From Ochotona curzoniae (taxonomy: Eukaryota; Chordata; Mammalia; Lagomorpha; Ochotonidae), in assembly GCF_017591425.1 (NCBI RefSeq), contig NW_024465434.1, positions 248,001 to 312,000 of the forward strand: a stretch of 64,000 bases of DNA, written 5' to 3'. Shown here one piece after another: positions 1-64,000 of this stretch (its first letter is position 1; the number at the start of each line of letters is the position of its first letter). A program made the translations under genes and the position numbers. A model generated the notes under the pieces. The model did no database searches. It saw only the letters and a program-made list of their open reading frames with translations, and was not told the origin of the DNA.

Positions 1-514
1 AATGCTTTTTGATGTAATCTATTACCTGAGTATTGAAACTAATTTTTTATGCCTTCCATCCACGAATTTAATGTCTTTCTCATCTCAGCTGAACACTGCA
101 GTTCAACTGTAACTTTTGCAGTTTGAGATGCAACAAACTAGCACATTTATGATTAGAGTTGTCCTTACCATAGATCTTAACAACTTCAGCATACCTTGTT
201 GTTATTTTTGAGTCAAGAACTATCACCTTTTCACTTAAAGAAAGCACATTAGGGTTTCTGTCTGGCATTTATGAATTTCCAGCATCACTACTCTTATGCC
301 CTGGACCCATTGTTACATTAAGTAATGGTGCCTTGATTACAAACACTACAATACTGAGACTGTCAATATCAAAACTTGATAACCAAGATGACTGCCAAGT
401 ATCTAACGGTTGAGTAGCATGCACAGATGATTCATATTGCAGCTGCATAGAGCAGCATACTATGAGATGTTATTATTGTATCCTGAGTGGTACAGAATTT
501 GAAACGTAGGAATT
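1..514. other. No recognised feature
   Basis: AT-rich sequence with only short chance open frames. I see no repeat that I can name. Confidence 0.5.
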
Positions 515-818
515 AGAGCAGGCATTTGGCGTAGAATTTAAGATGACCATGTTCTATGTTGGAGTGCCTGGGTTCAGTACCCAGCTCTGGCTGCTGAATC
601 CAGCTCCCTGCCAAAGCAGGCCCTGAGATGCAGCAGTGATGGCTCAAGTAATTGTATCTTTCCACCCCGTGGAAATCCTGGAATGAGTGAACTAGCCCCC
701 TCTTTGTCTGGGCCCAACATGATCATTATTGGAATGTGGGGGGTAAACCAGCAGATAGAAATATGTTCTCTGTCTCTGTCTTTCCCTTTCTTCTCAAAGA
801 AATTTAAAGTAAAGTAAA
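515..818 (+). repeat. Old C-type SINE
   Basis: Diverged copy with the CCAGCTCCCTGCC block, GTAAACCAGCAGATAG and an A-rich 3' end near 815. Confidence 0.6.
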
Positions 819-1071
819 ATTGATATTCTTGATCATGTCTTGATCATGACTATTCACTGATGTAGCAAATCCATCAAATATTATCTACTACACTGTATGC
901 TTTTATTTGCATAACATTTTCCCTCATTGGTGTCATTTATTTAGATTTTAAATTTAGTGTGAAAGCTTTTTATCATTATGGATGATAGAAAAATGAACTC
1001 ACTTTTCATGAGCAGAAGATGATCATAAAATTAAGTAAAAGAGTATATAAAGCAAAGAATTAAAATTCTTT

Positions 1072-1327
1072 TACACTGGCATCTCATATGGGTAGGGGTT
1101 CATTTCCTGGCTGTTTTATTCCTATCCAACCCACACTGATGTGCCAGCACAAATAGAAGCAGATTACCCAAGTGTTTGGTCTCCTAATACCTACATGGGA
1201 AACCCAGAAGTAGCTCTTGGCTCTTGGCTTTAACCGGACCCAGGCTGGGCCTTGGTAGCCATCTCGGGAATGAACCAATGGATAGAACTCTGTGTGTGTA
1301 TGCAGATAAAATGTGAAAAAATAAAAA
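1072..1327 (+). repeat. Old C-type SINE
   Basis: Recognised by CCTACATGGGAAACCCAGAAG, GAATGAACCAATGGATAG and an A-rich tail at about 1,318-1,327. Confidence 0.6.
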
Positions 1328-1673
1328 CTTTAGAGCCCCAGCTCATTCCTCCTTCTCTCCCTTTAATTCTGTCTTCTGTATTGTTATAAAGCTTTTCAAG
1401 TTTGGTTTCTGAAACAGTAATTTGATTTTCTACATTGTAATGTCTGCTTGTAAATGACCTCCAAAATGGATTTAATTGGATTGATTGATTTAAAATTTTG
1501 ATTTACTTGGAGAAATTTTTGTTTTTCTTTACATCACAAGATAAAAACCCTTTTGTTTTAATTCCCTGTCAATATTTCATAGGCACAGATGTTTTAAAAA
1601 ATGTAACAAATTTAGTAGTATGTACAAATTTTAAGCATACAATTTAATGGGTTTTACATAGGTATACATATGT

Positions 1674-1812
1674 ATGAATACTACCCAAAAGGTAAATCTG
1701 CCATATGACCCAGCTGTCCTGCTGCTAGGAATATACCGAATAGAAATGAAATCTGAACATGAGAAGAGGATCTGTAATCCTATATTTGCAGCAGCACAAT
1801 CTACAATATCCT
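1674..1812 (+). repeat. L1 ORF2 C-terminal fragment
   Basis: Translates to LPYDPAVLLLGIYRIEMK and FAAAQSTI, which match the end of the L1 reverse-transcriptase ORF2. It is an isolated fossil of about 45 codons and not functional. Confidence 0.7.
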
Positions 1813-1876
1813 TCTCTATATCTTTTTATGTGTATTTTGTGATAAAATACACTCAATATAAAATTCAGTATCATAG

Positions 1877-2190
1877 GGCCTGGCATGGCAGCCTAATGGC
1901 TAAAGTCCTCACTTGCATGTGCCAGGATCCCATATGGACGCTGGTTCTAATCCAAGTAGCCTTGCTTCCCATCGAGCTCTGTGCTTGTGGCCTGGGACAG
2001 TAATCATGGAAGGTCCAAAGCCTTAGGACCTGGCACCCACATTGGAGACCTGGAAGAAGCTCCTGGCTCCTGGCTTCAGATTGGCTCAGTTCCAGTCATG
2101 GCAGTCACTTGGAGAATGAATCAATGTATGGAAGATCTTCCTCTCTGTTTATCTGACTTTCTAATAATAATAAATCTTAAAAAAGTGTTA
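1877..2190 (+). repeat. C-type SINE, younger subfamily
   Basis: Near full length, from GGGCCTGGCATGGCAGCC to AATAATAATAAATCTT, with the CCAGGATCCCATATGG A/B-box region. Confidence 0.85.
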
Positions 2191-2255
2191 AAAAATTTAT
2201 TATCTTAGTCAGTTTTACATAGCCCTGGTCCTCTGTCAAAACACAAGGTGTCTTC

Positions 2256-2624
2256 TCTTTTTTTTTCCCCCTGTTTTGGTCAATATTTTTGTTTATTGCA
2301 TTTCATTTTATGACATCATTCCATAGGCTCTGAGGTTCCCCCATCCCCTCCCCATGACTTCCCCCCATGGTGGATTATTCCACCTTATTGCAGTATTACA
2401 GTTCAAATCCAGTCTTGTTTTTTTCATTGCAAGTATGTACCATGCATAGAGTCCAGCATCTTATTGTCCAGATAAATTCAACAGTTTATTGGGGAGACCA
2501 TCTTTGGTCTAAAGGCAGAGCTGGCAGAATATCGTACTGACCAATTAAAAGCCATTACATAACATCAACAACTGTTTACAACATTATGGGGTTAATTGAC
2601 ATGGTATTGAGTGACTGATATGTT
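2256..2624 (-). repeat. L1 3' UTR, antisense, left part
   Basis: Starts with a T-rich run. The block ATTTTATGACAT ... CCCATCCCCTCCCC also occurs at the start of the L1 at 19,240. It continues after the inserted element at 2,640-3,429. Confidence 0.6.
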
Positions 2625-2639
2625 AGAAAATGCAGGTTC
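2625..2639. repeat. Target-site duplication, left
   Basis: AGAAAATGCAGGTTC, repeated exactly at 3,430-3,444 on the other side of the inserted element. Confidence 0.85.
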
Positions 2640-3429
2640 ACTTCTACGGGAGGGCACGAAAACCAGGACAGGGGCTGGAGTGGAATGTGGTGTGGGACAG
2701 ACTGGACTACTGCTATACATACTGGCAAACCATGGTAGGGGGCAGGCCTGGTGGGGGTTAGTGTGGGTTGCTCCAACTAGGCTGCAGCTCCCACTGGTTT
2801 ATGTGAGGGCCGAGAATGTGCTGGGCAGAACCAGGCTGGACTGTAACACCCATTGTTTCCAGTGCAAGTTGGGGCTGAAAACAGAATCAACCCAGCGATT
2901 GCAACCACCAGCTGATCAGGGCCATGGACTATGCTGGGCCCTGTACCTGCTAGTACATACAAGAATCTGGTCTGAGAACACCTCAGATAAAGTTTCTTTG
3001 GAGATCTCCCCAAACGAAATGCTGTACTCAGAACCCTAACCAAGAAAAGAGAGAAGACAGAACATGTCAACCAACCATCTCAGCTATATGTTGGCAGCGA
3101 AATACAGGGCAAACAGAGACTCTATGATGGACTATGTCAATCAGTAGATTCTTCATAGACCTCACTGCTTGGAGTGGCAAGATTGGCAGCAATTTATAAC
3201 TGGTGAACTATCAAAACCACTTGAGCAAGAACCTGGGAGCATACCCTACATCCGGGACCTGGGGAGGATGGGAAATTGGGTGGGCTTTCTCCCTTAAAAC
3301 CCCCTTATAAACATGAAGGAAACAATATGGAAATAATAATCTTACCCACTTTCCTATAGCTCTTGAACCTTTTTACCCCAATTAACTATGTAAAAATTGT
3401 CAAAAATATAATAAAAAAATAATAAAAAA
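2640..3429 (+). mobile_element. Retroposed element with tandem-unit 5' part and A-rich 3' end
   Basis: Flanked by perfect 15-bp target duplications and ending in an AATAAAAAAATAATAAAAAAA tail, so it moved by L1-type target-primed reverse transcription. Its left half has the same unit type (GCTGCAGCTCCCACTGG, CTGTAACACCCATTG) as the arrays at 57.3-58.3 and 61.4-62.6 kb. The segment at 2,950-3,040 aligns with the reverse complement of about 57,210-57,300. It contains a G-rich tract (GGGGAGGATGGG) before the tail. There is no open frame of note. The family name is unknown to me. Confidence 0.7.
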
Positions 3430-3444
3430 AGAAAATGCAGGTTC
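3430..3444. repeat. Target-site duplication, right
   Basis: Second copy of AGAAAATGCAGGTTC. Confidence 0.85.
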
Positions 3445-3840
3445 TTAACCACATCCTGTGACTACTTCATTAGCATTTCAATTTTAGTTTATATGCATCC
3501 AGCTTCTATCCACCTTAGAATGGCTATAGGATACTATTCAGTTGTCTCGTGTCTATTTTCATTTTTGTATTTAGCAGTTTATTGTATTGAAGCATAATTT
3601 TTACTGAACTTGGCAGACTTTAGGATAGTCGAAACTGGCTTATAACTTTAACAAGGCATATGTCAACAGTTGAGGCGCAGAACAGTTTTAGGAGGGGTGT
3701 GCAGAGAAATCTTCAATACACTACGTAGGAGTAACTTATTCTTGTGTCCTAACTAGTAAGGTGTGTATGCGTCCCCACTGTCCATTTCCTGTCTGGTTCT
3801 AAGCATTCCCTGTGGTTCTCCAGACCCTATCCATCGTGGT
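3445..3840. other. Unrecognised sequence after the L1 3' UTR fragment
   Basis: The first 30 bp or so continue the antisense L1 3' UTR. The rest holds nothing that I can name. Confidence 0.4.
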
Positions 3841-4062
3841 AAGTGTCCCATGTGCATTTGAAAAGATTGTATATTCTGCTGATGTTAGGTAGAATACTAA
3901 AAAAAAAAAGAAAAAAAATAAGGTCAAGTTTGTTGATAGGATTGTTCTTTTATACATTACTGATTGTTTTAAATTAAATTTTTGTTGGTTTTCTGAGAAA
4001 ACAAGTGTTGGAGTCTACATGGATAAATGTGGATTTCTCTAATTTTCCTTTGATTCTGTTAG
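3841..4062 (-). repeat. Old L1 ORF2 fragment, antisense, left part
   Basis: GATTGTATATTCTGCTGATGTTAGG and following text match the common antisense L1 ORF2 region. The same fragment resumes at 4,397. Confidence 0.6.
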
Positions 4063-4388
4063 GGTTTTTTTTAAAGATTTATTTTATTTTTATTGGAAAA
4101 GTGGATATACAGAGAGGAGAGACAGAGAGGAAAATCTTCTGTCCAATGATTCACTCCCCCAAGTGAGCGCAACGGCCGATGCTATGCCGATCTGAAGCCA
4201 GGAGCCTCTTCTGGGTCTCCCACGCAGGTGCAGGATCCCAAAGCTTTGGGCTGTCTTCGCCTGCTTTCCCGGGCCACAGGCAGGGAGCTGGATGGGAAGC
4301 GGGGAGGCCGGGATTAAAACTGGTGCCCATATGGGATCCCGGGCATGCAAGGCGAGGGCCTTAACCACTGCGCCATCGTGCCAGGCCC
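4063..4388 (-). repeat. C-type SINE inserted in L1
   Basis: Full-length young copy flanked by the target duplication TCTGTTAG at 4,055-4,062 and 4,389-4,396. Confidence 0.9.
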
Positions 4389-4396
4389 TCTGTTAG

Positions 4397-4460
4397 TTTT
4401 TATTTCATATATTTTGGTGCCTTTTGTTAGGTACAATACGTTTAGGGTTATTATGTCTTC
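4397..4460 (-). repeat. Old L1 ORF2 fragment, antisense, right part
   Basis: Continues the fragment left of the SINE: TATTTTGGTGCCTTTTGTTA and TTATTATGTCTTC are typical of antisense L1. Confidence 0.55.
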
Positions 4461-4461
4461 T

Positions 4462-4735
4462 TTTTTTATGTGTGAGGCAGAGAGAAAGGGCACTCCCAGC
4501 TCCTAATTCACTCCCCAGTTACCTGAAAGAGCCGAGACTGGGCTGTGGCCAAATCCAAGAATCGAGAACTCAGTCTGGCTCTCCTCAGGGGATGGCAGGA
4601 ACACAGTTACAGAGTAATGACCGTGTGTCCCGGAGTACACAGGAGCAGGAGACTGGAGGAGGAGCTGTGGCCAGGCATCAGAGCCAGGTGCTCTGATGTG
4701 GGTGTGGGTTCTCAGTGGCATCTTCCTCAGTAGGC
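4462..4735 (-). repeat. Old C-type SINE
   Basis: Diverged. Marked by AATTCACTCCCCAGTT and GAGCCAGGTGCTCTGATG near the ends. Confidence 0.45.
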
Positions 4736-5520
4736 CAGTGCTGATACCTGTTTTCTTTTGATGAGTTACCCATTTGTAATTATGCAATGATTCACTTTAT
4801 CCCTGAAAATACTTTTCCAAATCTCCTTTAATGTAAGCATTCCAGATTCACGAACTGGCAGTATTCCATTTCACATTCCCCAGTGATATATCTAAATCTA
4901 GCTTAGTTAGAAACTTCTGTAGTTTACATGTTTCTAAAAACAGCATTTTTGGGCTTAACATAACACGGTGAGAGGTGTGTAGTGACTGACACATATAATC
5001 TCCAAATACAAGGCAATCTCATAAAAAGAAAATTTAGGCAAAAGAGAAAATTTAGAACACATTCTAGCTTGCTTAGTACAGTAAATGAAGTTTGAAATCC
5101 TATATGGAACTTTTTGTTCTGGATTTCGTTATGTTTTGAGAACTCTACGCTGTTTTCTTGTCTTACAAGAAACTACTGTTCTTCTGAGAAGTAATGTTCT
5201 TCCGGTAAACATCAGTGGGACCAAGCACCAGACTGGCCCTAGTGGCATAGCACACACATTCCTAGTTCCCAGATGCCAGGATTGACTTGCTGTTTATTCC
5301 TGGAGCTCTGAGGAGTGGAGAGTTTGGTTAGGTTGTTTTGATCCTGGCCAGGCTGCATGAGATAGCATATCTTGTTGTGTCATTGGTGGAGAAAAATGGT
5401 CTCCTCTTGCTCACTATTCATGAGTGTTATTTTCGTGGCATGGGCTTTCCCCAAAAACGTGGTACAAACTAGGAAACAGCTCTTACTGCTAAAGTATAGG
5501 AACGCTGTCTTTGGTGGTAG
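4736..5520. other. No recognised feature
   Basis: AT-rich with short chance open frames. A weak SINE-like patch lies near 5,230-5,280. Confidence 0.4.
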
Positions 5521-5640
5521 TTGGCAGAAATATTAAATGATGAAAACAGGGAATCTGCTTCCTGAGCTCAGCGTTCTCTTCTGAAATATGAAGATGATGA
5601 TTGCCTCAGATGGCTGGAGCTGGGCCATTCTGAAGGCAGG
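5521..5640 (-). repeat. Repeat fragment shared with 22,915-23,045
   Basis: GGCAGAAATATTAAATGATG ... GCTGGGCCATTCTGAAG recurs at 22,905-23,030 with the same order. It is part of an old minus-strand SINE-containing repeat, interrupted here by the SINE at 5,658. Confidence 0.5.
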
Positions 5641-5657
5641 AACTAAGAGCTTATTTA

Positions 5658-5985
5658 TGGGCCCAACAAGATAGCCTGACAGCTAACATCCTTGCCTTGA
5701 GCGCGCCTGGATCTCACATGGGCATCGGTTCTAATCCTGGCGGCCCTGCTTCCCATCTTGCTCCCTGCTTGTGGCTTGTGAAAGCAGTCAAGAAAGGCCA
5801 AAGTCTTGGGACCCTGCATGCTTGTGGGAGACTTAGAAGAGGCTCCTGGCTCCTGGCTTTGGATCGGCTCTGTTCCAGCCATTGTAGCTGCTTGGGGAGT
5901 GAACCATCAGACAGAAGATCTTCCTGTTTCCTCCTCTCTGTATATCTACTTTTCCAATAAAAATGAATAAATACTAAAAAAAAGT
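5658..5985 (+). repeat. C-type SINE, unit-A side only
   Basis: Inserted into an older minus-strand SINE just outside the left edge of unit A. The 3' end is CCAATAAAAATGAATAAATAC plus an A run. Confidence 0.8.
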
Positions 5986-6150
5986 GCTTCTTCCCAGTCT
6001 GCAAGACTTGGGCCTACCTCTTCTGCTTTCCCCGGAGTATTAGCAGAGAGCTGGATTGGAAGTGAGGCAGCTGGGAATCAAATTGGTTCCCATACGGGAT
6101 GCCAACATTGCATTAGGCAGCTTAACTTATTACACCTCAAGACTGGCTCC
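5986..6150 (-). repeat. Old SINE, right part, at the left edge of unit A
   Basis: From GCTTCTTCCCAGTC to GACTGGCTCC. The uninterrupted unit B counterpart is at 33,478-33,770. Confidence 0.6.
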
Positions 6151-6317
6151 AGTTAATTCATTAAATAATTAATTAATCCAAAATATCTCTTCACCTATGT
6201 TGTGCTGGGAAGTTCCTTCAAACAAACCAACAAAAACACAAGAAGAAAGTAATGTGTGAATCCTATTAAGTTTCTTTGTCTTGAACTCAGAATATTTTTT
6301 TCCTTTCATTTTTTTTT

Positions 6318-6600
6318 TAAAAAAACAGATTTTATTTATTTTTATTGGAAAGGGTATTTACAGAGGGAAGGAGAGACAGAGAGATCTCCCATCCACTGGT
6401 TTACTGCACGGATGGTCACAATGGCCAAAGCTGAGTCAATCAGAAGCCAGGAACTTCCTTGGTGTCTCCCACGTGGGTACAGGGCCTCAAGGACCTGGGC
6501 AATCCGCCTCTGCTCTCCCAGGCCATAAATACAGAATGGGATTGGAAGCAGAGGAGCTGGCACACGAGTTAGTGCCCATATGGGCTGCTGCTGCTGGCAG
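6318..6600 (-). repeat. C-type SINE (shared with unit B, 33,935)
   Basis: Starts with GATTTTATTTATTTTTATTGG and ends at TAGTGCCCATATGGGC. Both duplication units carry it. Confidence 0.8.
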
Positions 6601-6799
6601 AGAGAGAAAATTAGCTCTTTGAGCCCTCATGTTGGTCCTAGAAAGTTTTCCTTTATGCTGTCCTACAGGATACTTGCTATTCCAAACTGCATTCAAATGG
6701 TTTTGAGGTTTCCCATGAGTTTCACTTGACATTTGGAACATTTTTCCAGATCAGAAATCTTTTGAAATCAATTACACAGAATGTAGGTGTTACAGTTAA

Positions 6800-7090
6800 A
6801 TTATATGGGCAGAAAGGATCTGGTGTTTGGCAAAGATACCACTTGGTTGGTATGCTCATGTCTGGCTGCATTTCTGATTTCAGCTCTCTGCTAATGTACA
6901 CCCTGGGGGCACTAGCTGGTGGGCTTATGTGTCTGGGTGCCTTTCACCTACATGGAAGATGCAGACTGAGTTCCAGGCTCCTGGTTTCATCCTTGTTGCA
7001 CTCTGAGTGCTGTGGGGAGTGAAGCAGCAGATGGCGTGTTTCTCTCCATTGGTCGGCCACTCTGACTTGCGAGTAAAATGAAAAGAAATG
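6800..7090 (+). repeat. Old C-type SINE (shared with unit B, 34,400)
   Basis: Recognised from TCTCTGCTAATGTACACCC, GAGTGAAGCAGCAGATGG and the A-rich end. Confidence 0.5.
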
Positions 7091-7902
7091 AGTTTTTTTA
7101 GTTTAGCTGAGTGGAAAGAAAAGTACAATCCTCACTTAGCTACTAGAATGCTTCCAGTTTTCTCCCCCATAATTGTCCTGTGAAGTTTTGGAAAATACTG
7201 TACTTGTTAAACCACAGAAGACAGGGAGGAACAGAGTCATAGGTCAAGGTATTAGCAACTACCACTGCATTTTTACCCTTTCTTTAGGAGAGTCAAAAAA
7301 TATGGAAAATGGTCTACTTCTAGCTTATCTAGATGACAAGAAGACATGAGTAAATTTAGCTCCCGTGTTGCTGTCCTTTGGCTCCCACACCACTGGCTGC
7401 CTGGCAGAATGAGTCACTTGCTGCTCTGTGTCCAGGCTTAGATACATGTATGGCCACAGCCCTGCTCTCACTAAAAGGTTGTCACTCAAGTTCCTTTACC
7501 TGTGTTGACAGAGCTACACAGGGCAGGCTGGGCATATCAGTGTGCATGTTGCTGGGACACCAGGCTGTTTCCATGGCAGCAGGCCACTGCTGTTTGTTAC
7601 TCTCTTGACAAGTGCATACACCTGTTCCTTAAGAAATATGCTTGTTTTCCATCACTATGAAGCAAATACTGATTAGGAAATGACACAGCTGCATGGTGGC
7701 AAATTCTCTGTAGATTTCAGGAGGAATAACATCAAATACAACTGCATGTCTGTCATAGCAAATCTTCCTATGTAATGAAATATTTATATGTTTGACTTTC
7801 TATTGTGCTGTTTCTAGCCCATCATATGCCACAAAGGATTGGAATCAACAAAAGATTTCTGAAACCACCCTCCCATCTGCTGCACATGGTACTCATGAGG
7901 TG
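7091..7902. other. Unit A unique sequence
   Basis: No gene recognised. About 380 bp (7,360-7,740) are identical to unit B. The short open frames here have no start or domain support. Confidence 0.4.
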
Positions 7903-8158
7903 AGTATTTGTTTGTTTATTTATTTATTTGAAAGGCAAAGGAACAAAGAAATAAATAAGGAGAGCCTGAGTGAGAGAAATCTTCAGGCTACAAGTTTACT
8001 CCCCAAATGACTATAAAGGCTGGGGCTGTCTCAGGCCAAAGCCAGGAGACTGGAGCACCATGCATGTTTCTGGATTGGAGGCAGAATGGCTGAGACTTGA
8101 ATTGGCATTCCAATATATAGGATACTAATGTGGCAAGTGATGGCTTAATGCCAGCCCT
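7903..8158 (-). repeat. Old C-type SINE (shared with unit B)
   Basis: TTGTTTATTTATTTATTTGAAAG at the left and GGCTTAATGCCAGCCCT at the right. Confidence 0.6.
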
Positions 8159-8199
8159 GAGTGAATTTGTGGGTTTTTATTGTTGTCTTTGTTGCTATT

Positions 8200-8518
8200 A
8201 GGGCTGGATGTTATGGCTCAGGTGCTAAATTCTCTTCTTGCAAGTGCTATGGTTCCCTATGGGCGCTCCTTTGTGTCCTGGCTGCTCCACTTCCCATAAG
8301 ACTCTCTGTTTATGGCCTGGGAAGGTAGTAGAGGATGGCTCAAAGCTTTGGGAGCCTGCACCCACAGCCTTTAGACCCTACACCAATGGGAGACTCAGAA
8401 GAAGCTTCTGGCTCTTGGCTTCAGATTGACTGAGCTCCAGTTATTACAGCCATTACAGCCGTTTGGGGAGTGAACTAGCAGATGGAAGATCTTTCTAGGT
8501 TTTCACTTTGTAAATTGA
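8200..8518 (+). repeat. C-type SINE (shared with unit B)
   Basis: GGGCTGGATGTTATGGCTCAG at the start and GTGAACTAGCAGATGGAAG near the end. The 3' tail is degenerate. Confidence 0.7.
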
Positions 8519-8535
8519 ATTTGGCTTTGTGGGAA

Positions 8536-8548
8536 TGGCAGAGTTAGA

Positions 8549-8598
<50 letters not shown>

Positions 8599-8862
8599 GA
8601 GCGCTTCCACCTGCTGGTTTACCTCCCAAATGGCTGCAATGGCCAGAGCTGGCCAGTCTGAAGTCAGGAGCCCGGGGCTTCTTCCAGGTCTCACACGTGG
8701 ATGCAGGATCCAGGAACTTGTGCCAGTCTTCACTGCTTTCTCAGGCCACAGGCAGGGAGCTGGGTCAGAAATGGACTAACCTGGGCTTGAATGGTCATCC
8801 GTATGGCATGCTGGCACTGCAGGTGAAGGCTAAGCCTGATGCACCACCCTGCTAGCCTCCTG
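8536..8862 (-). repeat. C-type SINE with expanded GA tract
   Basis: Typical SINE body (CCACCTGCTGGTTTACC to ACCACCCTGCTAGCC). Its GAGAGA region is expanded to a microsatellite. Confidence 0.75.
8551..8602. repeat. (GA)n microsatellite
   Basis: About 50 bp of GA with one interruption (GACAGAGAG). The unit B counterpart at 36,180-36,219 is shorter and interrupted by AAAG, so it mutated after the duplication. Confidence 0.9.
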
Positions 8863-9179
8863 AGTGAGGCTTTCTGTGAGTGGTCTTTCAAAGATTACAT
8901 ATGATGGCTTCCTGGTAAAGAAGAAATGATAATTCCCCATCTCTTCCTCTTACTAGTATCCAGTTGTCACCACAGTCACTGCTGCGACTGAGTATAACTG
9001 CTAGCCAGGAGCAAGACTTGAGTGACAGCACAAACTGTAAGGAGGCCCTCACTTCCAGGGCCGTGAAAATGCACTGCTGCCCCCAAGCACCCAAAGGCAG
9101 TCCCAAGGGCCACAGTCTGTGTGAGCAACAGTTCCTGCTATTGCTGAAACCACTGGTTCCTAGGGTTCTTACTCTGTGA

Positions 9180-9699
9180 ACTCAGCTTTACTTCTCTTGT
9201 TTCCCTAATGTTCTAAGATGAGCATAAATGTGTGGGAACTGGTATGAAGAACTATTGACCTGACAGATACTGCCCTATTGAGAGCCATCCTGCTTCTCTT
9301 CCTACTGATTGTCGAAGCATGGCCCCTTGTCTTCCAGCAAATGCCTGTGGTCTAGAGACACTGTTCCTTAAGGTGTCTCCGCAAATTCACCTGGGACTTT
9401 AAGATGAATGTGGTTCAGTTTAAAGAGGGAACTTCAGCAGCACATACAGTTCCCAAGTTTTGAAAATAAAAGTTGCACTCCTCATAATGTTTCCCTTCTG
9501 TGACATTATAAACTTCTTAGGCTGAGTATTAGACACCTGAGAATTTGACTCAGATGAAGACTCCATAACCAAGGAGACTGGATCACGAAGATGTGGTGGC
9601 TCAGAGGAGCCAGAGCTCTAGCTTCAGAGAGGAAAGAGACTGTTCTTTGCACATGGTCTCTGCAATGTCTGCAAGCAGAGCTCAGAGAGCCTCAGGGAT
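9180..9699. other. Unit A unique sequence
   Basis: No recognised gene or repeat. The flank at 8,905-9,215 is nearly identical to unit B. Confidence 0.4.
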
Positions 9700-10030
9700 G
9701 TTTTTTTTTTTAAGATTTATTTATTTATTTATTGGACAGTCAGATATACAGAGAGGAGGAAAGACAGAGAAGATCATCTTCCATCCGATGATTCACTCCC
9801 CAAGTAAGCGCCACGGCCGATGCTATGCTGATCCAAAGCCAGGAGCCTCTTCCGGGTCTCCCACATGGGTGCAGGGTCCCAAAGCTTTGGGCCATCTTCA
9901 ACTGCCTTCCCGGGTTCACAGGCAGGAAGCTGGATGGGAAGCCGGGCTGCTGAGAATAGAACCAGCGCCCATATGGGGTCCAAGGCATGCAAGGCGAGGA
10001 CCTTAACCACTGCGCCATCACGCTGGGCCC
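9700..10030 (-). repeat. C-type SINE, young (shared with unit B)
   Basis: Full length, from a T run and AAGATTTATTTATTTATT to CGCCATCACGCTGGGCCC. Confidence 0.9.
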
Positions 10031-10289
10031 TAGGCATGTTCTTTTGCCTAGTCAGTTCATCTTTGAAATGTTTTGTTTTGGGTGATCTGTCAGCTTTTCT
10101 CATCCTGCTTCAGTTAGGAGGAACACTTGCCTGAGGCCTTTTGGCCGCTCACCCAACACAAAGGACAGTGTTCACCTGTTGGGAGTGTGGAGGATGGAGA
10201 AAGCCCTCTCCTTGTGACAGGGTGGCTCCATCTAAATGTGTTGCCTTGCCTCAAGATTCTCTTAAGTGTTCTTGGTTTCTTTGAAAGAG

Positions 10290-10548
10290 AATTCCATTCC
10301 CCCATTTGTTGTTTCCTTCTCCAAGTGCCCCAAATTGGCCAGCACAGGGCTAGGCTGAAGCTAGGAGTATGGAACTGGAGCAGAGTTGCCAGAGACCCAA
10401 GGACCTGAACCATCACTTGCTGCCTCTCAGCATGTGCATTAGCAGGAAGCTGGTTTTGAAGCAGAGCAGGCACTCAAACCCAGGCACCCTGTGTGGGATG
10501 TGGGCATCCCGAGCAGTGTGTTCACCATTGTGCTGAACACGTACCCTT
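10290..10548 (-). repeat. Old C-type SINE (shared with unit B)
   Basis: Marked by GCAGGAAGCTGGTTTTGAAG and CACCATTGTGCTGAACACG. Confidence 0.55.
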
Positions 10549-11162
10549 CAGGATTCTGATTTGCTTCACTTTACTGCTTTCTTGATCATGGCCATTGAAC
10601 CTTCACATTAGGTTTAGATCCACTTTCTCTTTTACCTGTACTGTATGGTAGTCCTCTCGTATTTGCAGGGGAAATGTTCAAAGACTCCCAGTGAGTACTA
10701 CTGAAACCACAAGTAGTACTGAACCCTAGATATGAAATGTATTTTGCTTTGCATATATAGATGTGATGAAGTTTAAATTTATCAGTTAGGCATAGTAAGG
10801 CTTTAACAACAATAACAAAATAGAGCATTTTACAACAATATACTGCAGTAGAAGTTATGTGAATATAGAATCTTCCTAGCTTGCTTACTCCCAAAATATC
10901 TGACTGTAGTTTTGGTTTTTTAATTAAAGGAAGCATCTAATGCTTTTTTTTTTTTTTTGTTCATATATGATTGCTAACATCTCTACTCTTTGGCTCGAGC
11001 ATTATTAAATAAAATAAACTTGAAATTAAACTCTCTGATAGTATAATAGGTGACCTGACCTGATAACTGAGAGAGTACCAAGTAGTGACTAACAGGCAGG
11101 TTGTAAACACAATATAGATTGGTTGGAAGAATGGAACAATGTAGCGTTAATGTTTCATCAGC
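10549..11162. other. Unit A unique AT-rich sequence
   Basis: Nothing recognised. A T run lies at about 10,945-10,959, shorter in unit B. Confidence 0.4.
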
Positions 11163-11505
11163 CCAGGAGAGGCGAGTTGGCCTAGTGGCTAAAGTCCTTG
11201 CCTTGAATGCACCGGGATCCCATAAGGGCGCCAGTTCTAATCCTGGCAGCTCCACTTCCCATCCAGCTCCCTGCTTGTGGCCTGGGAAAGCAGTCGAGGA
11301 TGGCCCAAACCTTTGGGACCCTGCACCCTTGTGGGATACCCGGAAGAAGTTCCTGGCTCCTGGCTTCGGATCGGCATAGCATCGGCCGTTGCGGTCACTT
11401 GGGGAGTGAATCATTGGACTGAAGATCTTCCTATCTCTCTCTCCTCCTCTCTGTATACCTGACTTTGTAATAAAAATAAGTAAATCTTGAAAAAGAAAAA
11501 GAAAA
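11163..11505 (+). repeat. C-type SINE, donor of the left half of the unit B hybrid
   Basis: Full length. Its first part (TTGAATGCACCGGGATCCC) matches the left half of the hybrid at 38,775. Confidence 0.88.
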
Positions 11506-11569
11506 TTGAACTAAATGAGGTTTCCTACAATGCAAAAAACGTTTAAAGAACTCATCCTGAGTCAGGGAA

Positions 11570-11765
11570 TGCAGAGGCAGGCAGAGAGTCCATCAGCTGG
11601 TTTAGTTTCCCAAATTCCCATAATGACCGTGGCAGGGACAGACCACAGCCAGGAGAGAGGACCTTCACCTGGAACATTGATCCATCACTCCATCTTCCAC
11701 AGTGTGCCTTGGGAAGAAGCTGGGATCACTAACCAAGACAGAGGTTGACACCAGTATCCTGCCAT
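11570..11765 (-). repeat. Old C-type SINE fragment
   Basis: Diverged body with CCATCAGCTGGTTTAGTTTCCC. Absent from unit B. Confidence 0.45.
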
Positions 11766-11962
11766 GCCTTGTGGACATTCCAAATAACATTTTAATGCAG
11801 GGCAAATTCTCTATCCCATATTTAAATTTTTAAAAATCCTTTCTTGTATCCCAAATTTAAATTAAAAAAACACACACTTAGGTATTGTTCATGGACTTTT
11901 TGATGATCCATCTTATATTTCTGCATTCATATAGACAAAAAAATGTATTAAGATGCACATTT

Positions 11963-12290
11963 GTGCCCAGCATGTTCGCATAGAGGTTAAATTCCTAGCC
12001 TCGAACATGCCGTGATCCCATATGGGCACCAGTTCTAATCCTGATGTCTTCGATTCCCATCCTGCTCTCTGCTTGTGGCCTGGGAAAGCAGTTGAGAACG
12101 GCTGCAAGCATTGGGACCCTGCACTCATATACAAGACCAAGAGGAGGCTCCAGGCTTCAGATTGGTTCAGTTCCAGCTGGTGTGGGCCCTTGGGAAGTGA
12201 ACCTTAAGATGAAAAACCTTCCTCTCTGTCTCTCCTCTTCTGTATATCTACCTTTCCAAGAAAAATAAAGGACTTTTTTTTTTTAAAAAA
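11963..12290 (+). repeat. C-type SINE, donor of the right half of the unit B hybrid
   Basis: Contains AGTTGAGAACGGCT and CATATACAAGACCA, shared with the hybrid at 38,775-38,958. Confidence 0.85.
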
Positions 12291-12329
12291 AAGATACACA
12301 TTTAAATGTCAGGACTCTATAGGAGTAGA

Positions 12330-12530
12330 TAGCATCAGGAGTAGGTGCAGGTCATTGAACACATGCAGCCATGTGAAAAACTTGGAGGAAGCTCCAGGCT
12401 CCTGGCTTCCACCTGGTTCAGCTCTAGTGTTGTGACCACTGCTGTGTGAACCAGCAGACAGAAAGATCTCTCTCTCTCTCTCCCTATTTTCTATATAAAT
12501 CTGAATTTTTATTTATACGAAAAAGTTACA
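12330..12530 (+). repeat. SINE 3' part
   Basis: The unit B version (39,935-40,250) has a longer left part, so the unit A copy lost its 5' portion. A short CT-rich run lies at 12,467-12,483. Confidence 0.6.
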
Positions 12531-12556
12531 TTGATCTTTTAAAAAAGAAATCCTTT

Positions 12557-12832
12557 TGATAGCAGATTACAAAGAGAGGAGAGAGAGAGAATGATCTTTC
12601 ATCTGCTGGTTCACTCTGACCTGGCAGCAAGGACCAAACTCTGCCAGACTGAAGCCAGGAAACACAAGTTTGTCTGGCTCCCCCACGTGGGTGGCAGGGG
12701 TCCAAACTCCTACTTCATCCTTACTGCTTGCCATGCACGTGAGCAGGGAGCTGGACTGCAATGCGGGGAAGCGGGACTAGACACAGTGCCCATGTGGTTG
12801 CTTGACCTGTCATGGCACAAGGTTGGTCCCCA
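12557..12832 (-). repeat. C-type SINE (shared with unit B)
   Basis: GAGAGAGAGAATGATCTTTCATC at the left and GGCACAAGGTTGGTCCC at the right. It lies just beyond the 3' end of chimeric gene A. Confidence 0.7.
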
Positions 12833-12949
12833 TAAATTCCTACTGTCTGTGACTCCCTCTCCATCTACCATTCCACACCCACCCTCTAGCACGAATTAGC
12901 TCCTGGTGCGTCTACTGAGTGGACCATTGGCAGCCTCAATAAATAACCT

Positions 12950-13776
12950 CCAAACTGCTATAGAAAGTTTAAAATTTTTATTAGAACTTTGTGCACATAA
13001 ACTTCAATACAAATGGGAATTTCTTGAGTCTCTGGAAAGTGTGTCCCTCCTCCTGAGAGATCTTGTCCAACTGTTAGTATTATGGTGTACTCTTTGCCTG
13101 CATTTTCTTTAAGAAGTTCTGTAGACAGTCTTTGCTAAATTACAAACATTTCCCCTTAGTCAGTCACTAAGCAACATGGTGATGTCTCTGTTTCTTTGAA
13201 GGCAGAGAACTCTAAATGTGCTTTTACTCATCATCTTCGAAATCCTCTTCAAGTGCTCCTCTTACACTAAATTTTATGAGGGAACAATTATTTCCATATC
13301 TTCAACTTCACTATCACATTTAACTAGTATGTCTTCAATTGAAAAATTGTTTTAGTTGACCACTCCACTTTTTCTTTCTTTACTTGTTTCTTTTCTTAAA
13401 AACAAATTGCACATCATTTGTCATTTTCAATTTGCAAAACTCCCCAAATTGTGCTACATTGAAAATAATGTAACAAAGCTTGATAGATGTTCTGAGGGAA
13501 CAAATTTCAATGAGCAAAAAGCAGAGAGCCTTATATAAAACTCAGCTGCCACAAATGTAGACAATTCTATCAGGCTTGTTAAGTGACAAAACAATCACAT
13601 AAGTGCTGACAGTCTCCATCTGAAAACCTTTGTTCTCTGAGTTGCCTTTCAGGGTGCTTGGTTGTTTGGTGAGTGAAGGGGAGAGCAGTGCTGATGTTAA
13701 GCCGGGCTTCCCTACAGTGCTTTGGGAGCAGGTGTATTGTCAGCAGCACCCTGGGTGGCCATGGCCTCTGTGCCAT
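12950..13776 (-). other. 3' untranslated region of copy A, YBX1-like
   Basis: Downstream of the stop, the sequence still resembles the YBX1 mRNA tail. CCCGGCTTAACATC matches the sequence around the YBX1 stop codon, and the GATAGAATTGTCTACATT region (near 13,550) matches the middle of the YBX1 3'UTR. An AATAAA on the minus strand at 12,977-12,982 sits in YBX1-like context (TAATAAAA followed by TTTTAAACTT). The middle third (about 13,100-13,450) is not recognisable and may contain inserted sequence. This supports origin of the C-terminal part from a processed YBX1 mRNA. Confidence 0.55.
12977..12982 (-). terminator. Candidate polyadenylation signal of copy A (AATAAA)
   Basis: First canonical AATAAA after the YBX1-like 3'UTR, in sequence similar to the native YBX1 signal. 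The counterpart for copy B is at 40,702-40,707. The actual cleavage site is unknown. Confidence 0.45.
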
Positions 13777-16647
13777 TTAGTGTCCAAGGCTGTGTGGCCG
13801 GCTGCATGGGGAAGAGCTGAGAGGTGGCTGCTGGCCTTGGATGTTTTCACCCTGATCTTGGCTGTGCACTTGATGCTTTTCTGCAGCTGGGCCCTGGGTC
13901 GCTTTCATCCCTTCACCCAACAGTGGTTTGTTGGAATCCTGCTGGTAGGGTCTTGGTTGGTAGCAGGACAAGAGCCTTGGGCAGCGTTGGGGCCAGCAAG
14001 GTTGGGCCTGGTTGTCATACATGCTGCTGGGGTACTCAGTGTGGCTCTGCATGGTTTGGCGCTGAGGAGGCCTGCATCGTGGCAAGCAGCGGGAACGGCA
14101 CCACTGGGCCACGTATCTGCTGCCCCTCACTGCAGCTCCCCTGGGGCCAGTGACGTTGGCCGCCTGTACACCCTTCTGGCCCTCCTCCACATCAAACTCC
14201 ACGATTTCACCGTCTGCTAGGCTCGGCAGGTAATACCTGCCAGTGTAACTTTTAATAGCGGTGTGATGAACAAAGATGTCTTGTTGGATATCATGGCGCC
14301 TGATGAAGCCATATCTGGCCTTGACATTGAACCACACCACGGTTCCCAGAACCTTGGTGGCGAGCAGCTTCTTGTGCCCTGTGGTGGAGAGACTGGGCTC
14401 AGCAGGCAGCAGCTTGGGTTCCACCTTGGCCTCAGCCTGGCCACTCAGGCTGGCAGTGCAGGTGGCTAGAGTAGGCAATGGCATCTGTGCTTCCCCACAG
14501 GGTGACTCGATCACAGGGCCAGCAGCACTGGGGGTGCTGCTCAGGGCTCTCAGGGAGCTGCTGTCTGCTCCTGCTTCTGATTGAACGTCAGCCTGTCCAT
14601 CTTCCTCCTGCAGGGCTTCAGGCACGTGAGACTCTTGGGACTGTGCAAGATGCTGGTGGTCCCTCTGTGGCTCCTGGCTTAATTTGTCTTGTGAATGCTT
14701 CACTGCACTCTGCAGGGCCACTTCCTTCAGGTGATCTTGTTGCACGGCCAGCAGCATTTGCTCTCTCTCCTGGTTGAACTCTGGACTCTTCTTCAGCATG
14801 GACTCTGTGGCACTCAAGAGCTGCTGGCATGTGTCTTCTTTTTCTATCAGCAGCTGTGCCCCAGAGGGGACTTCCTCCCTTAGTTCACAGGCAGCCACCT
14901 CCTTCTCTGGGAAGGACTTGGGCATCATCATGTTGGAGTCTTCGAATGCGTTCTTCTCTTCTTGAGCTCTTTCAAGGCTTTTCTGCTGTTCTTGTTGCAG
15001 TCTGGCTATATCCATCTGCAGTGTGGACACTGCTTCTTCTAATTTTCTCACGGATTGCTTTAAAAGGCTGTTCTCCTCCTCTTTCTTGAGAAGGGTGTCT
15101 TCCAGTGTGTGGACCTGGTGAGTTTTGGCTTTCACAACCAGCCCTTTTGCTTTCACAACTTTCTCTAGTGCATGTTGCTGCTTCTTCAGTTTTCTGAGTT
15201 CTGCAGACTTTTGGTCCTCCTCTGTCTCCAGGGGGATGTTCTCAGTGGCGGAGTGACAGAGTTTCCTCATGATTTTCTTCCAAGTGTTATTCTCTTTCTC
15301 TTTCTCTGCAAGCTGCTTGTTCAGAGAACATAGTTGCCTATTTTTGGCATTGATGAAAATGTCTTTACCTTTTATTAATTTTTGCCGATGTGCCTGGTCC
15401 TTCTTCAGTTGTCTGATTTGTGAAGACAAAGACATCTGCTGGTTTTGTGCCTCCAGTGTGGTGGTGTCAGGCTTTGAAGAAGGCATTCTGGTTATTTCTT
15501 CCTTGAGGAGCCTGAGTGTGCTTTCCTTGGTTACTAGAGATGGTTCCAGTGTTTCCGTGGCTTCTTCAAGGCCTTGGGCAGGCTCCCCCAAGGGAACAGA
15601 CTTTGTCAGCTCTGCTGACTCTTTTGTGAATCCTCCCTGATTGGAGGCCTCTAGGAAATCTTTCAGGTGTTCTGGAAGATCTTCCTTGGTTGAGAATTGT
15701 CCAAGATTTTCAATGACTTGGGCAAACTCCTGTTTGAACATTGTGGATGTGATGTCAGTCTCTTGGACATTTTGTGCCAAGTCGATGTCTTCTGACTCTA
15801 GGCCAACGTGGTTTCCTTCCATGTTGGGCTGTGTACCAATCTTTCTAAACACATGTTCAAGACACACTGACTCTCGAAGCCTCTTTATGGTTTGCTTCAA
15901 CGTCTTGTTCTGCTGCTGGATCTCTGTCAGATGACTCTGCAGGGAACGTACCTGATGAATTTTCACTGTGAGAAAGAGCTCTTTGCCTTCCATGAGCTTC
16001 TCTAGACGATCTTCCTTCTTCTTTATTTGCTTGAGTTCTAGGAACATGTCTTGATATTTTCTCTCCACTTTGGTTTTCTGCATCATAGCATGAGATAGTG
16101 TCTCGATTCTGGCCTGGAGGAGCCGGATGGTTTCTTCTTTTGTCGCCAGTGATGATTTGAGCACTTGATTCTCTTGTCGGAGACGCTGAAGTGTCTCTCT
16201 CCAGGACTCAGGTTTTCTTTGATCAAGAAAGGCAAGATTGCGAGAGGCCTCCAACACTCCCTTGAGCTCTCTGAGTAGATCTCCTTTGTTGGAAATCTCC
16301 CCAGTGGTTTCCAGGATGTGGTCAGCTCCCTTTACATACCTTCCAGCTTTGGCTTTGTTGTCTCCATCAGCCAAGTCTGTGTTGAGCAATCCAGATTCAT
16401 TCCTGATTTCATCCAGTGTTTTTGGTACCGTAGGTTGAATGGCAGTGTGCTGGTTGTTGTGCCGCTCCCATGCCTGACACCATGCTTCCAGGTCTCTGGT
16501 GAGACTGGTCAGCAGGTCACCTTGACCTCTTTGAATGTTGTTCTTCGGTACGCCTTCTGGTATATATTTGTAATAGCCACCAATGTCCTTTGCCAGTCCT
16601 AGGTAATGGCCTAGCCTAGAGCCTAGGCCAGGAATCCCCGAGGACAT
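13777..16647 (-). CDS. Chimeric TRIP11-like coiled-coil / YBX1-like cold-shock-domain protein, copy A
   Basis: Single uninterrupted 956-codon frame with no introns. Residues 1-25 (MSSGIPGLGSRLGHYLGLAK) resemble the start of the golgin TRIP11/GMAP-210, which in that family is a Gly/Ser-rich amphipathic lipid-packing sensor. Residues about 108-690 are coiled coil matching the late part of TRIP11. One TRIP11 segment is present three times: compare LEKLMEGKELFL (215-226), QKLIKGKDIFI (422-432) and LEKVVKAKGLVV (494-505). Residues 607-640 (QQLLSATESMLKK ... QEREQMLLA) match TRIP11 closely. Residues about 760-836 are a cold-shock domain with WFNV (772-775), RYGFI (778-782) and IFVHH (791-795), so the aromatic RNA-binding residues W772, F781, F792 and H794 are kept. 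The tail keeps the YBX1 motif QGQQPP (937-942). The TRIP11 C-terminal ARF-binding region is absent. The start is favoured because it matches the TRIP11 start, has G at -3 and lies 96 bp after a TATA box. Function is unknown; a membrane-tethered nucleic-acid-binding protein is inference. The family assignment is strong, expression is unproven. Confidence 0.82.
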   Translation of the reverse strand: MSSGIPGLGSRLGHYLGLAKDIGGYYKYIPEGVPKNNIQRGQGDLLTSLTRDLEAWCQAWERHNNQHTAIQPTVPKTLDEIRNESGLLNTDLADGDNKAKAGRYVKGADHILETTGEISNKGDLLRELKGVLEASRNLAFLDQRKPESWRETLQRLRQENQVLKSSLATKEETIRLLQARIETLSHAMMQKTKVERKYQDMFLELKQIKKKEDRLEKLMEGKELFLTVKIHQVRSLQSHLTEIQQQNKTLKQTIKRLRESVCLEHVFRKIGTQPNMEGNHVGLESEDIDLAQNVQETDITSTMFKQEFAQVIENLGQFSTKEDLPEHLKDFLEASNQGGFTKESAELTKSVPLGEPAQGLEEATETLEPSLVTKESTLRLLKEEITRMPSSKPDTTTLEAQNQQMSLSSQIRQLKKDQAHRQKLIKGKDIFINAKNRQLCSLNKQLAEKEKENNTWKKIMRKLCHSATENIPLETEEDQKSAELRKLKKQQHALEKVVKAKGLVVKAKTHQVHTLEDTLLKKEEENSLLKQSVRKLEEAVSTLQMDIARLQQEQQKSLERAQEEKNAFEDSNMMMPKSFPEKEVAACELREEVPSGAQLLIEKEDTCQQLLSATESMLKKSPEFNQEREQMLLAVQQDHLKEVALQSAVKHSQDKLSQEPQRDHQHLAQSQESHVPEALQEEDGQADVQSEAGADSSSLRALSSTPSAAGPVIESPCGEAQMPLPTLATCTASLSGQAEAKVEPKLLPAEPSLSTTGHKKLLATKVLGTVVWFNVKARYGFIRRHDIQQDIFVHHTAIKSYTGRYYLPSLADGEIVEFDVEEGQKGVQAANVTGPRGAAVRGSRYVAQWCRSRCLPRCRPPQRQTMQSHTEYPSSMYDNQAQPCWPQRCPRLLSCYQPRPYQQDSNKPLLGEGMKATQGPAAEKHQVHSQDQGENIQGQQPPLSSSPCSRPHSLGH
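14140..14370 (-). other. Cold-shock domain of copy A
   Basis: Codons about 760-836. In Y-box proteins this five-strand OB fold binds single-stranded RNA or DNA through aromatic residues of two RNP motifs. Here the RNP1-like RYGFI and RNP2-like IFVHH are present. The lysine that precedes WFNV in YBX1 is valine (V771), and the YBX1 pair Asn-Gly before YGF is Ala-Arg. The end of the domain (VEFDVEEGQKG ... ANVTGP) is well kept. Confidence 0.85.
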
Positions 16648-16715
16648 GGCTGTGGGTCACTTAACTGCGCTGGAGTGCTCAGAGAGCATCCAGTTCAGCC
16701 GGACAGTCCCACAAA
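16648..16715 (-). promoter_or_regulatory. 5' leader of copy A
   Basis: Predicted untranslated leader between the expected transcription start, about 30 bp after the TATA box, and the ATG. It contains no upstream ATG in a good context, apart from an ATG in the segment TGGATGCTCTCTG. In copy C the corresponding ATG is in frame with the main ATG. The start site is inferred from TATA spacing only. Confidence 0.5.
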
Positions 16716-16742
16716 GTGTCGCCAGAGCAAGGCATGCTGGGA

Positions 16743-16751
16743 CTTATATAG
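16743..16751 (-). promoter_or_regulatory. TATA box of copy A (CTATATAAG)
   Basis: Reverse-complement reading gives CTATATAAG, 96 bp before the ATG. The same motif sits at the same distance before copy B (44,451-44,459) and copy C (51,884-51,892). About 110 bp from TATA to ATG are roughly 87% identical between A and C by eye. Confidence 0.75.
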
Positions 16752-16775
16752 GCAGCTAACAATGGCCGTTGGTTA

Positions 16776-16789
16776 GCAACAGCTGTTGC
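16776..16789. promoter_or_regulatory. 14-bp perfect palindrome with central E-box, promoter of copy A
   Basis: GCAACAGCTGTTGC lies about 25 bp upstream of the TATA box. It contains the E-box CAGCTG flanked by GCAAC/GTTGC half-sites. The palindrome is repeated in copy B (44,484-44,497). In copy C only one half (GTTGCTAACCAAC) survives. A transcription-factor site is plausible but not shown. Confidence 0.45.
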
Positions 16790-16799
16790 CTAGAGATTC

Positions 16800-17620
16800 T
16801 GGAAGTCAGGCACGGCCCTCTGATGCCCACTAGCCCCTTGACCCTCTAGGCTTCTCTTCCCCATTGCCACACTGACTCCCAGCATGACCTGAACATTTCC
16901 CCAATACAGTGTCCTTCCCCTGCAATGTATGAACAAGTATCAGTATGAAAAACACAGGGACGGCCATTCTTGATCCACACCCACGACGTCTCTATTTTGG
17001 TGAAACCAGTGAGAGGTCTGAGTCCTGGATCCCTTCCAGAGTCCGTCGTCCCATTCATGTGTGCTCTGAGAGGTGTCCAGTGAAGGCTCAACTGTCTGGA
17101 CTTCTCCTCACTTGTGTGTGGGCAGGTTGGAGTTCTGACTCTTGGCCTCTGCCTGTTTCCACTCAGTGGTTTTAGTGGAGAGTGAGCCCTTAGCAGATGC
17201 CAGCTCGTGTTCTCTTTGCTAATGCTTTCGTATAGTTAAAAGTAGTAAACAAAATGAAAAAGAATGAAATCATGTATTTCTGCAGAATCTTTTCATACTA
17301 AAAGTGATTGCATCCCAGGTTATAAATTTGTTGTCAACTCATAGATGCTCACATTGCCTAGGCTGAGATAATTCAACACAGTGCAAAATGTTGTGCTTCA
17401 TTTCTAGTCCACGGACCTCAAAGTATTACTTGTAGAAGTATTTAGACTAAAAAGATTCATGTAATATTTGGGTTTTTGTTAGCTATTTTATCCCAATCCT
17501 TTGATTTTACAAATTTACTAATGTGTTTGAAAGAGTTACTGAGACAAAGAGAGACAAAGAGGAAAATGAACTTTCTGTGGTAATTTATTTACTTTTAAAG
17601 ATCTCAGTCTTTTTTCTTTT
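16800..17620. other. Region upstream of chimeric gene A
   Basis: The first 100 bp or so continue promoter homology with copies B and, weakly, C. Beyond that nothing is recognised. Confidence 0.4.
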
Positions 17621-17624
17621 TTAA

Positions 17625-17770
17625 GAATTCTTTATTTTGATTGATCAGTCATATTTTTACAGAGGAGAGACAGAGAAAAAGAGCTTCCATCTGCTGGTTC
17701 ACTCCCCAAGTGTCTGCATCGCAAGCAGCTGAGCCCATCAAGAGACTGAGCTAGTAAGTTCTTGGTTTCC
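17625..17770 (-). repeat. Partial C-type SINE (shared with unit B, 45,335)
   Basis: TCTTTATTTTGATTGATCAG, then CTTCCATCTGCTGGTTCACTC. The SINE right half is missing. Confidence 0.6.
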
Positions 17771-17829
17771 TTTAAAAACAATTTGTTTCCAATAAAAACA
17801 AATAAATCTTTAATAATAGAAAACTAAAT

Positions 17830-18341
17830 TTCAAAAATGGAATGGAGAAAGGAAGCATTTGACCTTTCAACATATTTTACTATCCTAAAAATAGCTTCAT
17901 TGATTGATTGACTCATCTTAACATTCATTTATTCACTTAATATGAAATGATTGCGTGTTCCAGGGGCTGTCATTTCCTTGGGATACCTGTCACTCTCACT
18001 CAGTGGGATGAATTTCCCAGCTACTGTACCTCCCCCTAAGTCTGTTATGCTTTGATTGGGACCAAAGTTGTTGTTATCAGAGGAATTTTCTGAGATTGTA
18101 ATGTAGACAGCCTACAATGTGCTTAGTACTAGATACAAAGCAGCTGCACAACGGTAAGACAGAACCATGCATTGTTGGTGTTATTTGAATTCCTAGTGTT
18201 ATTATAAAGGGCCAGCTTTGGGATTTATAGTCTTTAGGTTTGATAATCACCATTTTTGTTTACTCAAGTTTCTGTTTTACATTTCTGTCATTCACACAGA
18301 AAAGACATGGAAGGAACACTAACATATTCCATCATTGGTCT
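17830..18341. other. Right end of unit A, no recognised feature
   Basis: Shared with unit B up to the breakpoint. Contains no open frame of note. Confidence 0.4.
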
Positions 18342-18543
18342 GACTTCTAGGTGTATCGTGATCCTTTTATATTTCAAAAACACGTAGTAGAGAACTCCTA
18401 AAATACAATTGGGCCTATTTTATTCTCCATTACACAGAGATGAAATTAAGAATACAAAATATAGTAAGTGGGGTTAATACCAGTGGATTTCGAATATCAT
18501 AAGGATATCAAGGCAAAGGTGGCTAAATACAGAAACTACAAAA

Positions 18544-18875
18544 CTGGGTCTAGCGTGTTAGCCTGTTGGTTGAGGTCCTCACCTTGCAAGTTCCAGGATC
18601 CTATATGGGCGCCTATTAGTGTCCCGGCAGCGCCACCTCCCATCCAGCATCCTGCTTATGGCCTGGGAAAGCCATAGATCACTATCCAAGGCCTTGGAAC
18701 CCTATACCTGCACGGGAGACCTGGAAGAAGTTCCTGACTCCTGTCTCCTGGCTTCAGATCGGCTCAGCTCCAGCTAATGCAGCTGTTTGGGGGAGTGAAT
18801 CAACAGATTGAAGATCTTCCACTCTGTCTCACCTCCTCTCTGTGTTTCCAGTAAAAATAAATAAATCTTGAAACA
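18544..18875 (+). repeat. C-type SINE
   Basis: Near full length, ending CCAGTAAAAATAAATAAATCTTG. Lies outside the duplication. Confidence 0.85.
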
Positions 18876-19235
18876 CAAACAAATACAAAACTACCTTTCA
18901 GCCCTCACGTGCTGTGTTACCACCTTATTCCTTGTCAGTTTCATAGGCCTGAAACCTGCTAGTCTAAAAGCCCCAGTCAGCCCTGCTCTCGCTCTAAAAT
19001 CTTGGTCCCAAATGAGCTTCACCTTTTGTTTCAAAGCCACACATAAACTTATTTCACCTCTTTTGTACCCTTTGTATCTTCTTTTTGCCTTTCTTTTGAT
19101 GAAATATTTCACATTCATGATTAACTTACAAGCTTATGTGAATTTCATTTAAGGTTTGTTCATTTAAAAACACACAAAGAACATCCCTAAATTTACCTGT
19201 AAGTTATTTACTTTCTATTTTTTAAACATTTATTT
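18876..19235. other. No recognised feature
   Basis: A 94-codon plus-strand open frame and an opposing 75-codon frame overlap here. Neither shows a recognisable domain. Confidence 0.35.
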
Positions 19236-20126
19236 TATTTTTAATTATTATTATTATCATTATTATTATTATCATTTTATGACATAGTTGCATAGGCCAA
19301 GGGCTTTCCCTTGCCCCCTTCCACAACTTCCCTCCCCCACCACCAAGTTCCCCTATATTATTACTATAGTATAATATACTATAATTCTTCATAAACAGTC
19401 ACATGTCGATCATTGCAGCATGGATGATGGCAACGACACCAGCATTCTATTGTCAATATATAGTTAACAGTTTCATTGGGATTCCATCTTTGACCTGGAA
19501 CTAGAGACGCGTATTGCATTGTACCCAAACATCTGGACATGATTGTCTCCACTACACAGTTGCTATACACCCCGTTAAATAAAAAGCAATAATACAAAAT
19601 CTACAACAGGAAGAAAAATAGAAACTTAAAATTACATGCAATTAAATAATATGCTATTGGATATGATGGTCTGCATTACACAGTTCCTGTACAGCCCCTT
19701 AAATGAAAAGCAACAATAAAAATTAACAAGAAGAGAGAAATTAACAACACCATGAAGTTAAATAAAATGCTACTGAATGACTGATGTGTCACTGAAGAAA
19801 TGAAAATCAGGAACATTCTTGAAGAAAATGTTGCCACTGTATGATCCACGAGTTAATAAAGAATTCAATGAGAAAGAAAGTGTTTTGAAGAGATGAAGCT
19901 AACTGACAGAAACAAAATCCATGAGCTATAGTTTCCGCTGATCTTTGTTGGTGAGATATGTCTCCAGAAGGCAACAAAGAGAAGGGTTTTGTTTTTAATC
20001 CAGTCTACTAATCTACAACATTTGGTTGATGGGTTTAAGCCATTTACATTCAGGGTTCATATGAATGGGTGGTAATTTGGTCCTGTCATTTTAGTAATGA
20101 TTGTTCATTGTTTTTGTCTTCTGTTG

Positions 20127-20363
20127 TTATTTTACTGGGATATTTTTCATATTTGCCTTTTGTTTTGGTGGGCACTTCCTTTTCTCTGTCAATAGAATAT
20201 CTTTAGGTATCTTTTGTAGGGCAGGTTTGGAGGAGGTGTATCCTTTGAGCTTTCCTTTACTGTGAAAGAATTTTATTTTATTTTCAAAGACAAGGGAAAA
20301 CTTTTCTGGGTATGTTATTTTGGGCCAACAGTATTTTTGTTTTTTGAATCTGGAATATGTCAC
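20127..20363 (-). pseudogene. L1 ORF1 C-terminal domain, fossil
   Basis: Encodes KITYPEKFSLVFENKIKFF and KPALQKIPKDIL, which match the C-terminal nucleic-acid-binding domain of L1 ORF1p in spacing and residues. Upstream ORF1 sequence (20,400-21,200) is frameshifted. Confidence 0.8.
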
Positions 20364-20900
20364 TCCATTCTATTCTGGCCTGTAGAGTTTCCTGTGAGAG
20401 GTCTCCTGTAAATCTAATTGGCATTCCTTTATATGTCAATTCATTGTTTTCACATGCACATTTAAGGATCTTTTCCTTATGTTCAATTGAAGAGAGCTTT
20501 GATGATCATGTGTCGTGGTGAATATTGCTTTTGGTTAAACCTGTTGGGAGTTTTGTGCCCCTCTTGGATGTTGTTTCCCAATTCTTTCTCCAGGTCAGGG
20601 AAATGTTTCCTTATTATTTCATGAATACACCTTTAATCCCAGCTTCTCATTTTGCACCTTCTGGAACTCCCATAGCTCTTATATTTGGCCTTTTAACAGT
20701 GTCCTTTAATTCTTGAAAATTTTTTTTTTTAGCTTGACCCAGCTCTATTTCCAGCTTTTTTTGTTTGTTTCCCCTTGGTGACGGGAAACATCTTCCAATT
20801 CGGAGATTCTTTCTACTGCCTCCTTCATTCTATTTTGGAGACGCTCCACTGTACTTTTTAATTTGCTCCACTGTGTTCTTCACTTCAGATATATCAGCTT

Positions 20901-21185
20901 TCAGTTGATTCTCTTCCTTGTAACATGTTCCTTACATTTCTTGAAATCCTGTATTACAGGCTTCTCATTGTTGATAAAAAGCCTTATAACAAATGTTTTG
21001 AATTCTGTGTCCCCCACTTGCTCGATGTCTTCCTCAGTGAACTCTGAGGTTGGCAAAAGTATTTGCTCCTTTGCTGGGGAGTCTTCAGTAATATTCATTG
21101 TGCCTTTGTCTCTTCTTTTAATCTTGGTCGTTGTACTCTGGTTAGCAGATTCTTCTCCTTGGGGCAGATTTCTAAGCTGTGTCAC
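20901..21185 (-). pseudogene. L1 ORF1 N-terminal part, fossil
   Basis: Codes for a charged segment (IKRRDKGTMNITEDSPAKEQ) in the position of the ORF1p N-terminus and start of its coiled coil. Frame continuity to the C-terminal domain is broken. Confidence 0.5.
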
Positions 21186-22300
21186 TCATAGGTCTACAGA
21201 TTAATTTTACTTATTGCAGTTGGTACATGGCTCTTTGCTTGCACTCAGTTGCGCCACTCCCTCCACCGAGTTCCAGGTCTGGGTTCTTAACTCAGATCAC
21301 TCAAACAGTCTTCACAGCCCCAGCTCCTGGCTCACCACTCTCCAGCTCCTGATATACTGTGCTGAGGTGGCACCTTTGTCTGTACAACCTTTCTGCTACT
21401 TCCACTTCTGGTTGGAGCAGATCCCAGGATTAGGGAGACATCAGGTGTCCTATATAGCAAGGTTGTTTTTGTTGTTGCTCATCTTGCCAGAATCTGTTGG
21501 ACATTAGGTCTGGGTGCCACACAAACCTATTTTGAGTTTTTTGATGCCAAAGTCAGTATTATGTTCCCGTAAGATTAGTGCAATGCACTGAGCTCAGTGA
21601 GTTCACTCCCAGCTCAGTGCATGCCAGCTCACTGTTATCCTGCAGTCTTAAAGCCTTTGCCACACCATACAAAATTGTGCCAGATGTGCCACTACTAGAG
21701 TACTTAATATGCTGGCCATCAGGTCTGAGGGTTACCCAGACCGATCTTTGGTGGAATCTGTAGGTTGCCATATTGTTGCAGTCCACTGAGCCAGAAATGA
21801 GTTAGTTCAATCCCAGCTCAGTGCATTGCACTCTTGTCCCATAGCCTTTGCCTCCTTATATAAAATGGTGCCCAATTTGGCTCTACAATGCAGACTGGGC
21901 TATGAAATCCACCCTGTTTTTGCACCACCCATCTGGGACATGCTGCTCTGTCTCTGCTCCTGGTCAAATCCAACAGACCAGCAGGACAAGCAGTTCTTTA
22001 GGTTCACCTCCTGAGATCGAACCCAGGGAATGTTCCTTCCCACCTTGTTACTGGAGGAGTTCCAGCTGCCACTCCAATTCAGATCACCATTTGCTGAATA
22101 CCGCTGGGGTATTAGTCACTGCAACAGCACATCATTGAGTCCACTGCTTTCCTATGTCTGTCAGTCTCCAGGTGCCCATCTGCTGCTCATTCTGTCCTCT
22201 CCTATTTCCTGTAATGTGCCCTGTCTGCTTCACACTGGCTCATTTTACTCCATCTGTTTAAACATGTCCTTACCCTCTCCTGCCATGTTGATTCCCCTCA

Positions 22301-22623
22301 AGATTTCTTTATATTTATTGTAAAGTCTGATGTACAGAGAGCAGGAGAGATAGAGAGAAAGATCTTCCACCTGTGACTCACTCCCCAAGTAGCCGCAATG
22401 GCCGGAGCTGAGCAGATCCAAAGGCAGGAGCTAAGAGATTCTTCTGGGTCTCCCAAGTTGATTAGGGTCCTAAGACTATTGGCTCTCCTTGACTGATTTC
22501 CCAGGCTTCCAAAACAATGAGCTGGATGGAAAGTGGAGCAGCTGGGACTTGAACTGGTGGCCATCTGGGATTCTTTTCATATGCAAGCAAGGTCTTCACC
22601 TGCTTGGCTACTGAGCTGGGCCT
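22301..22623 (-). repeat. C-type SINE
   Basis: From AGATTTCTTTATATTTATTG to CTGAGCTGGGCC. It abuts the 5' side of the L1. Confidence 0.8.
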
Positions 22624-22769
22624 CTGAACTGGCATTTTAAAAGCATTTGTACAAGTGTGAAGACAAGAGAGCTCATGTATTTCAGATGTACCATTTTATT
22701 GAGATAAATCATAGTTCCTTTCTTTCCTCTACTTCTTCCTTTATTTAGCTTTTGCAAAAGTATAATTTT

Positions 22770-23200
22770 TTTTTTAATGCTTGTTTTTAAGATTTATTTA
22801 CAAGAGGGAGAGAGGAGAAAAAGAGAGACATGCTTTGTCTACCTGCTGATCTTCCAAATGGTTGCAATGAGAGAACTCAGTCCACTGAAGCTAGGAGTGA
22901 TATTTGGCAGAAATGTTAAATGATGCAAATAGGAAATCTCCTTCCTGAGCTTAGCTTTCTCTTCTGGAATATGAAGATAATGATGATTGACTCACATGGC
23001 TGGAGCTGGGCCATTCTGAAGCCAGGGACTAAGAGCTGCTTCCCAGTCTACAAGCACGTGTGCCATCCTCTGCTGTTTTCCCAACACATAATCAGGTATT
23101 AGATGCAAATTGAAGAGACTGGCATGCAAAGTATCGCCCATGTGGCATTCTGGTACTTCACGTAGAGGCTTAAGGTATTATAGCACAATGGTACTGGCTA
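22770..23200 (-). repeat. Old SINE with internal extra segment
   Basis: SINE start (AAGATTTATTTACAAGAGG) and end separated by about 90 bp of GTTAAATGATGCAAATAGG-type sequence, which is also present at 5,521-5,600. Confidence 0.5.
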
Positions 23201-23375
23201 CTAGAAATATATTTAACATGACTAAGGATTGGCATTTGTGAAAGGTAAAAACATAAATAAACACTGATAAGTTGATGTATTATACATATTTACAAATATG
23301 TGTTTTTATGATTATTTGTTTCTAAATGACTATTGATATTCACCATTCAGTTTCTCATTGTTAGAATCTAATGAC

Positions 23376-23980
23376 CAGGGCCTGGTATGATGGCTCAGTG
23401 GCTACATCGTCCACCTGGAAGTGCCAGGATCCCATATGGGCACTGGTTCACATCCATTTCGCATGCAGCTCCCCCATTTTTTAAGAAAAGATTTATTTTT
23501 ATTATGTTTTTATTGGAAAGGCAGATATACAGAGAGGAGAGACAGAGAGGAAGATCTTCCATCCAATGATTCACTCCCAAGTGAGCGCAACGGCAGGTCC
23601 CAAAGCTTTGGGCCATCCTCGACTGCTTTCCCGGGCCACAGGCAGGGAGCTGGAAGGGAAGCACAGCTGCCTGGATAGAACCAGCGCCCATATGGGATCC
23701 CCGGCATGCAAAGCGAGGACCTTAACCACTTGCGCCACCGTGCTGGGCCCCAAGCTCCCTTTTTATGTCCTGGGAAAGCAGTAGAGAGCCCAAAGGCTTA
23801 GAATCCTACAGCCGCGTGGTATACCCAGAAGAAGCTCATGGCTCCTGGTTTCCGACTGGCTGAACTCCAATTGTTGTGGCCATTTGGAAAGTGAAGCATT
23901 GGAGGAAAGATCCTTCTCTCTGTCTCTCCTTCTCTTCATAAATTTGATCTGCCTTCCCAATAAAAGTAAATCTTATAAAA
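23376..23980 (+). repeat. C-type SINE interrupted by another SINE
   Basis: Left half 23,376-23,477, right half 23,750-23,980, ending CCAATAAAAGTAAATCTT. Confidence 0.8.
23484..23749 (-). repeat. C-type SINE nested in another SINE
   Basis: Young copy with an internal deletion after GAGCGCAACGGC. The duplicated target AGCTCCC of the host SINE is visible on both sides. Confidence 0.85.
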
Positions 23981-24079
23981 AAAATCTAATAACCAGGTGT
24001 TGAAGTTGATGCCTTGTAAACGGTTAACATTTTAAATTAAAAGTACTTTTTCTGTTACTAGTTTAAAACTTTACAACTG

Positions 24080-24440
24080 GGAACAGGCTTAGATTTAACC
24101 CAGTGATTGAGATGTGCAAAGAATCTGAGTGTGGTTCCTGGCTTTGTCTCCGACTCTAGCTTCACCCCAACCCCCATCCATGCTGACCATGGGAGGCAGT
24201 GGCTATGGCTCAAGTCACTGAGTTCCCAGCACACATGGGGGAGAGCAGGATGGCATGCCCCATTCCTGCTCTGATCCAGGATAGCCCCAACCTAGTTCCG
24301 GCTTTTGGAGGCATTTGGGAAGCGAACCAGGAACTATGGATTTATCTCTCTTTCTCTCACTTCTTATCTTTCTGTTTCTCAAAAAAATATGTCTATCTAT
24401 CTATACATATATATACACACAGGTAAATAAATGGTATAGC
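24080..24440 (+). repeat. Old C-type SINE
   Basis: Diverged, with GGGAGGCAGTGGCTATGGC and CT-rich 3' region. A (CTAT)/(ATAC) tract follows at 24,392-24,422. Confidence 0.5.
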
Positions 24441-24638
24441 TTAAAGTTATATAATATTAGGCTAAGGTTAGGTAATATAATTCTAAGTTAATATTTATAA
24501 TTTTAAATTAACTTTATTGTATTTGTTAATATTTAACCCAATGTGCCATGTGCTATTCTAGGTTTTTATTTAAATATGTAATTTTACTCATAACAACTCA
24601 TTGTCATGTCTTCATTATGTAGAGACATTCAGTCTCTG

Positions 24639-24900
24639 GGGCTGGCATTGTTGAGTAGCAGGTAAAGCTAATGCCTGCAATGGGTGGCAGTTCAATTCCT
24701 ACCTGCTCCACTTGTGATCCAGCTCCCTGCACTCATGTGTGAGCCCTTGATGTTGCTCTGAGCTTCACCTGTCTAGCCCTGGTTGTTGTGGGCATTTGGG
24801 CCACAGAATGGAAGAACTTTCTCTTATTCTCTCTCTCTCTCTTTCTCTCTCTCTCCAGTTCTGCCTTTCAAATAAATCAATGAATAAATCTTTTAAAAAA
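24639..24900 (+). repeat. C-type SINE, older subfamily
   Basis: GGGGCTGGCATTGTTGAGTAG to CTTTCAAATAAATCAATG, with a CT-rich tract at 24,828-24,856. Confidence 0.75.
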
Positions 24901-24955
24901 TATATTGAATCTCAGAATGTGAGTTAACTTATGCAGTCAACAGGCTAATACACAA

Positions 24956-25061
24956 TAGAATTTTGACCAAGGTCTCAGATCTCATAATCTGTGAATATGT
25001 TTGTGTTTTAGAATTTTGACCAAGGTCTCAGATCTCATAATCTGTGAATATGTTTGTGTTT
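24956..25061. repeat. Perfect 53-bp tandem duplication
   Basis: TAGAATTTTGACCAAGG ... TTTGTGTTT occurs twice head to tail (24,956-25,008 and 25,009-25,061) with no difference seen. Confidence 0.92.
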
Positions 25062-25219
25062 ACATGTGTTGGTATGAGTATGTGTACTAATATTCAAGTA
25101 AAAGATTGTACTATTCTCACTTCTTTTTTCAAGTAAACTAGGAAAAAGTTCCTTTTCATAGTATCTAGCATAAGGGACCAATGATTTATATAGTTTAAGG
25201 AATATGTATATATAATAGT

Positions 25220-25550
25220 GGGGCCTGACACAGTAGCCTAGTGGCTAAAGTTCTTGACCTTCCATATGCCAGCATATCGTATGGCTACTGGGTCATGTCC
25301 TGGCTGTTTCACCTTCCTTCCAGCTTGCTGTTTATGGCCTGGGGAACAAGAGAGCGTGGTTGAAAACATTGGGAGGCTGCACCTGCATGAGAGAACCAAA
25401 AGAAGCTCTTGGCTCCTGGCTTCAGATCAGCTCATTTCCAGTCATTGCAGCTACTTAGGGAGTGAATCAATGGATGGAATATCTTTCTCTCTGGCTCTCC
25501 TTCTCTCTGTATACCTGCCTTTCCAATAAAAAGAAATAAAAAAATAGAAC
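25220..25550 (+). repeat. C-type SINE
   Basis: GGGGCCTGACACAGTAGCC at the start, CCAATAAAAAGAAATAAAA at the end. Confidence 0.85.
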
Positions 25551-25684
25551 TAAAAAACATCATAGTGCATATATTCACATTGAATATCTGGATTTTGTTT
25601 TTTTATTCTTAGTGGAATATGGTTGTATTCTATTTTTATTCTTTCAAAGATAAAAAAAATTGAAAATCCAAAGCATCTCTGACT

Positions 25685-26035
25685 TGCTAAGGAACCGTTT
25701 AGTGCTGTTAGTTGAGAACCAATTGGGGTGTCTGCATGTCATATCAGAGTGTCTGATTTGATTCCCAGATAATTAATTACTTTTAGCTGATATTTTGGTC
25801 ATTCGTACCATGAGGGATAGCAAATGATGGCTCAAATATGTGGGTAACTGTATCTGCACTCCTGTGGGAACCTGAATTGAGTTCAGATCCTGGCTTCTAC
25901 CTGGCCCAGTCCTGATTATTGTGAGCATTTAGAGTGAATTAGTGGATTGAAGATCTCTCTCTCATGCCCTCTCTCTCCCTCTTCCTCTCTGTGTTTCTCT
26001 ATTTTTCAAATAAAATAAAATATGAAAAAAAAACC
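25685..26035 (+). repeat. Old C-type SINE
   Basis: Diverged, with CTGGCTTCTACCTGGCCC and a CT-rich, then A-rich 3' end. Confidence 0.6.
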
Positions 26036-26299
26036 CCAACATGTTACGTTTAGGCATGCTTAAAAATAGCCAAAGTGGGGCTGGCATCCTTGTAGGCAAA
26101 AATTACAGAATTACCATACATGATACCACAGTATCAACACTGTACACCAGAATTGGTATGTTTGTTATAATCAGTGAACTCACATTGACACATTCTTGTC
26201 ACCTGTTTAGGTTAGGATTCACTGTTTATGTTCTAGAGGTTCAATGGTATATGACAAATGCAAAATGTAACCCATCAGTATAGGAATATGTGAAATAGT

Positions 26300-26660
26300 T
26301 GTTTCACTGTTCTAAAAATGTCAATGTTCTGGCTTGTCACCCCTCTGTCCCCTAAACCCTTGGTAACCTCTGGTGTTTTTGAATGTCTATATGGTTTGCC
26401 TTTTCCAGAAAGTAGGAATCATACAGCATGTTCCTTTGATTGGCATATGCCCTCAAGGTTCCTCCATATCTTTTCTTGGGTTAATAATTCATTTCATTTA
26501 TCACTGGATATCCCATAGCCTGAATGTGTTGCAGCTCATTTATTTACTACCAAATGACCTCTTATTTGGTTTTGATAATTGCCAGTTTTTGATCTTTATG
26601 AATACAGCTGTTATAAGCATTTGTGTGAAAATGCTTATTATGGTTAGAGTTCTGTCTTTT
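26300..26660 (+). repeat. Ancient L1 3' UTR-type fragment
   Basis: GGAATCATACAGCATGTTCC, GGTTCCTCCATATCTTTTC and AATACAGCTGTTATAAGC follow the order of the widespread old eutherian L1 3' end. Confidence 0.65.
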
Positions 26661-26667
26661 GGATCAT

Positions 26668-26890
26668 TCCTCAAATGCCCACAACCTTCAGGGCTGGATC
26701 AGGCCAAACTCAGGAGACTGAAATTCTTTCAACTTTTCTCTACAGCGGCAGGTGCTCAATGACTTAGGCCATGATCCGCTGCTATCCGGGTATATGAACA
26801 AGTCAAGTTGGAAGCAGAGCTAGGCCTGTTCTCGTGCACTCTGATATGGGATGAAGATGTCCCAATCGTCAGTTTAGCCATTGTGCTTAC
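26668..26890 (-). repeat. Old C-type SINE fragment
   Basis: CTTCAGGGCTGGATCAGG and GTTTAGCCATTGTGCTTACC. The left end is missing. Confidence 0.5.
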
Positions 26891-26894
26891 CCTT

Positions 26895-27260
26895 GCTTGA
26901 ATTACCTTTGCTCATTTACCGGAGATCAGCCAGTATTTTCTGGGTTCTCTATTCTGTCCTGTTAACCTGTTTGTTTATTCTTTTACCAATACCAAGCAGT
27001 CCTGCTTCCAGTAGCTTTGCAGTGTATGCTGATTGGTGTTTTAGGTCATTCATATTTAGTGTAATTGTTATTTTAGGACTTAATTTTATTTGTTTGTGTT
27101 TCTTTTCTCAGACTTTTGGTTCTCTGTTTTCTTTTTCCTGCTCTCCTGTGGGGTTCTTGAACTTTTTCCCCCAATTTGATTTTTATTTATCTGTGGCAGA
27201 TTTATATATTAATTTATATCTAGAAATATCTTTTTATGGATTAGTTATTTAGTTAAATAC
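26895..27260 (-). repeat. Old L1 ORF2 fragment, antisense
   Basis: Contains TCTGGGTTCTCTATTCTGTCC, ACCAATACCAAGCAGTCC and GGTCATTCATATTTAGTGTAAT, typical antisense L1. Confidence 0.6.
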
Positions 27261-27354
27261 AACTTATCAAACTTTATTGGTGTTGATAATTGACTAGTTC
27301 AAATAAAGTATATAAATCATGCTTTCATTTATATTCCTTTAGCCTCGCCTACTC

Positions 27355-27681
27355 TTTTTTAAAGATTTATTTATTTTTATCAGAAAGTTTTATTCGTAGA
27401 GAGGAGAGACAAAGAAAGATCTTCCATCTGCTGGTTCACTCCCCCACAGGCTGCAACAGCTGGAGGTGTGCTAATCTGAACCCAGGAGCCCAGAGCCTCT
27501 TCTGGGTCTTCCACATGGGTGTATGTTCCCAAGGCTTTGTGTTGACTTCTACTGGTTTCTCAGACCACAGGCAGGGAGCTGGATGGATGAGAAGCAGCTG
27601 GGACATGAACCAGCACTCATATGAGATCCTGCAGTGCATACAAGATGAGGAATTTAGCAACTAGGTTACCATGTTAGGCCC
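27355..27681 (-). repeat. C-type SINE
   Basis: Flanked by the imperfect duplication TTAGCCTCGCC / TTAGCCTCCGC. Confidence 0.85.
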
Positions 27682-27704
27682 TTAGCCTCCGCTATTTTAA
27701 TACA

Positions 27705-28040
27705 ATTTTATTAAATATTTCCACTGTATATTGTTTGGAAAGGCAGTTTTATGGAGAGAAGGAGAGACAGAAAAAGAAAATCTTTCATCTGCAGGTTCAC
27801 TCCCCAAAAGGCCATCATGGCTGGAACTGAGCTGATCTGAAGCCAGGAGTCAGGAAACTCCTCTGGGTCTCCTGTGCAGGTGCAGGGTCCCAAGGTTTTG
27901 AGACATTCTTTGCTGCTTTCCCAGGCCACAATCAGGGAGCTATATGGGAAGTGGTAGCAACCAAAACACAAACCGGGGTCTATGTGAGATGCTGGTGCTT
28001 ACAGGTAGAGGTTTATCCTGTTGAGCCATCACATTGGCTC
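27705..28040 (-). repeat. C-type SINE
   Basis: GGAAAGGCAGTTTTATGGAG to GAGCCATCACATTGGC. Confidence 0.8.
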
Positions 28041-28189
28041 CAGTATGCATCACATTTTACTTCAATTGCTTGATTATGTGTCTGACTTTCCATTGGAATG
28101 TGAAAAGAAATTGGCTTTGCATGTATTCCAACAAATCAAACAAACCTATAATAGTATTAGGGGCTACAATCGTGAAAAGATAATTCACT

Positions 28190-28510
28190 GGGGTTGGCAA
28201 AGTAGCATAGCAAGTTAAGCCTCTGCTTGGAATACTGGCATCCCATAGAAGTACCGTTCAAGTTCTAGCTACTCCACTTCCAGTCCAGCTCCCTACCAAT
28301 GTGCCTTGGAAGACAATGGAAATGGCCCAAGCATTTGGGTTTCTGCCAACCATATAGAAGACTTTGATGGAGTTCTAGACTTCTGGCTTCAGCCTGGTCC
28401 AGCTCTGGTCATTGTGGCAAACTGGAAAGTAAACCAGTGGAGAGAAGAGCGTCTCCCTGTCTTTGTTTCTCCTCTCTGTAACTCTGCCTTTTAAATAAAT
28501 AAATATTTGA
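28190..28510 (+). repeat. C-type SINE, older subfamily
   Basis: GGGGTTGGCAAAGTAGCATAG to CTTTTAAATAAATAAATA. Confidence 0.75.
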
Positions 28511-28529
28511 TTATGATATTTACTGTAAG

Positions 28530-29010
28530 GCTCTTCAAAGAAGCAGAGGCAATGAGATACATATATACATGATAATATGTGTAATTTTTGTATCTGTAAT
28601 ATAAGATATTGACTCACATTAACATGAAGGCTCAGAGGTCTCATAATCTGCTGTCTGCCAACTGGAGACTCAGAAAATTTGTTAGTGAAGGTTAAAGATC
28701 CTGAGAGCCAAAGGATTAATCACAGAGGCTCATGAAAATTAGAACACTTGAGAGCTCAGAGCCCTGAAGGCAGGGGAAATCACTGTTTTCACTTCAGCAG
28801 TCAGAAAGAGAATTCAGCCTTCTTTTGCCTTCTGTCCTGTCTAGGCCTTGGATGGATTGGATGATGCCTACCACAATGGGAAGGGCCATAGAGTTTATTC
28901 AGTCCATCTATTCAAATGCTAATCTCTTGTAGAAATGCTTACACTGACACACCTAGCAACAATGTTTAACCAGCCATCTTGTCATCCTGTGGCATAGTCA
29001 GGTTGGCACA
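28530..29010 (+). repeat. Ancient eutherian interspersed repeat
   Basis: Begins with CAAAGAAGCAGAGGCAATGAG. Later parts (GGATTGGATGATGCCTACC, TTTAACCAGCCATCTTG, GTCAGGTTGGCACAC) follow the order of a common old repeat whose family name I cannot fix. Confidence 0.5.
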
Positions 29011-29139
29011 CACAAGTAACTACCTTTAGAAATTCCTACCTGGCTGAAGAAGAGACATACTTTCAGGCTAACAAGCAATCAGAGTGCAATAAACAAGTAC
29101 AAGCTCCTGTGCAGTATGTATGTGAATAAACACAATACA

Positions 29140-29425
29140 ATTGAGAGGTTTTTGCCCAATAGGTTAAACATCATTTAAGATGCCTGCATCCTGTATCAGA
29201 ATTCCCGGGTTTGAAAGCCAGCTCCAGTTCCAGCTCCAACTTCCTGCAAATGCAGGCCCTGGGAGGCAGCAATGATAACTCAAGTAATTTGGTTCCTACT
29301 ACTCATTTGGGAGATCTGGATCGAGTTGTAGCTCCCAGCTCTTTATTCCCTTAGGATCTTGGGATTGTTGCAGGTGTTTGGGGAGTGAACTAATGGGTAG
29401 TGTTTCTCTCTCTCTCTCTCCTCTA
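29140..29425 (+). repeat. Old C-type SINE
   Basis: GGGAGGCAGCAATGATAACTC and GTGAACTAATGGGTAG, with a CT run at 29,405-29,420. Confidence 0.55.
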
Positions 29426-29429
29426 GAAT

Positions 29430-30750
29430 ATGGAATTTGTGAAAGCATCACAGGAGTATGTGATAATATTTGAGTGCTAAGTGGGAATCTAAGATAGAAA
29501 TCTAGATACAACACATTTCACTTAAGTAACATTAGGTAGGAATCCAGGGAGATATATGCAGAACATGGTGTCAGCTTAATCATGTGTCTCAATACTCTTT
29601 GTTATTCATTTGCACTTGAAAATGTTCAGAAAAAGTAAATTAAGGCCTCTTTATCCCTCACTGTATTTTGAGTGCTCACTATGTGACATGATCTGTTGTA
29701 TTCTTGGTCTACAATGATCAATAAAACAACGTCCTATCTTTGCTCCTAAGCTAATGGGCAAAATCAACTCCTGAAGGCCTACTGTAGACTAGTAGAATAA
29801 AACACCATCTAAATCTCTTATCAAGGTAAGCCAAAAAGTTCCTGTGATGCAGCTTTATGAAACAGAAATCCCAGAAGGAACTTTTATGCTAAAAAAATAG
29901 CATAATGCTAGCATACTGCTCCTTACTAGTCACCTCTGCATCTTTTCTGTGCTCAGGGAATGCAAACTAGTGCTAATATTAGCTTCATCAACACATTGGA
30001 ATGAAGAGCACAAGGAAGGAGGAAAGAGAGGAAGGAAGCAAAACTACCACCCCCAAAGGTAATCAAAGATATTTTTGTTCTGCTTCCTGTCTTATCCATC
30101 TACTCTTCTTAGTACTCCATTCTGTTTTACCTAATTAAATGCTGGTCTCCACTTATACTCAACTTGCTTTGTTTCTGTATTTATATGACTTACTTTCTCT
30201 TCTGCCTACAGAGACCTATATTCATGGAAAGGGGGTTTCTCTTGGAAATCTACCTACAGTTTTGATAAGCAACACGGTCAAATTAATCTAAAGCAAGCAG
30301 ATGTAGAAGAGGGAATGGGGAATTTGTTGGACTCTGTTACTAAATAATTGCTGTTATCTAAGCATTGAACTGTTTCAAACAAATTTCAAGAGAAGTTTTT
30401 ATAGCGCTTTTAAAAGGAGAACAGAGAAAAGTTGGATACTGACATTCCTCTCTGATCTCACATTGAGATGTAGCTTTTTTTTTTTTTTTTGGTCTAATAT
30501 ATTCTTCCTCAAAAGGGCAGAATCCAAGCCTGAAGCAGAATGAGAGCAGGAGTTACTGTGTTCTATAAACTGTTAGAGACATTTAAAAAATAGGCAATCT
30601 TATTGACTCATGCATAGCTCACAGCCGTATAAAAGCTTGCAAAAATTGCTTCCTGTGCAATCTCAGTGCCCACAAAGAAGCAGAAGTAAAACTGAAGGGA
30701 GATGAGAGCTCTTAGGAAATCTTCAGCAGGACTTTGAAACGTTTGTTAGG

Positions 30751-30788
<38 letters not shown>

Positions 30789-31138
30789 CCTTTTAGGGTG
30801 CTGTCCTTTGGAAATCCAAGTAAACATACCACAAGTCAAAGTTCACATATTCGCCTACAAAATAATACTTCTTTGGTAGCAAGTTTTGTTTCCAGGAATA
30901 TCTTGTTTTTGAGAACCAATTGAAGAAAAACCATGTTTCTAAGGACTGTGGCTACATTGTTACTAGATTTGTAATCTGCTTTGAACAGGCTCTTGAAATT
31001 AAAGTTGACATAACTTCCAAGTTTGTTGTTTATATTTAACCAAAGACATTGCTTAAGATAAAATATATTTTAAAAAATACATTTAAATGTTAAGCTATAC
31101 AACATACACATGTGTAACTTTCTCCATATTCAGTTGTT
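29430..31138. other. Longest stretch without recognised repeat or gene
   Basis: Mostly AT-rich sequence. Includes a 16-base T run near 30,476-30,491 and the GT microsatellite at 30,753-30,786. No open frame of note. Confidence 0.45.
30753..30786. repeat. (GT)n microsatellite
   Basis: About 17 uninterrupted GT units. Confidence 0.95.
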
Positions 31139-31452
31139 TTTGAAGATTTATTTATTTATTTGAAAGAGTTATTGAGAGACAGAGATGGAGGGAGATCTTT
31201 CATCCACTAGTTCATTCCCCAAATGGCCAAAATGGCCAGAGCTGAGCTGGTCTAAAGTCAGGAGCTTCTTTTCAGTCTCTCACGTGGGTACAGGGGCCCC
31301 AAGTACTTGGGCCATCTTCCACTGCTCTTCCAGGTACATCAGCAGGAAGCTGACAGCTAGGAAGTAGAACAGCCTGGACTTGAACCTGTACCCAAATGGG
31401 ATACTGGAGCCAAAAGTTGGCACTGTATCTGCTGTGCCAAGTGCTAGCCCCT
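31139..31452 (-). repeat. C-type SINE, older subfamily
   Basis: AAGATTTATTTATTTATTTG to CTGTGCCAAGTGCTAGCCCC. Confidence 0.82.
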
Positions 31453-31660
31453 CCAGCATCTTTGTTCTGCTATCTTCTGCTGGTATCAGTCCCTATGCTG
31501 ATTGACTGATTGTTTCCTAGTATCTCTTTGTGCTCTGCAGAAATACAGATTCTATACTCCATAAACATTACCTACTCTTTTCTTGTTAACCTTACTCTGA
31601 AAGAACACCTCCTTTTTGTGTATTTTCCCTTTACAAATGGACTAAAAGTAATCAACCAAG

Positions 31661-31989
31661 GGCCTGGTGTGATAGCCTAGCGGTTAAGGTCCTCTCCTTG
31701 AATGCTGTGGGCACTTAGATTCCCATGTGGGCACTGGTTCTAAACCAGGTAGCCCTGCTTCCCATCCAGTTCCCTTCCTGTGGCCTGGGAATGCAATGGA
31801 GGATGGCCACGGGGACTCTGCGCCTGTGCGGGTGACCTGGAAGAGCTCCTGGCTCCTGGTTTTGGGTTGGCTCAGCTCTAGCCGTTGTGGCCGCTTGGGG
31901 AGTAAACCATCGGATGGAGGATCTTCCTCTCTGTCTCTCCTCCTCTGTATATCTGCCTTTCTAATAAAAATAAATAAATCTTTAAAAGG
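31661..31989 (+). repeat. C-type SINE with target duplication
   Basis: Flanked by AAAGTAATCAACCAA (31,646-31,660) and AAAGTGATCAGCCAA (31,990-32,004). Confidence 0.9.
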
Positions 31990-32004
31990 AAAGTGATCAG
32001 CCAA

Positions 32005-32867
32005 AATATAATATACTTACAATCTTAATCTCTAAATTAAGTTACCAACTTGGAAGTAGAAATAAGTTTCTTCCATGAAACTTCATTCTAAATGTATGAG
32101 AATAGTGACAGTATAATTACTCATCATCTCCTTTGTTATAAATAATTATCTCCTGAATTACCAAAAATACTTTTCAAGCACCCAATTGAGTTTTAAAAAT
32201 ATGTTTTATAGTTTGCTTCATAACATTCCTTGTTAGTTTTCACATGATGATTCATTTGAATTTTGTGTATAATCTTTTTGAATCAAAGCGAAAGCCTGAC
32301 TTTCCTTTTACCCTACACTAAGAGTTGAGATTCATCATTCAAGAAAAAAATTTTTTCATCCTCTGGTGATTTACTAATGAAAAACTTTCAAGAATTTGGG
32401 GATGTGTTTAGGTGACATCAGCTAACAGAAGGAATACACTGTTCTTACGCAGTACAATTTTTGGTTAAGTGGTTTTTTTTTTTTAATTTAAACACTACAA
32501 TGTTTATAGTATGTTTACATACAGACATACAGAGAAAGGGAAAAATATTCTCAATCTATTTTATTTCCTATTTTGAAAATGGATTCTCTTTTGTGAGAAA
32601 TCTCCCTTAGAACAAATTTTGTTGAAAGGTGTTGGAAAGTCAGAGTCCCCTAAATAGGAACACTGAAATTCATCTACCACTCTGAGGACATATATGGTCT
32701 ATTATGGAGCTGTGGTACCTGAGTTGAAATTCAGCCTTTTTATATACTACTTTTTGGACATCTCTAGAATTGTAGAAAAAAATAGTTATTCATATGCCAA
32801 AATAATTCCTAGCACTTATTTAAACACATTTGGAAAAAATAAGAGAAAGAGAAGAAGGAAAGGATGT
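32005..32867. other. No recognised feature
   Basis: AT-rich single-copy sequence with no open frame above chance. Confidence 0.4.
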
Positions 32868-33188
32868 TTTTAAAGAGATTCATATATTTTATTTGAAAGG
32901 CAGATTTGCAGAGAGAAGGAGAGACACACAGAGAGATCTTCCATCTACTGGTTCACTCCCCAAATGTCTGCAATGACCAGAGCTGGGCTGATGGGAGTCA
33001 GGAACTTCTTACAGGTCTACCACGTGGTTGCAGGGTCCCAAAGCATTTGGGTTATCCTTCAATGCTTTTCTAAACCAAAAGCAGGGAGCTGATATGACAT
33101 GCAGGAGCTGGAACATGAACCTGTGTTCGTATGGAATGCCAGCACTAGCTGGTGGAGGATTAACCTGTTGAACCACTGTGGCAGCCCT
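32868..33188 (-). repeat. C-type SINE, older subfamily
   Basis: TTTTATTTGAAAGGCAGATTTG to ACCACTGTGGCAGCCC. Confidence 0.8.
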
Positions 33189-33214
33189 GAAAGGACTTTT
33201 TTAAGTGAGCAATG

Positions 33215-33455
33215 CAGGCAGACATTTGATTTACTGATTAAGTTGCCACTTAGGATGGCTGCATTGTATATCAGAATGCCAAGGGTTGTCTCCCAGCTCT
33301 GCCTTTGATACAGTTTCTGCTGATGCACACCTTGGGAGTCAAATGGTGATAGCTCAAAATCAGTTATGTTTTTGTCACCCTGCCCCAGCTTTGGTGAGAA
33401 TCTGGGGAATGAATCAGCAGATGGAATTCTCTTTCTATTTCTCTCTCTCATAATT
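33215..33455 (+). repeat. Old C-type SINE
   Basis: GCATTGTATATCAGAATGCC and GAATGAATCAGCAGATGG. Confidence 0.55.
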
Positions 33456-33477
33456 TCAAGACAATTGAACAATTATT

Positions 33478-33770
33478 TTTAAGAATTATTTATTTCAATA
33501 GCAAATGCAGAGGGAGAGATAGAAATCTTCCATCTGCTGGCTCACTCTGCAAATGACTACAGTAGCCAAGGCTAGACCAGGTTGAATCCAGGAGCCAGAT
33601 AATTCGTCTGGATGTCCAGGAATTTGGACCAATATCTGCTGCTTTCCTTGGAGTATTATCAAAGAGCTGGATTGGAAGTAAGGCAGCTGGGAATTGAACT
33701 GGTTCCCATATGGGATGCCAACATTGCATTTGGCAGCTTAACTTATTACACCTCAAGACTGGCTCCAGTT
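33478..33770 (-). repeat. Old C-type SINE spanning the left edge of unit B
   Basis: Uninterrupted version of the SINE at the left edge of unit A. High identity to A starts about two thirds of the way through it. Confidence 0.65.
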
Positions 33771-33934
33771 AATTCATTAACTAATTAATTAATCTAAAAA
33801 TCTCTTCATCTATGTTGTGCTGGGAAGTTCCTTCAAACAAACCAACAAAAACACAAGAAGAAAGTAATGTATGAATCCTATTAAGTTTCTTTGTTGTGAA
33901 CTCAGAATATTCTCTTCCCTTCCTTTTTTTTTTT

Positions 33935-34215
33935 TTTAAAAAAAGGATTTTATTTATTCTTATTGGAAAGGCACATTTTCAGAGAGAAGGAGAGGCAGAG
34001 AGAAAGATCTTCCGTTTACTGGTTCACAAATGGCCACAATGGTCAGAGCCAGGCCAATCAGGAACAAGGAGCTGCCTTGGTGTCTCCCACGTGGGTGCAG
34101 GGCCTCAAGGACCTGGGCAATCCACCTCTGCTCTCCCAGGCCATAAATACAGAATGGAATTGGAAGCAGAGGAGCTGGCACACGAACTAGTGCCAATGTG
34201 GGCTGCTGCTGCTGG
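33935..34215 (-). repeat. C-type SINE (unit B counterpart of 6,318)
   Basis: Same insertion as in unit A, so it predates the duplication. Confidence 0.8.
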
Positions 34216-34399
34216 CAGAGAGAGAATTAGCTCTTTGAGCCCTCATGTTGATCCCAGGAAGTTTTTCCTTTATGCTGTCATACAGAATACTTGCTATTCC
34301 GAACTGTGTTCAAATAATTTGAGATTTCCTATAAGTTTCAGGTGATATTTTAAACATTTCTAGATCAGAAATCTTCTCAAATCATTGTCACAGAATGTA

Positions 34400-34690
34400 G
34401 GTGTTGCAATTAAATTATATGGGCAGAAAAGATCTGGTTGGCAAAAATACCACTTGGTTGGTATACTCATGTCTGGCTGCATTTCTGATTTCAGCTCTCT
34501 GCTAATGTACACTCTAGGGGCACTAGCTGGTGGGCTTATGTGTCTGGGTGCCTTTCACCTACATGGAAGATGCAGACTGAGTTCCAGGCTCCTGGTTTCA
34601 TCCTTGTTGCACTCTGAGTGCTGTGGGGAGTGAAGCAGCAGATGGCGTGTTTCTCTCCATTGGTCTGCCACTCTGGCTTGCAGGTAAAAT
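34400..34690 (+). repeat. Old C-type SINE (counterpart of 6,800)
   Basis: As in unit A. It is followed by a longer T run at 34,704-34,719. Confidence 0.5.
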
Positions 34691-35539
34691 GAAAAGAAAT
34701 GAGTTTTTTTTTTTTTTTTAAGTTCAGTTCAGCTTAGTGGAAAGGAAAGTACAATCCTCACTTAGCTACTAGAATGCTTCCTGTTTTCTTCCCCACAGTT
34801 GTCATATGAAGTTTTGGAAAATACTGTTGAACCAAAAAAAGTACTTGTTAAACCAAGGCGGGAAAGAACAGAGTCATAGGTCAAGGTATTAGCTACTGCA
34901 TTTTTACCCTTTCTTTAGGAGAGTCAAAAAATATGGAAAGGGGTCTACTTCTAGCTTATCTAGATGACAAGAAGATATGAGTAAATTTGGCTCCCGTGTT
35001 GCTGTCCTTTGGCTCCCACACCACTGGCTGCCTGGCAGAATGAGTCACTTGCTGCTCTGTGTCCAGGCTTAGATACATGTATGGCCACAGCCCTGCTCTC
35101 ACTAAAAGGTTGTCACTCAAGTTCCTTTACCTGTGTTGACAGAGCTACACAGGGCAGGCTGGGCATATCAGTGTGCATGTTGCTGGGACACCAGGCTGTT
35201 TCCATGGCAGCAGGCCACTGCTGTTTGTTACTCTCTTGACAAGTGCATACACCTGTTCCTTAAGAAATATGCTTGTTTTCCATCACTATGAAGCAAATAC
35301 TGATTAGGAAATGACACAGCTGCATGGTGGCAAATTCTCTGTAGATTTCAGGAGGAATAACATCAAATACGACTGCATGTCTGTCATAGCAAATCTTCGT
35401 ATGTAATGAAATATTTATATGTTTGACTTTTCAATTGTGCTGTTTCTAGCCATCATATGCCACAAAGGATTGGAATCAACAAAAGATTTCTGAAACCACC
35501 CTCCCATCTGCTGCACATGGTACTCATGAGGTGAGTATT

Positions 35540-35785
35540 TGTTTGTTTATTTATTTGAAAGGCAAGGGAACAAAGAAAGAAATAAGGAAAGCCTGAGTGA
35601 GAGAAATCTTCAGGCTACAAGTTTACTCCCCAAATGACTATAAAGGCTGGGGCTGGCCCAGGCCAAAGCCAGGAGACTGGAGCACCATGCATGTTTCTGG
35701 ATTGGAAGCAGAATGGCTGAGACTTGAATTGGCGTTCCAATATATAGGATACTAATGTGGCAAGTGATGGCTTAATGCCAGCCCT
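35540..35785 (-). repeat. Old C-type SINE (counterpart of 7,903)
   Basis: The TTTA tract at its start is shorter than in unit A. Confidence 0.6.
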
Positions 35786-35824
35786 GAGTGAATTTGTGGG
35801 TTTTTATTGTTGTCTTTGTTGCTA

Positions 35825-36130
35825 TTAGGGCTGGATGTTATGGCTCAGGTGCTAAATTCTCTTCTTGCAACTGCTGTGATCTCCATGGGGCACTCCTTTG
35901 TGTCCTGGCTGCTCCAATTCCCATTAAACTCTCTGTTTATGGCCTGGGAAGGTAGTAGAGGATGGCTCAAAGCTTTGGGAGCCTGCACCACAGCCTTAGA
36001 CCCTACACCAATGGGAGACTCAGAAGAAGCTTCTGGCTCCTGGCTTCAGATTGACTGAGCTCCAGTTATTACAGCCATTACAGCCGTTTGGGGAGTGAAC
36101 TAGCAGATGGAAGATCTTTCTATTTTTTCA
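35825..36130 (+). repeat. C-type SINE (counterpart of 8,200)
   Basis: Begins GGGCTGGATGTTATGGC, with several small differences from unit A. Confidence 0.7.
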
Positions 36131-36164
36131 CTTTGTAAATTGGATTTGGCTTTGTGGGAATGGC

Positions 36165-36180
36165 ATGGCAGAGTTAGATG

Positions 36181-36225
<45 letters not shown>

Positions 36226-36480
36226 CTTCCACCTGCTGGTTTACCTTCTAAATGGTGGCAATGGCCAGAGCTGGCCAGTCTGAAGTCAGGAGCCAGGGGC
36301 TTCTTCCAGGTCTCACACGTGGATGCAGGATCTAGGAACTTGTGCCAGTCTTCACTGCTTTCTCAGGCCACAGGCAGGGAGCTGGGTCAGAAATGGACTA
36401 ACCTGGGCTTGAATGGTCATCCGTATGGTATGCTGGCACTGCAGGTGAAGGCTAAGCCTGATAGACCACCACGCTAGCCT
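36165..36480 (-). repeat. C-type SINE with GA tract (counterpart of 8,536)
   Basis: The GA tract at 36,180-36,219 is shorter than in unit A. Confidence 0.75.
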
Positions 36481-37322
36481 CCTGAGTGAGGTATTCTCTG
36501 AATGGTTTTTCTAAGATTACATATGATGGCTTCCTGGTAAAGAAGAAATGATAATTCCCCATCTCTTCCTCTTACTAGTATCCAGTTGTCACCACAGTCA
36601 CTGCTGCGACTGAGTATAACTGCTAGCCAGGAGCAAGACTTGAGTGACAGCACAAACTGTAAGGAGGCCCTCACTTCCAGGGCCGTGAAAATGCACTGCT
36701 GCCCCCAAGCACCCAAAGGCAGTCCCAAGGGCCACAGTCTGTGTGAGCAACAGTTCCTGCTATTGCTGAAACCACTGGTTCCTAGGGTTCTTACTCTGTG
36801 AACTCAGCTTTACTTCTAATGTTTCCCTAATGTTCTAAGACGAGCATAAATGTGTGGGAGCTGGTATGAAGGACTATTGACCTGACAGATACTGCCCTAT
36901 TGAGAGCCATCCTGCTTCTCTTCCTACTGATTGTCTAAGCATGGCCCCTTGTCCTCCAGCAAATGCCTGTGGTCTAGAGACACTGTTCCTTAAGGTGTCT
37001 CCGCAAATTCACGTGGGACTTTAAGATGAATGTGGTTCAGTTTAAAGAGGGAACTTGAGCAGCACATACAGTTCCCAAGTTCTGAAAAAAACAAGTTGCA
37101 ACCTTATAATGTTGCCCTTCTGTGACATTATAAACTTCTTAGGCTGAGTATTAGACACCTGAGAATTTGACTCAGATGAAGACTCCATAACCAAGGAGAC
37201 TGGATCACGAAGATGTGGTGGCTCAGAGGAGCCAGAGCTCTAGCTTCAGAGAGGAAAGAGACTGTTCTTTGCACATGGTCTCTGCAATGTCTGCAAGCAG
37301 AGCTCAGAGAGCCTCAGGGATG

Positions 37323-37650
37323 TTTTTTTTTTTTAAGATTTATTTATTTATTTATTGGACAGTCAGATATACAGAGAGGAGGAAAGACAGAGAGGAAGAT
37401 CTTCCATCCGATGCTTCACTCCCCAAGTAAGGCCACGGCCGATGCTATGCTGATCCAAAGCCAGGAGCCTCTTCCGGGTCTCCCACATGGGTGCAGGGTC
37501 CCAAAGCTTTGGGCCATCTTCAACTGCCTTTCCGGGCCACAGGCAGGGAGCTGGATGGGAAGCTGGGCTGCTGAGATTAGAACCAGCGCCCATGTGGTGT
37601 CCAAGGCATGCAAGGCAAGGACCTTAACCACTGCGCCATCACGCCGGGCC
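37323..37650 (-). repeat. C-type SINE (counterpart of 9,700)
   Basis: Full length. It ends CCATCACGCCGGGCCC. Confidence 0.9.
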
Positions 37651-37909
37651 CTAGGCATGTTCTTTTGCCTAGTCAGCTCATCTTTGAAATGTTTTGTTCT
37701 GGGTGATCTCTCAGCTCTTCTCATCCTGTTTCAGTCAGGATGAAAACTTGCCTGAGGCCTTTTGGCCGCTCACCCAACACAAAGGACAGTGTTCACATGT
37801 TGGGAGTGTAGAGGATGGAGAAAGCCCTCTCCTTGTGACAGGGTGGCTCCATCTAAATGTGTTGCCTTGCCTCAAGATTCTCTTAAGTGTTCTTGGTTTC
37901 TTTGAAAGA

Positions 37910-38166
37910 GAATTCCATTCCCCCATTTGTTGTTTCCTTCTCCAAGTGCCCCAAATTGGCCAGCACAGGGCTAGGCTGAAGCTAGGAGTATGGAACTGGA
38001 GCAGAGTTGCCAGAGACCCAAGGACCTGAACCATCACTTGCTGCCTCTCAGCATGTGCATTAGCAGGAAGCTGGTTTCGAAGCAGAGCAGGCACTCAAAC
38101 CCAGGCACCCTGTGTGGGATGTGGGCATCCCGAGCAGTGTGTTCACCATTGTGCTGAACACGTACC
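37910..38166 (-). repeat. Old C-type SINE (counterpart of 10,290)
   Basis: Almost unchanged from unit A. Confidence 0.55.
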
Positions 38167-38169
38167 CTT

Positions 38170-38774
38170 CAGGATTCTGATTTGCTTCACTTTACTGCTT
38201 TCTTGATCATGGCCATTGAACCTTCACATTAGGTTTAGATCCACTTTCTCTTTTACCTGTACTGTGTAGTAGTCCTCTCGTATTTGCAGGGGAAATGTTC
38301 AAAGACTCCCAGTGAGTACTACTGAAACCACAAATAGTACTGAGCCGTATATATACAGTGTATTTTGCTTTGCATATATAGATGTGATGAAGTTTAAATT
38401 TATCAGTTAGGCATAGTAAGGCTTTAACAACAATAACAAATTGGGCATTGTACAACAATATGCAGCAGTAGAAGTTATGCGAATATAGAATCTTCCTAGC
38501 TTGCTTACTCCCAAAATATCTGACTGTAGTTTTGGTTTTTTAATTAAAGGAAGCATCTAATGCTTTTTTTTTTTGTTCATATATGATTGCTAACATCTCT
38601 ACTCTTTGGCTTGACCATTATTAAAAAAAATAAACTTGAAATTAAACTCTCTAATAGTATAATACTTGACCAAATAACTGAGACAGTACCAAGTGACTAA
38701 AAGGCAGGTTGTAAATACAATATAGAATCGTTGGAAAAATGGAAAAGAGTAGCATTCAGATTTCATTAGCCCAG
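38170..38774. other. Unit B unique AT-rich sequence
   Basis: Counterpart of 10,549-11,162, with more point changes than the coding region. No gene recognised. Confidence 0.4.
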
Positions 38775-38958
38775 ACCTGGTGACGTGGCCTAGTGGCTAG
38801 AGTCCTCGCCTTGAATGCACTGGGATCCCATAAGGGCGCCAGTTCTAATCCTGGCAGCTCCACTTCCCATCCATCTCCCTGCTGTAACCCGGGAAAGCAG
38901 TTGAGAACGGCTCAAAGCTTTGGGACCCTGCACTGATATACAAGACCAGGAAGAAGCA
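38775..38958 (+). repeat. Hybrid SINE at the break in unit B
   Basis: The first half (to about 38,893) matches the unit A SINE at 11,163. The second half (AGTTGAGAACGGCT ... ATATACAAGACCA) matches the unit A SINE at 11,963. This is the expected product of recombination between those two SINEs, with loss of about 0.8 kb. Confidence 0.65.
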
Positions 38959-39539
38959 CACAGTGTCAAAGCTGGGAATTGATAGGCCAGGGAGCCCAAC
39001 AGAAGTAACACCGTGGCTTTTGTGGTCTAAGTGATAGCACCTGTTTTGTGTGAGTGCTGGAGCCAGTGGCAGGTGTGGCAGTGGTCCTGAAGTACCTCCT
39101 GGCTAGGCCACTGCACTGCACTGCCTGTGGGGACAGGCCCATCAAAGATCTTTGCTGTTGGCAGGCAGTCCATCCTTTCATCTCATGTAATATTAGACAC
39201 ATTAGGATTCTCCAGTCTCAGGGACTAGAACCCAAGGGTGTGCTTTGGTCTATGCACATACATAGCCTGATTAGGCCACCAACATTGCTGACTCCTGTGC
39301 AAAGGAGCCAGCACTATGTCCCAGCAATGATGAAGATGAAGGGACATAGTCATTAGCACTGAGTGGAAGTACTCCAGTTCCCGAGAGGGATCCATGTGAA
39401 GAGGCAGAGGTCCAAACTCCACATAGGACAACCCTTTGCCTCTTACCCTCGGAATTAATACAGATGACGTGATGGATCTGCACCCTTCAGCAATCCTCAG
39501 ATCAAGAGTCCAGTTGAAAAGAGAGGATAATACATCGAG
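38958..39539 (+). repeat. Unit B-specific segment, related to the retroposon at 56.6 kb
   Basis: Absent from the corresponding place in unit A. The part at 39,290-39,400 (GGGACATAGTCATTAGCACTG ... GAGAGGGATCC) matches, in reverse complement, 56,640-56,720. It therefore belongs to the same dispersed repeat family. No coding potential recognised. Confidence 0.5.
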
Positions 39540-39800
39540 GTGAATCCTGTTGCATTGGCATCCCATATGCATGCCAATTTGTGCCTGAGGTGCTCCATAG
39601 CTGATGTAGCTCTCTGCTTATGGCCTGGAACAGCTGTACAGGATGTCTCAAGGCCTTGGGCTCCAGCACCCACGTGGGAGATGCAGAAGAAGCTTCTGGC
39701 TCCTGGCTTCAGGTTGGCATAGCTCCAACCATAGCAGCCTGTTGGGCTGTGGACCAGAAGATGGAAAGTTTGCACTCCCATTCCCTCTCTAATGTAACTT
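39540..39800 (+). repeat. C-type SINE, unit B only
   Basis: CATTGGCATCCCATATGC to GGACCAGAAGATGG. Absent from unit A. Confidence 0.65.
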
Positions 39801-39934
39801 TACACACCAAAATAGTAAATTTCTTCAAAATTGACTCTATTTTCACCCTTGGAAATCCAAACAATTGAGCCATAATTATGGACTCCTTGCTCTGAATGTT
39901 ACACACACATAGATGTTTTAAAAGATAATTTTTT

Positions 39935-40250
39935 GAGAATGAAGCAGCTTGGCTTGGTAAGCTAAGCCTCTCTAGAAGCGCCACATTCCCAAAGGCAGCC
40001 AGGTCAAATTGCAGTAGTTCCACTTATGACAAGATCCATGCTGGTGTGCCTGGGAAAGCATCAGGAGTAGGTGCAAGTCATTGAGCCCATGCAGCCATGT
40101 GAACAACTTGGAGGAAGCTCCAGGCTCCTGGCTTCCACCTGGTTCAGCTCTAGTGTTGTGACCACTGGTGTGTGAACCAGCACACAGAAAGATCTCTCTC
40201 TCTCTCTCCCTATTTTCTATATAAATCTGAATTTTTATTTATAAGAAAAA
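39935..40250 (+). repeat. C-type SINE
   Basis: The left part (GCAGCTTGGCTTGGTAAGC) is present only in unit B. The right part is shared with 12,330-12,530. Confidence 0.65.
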
Positions 40251-40274
40251 GTTACATTGATCTTTTAAAAAAGA

Positions 40275-40556
40275 AATCGATTTGATGGCAGATTACAAGG
40301 AGAGGAGAGAGAGAGAATGATCTTTCATCTGCTGGTTCACTCTGACCTGGCAGCAAGGACCAAACTCTGCCAGACTGAAGCCAGGAAACACAAGTTTGTC
40401 TGGCTCCCCCACGTGGGTGGCAGGGGTCCAAACTCCTACTTCATCCTTACTGCTTGCCATGCACATGAGCAGGGAGCTGGACTGCATGCAGGGAAGCGGG
40501 ACTAGACACAGTGCCCATGTGGTTGCTTGACCTGTCATGGCACAAGGTTGGTCCCC
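40275..40556 (-). repeat. C-type SINE (counterpart of 12,557)
   Basis: Shared insertion just beyond the 3' end of chimeric gene B. Confidence 0.7.
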
Positions 40557-40674
40557 ATAAATTCCTACTGTCTGTGACTCCCTCTCCATCTACCATTCCA
40601 CACCCACCCTCAGGCACGAATTAGCTCCTTGTGCGTCTTCTGAGTGGACCATTGGCAGCCTCAATAAATAACCT

Positions 40675-41493
40675 CCAAACTGCTATGGAAAGTTTAAAAT
40701 TTTTATTAGAACTTTGTGCACATAAACTTCAATACAAATTGGACTTTTGAGTCTCTGGAAAGTGTGTCCCTCCTCCTGAGAGATCTTGTCCAACTGTTAG
40801 TATTATGGTGTACTCTTTGCCTGTATTTTCTTTAAGAAGTTCTGTAGACAGTCTTTGCTAAATTGCAAACATTTCCCCTTAGTCGGTCAGTAAGCAACAT
40901 GGTGATGTCTCTGTTTCTTTGAAGGCAGAGAACTCTAAATGTGCTTTTACTCATCATCTTCGAAATCCTCTTCAAGTGCTCCTCTTACACTAAATTTTAT
41001 GAGGGAACAATTATTTCCATATTTTCAACTTCACTAACACATTTAACTAGTATGTCTTCAATTGAAAAATTGTTTTAGTTGACCACTCCACTTTTTCTTT
41101 CTTGTTTCTTTTCTTAAACACAAATTGTACATCAGTTGTCATTTTCAATTTGCAAAATTCCTAAATTGTGCTACATTGAAAATAATGTAACAAAGCTTGA
41201 TAAATGTTCTGAGGGAACAAATTTCAATGAGCAAAAAGCAGAGAGCCTTATATAAAACTCAGCTGCCACAAATGTAGACAATTCTATCAGGCTTGTTAAG
41301 TGACAAAACAATCACATAAGTGCTGACAGTCTCCATCTGAAAACCTTTGTTCTCTGAGTTGCCTTTCAGGGTGCTTGGTTGTTTGGTGAGTGAAGGGGAG
41401 AGCAGTGCTGATGTTAAGCCGGGCTTCCCTACAGTGCTTTGGGAGCAGGTGTATTGTCAGCAGCACCCTGGGTGGCCATGGCCTCTGTGCCAT
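40675..41493 (-). other. 3' untranslated region of copy B, YBX1-like
   Basis: Duplicate of the copy A 3' region, with AATAAA at 40,702-40,707 on the minus strand. It carries more small indels relative to A than the coding region does, for example near 40,740 and 41,100. Confidence 0.5.
40702..40707 (-). terminator. Candidate polyadenylation signal of copy B
   Basis: AATAAA in the same context as in copy A. Confidence 0.42.
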
Positions 41494-44355
41494 TTAGTGT
41501 CCAAGGCTGTGTGGCCGGCTGCATGGGGAAGAGCTGAGAGGTGGCTGCTGGCCTTGGATGTTTTCACCCTGATCTTGGCTGTGCACTTGATGTTTTCCTG
41601 CAGCTGGGCCCTGGGTCGCTTTCATCCCTTCACCCAACAGTGGTTTGTTGGAATCCTGCTGGTAGGCTCTTGGTTGGTAGCAGGGCAGGAGCCTTGGGCA
41701 GCGTTGGGGCCAGCAAGGTTGGGCCTGGTTGTCATACATGCAGCTGGGGTTCTCAATGTGGCTCTGCATGATTTGGCGCTGAGGAGGCCTGCATCGTGGC
41801 AAGCAGCGGGAACGGCACCACTGGGCCACGTATCTGCTGCCCCTCACTGCAGCTCCCCTGGGGCCGGTGACGTAGGCCGCCTGTACACCCTTCTGGCCCT
41901 CCTCCACATCAAACTCCACGATTTCACCGTCTGCTAGGCTCGGCAGGTAATACCTGCCAGTGTAACTTTTAATAGCGGTGTGATGAACAAAGATGTCTTG
42001 TTGGATATCATGGCGCCTGATGAAGCCATATCTGGCCTTGACATTGAACCACACCACGGTTCCCAGAACCTTGGTGGCAAGCAGCTTCTTGTGCCCTGTG
42101 GTGGAGAGACTGGGCTCAGCAGGCAGCAGCTTGGGTTCCACCTTGGCCTCAGCCTGGCCACTCAGGCTGGCAGTGCAGGTGGCTAGAGTAGGCAATGGCA
42201 TCTGTGCTTCCCCACAGGGTGACTCGATCACAGGGCCAGCAGCACTGGGGGTGCTGCTCAGGGCTCTCAGGGAGCTGCTGTCTGCTCCTGCTTCTGATTG
42301 AACGGCAGCCTGTCCATCTTCCTCCTGCAGGGCTTCAGGCACGTGAGACTCTTGGGACTGTGCAAGATGCTGGTGGTCCCTCTGCGGCTCCTGGCTTAAT
42401 TTGTCTTGTGAATGCTTCACTGCACTCTGCAGGGCCACTTCCTTCAGGTGATCTTGTTGCACGGCCAGCAGCATTTGCTCTCTCTCCTGCTCGAACTCAG
42501 GACTCTTCTTCAGCATGGACTCTGTGGCACTCAAGAGCTGCTGGGATGTGTCTTCTTTTTCTATCAGCAGCTGTGTCCCAGAGGGGACTTCCTCCCTTCG
42601 TTCACAGGCAGCCACCTCCTTCTCTGGGAAGGACTTCGGCATCATCATGTTGGTGTCTTCGAATGCTTTCTTCTCTTCTTGAGCTCTTTCAAGGCTTTTC
42701 TGCTGTTCTTGTTGCAGTCTGGCTATATCCATCTGCAGTGTGGACACTGCTTCTTGTAATTTTCTCACGGATTGCTTTAAAAGGCTGTTCTCCTCCTCTT
42801 TCTTGAGAAGGGTGTCTTCCAGTGTGTGGACCTGGTGAGTTTTGGCTTTCACAACAAGCCCTTTTGCTTTCATGACTTTCTCTAGTGCATGTTGCTGCTT
42901 CTTCAGTTTTCTGAGTTCTGCAGACTTTTGGTCCTCCTCTGTCTCCAGGGGGATGTTCTCAGTGGCGGAGTGACAGAGTTTCCTCATTATTTTCTTCCAA
43001 GTGTTATTCTCTTTCTCTTTCTCTGCAAGCTGCTTGTTCAGAGAACATAGTTGCCTATTTTTGGCATTGATGAAAATGTCTTTACCTTTTATTAATTTTT
43101 GCAGATGTGCCTGGTCCTTCTTCAGTTGTCTGATTTGTGAAGACAAAGACATCTGCTGGTTTTGTGCCTCCAGTGTGGTGGTGTCAGGCTTTGAAGAAGG
43201 CATTCTGGTTATTTCTTCCTTGAGGAGCCTGACTGTGCTTTCCTTGGTTACTAGAGATGGTTCCAGTGTTTCCGTGGCTTCTTCAAGGCCTTGGGCAGGC
43301 TCCCCCAAGGGAACAGACTTTGTCAGCTCTGCTGACTCTTTTGTGAATCCTCCCTGATTGGAGGCCTCTAGGAAATCTTTCAGGTGTTTTGGAAGATCTT
43401 CCTTGGTTGAGAATTGTCCAAGATTTTCAATGACTTGGGCAAACTCCTGTTTGAACATTGTGGATCTGATGTCAGTCTCTTGGACATTTTGTGCCAAGTC
43501 GATATCTTCTGACTCTAGGCCAACGTGGTTTCCTTCCATGTTGGGCTGTGTACCAATCTTTCTAAACACATGTTCAAGACACACTGACTCTCGAAGCCTC
43601 TTTATGGTTTGCTTCAACGTCTTGTTCTGCTGCTGGATCTCTGTCAGATGACTCTGCAGGGAACGTACCTGATGAATTTTCACTGTGAGAAAGAGCTCTT
43701 TGCCTTCCATGAGCTTCTCTAGACGATCTTCCTTCTTCTTTATTTGCTTGAGTTCTAGGGACATGTCTTGATATTTTCTCTCCACTTTGGTTTTCTGCAT
43801 CATAGCATGAGATAGTGTCTCGATTCTGGCCTGGAGGAGCCGGATGGTTTCTTCTTTTGTCGCCAGTGATGATTTGAGCACTTGATTCTCTTGTCGGAGA
43901 TGCTGAAGTGTCTCTCTCCAGGACTCAGGTTTTCTTTGATCAAGAAAGGCAAGATTGCGAGAGGCCTCCAACACTCCCTTGAGCTCTCTGAGTAGATCTT
44001 CTTTGTTGGAAATCTCCCCCGTGGTTTCCAGGATGTGGTCAGCTCCCTTTACATACCTTCCAGCTTTGGCTTTGTTGTCTCCATCAGTGATGAGCAATCC
44101 AGATTCATTCCTGATTTCATCCAGTGTTTTTGGTACCGTAGGTTGAATGGCAGTGTGCTGGTTGTTGTGCCGCTCCCATGCCTGACACCATGCTTCCAGG
44201 TCTCTGGTGAGACTGGTCAGCAGGTCACCTTGACCTCTTTGAATGTTGTTCTTCGGTACGCCTTCTGGTATATATTTGTAATAGCCACCAATGTCCTTTG
44301 CCAGTCCTGGGTAATGGCCTAGCCTAGAGCCTAGGCCAGGAATCCCTGAGGACAT
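41494..44355 (-). CDS. Chimeric TRIP11-like coiled-coil / YBX1-like cold-shock-domain protein, copy B
   Basis: Open frame of 953 codons, the duplicate of copy A, with the same domain order and no stop or frameshift. By eye it differs from A by about 39 substitutions (about 26 replacement, 13 synonymous) and one in-frame 9-bp deletion near codon 90. Notable changes are L16P, which would break a helix in the N-terminal membrane-sensor-like segment, and N831Y (A numbering) in the near-invariant NVTGP at the end of the cold-shock domain. The key aromatic residues of the RNA-binding face are kept. Promoter, leader and 3'UTR are duplicated with it. The near-neutral substitution ratio means it could be a functional gene, a relaxed paralog or a recent pseudogene that is not yet broken. 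Confidence 0.78.
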   Translation of the reverse strand: MSSGIPGLGSRLGHYPGLAKDIGGYYKYIPEGVPKNNIQRGQGDLLTSLTRDLEAWCQAWERHNNQHTAIQPTVPKTLDEIRNESGLLITDGDNKAKAGRYVKGADHILETTGEISNKEDLLRELKGVLEASRNLAFLDQRKPESWRETLQHLRQENQVLKSSLATKEETIRLLQARIETLSHAMMQKTKVERKYQDMSLELKQIKKKEDRLEKLMEGKELFLTVKIHQVRSLQSHLTEIQQQNKTLKQTIKRLRESVCLEHVFRKIGTQPNMEGNHVGLESEDIDLAQNVQETDIRSTMFKQEFAQVIENLGQFSTKEDLPKHLKDFLEASNQGGFTKESAELTKSVPLGEPAQGLEEATETLEPSLVTKESTVRLLKEEITRMPSSKPDTTTLEAQNQQMSLSSQIRQLKKDQAHLQKLIKGKDIFINAKNRQLCSLNKQLAEKEKENNTWKKIMRKLCHSATENIPLETEEDQKSAELRKLKKQQHALEKVMKAKGLVVKAKTHQVHTLEDTLLKKEEENSLLKQSVRKLQEAVSTLQMDIARLQQEQQKSLERAQEEKKAFEDTNMMMPKSFPEKEVAACERREEVPSGTQLLIEKEDTSQQLLSATESMLKKSPEFEQEREQMLLAVQQDHLKEVALQSAVKHSQDKLSQEPQRDHQHLAQSQESHVPEALQEEDGQAAVQSEAGADSSSLRALSSTPSAAGPVIESPCGEAQMPLPTLATCTASLSGQAEAKVEPKLLPAEPSLSTTGHKKLLATKVLGTVVWFNVKARYGFIRRHDIQQDIFVHHTAIKSYTGRYYLPSLADGEIVEFDVEEGQKGVQAAYVTGPRGAAVRGSRYVAQWCRSRCLPRCRPPQRQIMQSHIENPSCMYDNQAQPCWPQRCPRLLPCYQPRAYQQDSNKPLLGEGMKATQGPAAGKHQVHSQDQGENIQGQQPPLSSSPCSRPHSLGH
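41857..42087 (-). other. Cold-shock domain of copy B
   Basis: Same motifs as copy A (WFNV, RYGFI, IFVHH). The only amino-acid change from A in this domain is Asn to Tyr in AAYVTGP at its end. Confidence 0.83.
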
Positions 44356-44450
44356 GGCTGTGGGTCACTTAACTGCGCTGCAGTGCTCAGAGAGCATCCA
44401 GTTCAGTCGGACAGTCCCACAAAGTGTCGCCAGAGCAAGGCATGCTGGGA

Positions 44451-44459
44451 CTTATATAG
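44451..44459 (-). promoter_or_regulatory. TATA box of copy B (CTATATAAG)
   Basis: Same motif and spacing as in copy A. The flanking promoter is almost unchanged, including the GCAACAGCTGTTGC palindrome at 44,484-44,497. Confidence 0.72.
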
Positions 44460-44483
44460 GCAGCTAACAATGGCCGTTGGTTA

Positions 44484-44497
44484 GCAACAGCTGTTGC
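44484..44497. promoter_or_regulatory. 14-bp palindrome with E-box, promoter of copy B
   Basis: GCAACAGCTGTTGC, identical to the copy A element and at the same distance from the TATA box. Confidence 0.42.
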
Positions 44498-44509
44498 CTA
44501 GAGATTCTG

Positions 44510-45330
44510 GAAGTCAGGCACGGCCCTCTGATGCCCACTAGCCCCGTGACCCTCTATTCTTCTCTTCCCCATTGCCACACTGACTCCCACCATGCCCTGA
44601 ACATTTCCCCAATACAGTGTCCTTCCCCTACAATGTATGAACAAGTATCAGTATGAAAAACACAGGGACGGCCATTCTTGATCCACACCCACGACGTCTC
44701 TATTTTGGTGAAACCAGTGAGAGGTCTGAGTCCTGGATCCCTTCCAGAGTCCATCGTCCCACTCATGTGTGCTCTGACATGTGTCCAGTGAAGGCTCAAC
44801 TGTCTGGACTTCTCCTCTCTTGTGTGTGGGCAGGTTGGAGTTCTGACTCTTGGCCTCTGCCTGTACCACTCAGTGGTTTTAGGGGAGAGTGAGCCCTTAG
44901 CAGATGCCTGCTCGTGTTCTCTTTGCTAATGCTTTCACATAGTTAAAAGTACTAAACAAAATGAAAAAGAATGAAATTATGTATTTCTGCAGAATCTTTC
45001 CATACTAAAAGTGATTCCATCCCAGGCTATAAATTTGTTGTCAACTCAAAAATGCTCACGCTGCCTAGGCTGAGATAATTCAACACAGTGCAAAATGTTG
45101 TGCTCCATTTCTAGTCAAAGGGCCTCTAAGTATTACTTGTAAAGGTATTTAGACTAAAAAGATTCATGTAATATTTGGGTTTTTGTTAGCTATTTTATCC
45201 CAATCCTTTGATTTTACAAATTTACTAATGTGTTTGAGTTACTGAGACAGAGAGAGACAAAGAGAAAAATGAACTTTCTCTGCTAATTTATTTACTTTTA
45301 AAGATCTCAGTCTTTTTTCTTTTTTAAGAA
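44510..45330. other. Region upstream of chimeric gene B
   Basis: Counterpart of 16,800-17,620. No gene recognised beyond the promoter. Confidence 0.4.
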
Positions 45331-45334
45331 TTCT

Positions 45335-45480
45335 TTATTTTGATTGATCAGTCATATTTTTACAGAGGAGAGACAGAGAGAAAGAGCTTCCATCTGCTGG
45401 CTCACTCCCCAAGTGTCTGCATCGCAAGCAGCTGAGCCCATCAAGAGACTGAGCTAGTAAGTTCTTGGTTTCCTTTAAAA
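45335..45480 (-). repeat. Partial C-type SINE (counterpart of 17,625)
   Basis: Same truncated form as in unit A. Confidence 0.6.
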
Positions 45481-45489
45481 ACAATTTGT

Positions 45490-46044
45490 TTCCAATAAAA
45501 ACAAATAAATCTTTAATAATAGAAAACTAAATTTCAAAAATGGAATGGAGAAAGGATGCATTTGACCTTTCAACATATTTTACTATCCTAAAAATAGCTT
45601 CGTTGATTGATTGACTCATCTTAACATTCATTTATTCACTTAATATGAAATGATTGCGTGTTCCAGGGGCTGTCATTTCCTCGGGATACCTGTCACTCTC
45701 ACTCAGTGGGTTGAATTTTCCAGCTACTGTACCTCCCCCTAAGTCTGTTATGCTTTGATTGGGACCAAAGTTGGTGTTATCAGAGGAATTTTCTGAGATT
45801 GTAATGTAGACAGCCTACAATATGCTTAGTACTAGATACAAAGCAGCTGCACAACGGTAAGACAGAACCATGCATTGTTGGCTTTATTTGAATTCCTAGT
45901 CTTACTATAAAGGGCCAGCTTTGGGATTTATAGTCTTTAGGTTTGATAATCACCATTTTTGTTTACTCAAGTTTCTGTTTTACATTTCTGTCATTCACAC
46001 AGAAAAGACATGGAAGGAACACCGACATATTCCATCATTGGTCT
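45490..46044. other. Right end of unit B, no recognised feature
   Basis: Identity to unit A stops at 46,044. Confidence 0.4.
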
Positions 46045-46330
46045 ACACAAACCAATGGCTCTGGCAGCCCAGTCCATTCCTGCCCACCCCACACATGGCC
46101 CTTACGAAAACCAGGTGGAGCTGCCGCCTAGTCTTAGCAACCCATGATGTATCCCCCATCAGCCCTTCCCTGGTTCTCATGCTTGCAATTATATACCGTG
46201 GACTGGTCCAGTCTGTCCTATATCCCATTCATCTCTCGTATGTGGCATTGGGCATCGAAGCCTTGTTCAACCAGCCGCACCATCCAACCCACACACGTGC
46301 ATGGGTTCCATTTTCATTCTCATGCCACAA
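46045..46330 (-). repeat. Retroposon fragment at the unit B right edge
   Basis: GGCAGCCCAGTCCATTCC and repeated CCCA/TGG-containing units look like the arrays near 57.3-58.3 kb. Identity is weak, so the family is tentative. Confidence 0.4.
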
Positions 46331-47474
46331 GATCTAAGGTTAAGCATATGACCTTGGCCTAAGCCAGTTGATCCATTACATTTCTCTTAGCAAAGTAGTC
46401 AGAAGTAGGCATATACCCATTGCTAATCCAGAGAATATGGGTACCTCTGCTTGGAATAATTTGAAATATGAAGTCAAAATATGTCCTCCTAGGTAAACAT
46501 CTTCCTATCTAGGTAGAACTTTTCTGAGTAAGTTAAGCAAAAGAAAGGATGTAGAGCCATGTTGAGGAGAGAAAAATAGAAATGTAATAATATTGTATGT
46601 CCCTTCATATATCCATATCTGGAACAGGCCTAATCAGTATGGATTTTTTAGATTATCCTTTTGGTTGTATTTTTTGCTTCCTTAGTAAATGTGGATTTTT
46701 GTCATTCAGAGTTATAAAATTCTGATTAAATAATATATTTATCATTATTGATGCCATTCAATAGTATGACAAAAATGTGACAAGTCTGGATAAATGCACC
46801 AAAAATGCATCTTGTAGAATGTAGGCTGTGTGACTCAATACTTCATTTCTGTCATTCTCTTCCCCCTCCTGTACTAACTTGGAATGGTATAAAAGAAGTT
46901 AGAAATAAGCTCATTTCTTCTTAGAATGTTAAACTAATGAATCAGTTGATACATCTCTTCATTTCAGGTGGAATTTGAGATAACACATCTGCATTCAAAA
47001 GGATAGGACTAGGTTATAATTAGATTTTAAAAATGCAACTATGGCCAAGTATTTCAGGGCTTAGCAATATGTAGAGATTTTCATTGAGTCTCCCTAATTT
47101 TCACGTTTTTAAAATATGAACATATATATATATATATATATATACATATTTATGTTAACTAGGCTTGATTGTAAAACTAGCTTAATGCATATCCAGATCA
47201 CATCTCCTACTTCTGGTTGTAATAGAATAATAGACTGGCTTTACTTTCCCATATCAAACATCTTGGAAACTGAATTAAATGTATGAACCAATGATTTCCA
47301 GATATTGAACAACAGGCAGGACAGGACAGTGATCCCTGGAATGAGGAAGCAGGTAAAGGGAGAGCCCCATGAGGACCGCAGTTCCCAGGCTATATGGTAA
47401 GCAGAGGGGGCACAAACAAAGCCTGAGCCTTCTGTATGTAAGAGGCAGAGTTGGGAGACTGGGAAAGTAAAAGT
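46331..47474. other. No recognised gene
   Basis: AT-rich sequence with an AT dinucleotide tract at 47,121-47,149. Confidence 0.4.
47121..47149. repeat. (AT)n microsatellite
   Basis: CATATATAT... with about 11 AT units, ending ACATATT. Confidence 0.9.
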
Positions 47475-47785
47475 ACCTAGGACGTATGGAAGCAGGTTAA
47501 GCTGCTGTTTGTGATGCCAGCACTCTACGTTAGAGTGCTAGTCCTGACTGCTCTGTTTCCAGGCCAGCTCCCAGCCAATACACCTGGGATGGCAGAAGAT
47601 GTCTCAAGTACTTGGTCCCCTACCACCCATGTGAAAAACCCAGATCGAGTTCTTGGCTCCTGGCTCAGCCTAACTAGACTTACTGTTGTATCCACTTGGG
47701 GAGTGAACCAGCAGTGGAAGATCTCTCTTTGTCACTCTCCCTTTCTGTTGTTCCACCTTTCAAATAGATAAATGAATCTTTGGTA
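47475..47785 (+). repeat. C-type SINE, older subfamily
   Basis: GGTTAAGCTGCTGTTTGTG to CTTTCAAATAGATAAATG. Confidence 0.7.
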
Positions 47786-48654
47786 AATAAACATGTAAGG
47801 GGGAAAGTATCAGAGAAGAGAGAGGTACACAGAAAATCACTAGGAAATTTGCTGAAAGGTCCTTTTTGGGTTTTAGACTGAGTATGAGGAAACTGAGGCA
47901 AGGAGCAGAAAAAAAATCTCTGGAGGGTTGTTCCTACATAACTAGGAATACTTCATGTCCCCACCCATCTCTGGTGGAATCCTTAGTAGGGTGCTACACC
48001 TCAGAGGTGAGGTCAAACTAACCCTAGACTCAAGGCTGTTCTATCGAAACAGATTGATGGTTTCTGAGGACTAAGGGGAAGGAGCAGGGGATTTACTGCA
48101 AATTGGCACACAAGGGAATTTTCTGTAGTAATGGAAATGTTCTAAAACTGGATTGTGGTGTGATGGTTGCACAATTTTATGAGAGTACTTTCCAAACATC
48201 TTTTATACTTGGTGATGTGATTTGGTTATGTGACTCTTTTCCATTTGACTGGAAAGTTCACGAAAAAATAAGGACTGCACTTTATACACCTTTGTAACTT
48301 TCCCAGTGATCAGTACAAAATGCACAAGAAATATTTGTTGAGTGTTTAATGACATATGTCTTGCTTTCTGGATTTTTAACTTTGGCCTGTTGCTAGCCAA
48401 ACTTTGTTGTAACTCATCATCTACCAGCACAAATATAGAAATACAAAGAACATTCTTTGCCAATGAATACATTTTTTACATTGCTTTCGTGTAAAGGCCT
48501 GTTAGAGGTCATTAGACAGGAGACAGCAGAATCTGAAGAGATAAATAAATTTAGCAAGAGACAAGGACCAGTGTGTACTTCCTAGGACATCAAAGGCAGG
48601 CATGCAGTGAAAAAAAGAAAAGGGGCAGGAGAGAAGAGGTTAGTGTCATTTATT
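47786..48654. other. No recognised feature
   Basis: Single-copy-like sequence. The opposing 64- and 89-codon frames near 48,100-48,470 lack any recognisable domain. Confidence 0.4.
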
Positions 48655-48990
48655 TATAAAAGGGTTCTTTTTATTTATTTTTCATGCACTTGAAAGGGTG
48701 ATAAAAAACAAGAGGGAAACAGAGAGAGCTTTTCTGTGCTCTCATCTGCTCTCTAAATGCCCGAAATAGTCAGGACTGGGTCAGACCAAAGCTAGGAATC
48801 AAAAATTTCATCCAGGTCTCCTACATGGATGCCAGGCAGCTCAAGTTATACCTTGCTGCCTCTCAGGGATGCATGATTAGAGAGCTGGATTGGAAGCACA
48901 ACTGGGTTTGGATCCCAAAACCGGGGATTCCAGTCATGTGCTTCAGGCATTCCAAGCAGCTTCATCCACAGCACCACAGCACTTCCTTGG
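48655..48990 (-). repeat. Old C-type SINE
   Basis: TTTTTATTTATTTTTCATGC to GCACCACAGCACTTCC. Confidence 0.6.
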
Positions 48991-49979
48991 GATGGTACAT
49001 TTAAAATGTGCTGTGTTTACTCAAACAATGTTTCTGCCTGTTTCATAGGATACTTTGATCGCAAAAGGATAAAAATGTAAGAGAACTTTTAAAACATGTG
49101 ATTTATTATATGGAAATGAAAACAATTCTTTCCAAAGACCAGAAAACTTATAAAAGGATATAAAAGGACACATACCTTGTTCCAATGGAATATCAAAACA
49201 AATATAGAGAAACTCATAAAAGCCACTTCAAATATAGTTTTACTCTGACCAAGAATTCTTCAGGAAAAATAAAACCAACAAAATGACTGTTCCATGTAAA
49301 CTAAATAAAAATAGGGCATAATTGTGGGCAAGAGTCCTTAGAAACAGATGGGATTAGTTCTGCAACAAAAGGAAACACATTTTGTCCTGGATTAGTAAAT
49401 GGATGAGTCACATATGCTAACACTTTCTGATAGTTATATAGAATCCTCATCACCTGCCTTGATACCCTAACCACAGATTCTATGGCAGTCAACCTTATCT
49501 TTTGCGTTAACTTGGGAAAACTTGTGACATATCATTTTCTCTAGTCTTCCTTTTATCATTTCCTTTATCCAAATATAAACTTAAGTTTTTAAAATCATTG
49601 CAAAACTTTAAGAATATCTATTCTTTTACAAATCTCGCTAAAAGACCCTCAAGAGAAGTTGATAAAAGAAATGTGCAACATCCAATTTATTAGAATTGAC
49701 TCTTGTACACTAATTAGTAGTCATGCTGTCAGCTGGGACTCACATGTGTCAGGATTCTCACTCCCAATGTCTCAGTCTCTGGTATTCAGACTCAGTTCCT
49801 CCGCCTACCTGCCAAGCACAGTGTGCTGGTCAGGGAAGACTCCAGAAATCATCCCTTCCCTGTCAAACATGCCCTCAGCTGCTCCCACTCCAATACATCC
49901 CTGGATGTCCACCCTGGGCAATCTGCAGCCCCCTACCCCACACAGGGCTGGAGTGCCGTATCTAGGCCCAGGGATCACG
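48991..49979. other. No recognised feature
   Basis: AT-rich. The last 250 bp are GC-richer (CAGCCCCCTACCCCAC) but contain no identifiable gene. Confidence 0.4.
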
Positions 49980-49990
49980 CCCATTCAACT

Positions 49991-50315
49991 TTTTTTTTTT
50001 AAGATTTTATTATTATCTTTATTGAAAGGCGGATATACAGAGAAGAGGAGAGACAGAGAGGAAGATCTTCCGTCCAATGATTCACTACCCAAGTGAGTGC
50101 AGTGGCCAATGCTATGCCGATCTGAAGCCAGGAGCCTTTTTCCGGGTCTCCCAGGTGCAGGGTCCCAAAGCTTTGGGCTGTCCTTGACTGCCTTCCTGGG
50201 CCACAAGCAGGGAGCTGGAAGGGAAGTGGGGCTGCCGGGATTAGAACCGGCACCCATATGGGATCGCAGGCATGCAAGGCGAGGACCTTAACCACTGTGC
50301 CACCATGCTGGGCCA
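49991..50315 (-). repeat. C-type SINE, young, with target duplication
   Basis: Flanked by CCCATTCAACTTT on both sides (starting at 49,980 and 50,316). Near full length. Confidence 0.92.
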
Positions 50316-50349
50316 CCCATTCAACTTTAAGAGAAAAAAAAAGGAAAAC

Positions 50350-50470
50350 AAACCTGGCATACTGGTATAGTTAACGCATGGCATTAAGCAGGCCCGAATT
50401 CCTGCCAACTATCGGCTGCTTCTCTCCCAGTAGTGTAACACTTGCCTAAGTGCAAGGCAATCAAAGCAGT
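50350..50470 (+). repeat. SINE 5' fragment
   Basis: CTGGCATACTGGTATAGTTAAC and GGCATTAAGCAGG. Truncated. Confidence 0.4.
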
Positions 50471-50489
50471 TGCCTACAGCTGGCATCTA

Positions 50490-50756
50490 ATTTCCTTTTA
50501 AAGAAAGTTGATTTACTTGAAATTCAGAGAGAGACCAGTGTTTTATCTGTCGGTTCACTCCCCAAATGGTCACAGCAGTCAGAGTTGGCCAGGCTGAAGC
50601 CAGGAGCTTCCTGTGGTCTCTCAGGGCCCAAGCACTTGGGCCATCGTGTGTTGCTTTAGCAGGCACATTAGCAGGCAGGTGGATGGGATCTGGACCAGCC
50701 AGGACTTGGAATTGGTGGCCATCTGGGATGCCAGTGCTGCAAGTGGTGGCATTGCT
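50490..50756 (-). repeat. C-type SINE, older subfamily
   Basis: GTCGGTTCACTCCCCAAATGG to GCTGCAAGTGGTGGC. Confidence 0.7.
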
Positions 50757-51030
50757 GGTTAGAATACAGCACTGGCCCAACTCTACTTCTGATCCAGCTC
50801 TTTGCTAATGCACCTGGCAGAGCAGCCAAAGACAGCCCAAGTGCTTGCACCCCAGTACCCACTGGGAGAACCAGATGGAGTAACAGGCTCTTGGCTTCAG
50901 GCTGGTCCAATCCTGGCCATTGGCTTTAGTCAGCTCCAGTCTCTGGAGATTAAATCAGCACACGGAAGTTCATTTTCTTTCTCCCTTCCTTTCTTTGTAA
51001 GAATGTCTTTGAAATAAATTTTAAAAACAA
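50757..51030 (+). repeat. C-type SINE, older subfamily
   Basis: GATCCAGCTCTTTGCTAATGC to TTTGAAATAAATTTTAAAAA. It lies head to head with the preceding SINE. Confidence 0.65.
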
Positions 51031-51399
51031 GCCCACTCAGAGAGGGGGGAACAAATCATAAAAACTTAAACATTATTGATTCAAACAAATATTTAGAAGT
51101 CTCAAGATGTCTACAGAAAAATTTTGGAAGCACATGGACTAGATCAGGCGTGTTCAGGGTAGTATGGCCGTAGACGACAGCACGTGGACTAGAAATGGAA
51201 CAAAACAGGTTACACTGTGTAAAACCAGTTCAGACTCAGTAAGGATGGCTTTTAGAGTTAGGCATACATAATTTACATCCTAGAATGACCATATTTGCAA
51301 TTAGCTCAATCAATTTTATCTGAGCAGGTTTGTCAAGAGTAGATATATTCAGGCTTCAGTTTTGCTTTACTGTATGTTACAAATATATGCTTTACTAAT
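51031..51399. other. No recognised feature
   Basis: Nothing beyond chance sequence seen. Confidence 0.35.
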
Positions 51400-51660
51400 A
51401 TGAAAGACACAGCAGATAGAGAGAGAGAGCACCAGCTGGCATCTGCTAAGGGCCCACTCTCCCAAAGCCTGCCATAGCCCACAAAGGGCAAAAGCCAGGA
51501 ACCAGGAACTCCAACCTGTGCTACCATCAACGTGGCCAGAGTTTCAGACACTTGAACCATCTCCGGCTGCCTCCCAGAGCACATAGGAATGGGAAGTTGG
51601 ATTCTGGCAGGGATCTGAGACTCAGCCCTGACATTGGGTAGAACCACAGCATGAGGCTGT
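51400..51660 (-). repeat. Old C-type SINE
   Basis: ATAGAGAGAGAGAGCACCAG and GAGCACATAGGAATGGG. Upstream of pseudogene C. Confidence 0.5.
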
Positions 51661-51883
51661 GGGAAGGAGCACCAGAAGATCAGTCTTTTTATACTGACCT
51701 TCTGTGTTTTTTATACTAACACACGCTCACACATTCTGGGTTTGATGGGACCTGTGCCTGGTACTGGGGAAGAGGGGCCAAGAGGCCCATAGGCCTTTGG
51801 AGGAGCAGGGTGGAAGCCATTGCCCGAGTTCTAAGCACTCCCTGGCTACAGCTTGTTGCTAACCAACACCCATTGTGAGCTGC

Positions 51884-51892
51884 CTATATAAG
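51884..51892 (+). promoter_or_regulatory. TATA box of pseudogene C
   Basis: CTATATAAG, 96 bp before the homologous ATG. The sequence from here to the ATG is better conserved against A/B than the coding part. Upstream, TTGTTGCTAACCAAC (near 51,853-51,867) preserves half of the palindrome found in A/B. Confidence 0.65.
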
Positions 51893-51945
51893 GCCCAGCA
51901 TGCACTGGTCTGGTGACACTTTGTGGGACTGTCTGACTGAACTGG

Positions 51946-54920
51946 ATGCTCTCTGAACACTCCAAACCAGTTAAGCAACCTACAGCCATGTCATCAGTGG
52001 TGCGTGGCCTAGGCACCGACCTAACCCACTACCTGGGACAAGCAAAGGACATTGGTAGCTATTTAACATCTATACATTTAAAAGGCATGCAGAGGAAGCA
52101 CCTCCAAGGATTTGAAGATGACATGTTGACACATATTTGCCTTGACATGGAAGCACGCTATCAGGCATGGGAGCTATGCAACATCCAACAGACTGCCAGT
52201 CAACACACTTTACCCCCCCCCCAAGATGGACAAAATCAAAATAGAATGTGAAATCTGTACTAACTCCACACATAGTTGTGGAGACGACAAAACAAAAACC
52301 GGACTGTTCAGAAACAAAGTGGCCCCACACCTGGAATCCCTTGGGCAGCTTTCCACCAAAGAACAACTCCTCAGAGAACCCAAAGTGGTACCCGAGGCCA
52401 CCAACAACCTGACCTTTCCTGATGAAAGAAAACCTGTGGCCCGCAGTGAGCCTCCTCGGTTGCTCCTACAAGAGAATGAAACCCTAAAAGCCTCCCTAGC
52501 CACCAAAGAAGAAACAATCAGGCTCCTCCAGGAAAGGATCCAGACACTGTCTCAGGCCGCGACAGACCACACAACCGGAGACAAAATCAATTGAAATAAT
52601 AAAACTTAAGAAGAAACAACAGATCTTACACAACCTAGTGAAAGGCAAAGAGCTCCTTCTGACAGCCAAAAAGAAGGAGGTGTGCTCTCTGCAGAACCAG
52701 CCAGCAGAGAGTCAGGAGGAAAATAAGATGCTGAAACAATCTCTGTCAAAGTTAAATGAGTCGGGGAGGCTTCAAAAGGAATTTGGAAGGTTTTACACAC
52801 AGCTCTTCCTTGACACAGACCAAGTTGAGCAAGACACAGATGACACCGACTTGACACAAAATGCCCAAGACACTAACATCAGACCGAGAAAGTTCAACGA
52901 TGAATTCTTCCATGTCCTCAAAATGCTTGGCAAGCTTTCTTTGACCAAAGAAGACCTGCTCAGACACCTCAAAGCCTTGCTAGAGGCCTCCAACAGGAAA
53001 GCATTCTCAGAAGAGTCTCCGGAATTCACAGAACCTGCTACCTCACATCAATTCCTCACAGGAGCAACACAAAAACCAAAGCTAAAATCACTCAAAGCAA
53101 ACGAAGCCACAATCCAGATCCTCCAGGAAGAACTGCACACGATGGCTTCTCTGAAGGCTCACACCACAAAAGTAGACACACAACAGCAGCAACTGTCTTT
53201 AGAAAACAAGAAACTAAAGGAGAAACTGGAGTATTTACAGAAGCTACTAAAAAGCAAAGATATTTTGATGAATGCCGAAAACAGGCATCTGCGCTCTCTC
53301 AACAAGACTCTTGCAGAGAAAGAGAAGGAAAGTAACACTTTACCGCAAACCGTGAGAAAACTCTCACTCCATGACGGACACCACGACCCTGGAGACAGAA
53401 GACGACCAGAAACCTTCAGAGATCAGGGATCTGGAGGAGAAACAACACGTGTTAGAGAAACTAGTGAAAGGGAAAAGGCTTGCTGTGAGAGCCAAAACTC
53501 AACAGTTACACACCATGGAGGACACTCTTGTCCAGAAAGAGGAGGAGAACACCATTTTGAAACAGTCTGTGACCACATTAGAAGAGGCAGTGTCAACACT
53601 GCAGACGGAGATTCGGAAACTGAAACAAGAGTGTGGGAAAAGACTCCACACAGCTCAGGAAAACATGAAGGCACTCCGAGACTCCAACACCAAGATGCTC
53701 ATGTCCTTGCAAGAGAAGGAGGTGGCTGCCTGTGCACTGAGAGAGGAGCTCCACACTCGGAAGTAGTTGCTGAAAGAAACAGAAGTCAGATCCCAGCAGC
53801 TCTTCAGTGCCACAGAGGCCATCCTCAAGCAAATCCTGCTGTTCCAGCAAGAGAGAGACGCAATGCTGCTGGCCATGAGACAGAAACGCCTGCAGGAACA
53901 GGTCCTGCAGAGCACACTGCAGAGCTTACAAGACATGTTCAGCTAGGGGCAGGATGGGGACCACAACCGTTTTCCACAGTCCCAAGATTCTCACCTGCCT
54001 GAAGCCCTGCCCAAAGCAGATGGACTGGCTGCAGTTCAAGCAGGAGTGGGAGCAGAGAGCAGACCCCTAAGACCCCTGTGTAGCATCGCCAATGATGCTG
54101 GCCAGGGAACACTGACACCCTGTGGGGATCTGCAGATAACACAGCCGGCCCTGGCCACCCGTAGTGTCACCGTGAGAAGCAAGAGCAAAGCCGATGCCGA
54201 GACCCAGCAGCAGCTGCCCACCAAGCCCGAGCCCTTTACAATGGGGGACATAAAGCTGATCACGACCAAGGTTCGAGAAATTGTTAAATGGTTCAACATC
54301 AAGACCAGATATGGCTTTATCAGCCAACAAGACACCAAGGATGGCATATTTGTCCATCACCCCGCCATTCAGAACCACAACCCCAGGAAGCACCTGCCCA
54401 GCCTAGGAGTGGCGAGGTTGTGGAGTTTGACATGGTGAAGGGCCAGGAGGGTGTGCAGGCTACCAACGTCACAGGCCCTGGAGGAGCTGCAGTGCGGAGA
54501 AACAGATATGTGGCCGAGTGGAGCCATTCCCAGTGCTATCCACAGCATAGGGCTCCTCGTTGCCATCTCCCACAGGGTCACCTCACCAGTGACACTGAGG
54601 GCTCTGACAGCACTTGGGATGGCCAGGCCCAACCTCACTGGCCCCAAGGCTACCACGATGCTACCTGCGGAGACCCAACTGGTACAGAAGGCAGGAGCCC
54701 CACACTCTGGTGTGGGGTGAACAGGTGGATGGTGCCCATGGCCATGGCAAGCAAGCCCCAAGTGCACACGCAACACCAGGGAGAAGACACCCAAGGCCAC
54801 CAGCTGCCTCGAAGGTGCTCCCCATGCAGCAGGGCACATAGTTCTAAACACCAAGATGGCACACAGACCAGGGCTACCCAGCATGCTGCTGACAATCCAC
54901 CTGCTCCCCAAACAGTGTAA
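51946..54920 (+). pseudogene. Decayed third copy (C) of the TRIP11-YBX1 chimeric gene
   Basis: Same architecture as A and B on the opposite strand, clearly older. The homologous start is ATG 51,988 (MSSVVRGLGTDL). An in-frame ATG at 51,946 also exists. The frame breaks at a C run near 52,212-52,220, near 52,590 (after QAATDHTT), near 53,365 and in the cold-shock domain near 54,405 (one base missing). In-frame TAG stops lie at 53,764 and 53,944. Recognisable blocks are TKEETIRLLQERIQTLS (near 52,505), LLRHLKALLEASN (near 52,955), LEKLVKGKRLAV (near 53,455), FQQERDAMLLAMRQK (near 53,845) and the cold-shock motifs KWFNIKTRYGFI and IFVHH (54,285-54,360). It keeps ancestral YBX1 features that A and B lost: the Lys before WFNI, NPRK after the second RNP motif, and a YBX1-like C-terminus (QDGTQT ... 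NPPAPQT). Not expected to make a full-length protein. Confidence 0.85.
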
Positions 54921-55477
54921 GGGAGTCCTGCTTCCTATCGTCACTGCTGTCCCCTTTACTCACCCAATAACCAAGTAATCTGACATGCAACCCAGAAAAA
55001 ACAACATAGGTCTGATTATTCTTTGGCAACTAAACCAAGACTGTTATGACATGCTTTAGGCACATGAGTTTTACACAAGGATGTTCAGTTTGAGATCATG
55101 AAAACTGGAGAGACAAATGCACTACTCTCTGTCATCAAAGACACACAGTGTATTCTGTGACTGATGGAATCAGAAAACACAAACTGTGAACAGAAGATTT
55201 CAGTAAGCAAGAGGAAACTGCACTAACAGCTTTCAAAACAAGATCCAATGGGAAGTGCTTTGCACTTTCTAGAGACTGATGAAACTGTAAAGTGTCTACA
55301 TGAACAGGTGAACAAAATCCTAACAAAGTCTTTAAACTTCTCACAACTGGTTGCAGGCCTATCTATAGAACCCCTAGATGGTCCAATCACTGGACACACA
55401 GCAGACAATATTCTGCCTGATGGTGGGTTTGGAATGGGAGGAGGAAAGGTGTTGAAAGAAAGTAGGTATTTTGGGGG
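54921..55477. other. 3' flank of pseudogene C
   Basis: The first 50 bp or so (CACTGCTGTCCCCTTTACTC, then AATAACCAAG) align with the YBX1-like 3'UTR of A and B. Later sequence is not recognised, including an 81-codon frame at 55,248. Confidence 0.45.
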
Positions 55478-55790
55478 GGGGCAAGCACTGTGACACAGCT
55501 GGTCAAGCAGCCATCTTTTGGGATACCAGCATCCCATCTGAGCACTGAATCTAGTCCCAGCTTCTGCCCTTGCAACCCAGCTCCCTGCTCATGTGCATGA
55601 ACAAGCAGGAGAGGGTGAACTAGGTGCTTGGGCCTATGTTCAGCACGTGGGAGATACGGATGAAGCTCTTGACCGCTGGCTTCACACTGGACCAGCCAAG
55701 GCCCTTGCCACCATTTCAGGAGCGAACCAGCAGATGAATATCTGTGTGTCTCCTCTCTCTGTAATTCTGCCTTTCAAATAAATACCTCCC
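55478..55790 (+). repeat. C-type SINE, older subfamily
   Basis: Starts in a G run (GGGGGGGGCAAGCACTG) and ends CTTTCAAATAAATACC. Confidence 0.75.
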
Positions 55791-55799
55791 CCACCAAGA

Positions 55800-56100
55800 T
55801 CTATATATTTTATAATTTGAGAGGCAACTTTTCAGAAATAGTAGGAGAGATTTAAATCATCTGTCTTCTGGTTCACTCCCCAAATGGCTACAACAGCCAG
55901 ACCTGGAGGAGTCTGAAGCCAGGATCCCGGAACTTCCTCTTAGTCTCACCCCATGGATGCAAGGGCCCAAGGACTTGAATCGCTCTCTGTTGCTTTATCA
56001 GGCACATCAGCAGGGAGCTGATGGGAACTGGAGCTGCTATGACTCAAATTGGCTCCCACATGGGAATGCTGGTGCTGCAGGGCATGCTCCACAGCACTGG
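55800..56100 (-). repeat. C-type SINE, older subfamily
   Basis: TCTGGTTCACTCCCCAAATGG to CATGCTCCACAGCACTGG. Confidence 0.75.
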
Positions 56101-56204
56101 TCCCAAATATCTTTAATAAACATTTACATGCAAAACACAGGACAAGGCATCAACAGTTATGACTCAATGTCTAGGCTCCTCAAGGGAGGAAAGTAGTAAC
56201 CTTT

Positions 56205-56525
56205 TTTCCATCACTAATTGGTTTTAATTTGAAGTGCAAAGTGACAGAGAAGGAAGGAGAGACAGAGTAGCATTTTTCATGCTCTGGTTCACTCCCTAAA
56301 TGGCTGCAGTGGTCGGCTGAGCCAATCCAAAAACAGAGCCAGGGCCTCCTTCACGTGTCCCATGCCGGGATGAGAGCCAAAGGCCTTGAGCCATCATCTA
56401 CCTCTTCCCCGGGACATCAGGAGAGACCTAGATTGCAAGTGCAGCAGCTGGGACAACAACCGGCATTCAAATGGGATGCCAGTGCAGCAGGCTAGACTTA
56501 CTCCACTATGCCACAGGATGCCCTC
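56205..56525 (-). repeat. Old C-type SINE
   Basis: GTTCACTCCCTAAATGGCTG to CACTATGCCACAGGATGCCC. Confidence 0.7.
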
Positions 56526-56639
56526 TCCCCAACTGGACTCTAAATCCAAAGGTTGATGAAGGGTACAGATTTCATCACTTCTTCTGTACTCACTTCCTGT
56601 TGATTGAGTTGTAAGGCTTGCCTATCCATTCTTTGAAAC

Positions 56640-58325
56640 TCTCTTTTCTGAATGGATCCCTTTCATGAGTTGGAGAACTTCCTCTCAGTGTTAAGGACTA
56701 TGTCCCCCTGCATCTTCAGGACAAATATAGGTAGCACAAATGTTTGTGTTCTTTTTAAATTTTTATCTATGCACTCTGAGGGGGCAGGGGAGGGGGCTGC
56801 TCCTTCCTCTCAAACCACATCAGACCCCTGGGAATGGGGGACAGTCTTTTGACGATACCTTAGAAAACCTGATGATGTGGGAAAGAGTGTTCCAAGGGTA
56901 TTACCTGAGTGGTTTTGAAAATTTTAATACACTGTTAGCTTTGTTGCATAGGGTTGAGAAAATCTTTCCAAGGTATTGGTTGACCAAGTGCACCTTAGTG
57001 CAACCACAGACCCAGACACTTGCTGCAAGGCTCAGCCAGGAAAGTTGTCCAGTCTGTTCTGCTTTGCATCCTCTGAGGAGACATCTGGCATCCTTTGCTG
57101 ACCTAGATGAGCTGGCCATCATGTCTCCCACATGCAACGGGGCATACTATCTACTGCACAGGCATCAGCAATGACGAGTTCCTGTCGTAATACATGTACT
57201 CCCAGGTTGGACTGCATATCTTGTGAATTTCCCTGTGGCCAGGGTTTGAGTCTAACAGTCTGTTTAGGGAGGTACCCAAGAAACCTGTCTCAGGTGGCTT
57301 GAGACTTGACTCTTGTGTGCATCAGCCAGTGCAGGGTCAGAGATGGTCTGCAGCAGTCAAGGCACATACTGGTGGCAGCTGCTACCTGATCATTTCTGTT
57401 TCCAACCCTATCTCTCAGGCAAGCCAGTGGGTGCTGGGGCCTGGGCCATCTGAGGCTGCCACAGGCCAAGTCCTCAAACACATCAGTGGATGCTGTAGCC
57501 TACTTGTCAGGGTGACACCCAGGCATCTCCAGCAGGCCTACCCCAGGACTGATTTTTGTACATGCCTGCATGTACTGCGGACTGACCCAGCTCGAATTCT
57601 GTCCGATTGTTGTGTACCCCATGAGTGCCTTGGCTTTGCTTGGCATGACCTACCTCTAGACCTGACCTGCATAACTGCTGGTAGGTGTTGTCAACTTGTC
57701 CAACCTAACCCACCCCCAGCCATGGCCCATATGATCACCAGAGGGAGTGGCAGCCTAGCAAAGGAGTGCCCAGAGTTTTCTTACCAAGCAGATCCCAGCC
57801 CTGGATCTTGTGCTTTCCAGGGAGTACTGTGGTCCAGCCAGATATTTCCTGTACTCAGTACTGGCACTTGCCAGCAGGACAGAGGCCTAGCCCAGCTGGC
57901 ACTCATCCATTATGGTCTCCTACGCACAAGTAGTTGTGGCAGCCTAGCCCAGCCCGATCTGATTCCAGACCTAGCCCACTTGATGGCTAGCAAGTGCTGT
58001 AATCCTGTCGAGAGCAGCCCGGCCCCAGAACGAACTCTCATGTTCACTGGTGGAAGTGGCAGCCCAGTAAGGTACTAACTGAAGTTCCTCTACTAGGCTC
58101 ACTTCCAGATCTGCATCTTGCAGGCACTGGCAGATATTGTGACCCAGTCTGGCATGGCCAGGCCCCAGTCTTGGCATTTGCCAGCAGGTTCTGCAGGCTG
58201 GTTTCTACCCATCCCTAGTCCCAGCTCTCATTGGCAGCTACAACAGCCTAGCCCAGCCTACCAGCCAGGCCCACCAACTGTCCCAACCCTCATATGGTGT
58301 GTGTTGTGGCCCAACTCAGATAGAG
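56640..58325 (-). mobile_element. Retroposon with tandem-unit array, copy 1 (inverted relative to copy 2)
   Basis: In reverse complement this matches 61,330-63,110. The array is at 57,300-58,320, and the non-repeated part, with TTGGTTGACCAAGTGCACC (56,981) and GGCATCAGCAATG (57,160), is at 56,640-57,290. The array has repeated AGCCTAGCCCAGC-type cores separated by 50-75 bp of diverged unit. A 259-codon open frame runs through the array (57,299-58,078) but consists of array translation with no domain, so I do not call it a gene. Confidence 0.6.
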
Positions 58326-58329
58326 TTTG

Positions 58330-58650
58330 ATAATAAGGGCCAGTGGAATGCTAATCCTCTCTCTTCAAGCACTGGGATCCCAAATGAACTCTGGTTCTTG
58401 TCCTGGCTGCTCCACTTCCCATCCAGCTCCCTGCATGTGGCCTGGGGAAGCAGTGGAGTATGGCACAGAGCCTTGGGACCCTGCACCCAAGTGGGACTCC
58501 CAGAAGATCCTGGATCCCAGCTTCAGGTCAGATCAGCTCCAGCCATTACAGTCACTTGTGAACCAGCAGATGAAAGAGCTTTCTTTTTGTCTCTCCTTCT
58601 CTCTAAATCTGCCTTTCCAATAAAAGTAAATAAATCTTCTAAAAGGAAGA
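58330..58650 (+). repeat. C-type SINE
   Basis: AGCACTGGGATCCCAAATG to CCAATAAAAGTAAATAAATCTT. Confidence 0.85.
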
Positions 58651-59008
58651 AATTGGTAATTGGTAAACTGGCTACCAAAAACCAAAACCAAAAAATAAAA
58701 ACCTCTTTTGGCAGCTATGTGATGACTACGTGCTGCTTCTGGTTCCACAACTTTAATTTCACATTGGTTTGGGCTTTTGGTCCTCACTGAGTCATCTGCT
58801 AGCCCCTCACCACCTTCCTAATTTGAGATCAAATCTCAAGCTTCATCCTGGAACTTGAAAACATCCTAGCACCTGCTTTACCCCTCTCTGTTCATACTGA
58901 TTGTGTAGAAGGGTGAACTGTTCCTTTACCATTTAGTCTCCCTCAGTCCTCTTTAAACATGGTTCTGATCATATTGCTTTACAGTCAGCTGTATCATCTC
59001 TGCAAGTT
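58651..59008. other. No recognised feature
   Basis: Nothing that I can name. Confidence 0.35.
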
Positions 59009-59250
59009 CTTTTTTTTTTTTTGAGCAATGACTATTTATTAGACAAATTAATGATGTATGTATGTATGTATGTATGTATGGATGGATGGATGGATCGGCC
59101 CATGAAGGCATGTTAGATCTCAGTTCTCCTCAAGCTAATATGTTGTCACTTTTCAGACCACTAGAATGGCACTGTGCTGCCTCCTAGCGTTGGTGTAAAG
59201 TGTGCTGGGAAAAGTAAGAAAAGGAACCTTGGGTGCAAAATCAAAGTGAG
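59009..59250 (-). pseudogene. 3' end of a processed retrocopy, parent unknown
   Basis: On the minus strand the sequence ends TCTAATAAATAGTCATTGCTC followed by an A run (T run at 59,009-59,021). This is a polyadenylation signal at the expected distance before a poly(A) tail. The body is interrupted by the CATA/CATC microsatellite at 59,055-59,095. I do not recognise the source mRNA. Confidence 0.45.
59055..59095. repeat. (TATG)n(GATG)n microsatellite
   Basis: About six TATG units followed by about four GATG units. Confidence 0.92.
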
Positions 59251-59364
59251 GATTATTGTTTCTTTTAGGTTCTAGCTGCTTATCATTGTCTCTTCTCTTT
59301 TTATCTTTAACAGTAATTGAATTTTAGCTTGAGTGTTTATGTAAATGTACAAGCAACACTAACG

Positions 59365-59740
59365 GGAGTGGGTATTTAACTTAGCAATTAAGGTGCCCAC
59401 ATCCCATTTTGGAGTGCCTGAATTTGTTTTGTACACTTATATTTCATTATATGGTTCCGTAGGCACAGGGATTTCCCATTCCACCCTTCCCATGCCCGTT
59501 GGCACTATTTCTCAGTCCCAGCTCCTGGTTCCAGCTTTCTGTCAAGGGGAACCCTGGGAGTCAGCAGTGATGGTTTAAGTAATTGATTCCTGTCACCTAC
59601 ATGGGAGATATTGGACTAAATCCCCGGATTCTGGCTTCTGCCCTTGCACAATCTTAGCCCTTGTGGATATGTGAGAAATGAACCAGCAGCTGTGAGCCCT
59701 CCAGTGTTCTCTCTGAAACAGAGAAACAAATACATTCTCT
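59365..59740 (+). repeat. Old C-type SINE
   Basis: GGGAGTGGGTATTTAAC, GGGAGTCAGCAGTGATGG and GAAATGAACCAGCAGC. It carries a non-SINE insertion near 59,425-59,500. Confidence 0.55.
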
Positions 59741-59762
59741 TGTAAAATAACTCTATGAATCT

Positions 59763-60066
59763 AACGTGTGGCACAGTAGACTAGGGGGCTGCCTGAGACA
59801 CTGGCATCTCAGAGCACTGGCTCAAATCTTAGCTGTTCTGCTTCCAGTCCCACTCCCTGCTAATGCAAGTGGTAAAGCATTGGAACATGCCCCAAGTCAA
59901 GTGGTTGTGCCCCTACACTGACATGGGAGACTCAGATGGAGTTCCTGGCTCCTGGCTTCCCCACCGACTCCACCATTGCAGCCATTTGGGATATGTACAA
60001 GAGGATGGAAGATCTCTGTCTCTCCCTCCCTATCATTCTTCCTTTCAATAAATAAAATAAATCTTG
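59763..60066 (+). repeat. C-type SINE, first of a head-to-tail pair
   Basis: CGTGTGGCACAGTAGAC to CAATAAATAAAATAAATCTTG. Confidence 0.8.
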
Positions 60067-60400
60067 AGCCAGCATTGTGGCACATCATGCTAAACCTCCA
60101 CCTATGATGCTGGAATCCCATACGGACACTGGTTAGAGTCCTGCGTGTTTCACTTCTGATCCAGCTTCCTGCTCATGTGTCTGGGAAAACAGTAGAGGAG
60201 GCACCAAGTTCTTGAGCACCTGCACCCACAGGGGAAACCCAGAAGAAGCTCCTGGTTTCAGGCTGGCCCAGCCCTGGCCATTGTGATCATTTGAGGAGTG
60301 AACCAGCAAGGAGAAGATTTTCTTTCTCTCTGTGTCTCTCCTCCTTTATGGTGGCTCTGCCTTTCAAGTAAATAAAATAAAACAAATCTTTAAAAAGAAA
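60067..60400 (+). repeat. C-type SINE, second of a head-to-tail pair
   Basis: Begins GAGCCAGCATTGTGGCAC directly after the A-rich tail of the preceding SINE, so it inserted into that tail. Confidence 0.8.
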
Positions 60401-61329
60401 CATATATAAGCAATGTCACTCCGGCAGTAAATTGTCTGTTCTGGGCATAACAAATGTCAAAGTTCTGTATTTTGAGAGAGTTAATAGGTTCATGGTTTTT
60501 AGAAGTGTGATAATACCTGCTTTACAGAGAAAGCATGACAAATTTATTGTTTCCATACCTCAGTGTTAATTTGATGATTTTCTTTAAGTATTTCTTTTTT
60601 TTTTCATTGAAATAGGTGGTAAAGTGTTCCCTGAAAAAAATTCAAAACCTAATTGTGTATAAACAAATTAAAATGCCTGCAAAGTTTCAGAGACTAGAGG
60701 TATGAAATAAGATCTCCAAGAAATAATAAAGTGTATTATGTAATAAAGTTATCTCAACTGAAGAGAGTTGAGATTGAGCCAGAGAGGTTAGGAAACACCT
60801 GCCCTAAGAACTTTATGTTTGCTTTCAGTGAAATGTTTGGGGACTGTGAAATAAGGGTCTAGGTCTATTTCCACAAGAGTTGCAACTCTAGGCCATAAGA
60901 GTTCTGTGGAAAAGGAAGTGAAGACTGTCCACAACTGGGCATGTCTGATGAACTCAGGTGTTGGGAGCAATGATGAGTGAGGGGCGGAATGTGACAGGAA
61001 TAAGTGAAAGGCCCTAGAGAAATCATCGTGACCATAGAAGTGTTGTGGATGGGCACATTGTTAATCTGAGTGTTTAGGATCAGTTTAACCAAGTGCAGTA
61101 GAAGGCTATTCTTGAGTCACTGAGAGCCTTTGTGCTAGAGATAAAGGAACCACCTCTTAAAAATAAAGATAATTAAAATAAGGAGTCTGCATAGGTTTAG
61201 GTGGTTTGCTATGTAGACTCATAACAGAGTATTGCCTGGGAGAAATGTCTGTGAAGAATGAAGGACACAAGTGAAGGCAAGAAGTGCTTTAAGACTCTGC
61301 TGCTCACGTCCTAATTTGTAGGAGGAAAA
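60401..61329. other. No recognised feature
   Basis: AT-rich with short opposing frames near 60,788-61,092 and no domain. Confidence 0.4.
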
Positions 61330-63110
61330 GAAAAAGAAAGCCTTGTTGCAATGCCCACCAGCAAGAGCTGAGACTATAGGTAGGCCATGTCAGGCTGGGT
61401 CAAAGCACCTACCAGCATGTGCAAGACCCAGGGATGGGAAGAGGCTTGGTAGGGGAACTGTGGGGACTCCCCTGCTGGGCAGGAACCCCACCCCTAACCA
61501 GCGAATGCAAGAGCTGGGGCTATGGGTAGACCAGTGTGGGTAAGGCTGCAGCACCCATTGGCATGCATGTGGACTGGGTCTGAGGGCAGGCAAAACTGGG
61601 CTAGTTTCCAGCACCTGCGGGCAATCTTGAGAACCAGGATGGGTGTGGGACATGCTGGGCTAGGCTGCATCACCTGCTGGTTCACATGAGAGGCAGGTCT
61701 AGCGATGAATCAGGCCAGTCTAGGCTGTAGCCCCCATTGATGAAAGCAGGAATGAGTGCCAACCAGTCAACCTAGGCGGTAGTACCTGACAGTGACTAAC
61801 AGGACTGGGGGCTAGCCATGTCATTCTGAGCAGTAACCCCTGCTGGAAGATGCAAAATCCGTTGCTTGGAGTGGGCCTGGTAGGGGAGCTTGGGGAACCC
61901 CCTAATGGGCCATATCTCCCATGGCACAACAGCTGGGCAGTGGGAATAGGCTAGACCTGCTGGCATACATGTGAGCTGGGTCTGGGGCAGGCTGGGCAAG
62001 GGTAATCCATAACGCAGCTGGCACATGTGAGAGCAAGGCTGGGTGCAGGCCAGCCAAGTTAGGCCACAGTACCAACTGGCAAGTGGAATTGGTTGCAAGT
62101 CATGTCAGGTTGGATCACAGTACCCCCTGGTAGGTGCAGAGTCTGGGACTGGGAACATAACTGGCAGAGAAACTGTGTGCATTCCTCTGTCAGGCTGTAC
62201 TTGTTGCTGGTGAATTAAGAATGAGGCACGGGGACAGACCTGATAGAACAAGGGAGTGGCTCTTGTCAGCATATATAAGGACTGGGTCTTGGGGTGAGTT
62301 CGGCTTAGCTAAGCCACAGCACCTCGCAGCACAAGAACTGAATGGCATATGGGCTTGGTCAGGCTAGGCTGTAGCAGAGGCTGGCATACATAAACTATGG
62401 CTGGAGATGGGCTTATTGTGGAGTTAGTGGAAGTTGCCCTGGTTAGGCCGTAGCACCCACAGGTATGTGTGATGACCAGGCCTGTGGAAGGCTGGCTGGG
62501 CTAGGCTTCAGCACTCCTCAGTTCAGGTGATATGAAGGTTAGGCTGAACTGACCAGACAGCCACATCCGCTGGTATGTGCATTTGATGTGTAGATGATAA
62601 ACTGCAACTGGCCCTGCAGTGAGTGGTGCACACAAGTCAAGTCTGGATTCACTACCGGTGAGATGACTCCCCAGTAGGACCACTTAGACCCCAGTCACAG
62701 GGACAATCACAAGATATATGGTCTGACCTTGGGGTGTATGTATCAGGACTAGGCATACACACTTGCTGATGCCTGTGCAGTGGACAACAGGCCCAGACAT
62801 ATATGAAGGACACAATGGCCAGTCATCTAAGCTAGTAGTGGACATTAACTGCCTCATCAGAGGATGGAAAGTAGAACAGCTTGGACAGTTCTCCTGGCCA
62901 AGCTTTGTAGCATGTTCCTGAATTTGTTCATGCATTCAGGTACACTTGGTCAACCAATAGAGCTTGGAAAGATTTTGTCAATCCTAGAACAATGTAACCA
63001 GCTACTTGTCAGAACAATGAAAACCATGCTAGTAACAGCCTTGGAAAACTCTTCCCCACACAGTGGTCTCTAGAGTGTTAGCAAATGCTTTCACCCCCTC
63101 TCCTGTGGAC
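61330..63110 (+). mobile_element. Retroposon with tandem-unit array, copy 2
   Basis: The array at about 61,380-62,600 has roughly 20 diverged units of 50-75 bp, each with a core like TAGGCTGCAGCACCCATTGG followed by CATGTGAG-type sequence. The array is followed by a non-repeated part (62,600-63,070) matching the reverse complement of 56,870-57,290. It ends near an AGGAAAGGGGAAAAAAAAA tract (63,112-63,131). No open frame of note. Confidence 0.6.
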
Positions 63111-63131
63111 GCAGGAAAGGGGAAAAAAAAA

Positions 63132-64000
63132 CCCTTCCCACCCACTTTTCTTTGTACCTGAGCTCCCCGCCTTAATCAAAGGCCCACATGGGCATGTATT
63201 CCTGTTAAGTATGTAAATAATATTAAGAAAATAAAACATGGAAAGAAAAAAAGCAGGTGAAAGGGGGACAAAAAGGAGAAAGAAGAAGGAAGCTTAGCTT
63301 GTGAGAAAGTTCCAGCCAGACCAATGGAGAACTCATTAGGGTAGTGTCATGCAGAATTGAGTTAAACCAATTACCGGACAAATGGTCAGTCCTTGGCAGG
63401 GAGCAGCCTGAGGAGTGTGGTGCTGGTGCAACTTGGAAGGGGAATGAGGACAAGCAGCTGGAACTTCCTATCATTCATCCTCTTTGCGTAGGGAATCCAG
63501 GTGGTGCATTCATGTGCTCCTGACTGAATCCATGTAAATATGTACCAATAGATACACTAGTTTATCCTGACTATTTGGAGCTGAGAAACACCTCTCTCTT
63601 GCTAGGGCTCTTCCCTTTCTTGTTTCTCTGTAGAAATTTGGAGCAAGGAATTTTAAAATCTTATTAGAGCTGTTATCTGTTTGTCTGTGGTTACCTTAGG
63701 TCATGGCATAATAGCCTTGCTGCAGAAGCTTCCTGTTTCTTGAGTTCTGTTCATGGTGCTACCCGCATGTCACTGCCCACAACTTCCTGGTATTGGAGAC
63801 TCAGATGCCCACCAATCATGAGAAGCTTCTGTCTCTGTTCACCTGTGGATTTCAGGTGCTTCCTTTTTTCACTTTCTGTGTATCCACACATCAAGCTGTC
63901 ACTGTTTCTCCATGCTTTGGTGGCCTTGTAGTATATGTACAATGTATGGCATCTAGCTATAATTTCCCTTTTCTGTTCCTAAATAAATAATAGTTGCTAT
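63132..64000. other. No recognised gene
   Basis: Purine-rich stretch at 63,236-63,295 (GAAAGAAAAAAAGCAGG, GAGAAAGAAGAAGGAAG). The remainder is unremarkable. Confidence 0.4.

Follow-up and report, generated by a model that had tools for sequence, protein, structure and literature searches.

The window analysed here, a 64,000-nucleotide stretch of the Ochotona curzoniae genome (contig NW_024465434.1, positions 248,001 to 312,000), carries an intronless gene whose predicted protein joins a TRIP11-derived coiled coil to a YBX1-derived cold-shock domain (Table 1). The single 956-codon frame described in the first-pass annotation is real and exactly of that length, followed by a stop; the strand implied by its coordinates was wrong, the gene lying on the minus strand, in whose frame all of the motifs quoted are found, and the plus strand over the same positions, read in frame, contains many stops. 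As the probability of an open frame of 956 codons arising by chance is about 1e-20 (simple arithmetic, with equal codons assumed), it is not a chance product. Nor is this the single gene that had been supposed, because it belongs to an amplified family of at least 51 loci in the assembly, tallied over several genome scans; the window itself holds further members, and the block of the second copy is 97.5% identical over 6 kb to that of copy 1. The protein collection contains a 954-residue protein with 97% identity to the window protein. It also contains a 589-aa protein of Ochotona princeps, annotated as ‘thyroid receptor-interacting protein 11-like’, which matches at 85% over 62% and shares the cold-shock domain. 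A search for the junction elsewhere, proposed earlier as a check, found it in 17 unbroken loci of the assembly and in both database proteins, and this recurrence makes an assembly error very unlikely as its source.

Table 1. Features of the chimeric gene and of its relatives in the window.
Feature	Position	Strand	Remarks
Type A chimeric gene, copy 1, intronless; 956 codons + stop	13777..16647	minus (read 16647→13777)	
Second type A copy, unbroken, 953 codons	41494..44355	minus (44355→41494)	same window
Third relative, broken (stops, frameshifts)	51844..54917	plus	73-74% DNA identity in matched pieces
Promoter and start block	16594..16818	minus	common to type B; up to about 16765 also to the chimeras that look older
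TRIP11-derived start	16605..16657	minus	DNA match to start of full-length TRIP11 retrogene on C906
TRIP11 segment repeat 1, residues 150-263	15859..16200	minus	segment comparison
TRIP11 segment repeat 2, residues 355-465	15253..15585	minus	segment comparison
TRIP11 segment repeat 3 (within residues 438-543) and coiled coil after it	14578..15336	minus	TRIP11 match measured up to residue 607; boundary at 690 is that of the first-pass annotation
YBX1-derived cold-shock domain, residues 756-847 (Pfam CSD 768-834)	14107..14382	minus	
YBX1-derived C-terminal tail, residues 848-956	13780..14106	minus	fast evolving
First AATAAA after stop, candidate poly(A) signal	12977..12982	minus	794 bases downstream of stop

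The last 200 residues of the window protein descend from YBX1: the nearest relatives of the cold-shock domain (E 2.9e-32) are YBX proteins, and the domain together with the homologous tail bears out the parentage first suggested. Most of the YBX1 frame is present, and it is placed at the C-terminus rather than forming the ‘head’ of the protein, as had been stated. Y-box proteins have a C-terminal domain with alternating basic and acidic clusters; the tail of the window gene is homologous to that of YBX1 but degraded, with a pN/pS of 0.91. Among the RNA-contact residues of YBX1 named in the excerpt of PMC7226217, the form of the protein found here, which we call type A, retains W65, N67, Y72, F74, D83, F85, H87, T89, D105 and K118, and the aromatic quartet is intact, while K64 is replaced by valine, N70 by alanine and R69 by lysine. 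Because replacement of K64 blocks RNA binding, according to the same excerpt, the binding of RNA by the type A domain may be weak or altered. In the related chimeras on contigs C1 and C277, W65 is replaced by cysteine.

In the remainder of the protein, a TRIP11 segment of approximately 115 residues occurs three times, and recognisable TRIP11 consists of the start, these repeats and the stretch behind the third, to about residue 607, rather than of most of a golgin. The identity to TRIP11 is only 30–34% over 135–170 aligned residues and coiled coils are easy to align, as would be expected if these residues were an unrelated coiled coil resembling TRIP11 through composition. However, TRIP11 queries gave 58.9 bits (the exon on C351) and 62.0 bits (P0004, which we take to be TRIP11) against the window protein, compared with 38.9 and 36.6 bits, respectively, for the best of their heptad shuffles (2000 of each query, 4000 in all); the full-length TRIP11 retrogene on C906, at 41.6 bits, lay barely above the better of these shuffles, a point in favour of mere composition. 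The best coiled coil in the PDB matched this part with an E of only 0.1, and the segment of the C1 chimera aligns with TRIP11 along its entire length (33.6% over 116 residues). Searched over the genome, P0004 found C351 and the C906 retrogenes, then chiefly the fusion family. At the start of the gene, the match to the C906 retrogene is seen in the DNA (75% over 53 bases, E 5e-4), and the ALPS start of the constructs in the excerpt of PMC2744908 matches both the window protein (54% over 24 residues, E 0.002) and the C906 retrogene (86% over 36); the TRIP11 construct letters printed there are 65% identical to the C351 exon over 120 residues. The shuffle control, the PDB scan and the start match lead us to reject an unrelated origin, which is close to refuted, and the TRIP11 parentage is upheld by the shuffle control, the DNA match at the start and the tripled segment.

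Both parents bear introns, the C351 exon of TRIP11 having splice-like edges and the YB-1-type domain being split into pieces, which we read as exons, on C752, C292 and C1352, each a candidate for the YBX1 parent, whereas the fused frame runs unbroken through the locus, in agreement with the intronless state first described. The assembly contains no fewer than 23 type A loci, 17 of them with unbroken frames and six broken by a stop or frameshift. In the sister group, type B, the first half of the cold-shock domain has been lost and Gly/Ala tracts have appeared, the frames reaching 1491 aa, and the chimeras on C1 and C277 have one TRIP11 segment each; tree support is 99/97 for A, 96/96 for B and 100/99 for C1 with C277. 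The single-segment chimeras look older, because it is that segment which matches TRIP11. Further relatives are degenerate. An array on C682, in which five copies follow one another in the same direction at a spacing of about 12.1 kb and a sixth is inverted, all six identical in their coding DNA, shows the near-identical tandem and inverted copies of an ampliconic family. Outside Ochotona, a type B protein query found no relatives and the C277 chimera found just three cold-shock proteins (from Pomphorhynchus laevis, Albula glossodonta and one more), in weak searches that each scored about 8000 candidates and did not return the certain relative P0002 despite its fitting length.

A TATATAA motif at 16750-16744 on the minus strand, about 100 bases ahead of the gene start, points to transcription starting near 16720. 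The motif is present in 16 of 18 aligned family copies, the other two, which include the representative of the six-copy C682 array, having TATGTAA. The 50 bases ending in the TATA box are 90–96% identical between the window gene and each of nine B copies (9/9), compared with 46–51% just upstream, and the homology edge of the promoter block lies at about 16803-16818 in most B loci; in C1 and C277 the likeness of the core drops to 55–59%, chiefly because of a gap. The likeness between types may be due in part to gene conversion, because the leader of one B copy, L020, is of type A (99%). A bacterial promoter model, not relevant to this gene, gave no match in the start region. Since the copies have the TATA box and the sequence around it in common, the family spread as DNA, and the window locus itself is most likely the product of DNA duplication, since the older-looking single-segment chimeras lie on other contigs and DNA upstream of the probable transcription start is shared.

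The sequences show that a TRIP11-derived and a YBX1-derived intronless frame are joined in one reading frame, and that the joined gene, with its TATA box, has been copied many times as DNA. One lineage (C1, C277) contains the TRIP11 segment once; the other, with the segment tripled, is divided into type A, with its complete cold-shock domain, and type B. The joining of two mRNAs by retroposition, as first put forward, is only one possible route to the join and probably does not describe the window locus. We consider it an even chance that, instead, a retrocopy of YBX1 inserted into or beside a retrogene of TRIP11, or that the template was switched during reverse transcription; unfused full-length TRIP11 retrogenes and YBX1-like retrocopies both exist in the genome, and no TRIP11 match above chance size occurs in the 3′ flank of copy 1. 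Either route is compatible with a chimeric retrogene.

Comparison of the copies gave a pN/pS of 0.18 for the cold-shock domain (p 1.9e-8), 0.59 for the coiled coil (p 0.006) and 0.57 for the whole frame; the values for the N-terminus (0.66) and the tail are not significantly below 1. This shows purifying selection on the domain, mostly through one pair involving the recombinant-looking copy L034, which contributes 21 of the 27 synonymous changes; without this pair, pN/pS is about 0.25 on 11 changes. These limits, together with the broken type A loci, the degenerate relatives and the gene conversion evident in L020, would also suit a mostly dead segmental-duplication family, its frames intact because the copies are young and its conservation owed to gene conversion or chance. 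We regard this as improbable, because, between copies in which the fusion was already present, the domain has changed at a higher rate at synonymous than at nonsynonymous sites, and because open frames persist on either side of synonymous distances of about 0.45 (C1–C277) and about 0.7 (A–B). On the evidence of the sequences, we put the probability of a real, selected and protein-coding family of chimeric retrogenes, of TRIP11 and YBX1 origin, at roughly 0.85.

No golgin-derived coiled coil combined with a Y-box domain was described in the literature searched, in keeping with the first-pass annotation. The family resembles PIPSL, a hominoid chimeric retrogene, in that two parent genes, retroposed, are fused in one frame; PIPSL, however, came from two tandem-linked genes that were co-retroposed (excerpt of PMC2773790), whereas on C351 the sole YB-1-like match, a piece within a 164-aa frame, lies 0.8 Mb from the TRIP11 exon, and the present family was amplified and divided into types. 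The many near-identical copies with open frames recall the co-amplified mouse X/Y families Slx/Sly and Laidx, as described in the excerpt of PMC7263670. Unlike these, X or Y linkage was sought here without success: no contig with type A or B copies carries MAGE, ZFX-type or ZFY-type matches, the MAGE matches lying on C53, C1345 and C1380 and the ZFX/ZFY-type matches on C53, C1345 and C272. A broken family relative is present on C1380, and C53, C1345 and C272 have no family match; a NAP scan also found nothing on the type A or B contigs, and a match on C525, which holds a broken relative.

Compared with TRIP11 (GMAP-210), the window protein is homologous in its start and in the segment of approximately 115 residues, but most of the golgin, which in the constructs of the PMC2744908 excerpt reaches residue 1979, is not recognisable. 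The moment of the ALPS region is 0.55, against 0.50 in TRIP11, but the first 38 residues contain six charged residues, compared with two in the TRIP11 ALPS construct. Pfam finds just CSD up to E 1, and no GRAB (Arf-binding) domain. Since the N-terminus carries more charge and the GRAB end, which binds the Golgi, has been lost, type A probably does not function as a golgin any more. From YBX1 it differs at K64, R69 and N70, in its degraded tail, which lacks significant constraint, and in the position of the domain behind a coiled coil.

We tentatively suggest, although this is doubtful, that type A might form a coiled-coil oligomer displaying several YBX1-type domains and so gathering single-stranded RNA (mRNPs). 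The likeliest place would be the male germ line, a frequent site of expression for young genes that have been amplified. Counting against our overall reading, type B manages without an intact cold-shock domain. Much less likely, the two types could be opposing partners in a germline conflict, type A gathering RNA as a multivalent scaffold and type B, with the same coiled-coil repeats but with the RNA-binding core lost and Gly/Ala tracts gained, acting as a decoy in A oligomers or blocking their turnover, so that the copy numbers of both would race up.

The making of a new gene is recorded with unusual completeness in one genome, from an intron-bearing parent through unfused full-length retrogenes, single-segment chimeras and tripling of the segment to amplification, together with a side branch that is throwing away half of the acquired domain. 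It also provides a natural setting in which to ask whether selection favours an RNA-binding domain captured by a young amplified family.

The window gene is an open frame of 956 codons whose length and coordinates the first-pass annotation gave correctly; its strand is minus, the plus strand being closed in the frame read. Pfam finds one family in the protein, the cold-shock domain (residues 768-834). In the PDB the highest-ranking hit is YB-1, over residues 755-847 (E 2.9e-32; best YBX2 chain, E 2.7e-30). A protein-collection search, with 8000 candidates scored, gave three matches: a 954-residue protein with 97% identity, an Ochotona princeps 'thyroid receptor-interacting protein 11-like' protein (85% identity over 62%), and P0004, a 1029-residue protein that we take for a piece of TRIP11, probably from a fish. 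From these matches we take the genome to be a pika's. The first of these sits on a 3703-base contig tagged 'lgn', which we take to mean the Logan assemblies; because the transcript expected from the TATA box to AATAAA is of similar size (~3.75 kb), there are hints that this contig derives from RNA.

When P0004 was compared with the animal's own genome (45 of 1829 candidates scored), at least 57 matches were obtained, led by contig C351, with a 1040-aa open frame whose edges look splice-like by our reading. Four places on contig C906 followed, and the remaining matches listed were chiefly the TRIP11-YBX1 chimera family. The C906 frame examined (L037) starts MSSWLGSIGSGLG and extends beyond both edges of the C351 exon; judged by their unbroken frames, the four are possible working full-length TRIP11 retrogenes. 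Construct letters given in PMC2744908 support our reading of C351 and C906 as TRIP11, agreeing with C351 at 65% over 120 residues and, for the ALPS start, with C906 at 86% over 36 residues; between this ALPS start and the window protein, 54% of 24 aligned residues are identical (E 0.002). The TRIP11 origin proposed at first pass for the front of the protein was borne out by BLASTP of residues 1-690, which scored 58.9 bits against the C351 exon, 62.0 against P0004 and 41.6 against a C906 retrogene; with 2000 shuffles that kept the heptads, the highest scores were 38.9 bits (C351) and 36.6 bits (P0004). No PDB coiled coil matched residues 1-700 below E 0.1. At the DNA level, the 5' end of the window gene aligns with a C906 retrogene at 75% over 53 bases (E 5e-4), including bases just 5' of the ATG.

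Coordinates of the window gene, related features and TRIP11-like frames (positions without a contig name are window positions)
Feature	Position	Strand	Remark
Window gene, type A copy 1	16647→13777	minus	ATG to end of stop
Second type A copy	44355→41494	minus	unbroken
Broken family copy	51844-54917		
Repeated block pair	6019-11326 with 33635-38933		93.6%
Repeated block pair	12328-18341 with 40054-46044		97.5%
Acidic frame end, 3' flank	13200-13280	minus	RGALEEDFEDDE, then stop (our reading)
Four TRIP11-like unbroken frames	C906:8250335, 8460166, 10481139, 10505854		1603-1749 aa; two are an inverted pair ~22 kb apart

The YB-1 domain gave 94 matches in the genome (all 124 candidates scored), many of them intronless-looking copies. 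One broken YBX1 copy (L043, on C765) aligns with the chimeras across the cold-shock domain; it also matches the single-segment C1 chimera in a TQQ...KP.TTG stretch N-terminal of the domain (E 2e-4), and the tail of the related C277 chimera. Since stretch, domain and tail are all matched, the fused piece is, on these alignments with a YBX1 copy, most of the YBX1 frame.

The window gene had been taken for a single fusion gene; by our tally the assembly holds at least 51 family loci, and a second unbroken copy lies in the window itself, the two belonging to repeated blocks. A search with protein P0001 gave at least 57 matches (48 of 376 candidates scored, so that all counts are lower bounds), comprising at least 23 type A loci, at least 15 type B or early-B and at least six incomplete or degenerate. 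Among the type A loci, 17 have no stop over full or near-full length, two have one stop and four are split by frameshift near residue 643. Searches with P0004 and the YB-1 domain added seven loci (C1, three on C277, C1358, C452:310240 and C682:634275), C1 and one C277 copy being those examined in sequence. The sequences available were those of 14 full-frame type A loci, two broken or split ones (L035, L036), 15 type B loci, five of six degenerate loci (the sixth is in the window), C1 and the one C277 copy. Six of the 14 form an array at the very start of the 40-Mb contig C682 (1-63000), five direct copies ~12.1 kb apart and one inverted, with identical coding DNA; this is either a recent amplification or an assembly matter. 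Besides C53 and C1345, a third set of ZFX/ZFY-type matches (our labels) was seen on a small separate contig (C272:25712-32593), which suggests ZFY and hence a male animal.

A 116-residue TRIP11 segment aligns over its full length with the C1 chimera (33.6%) and recurs three times in the window protein, at residues 150-263, 355-463 and 476-543; when the C1 segment is used instead, the aligned stretches of the window protein are 150-258, 355-465 and 438-543. A tree built from the final segment (24 rows, made up of 10 type A and 11 type B copies, C1, C277 and TRIP11; L010, L011, the identical L003-L007, L012, L022 and L036 absent) separated type A (support 99/97), type B (96/96) and C1 with C277 (100/99), the program warning of long branches for C1/C277 and TRIP11. 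The apparently older chimeras C1 (839 aa from stop to stop) and C277 (809 aa) each combine a single TRIP11 segment with a cold-shock domain and the YBX1 tail; over 3.7 kb, upstream DNA included, their identity is 74.8%. Their N-termini are more hydrophobic than that of the window protein (19-residue mean 1.20-1.24 versus 0.58), possibly a membrane anchor in place of the lipid-packing motif.

Where type B frames extend as far as the cold-shock domain, its first half is gone, and what is left runs from about YLPSLADGE to SRYVAQ. The first B branch (L018, C682:8.3 Mb) retains the domain in another frame, and the loss therefore came later. Long Gly/Ala tracts precede the remnant in L014, L016, L017, L019 and L021; in other copies only ~20 residues separate it from the coiled coil. 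These in-frame arrays have a 6-base period and vary greatly in length among copies, up to the ~1.8 kb of coding DNA in L019 (2458-6933, minus). The frames of L012, L018, L020 and L022 contain interruptions or shifts.

Promoters were aligned for 18 of the 33 available type A, type B and single-segment copies, namely seven of type A, nine of type B, C1 and C277. A box lies 91-110 bases 5' of the start (the usual ATG is lost in L018 and L019), reading TATATAA in 16 copies and TATGTAA in two (L035 and the representative of the C682 array). When the window gene is compared with the nine B copies, identity is 90-96% over the 50 bases up to and including the box, 46-51% directly upstream, 71-99% in the leader and 72-87% over the first 60 coding bases; against C1 and C277 this 50-base stretch reaches only 55-59%, mainly owing to a gap. 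The coding identity of type B to the window gene over about 14610-15385 is 73-75%. Since the leader of one type B copy (L020, C1215:782000-791900) is 99% identical to that of type A, the two types have undergone gene conversion, which may account for part of the promoter likeness. The first AATAAA is 794 bases 3' of the window-gene stop, and the acidic frame end in this flank may derive from a third gene.

Selection was assessed by Nei-Gojobori counts in four selected, mutually independent type A pairs. The cold-shock domain showed 27.0 synonymous changes in 258 sites versus 16.0 nonsynonymous in 846 (ratio 0.18, p 1.9e-8), compared with ratios of 0.59 for the coiled coil (p 0.006), 0.28 for the linker (p 0.017), 0.66 for the N-terminus (p 0.29), 0.91 for the tail (p 0.64) and 0.57 for the whole frame (p 1e-6). 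One pair, with L034 (C1382:6089250-6093450), supplies 21 of the 27 synonymous domain changes, and by our subtraction the ratio without it is ~0.25 on 11 changes; compared with its front, the domain and tail (last third) of L034 have diverged much further, as would follow from recombination or gene conversion. All 36 non-independent pairs among nine copies gave a domain ratio of 0.19. Ratios were 0.57-0.64 between A and B (synonymous distances 0.65-0.72) and 0.57 between C1 and C277 (0.45).

Chimeric retrogenes are known as a kind, PIPSL (PMC2773790) being an example. Among the open-licence PMC papers listed for TRIP11-like names, ampliconic genes of pikas, retrogenes of lagomorphs or cold-shock/golgin fusions, none was seen to describe this family; the one that carries the long TRIP11-like name concerns ant queens.

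According to PMC2744908, Golgi targeting of GMAP-210 runs through the ALPS start and a C-terminal region with GRAB. Because the window protein lacks the latter and its ALPS start is altered, Golgi tethering would not be expected. PMC7226217 lists W65, F74, F85, H87, K64 and K118 among the residues required for RNA binding. W65 is cysteine in both C1 and C277, with F74→L and D83→N in C1 too. Type A retains all six residues listed in PMC7226217 but K64, with R69 and N70 changed as well, so that nucleic-acid binding is plausible, perhaps with altered strength or preference. A golgin coiled coil joined to a YBX1-type domain may form an oligomer with several single-strand-binding faces, and germline expression would be our expectation by analogy with other amplified families.
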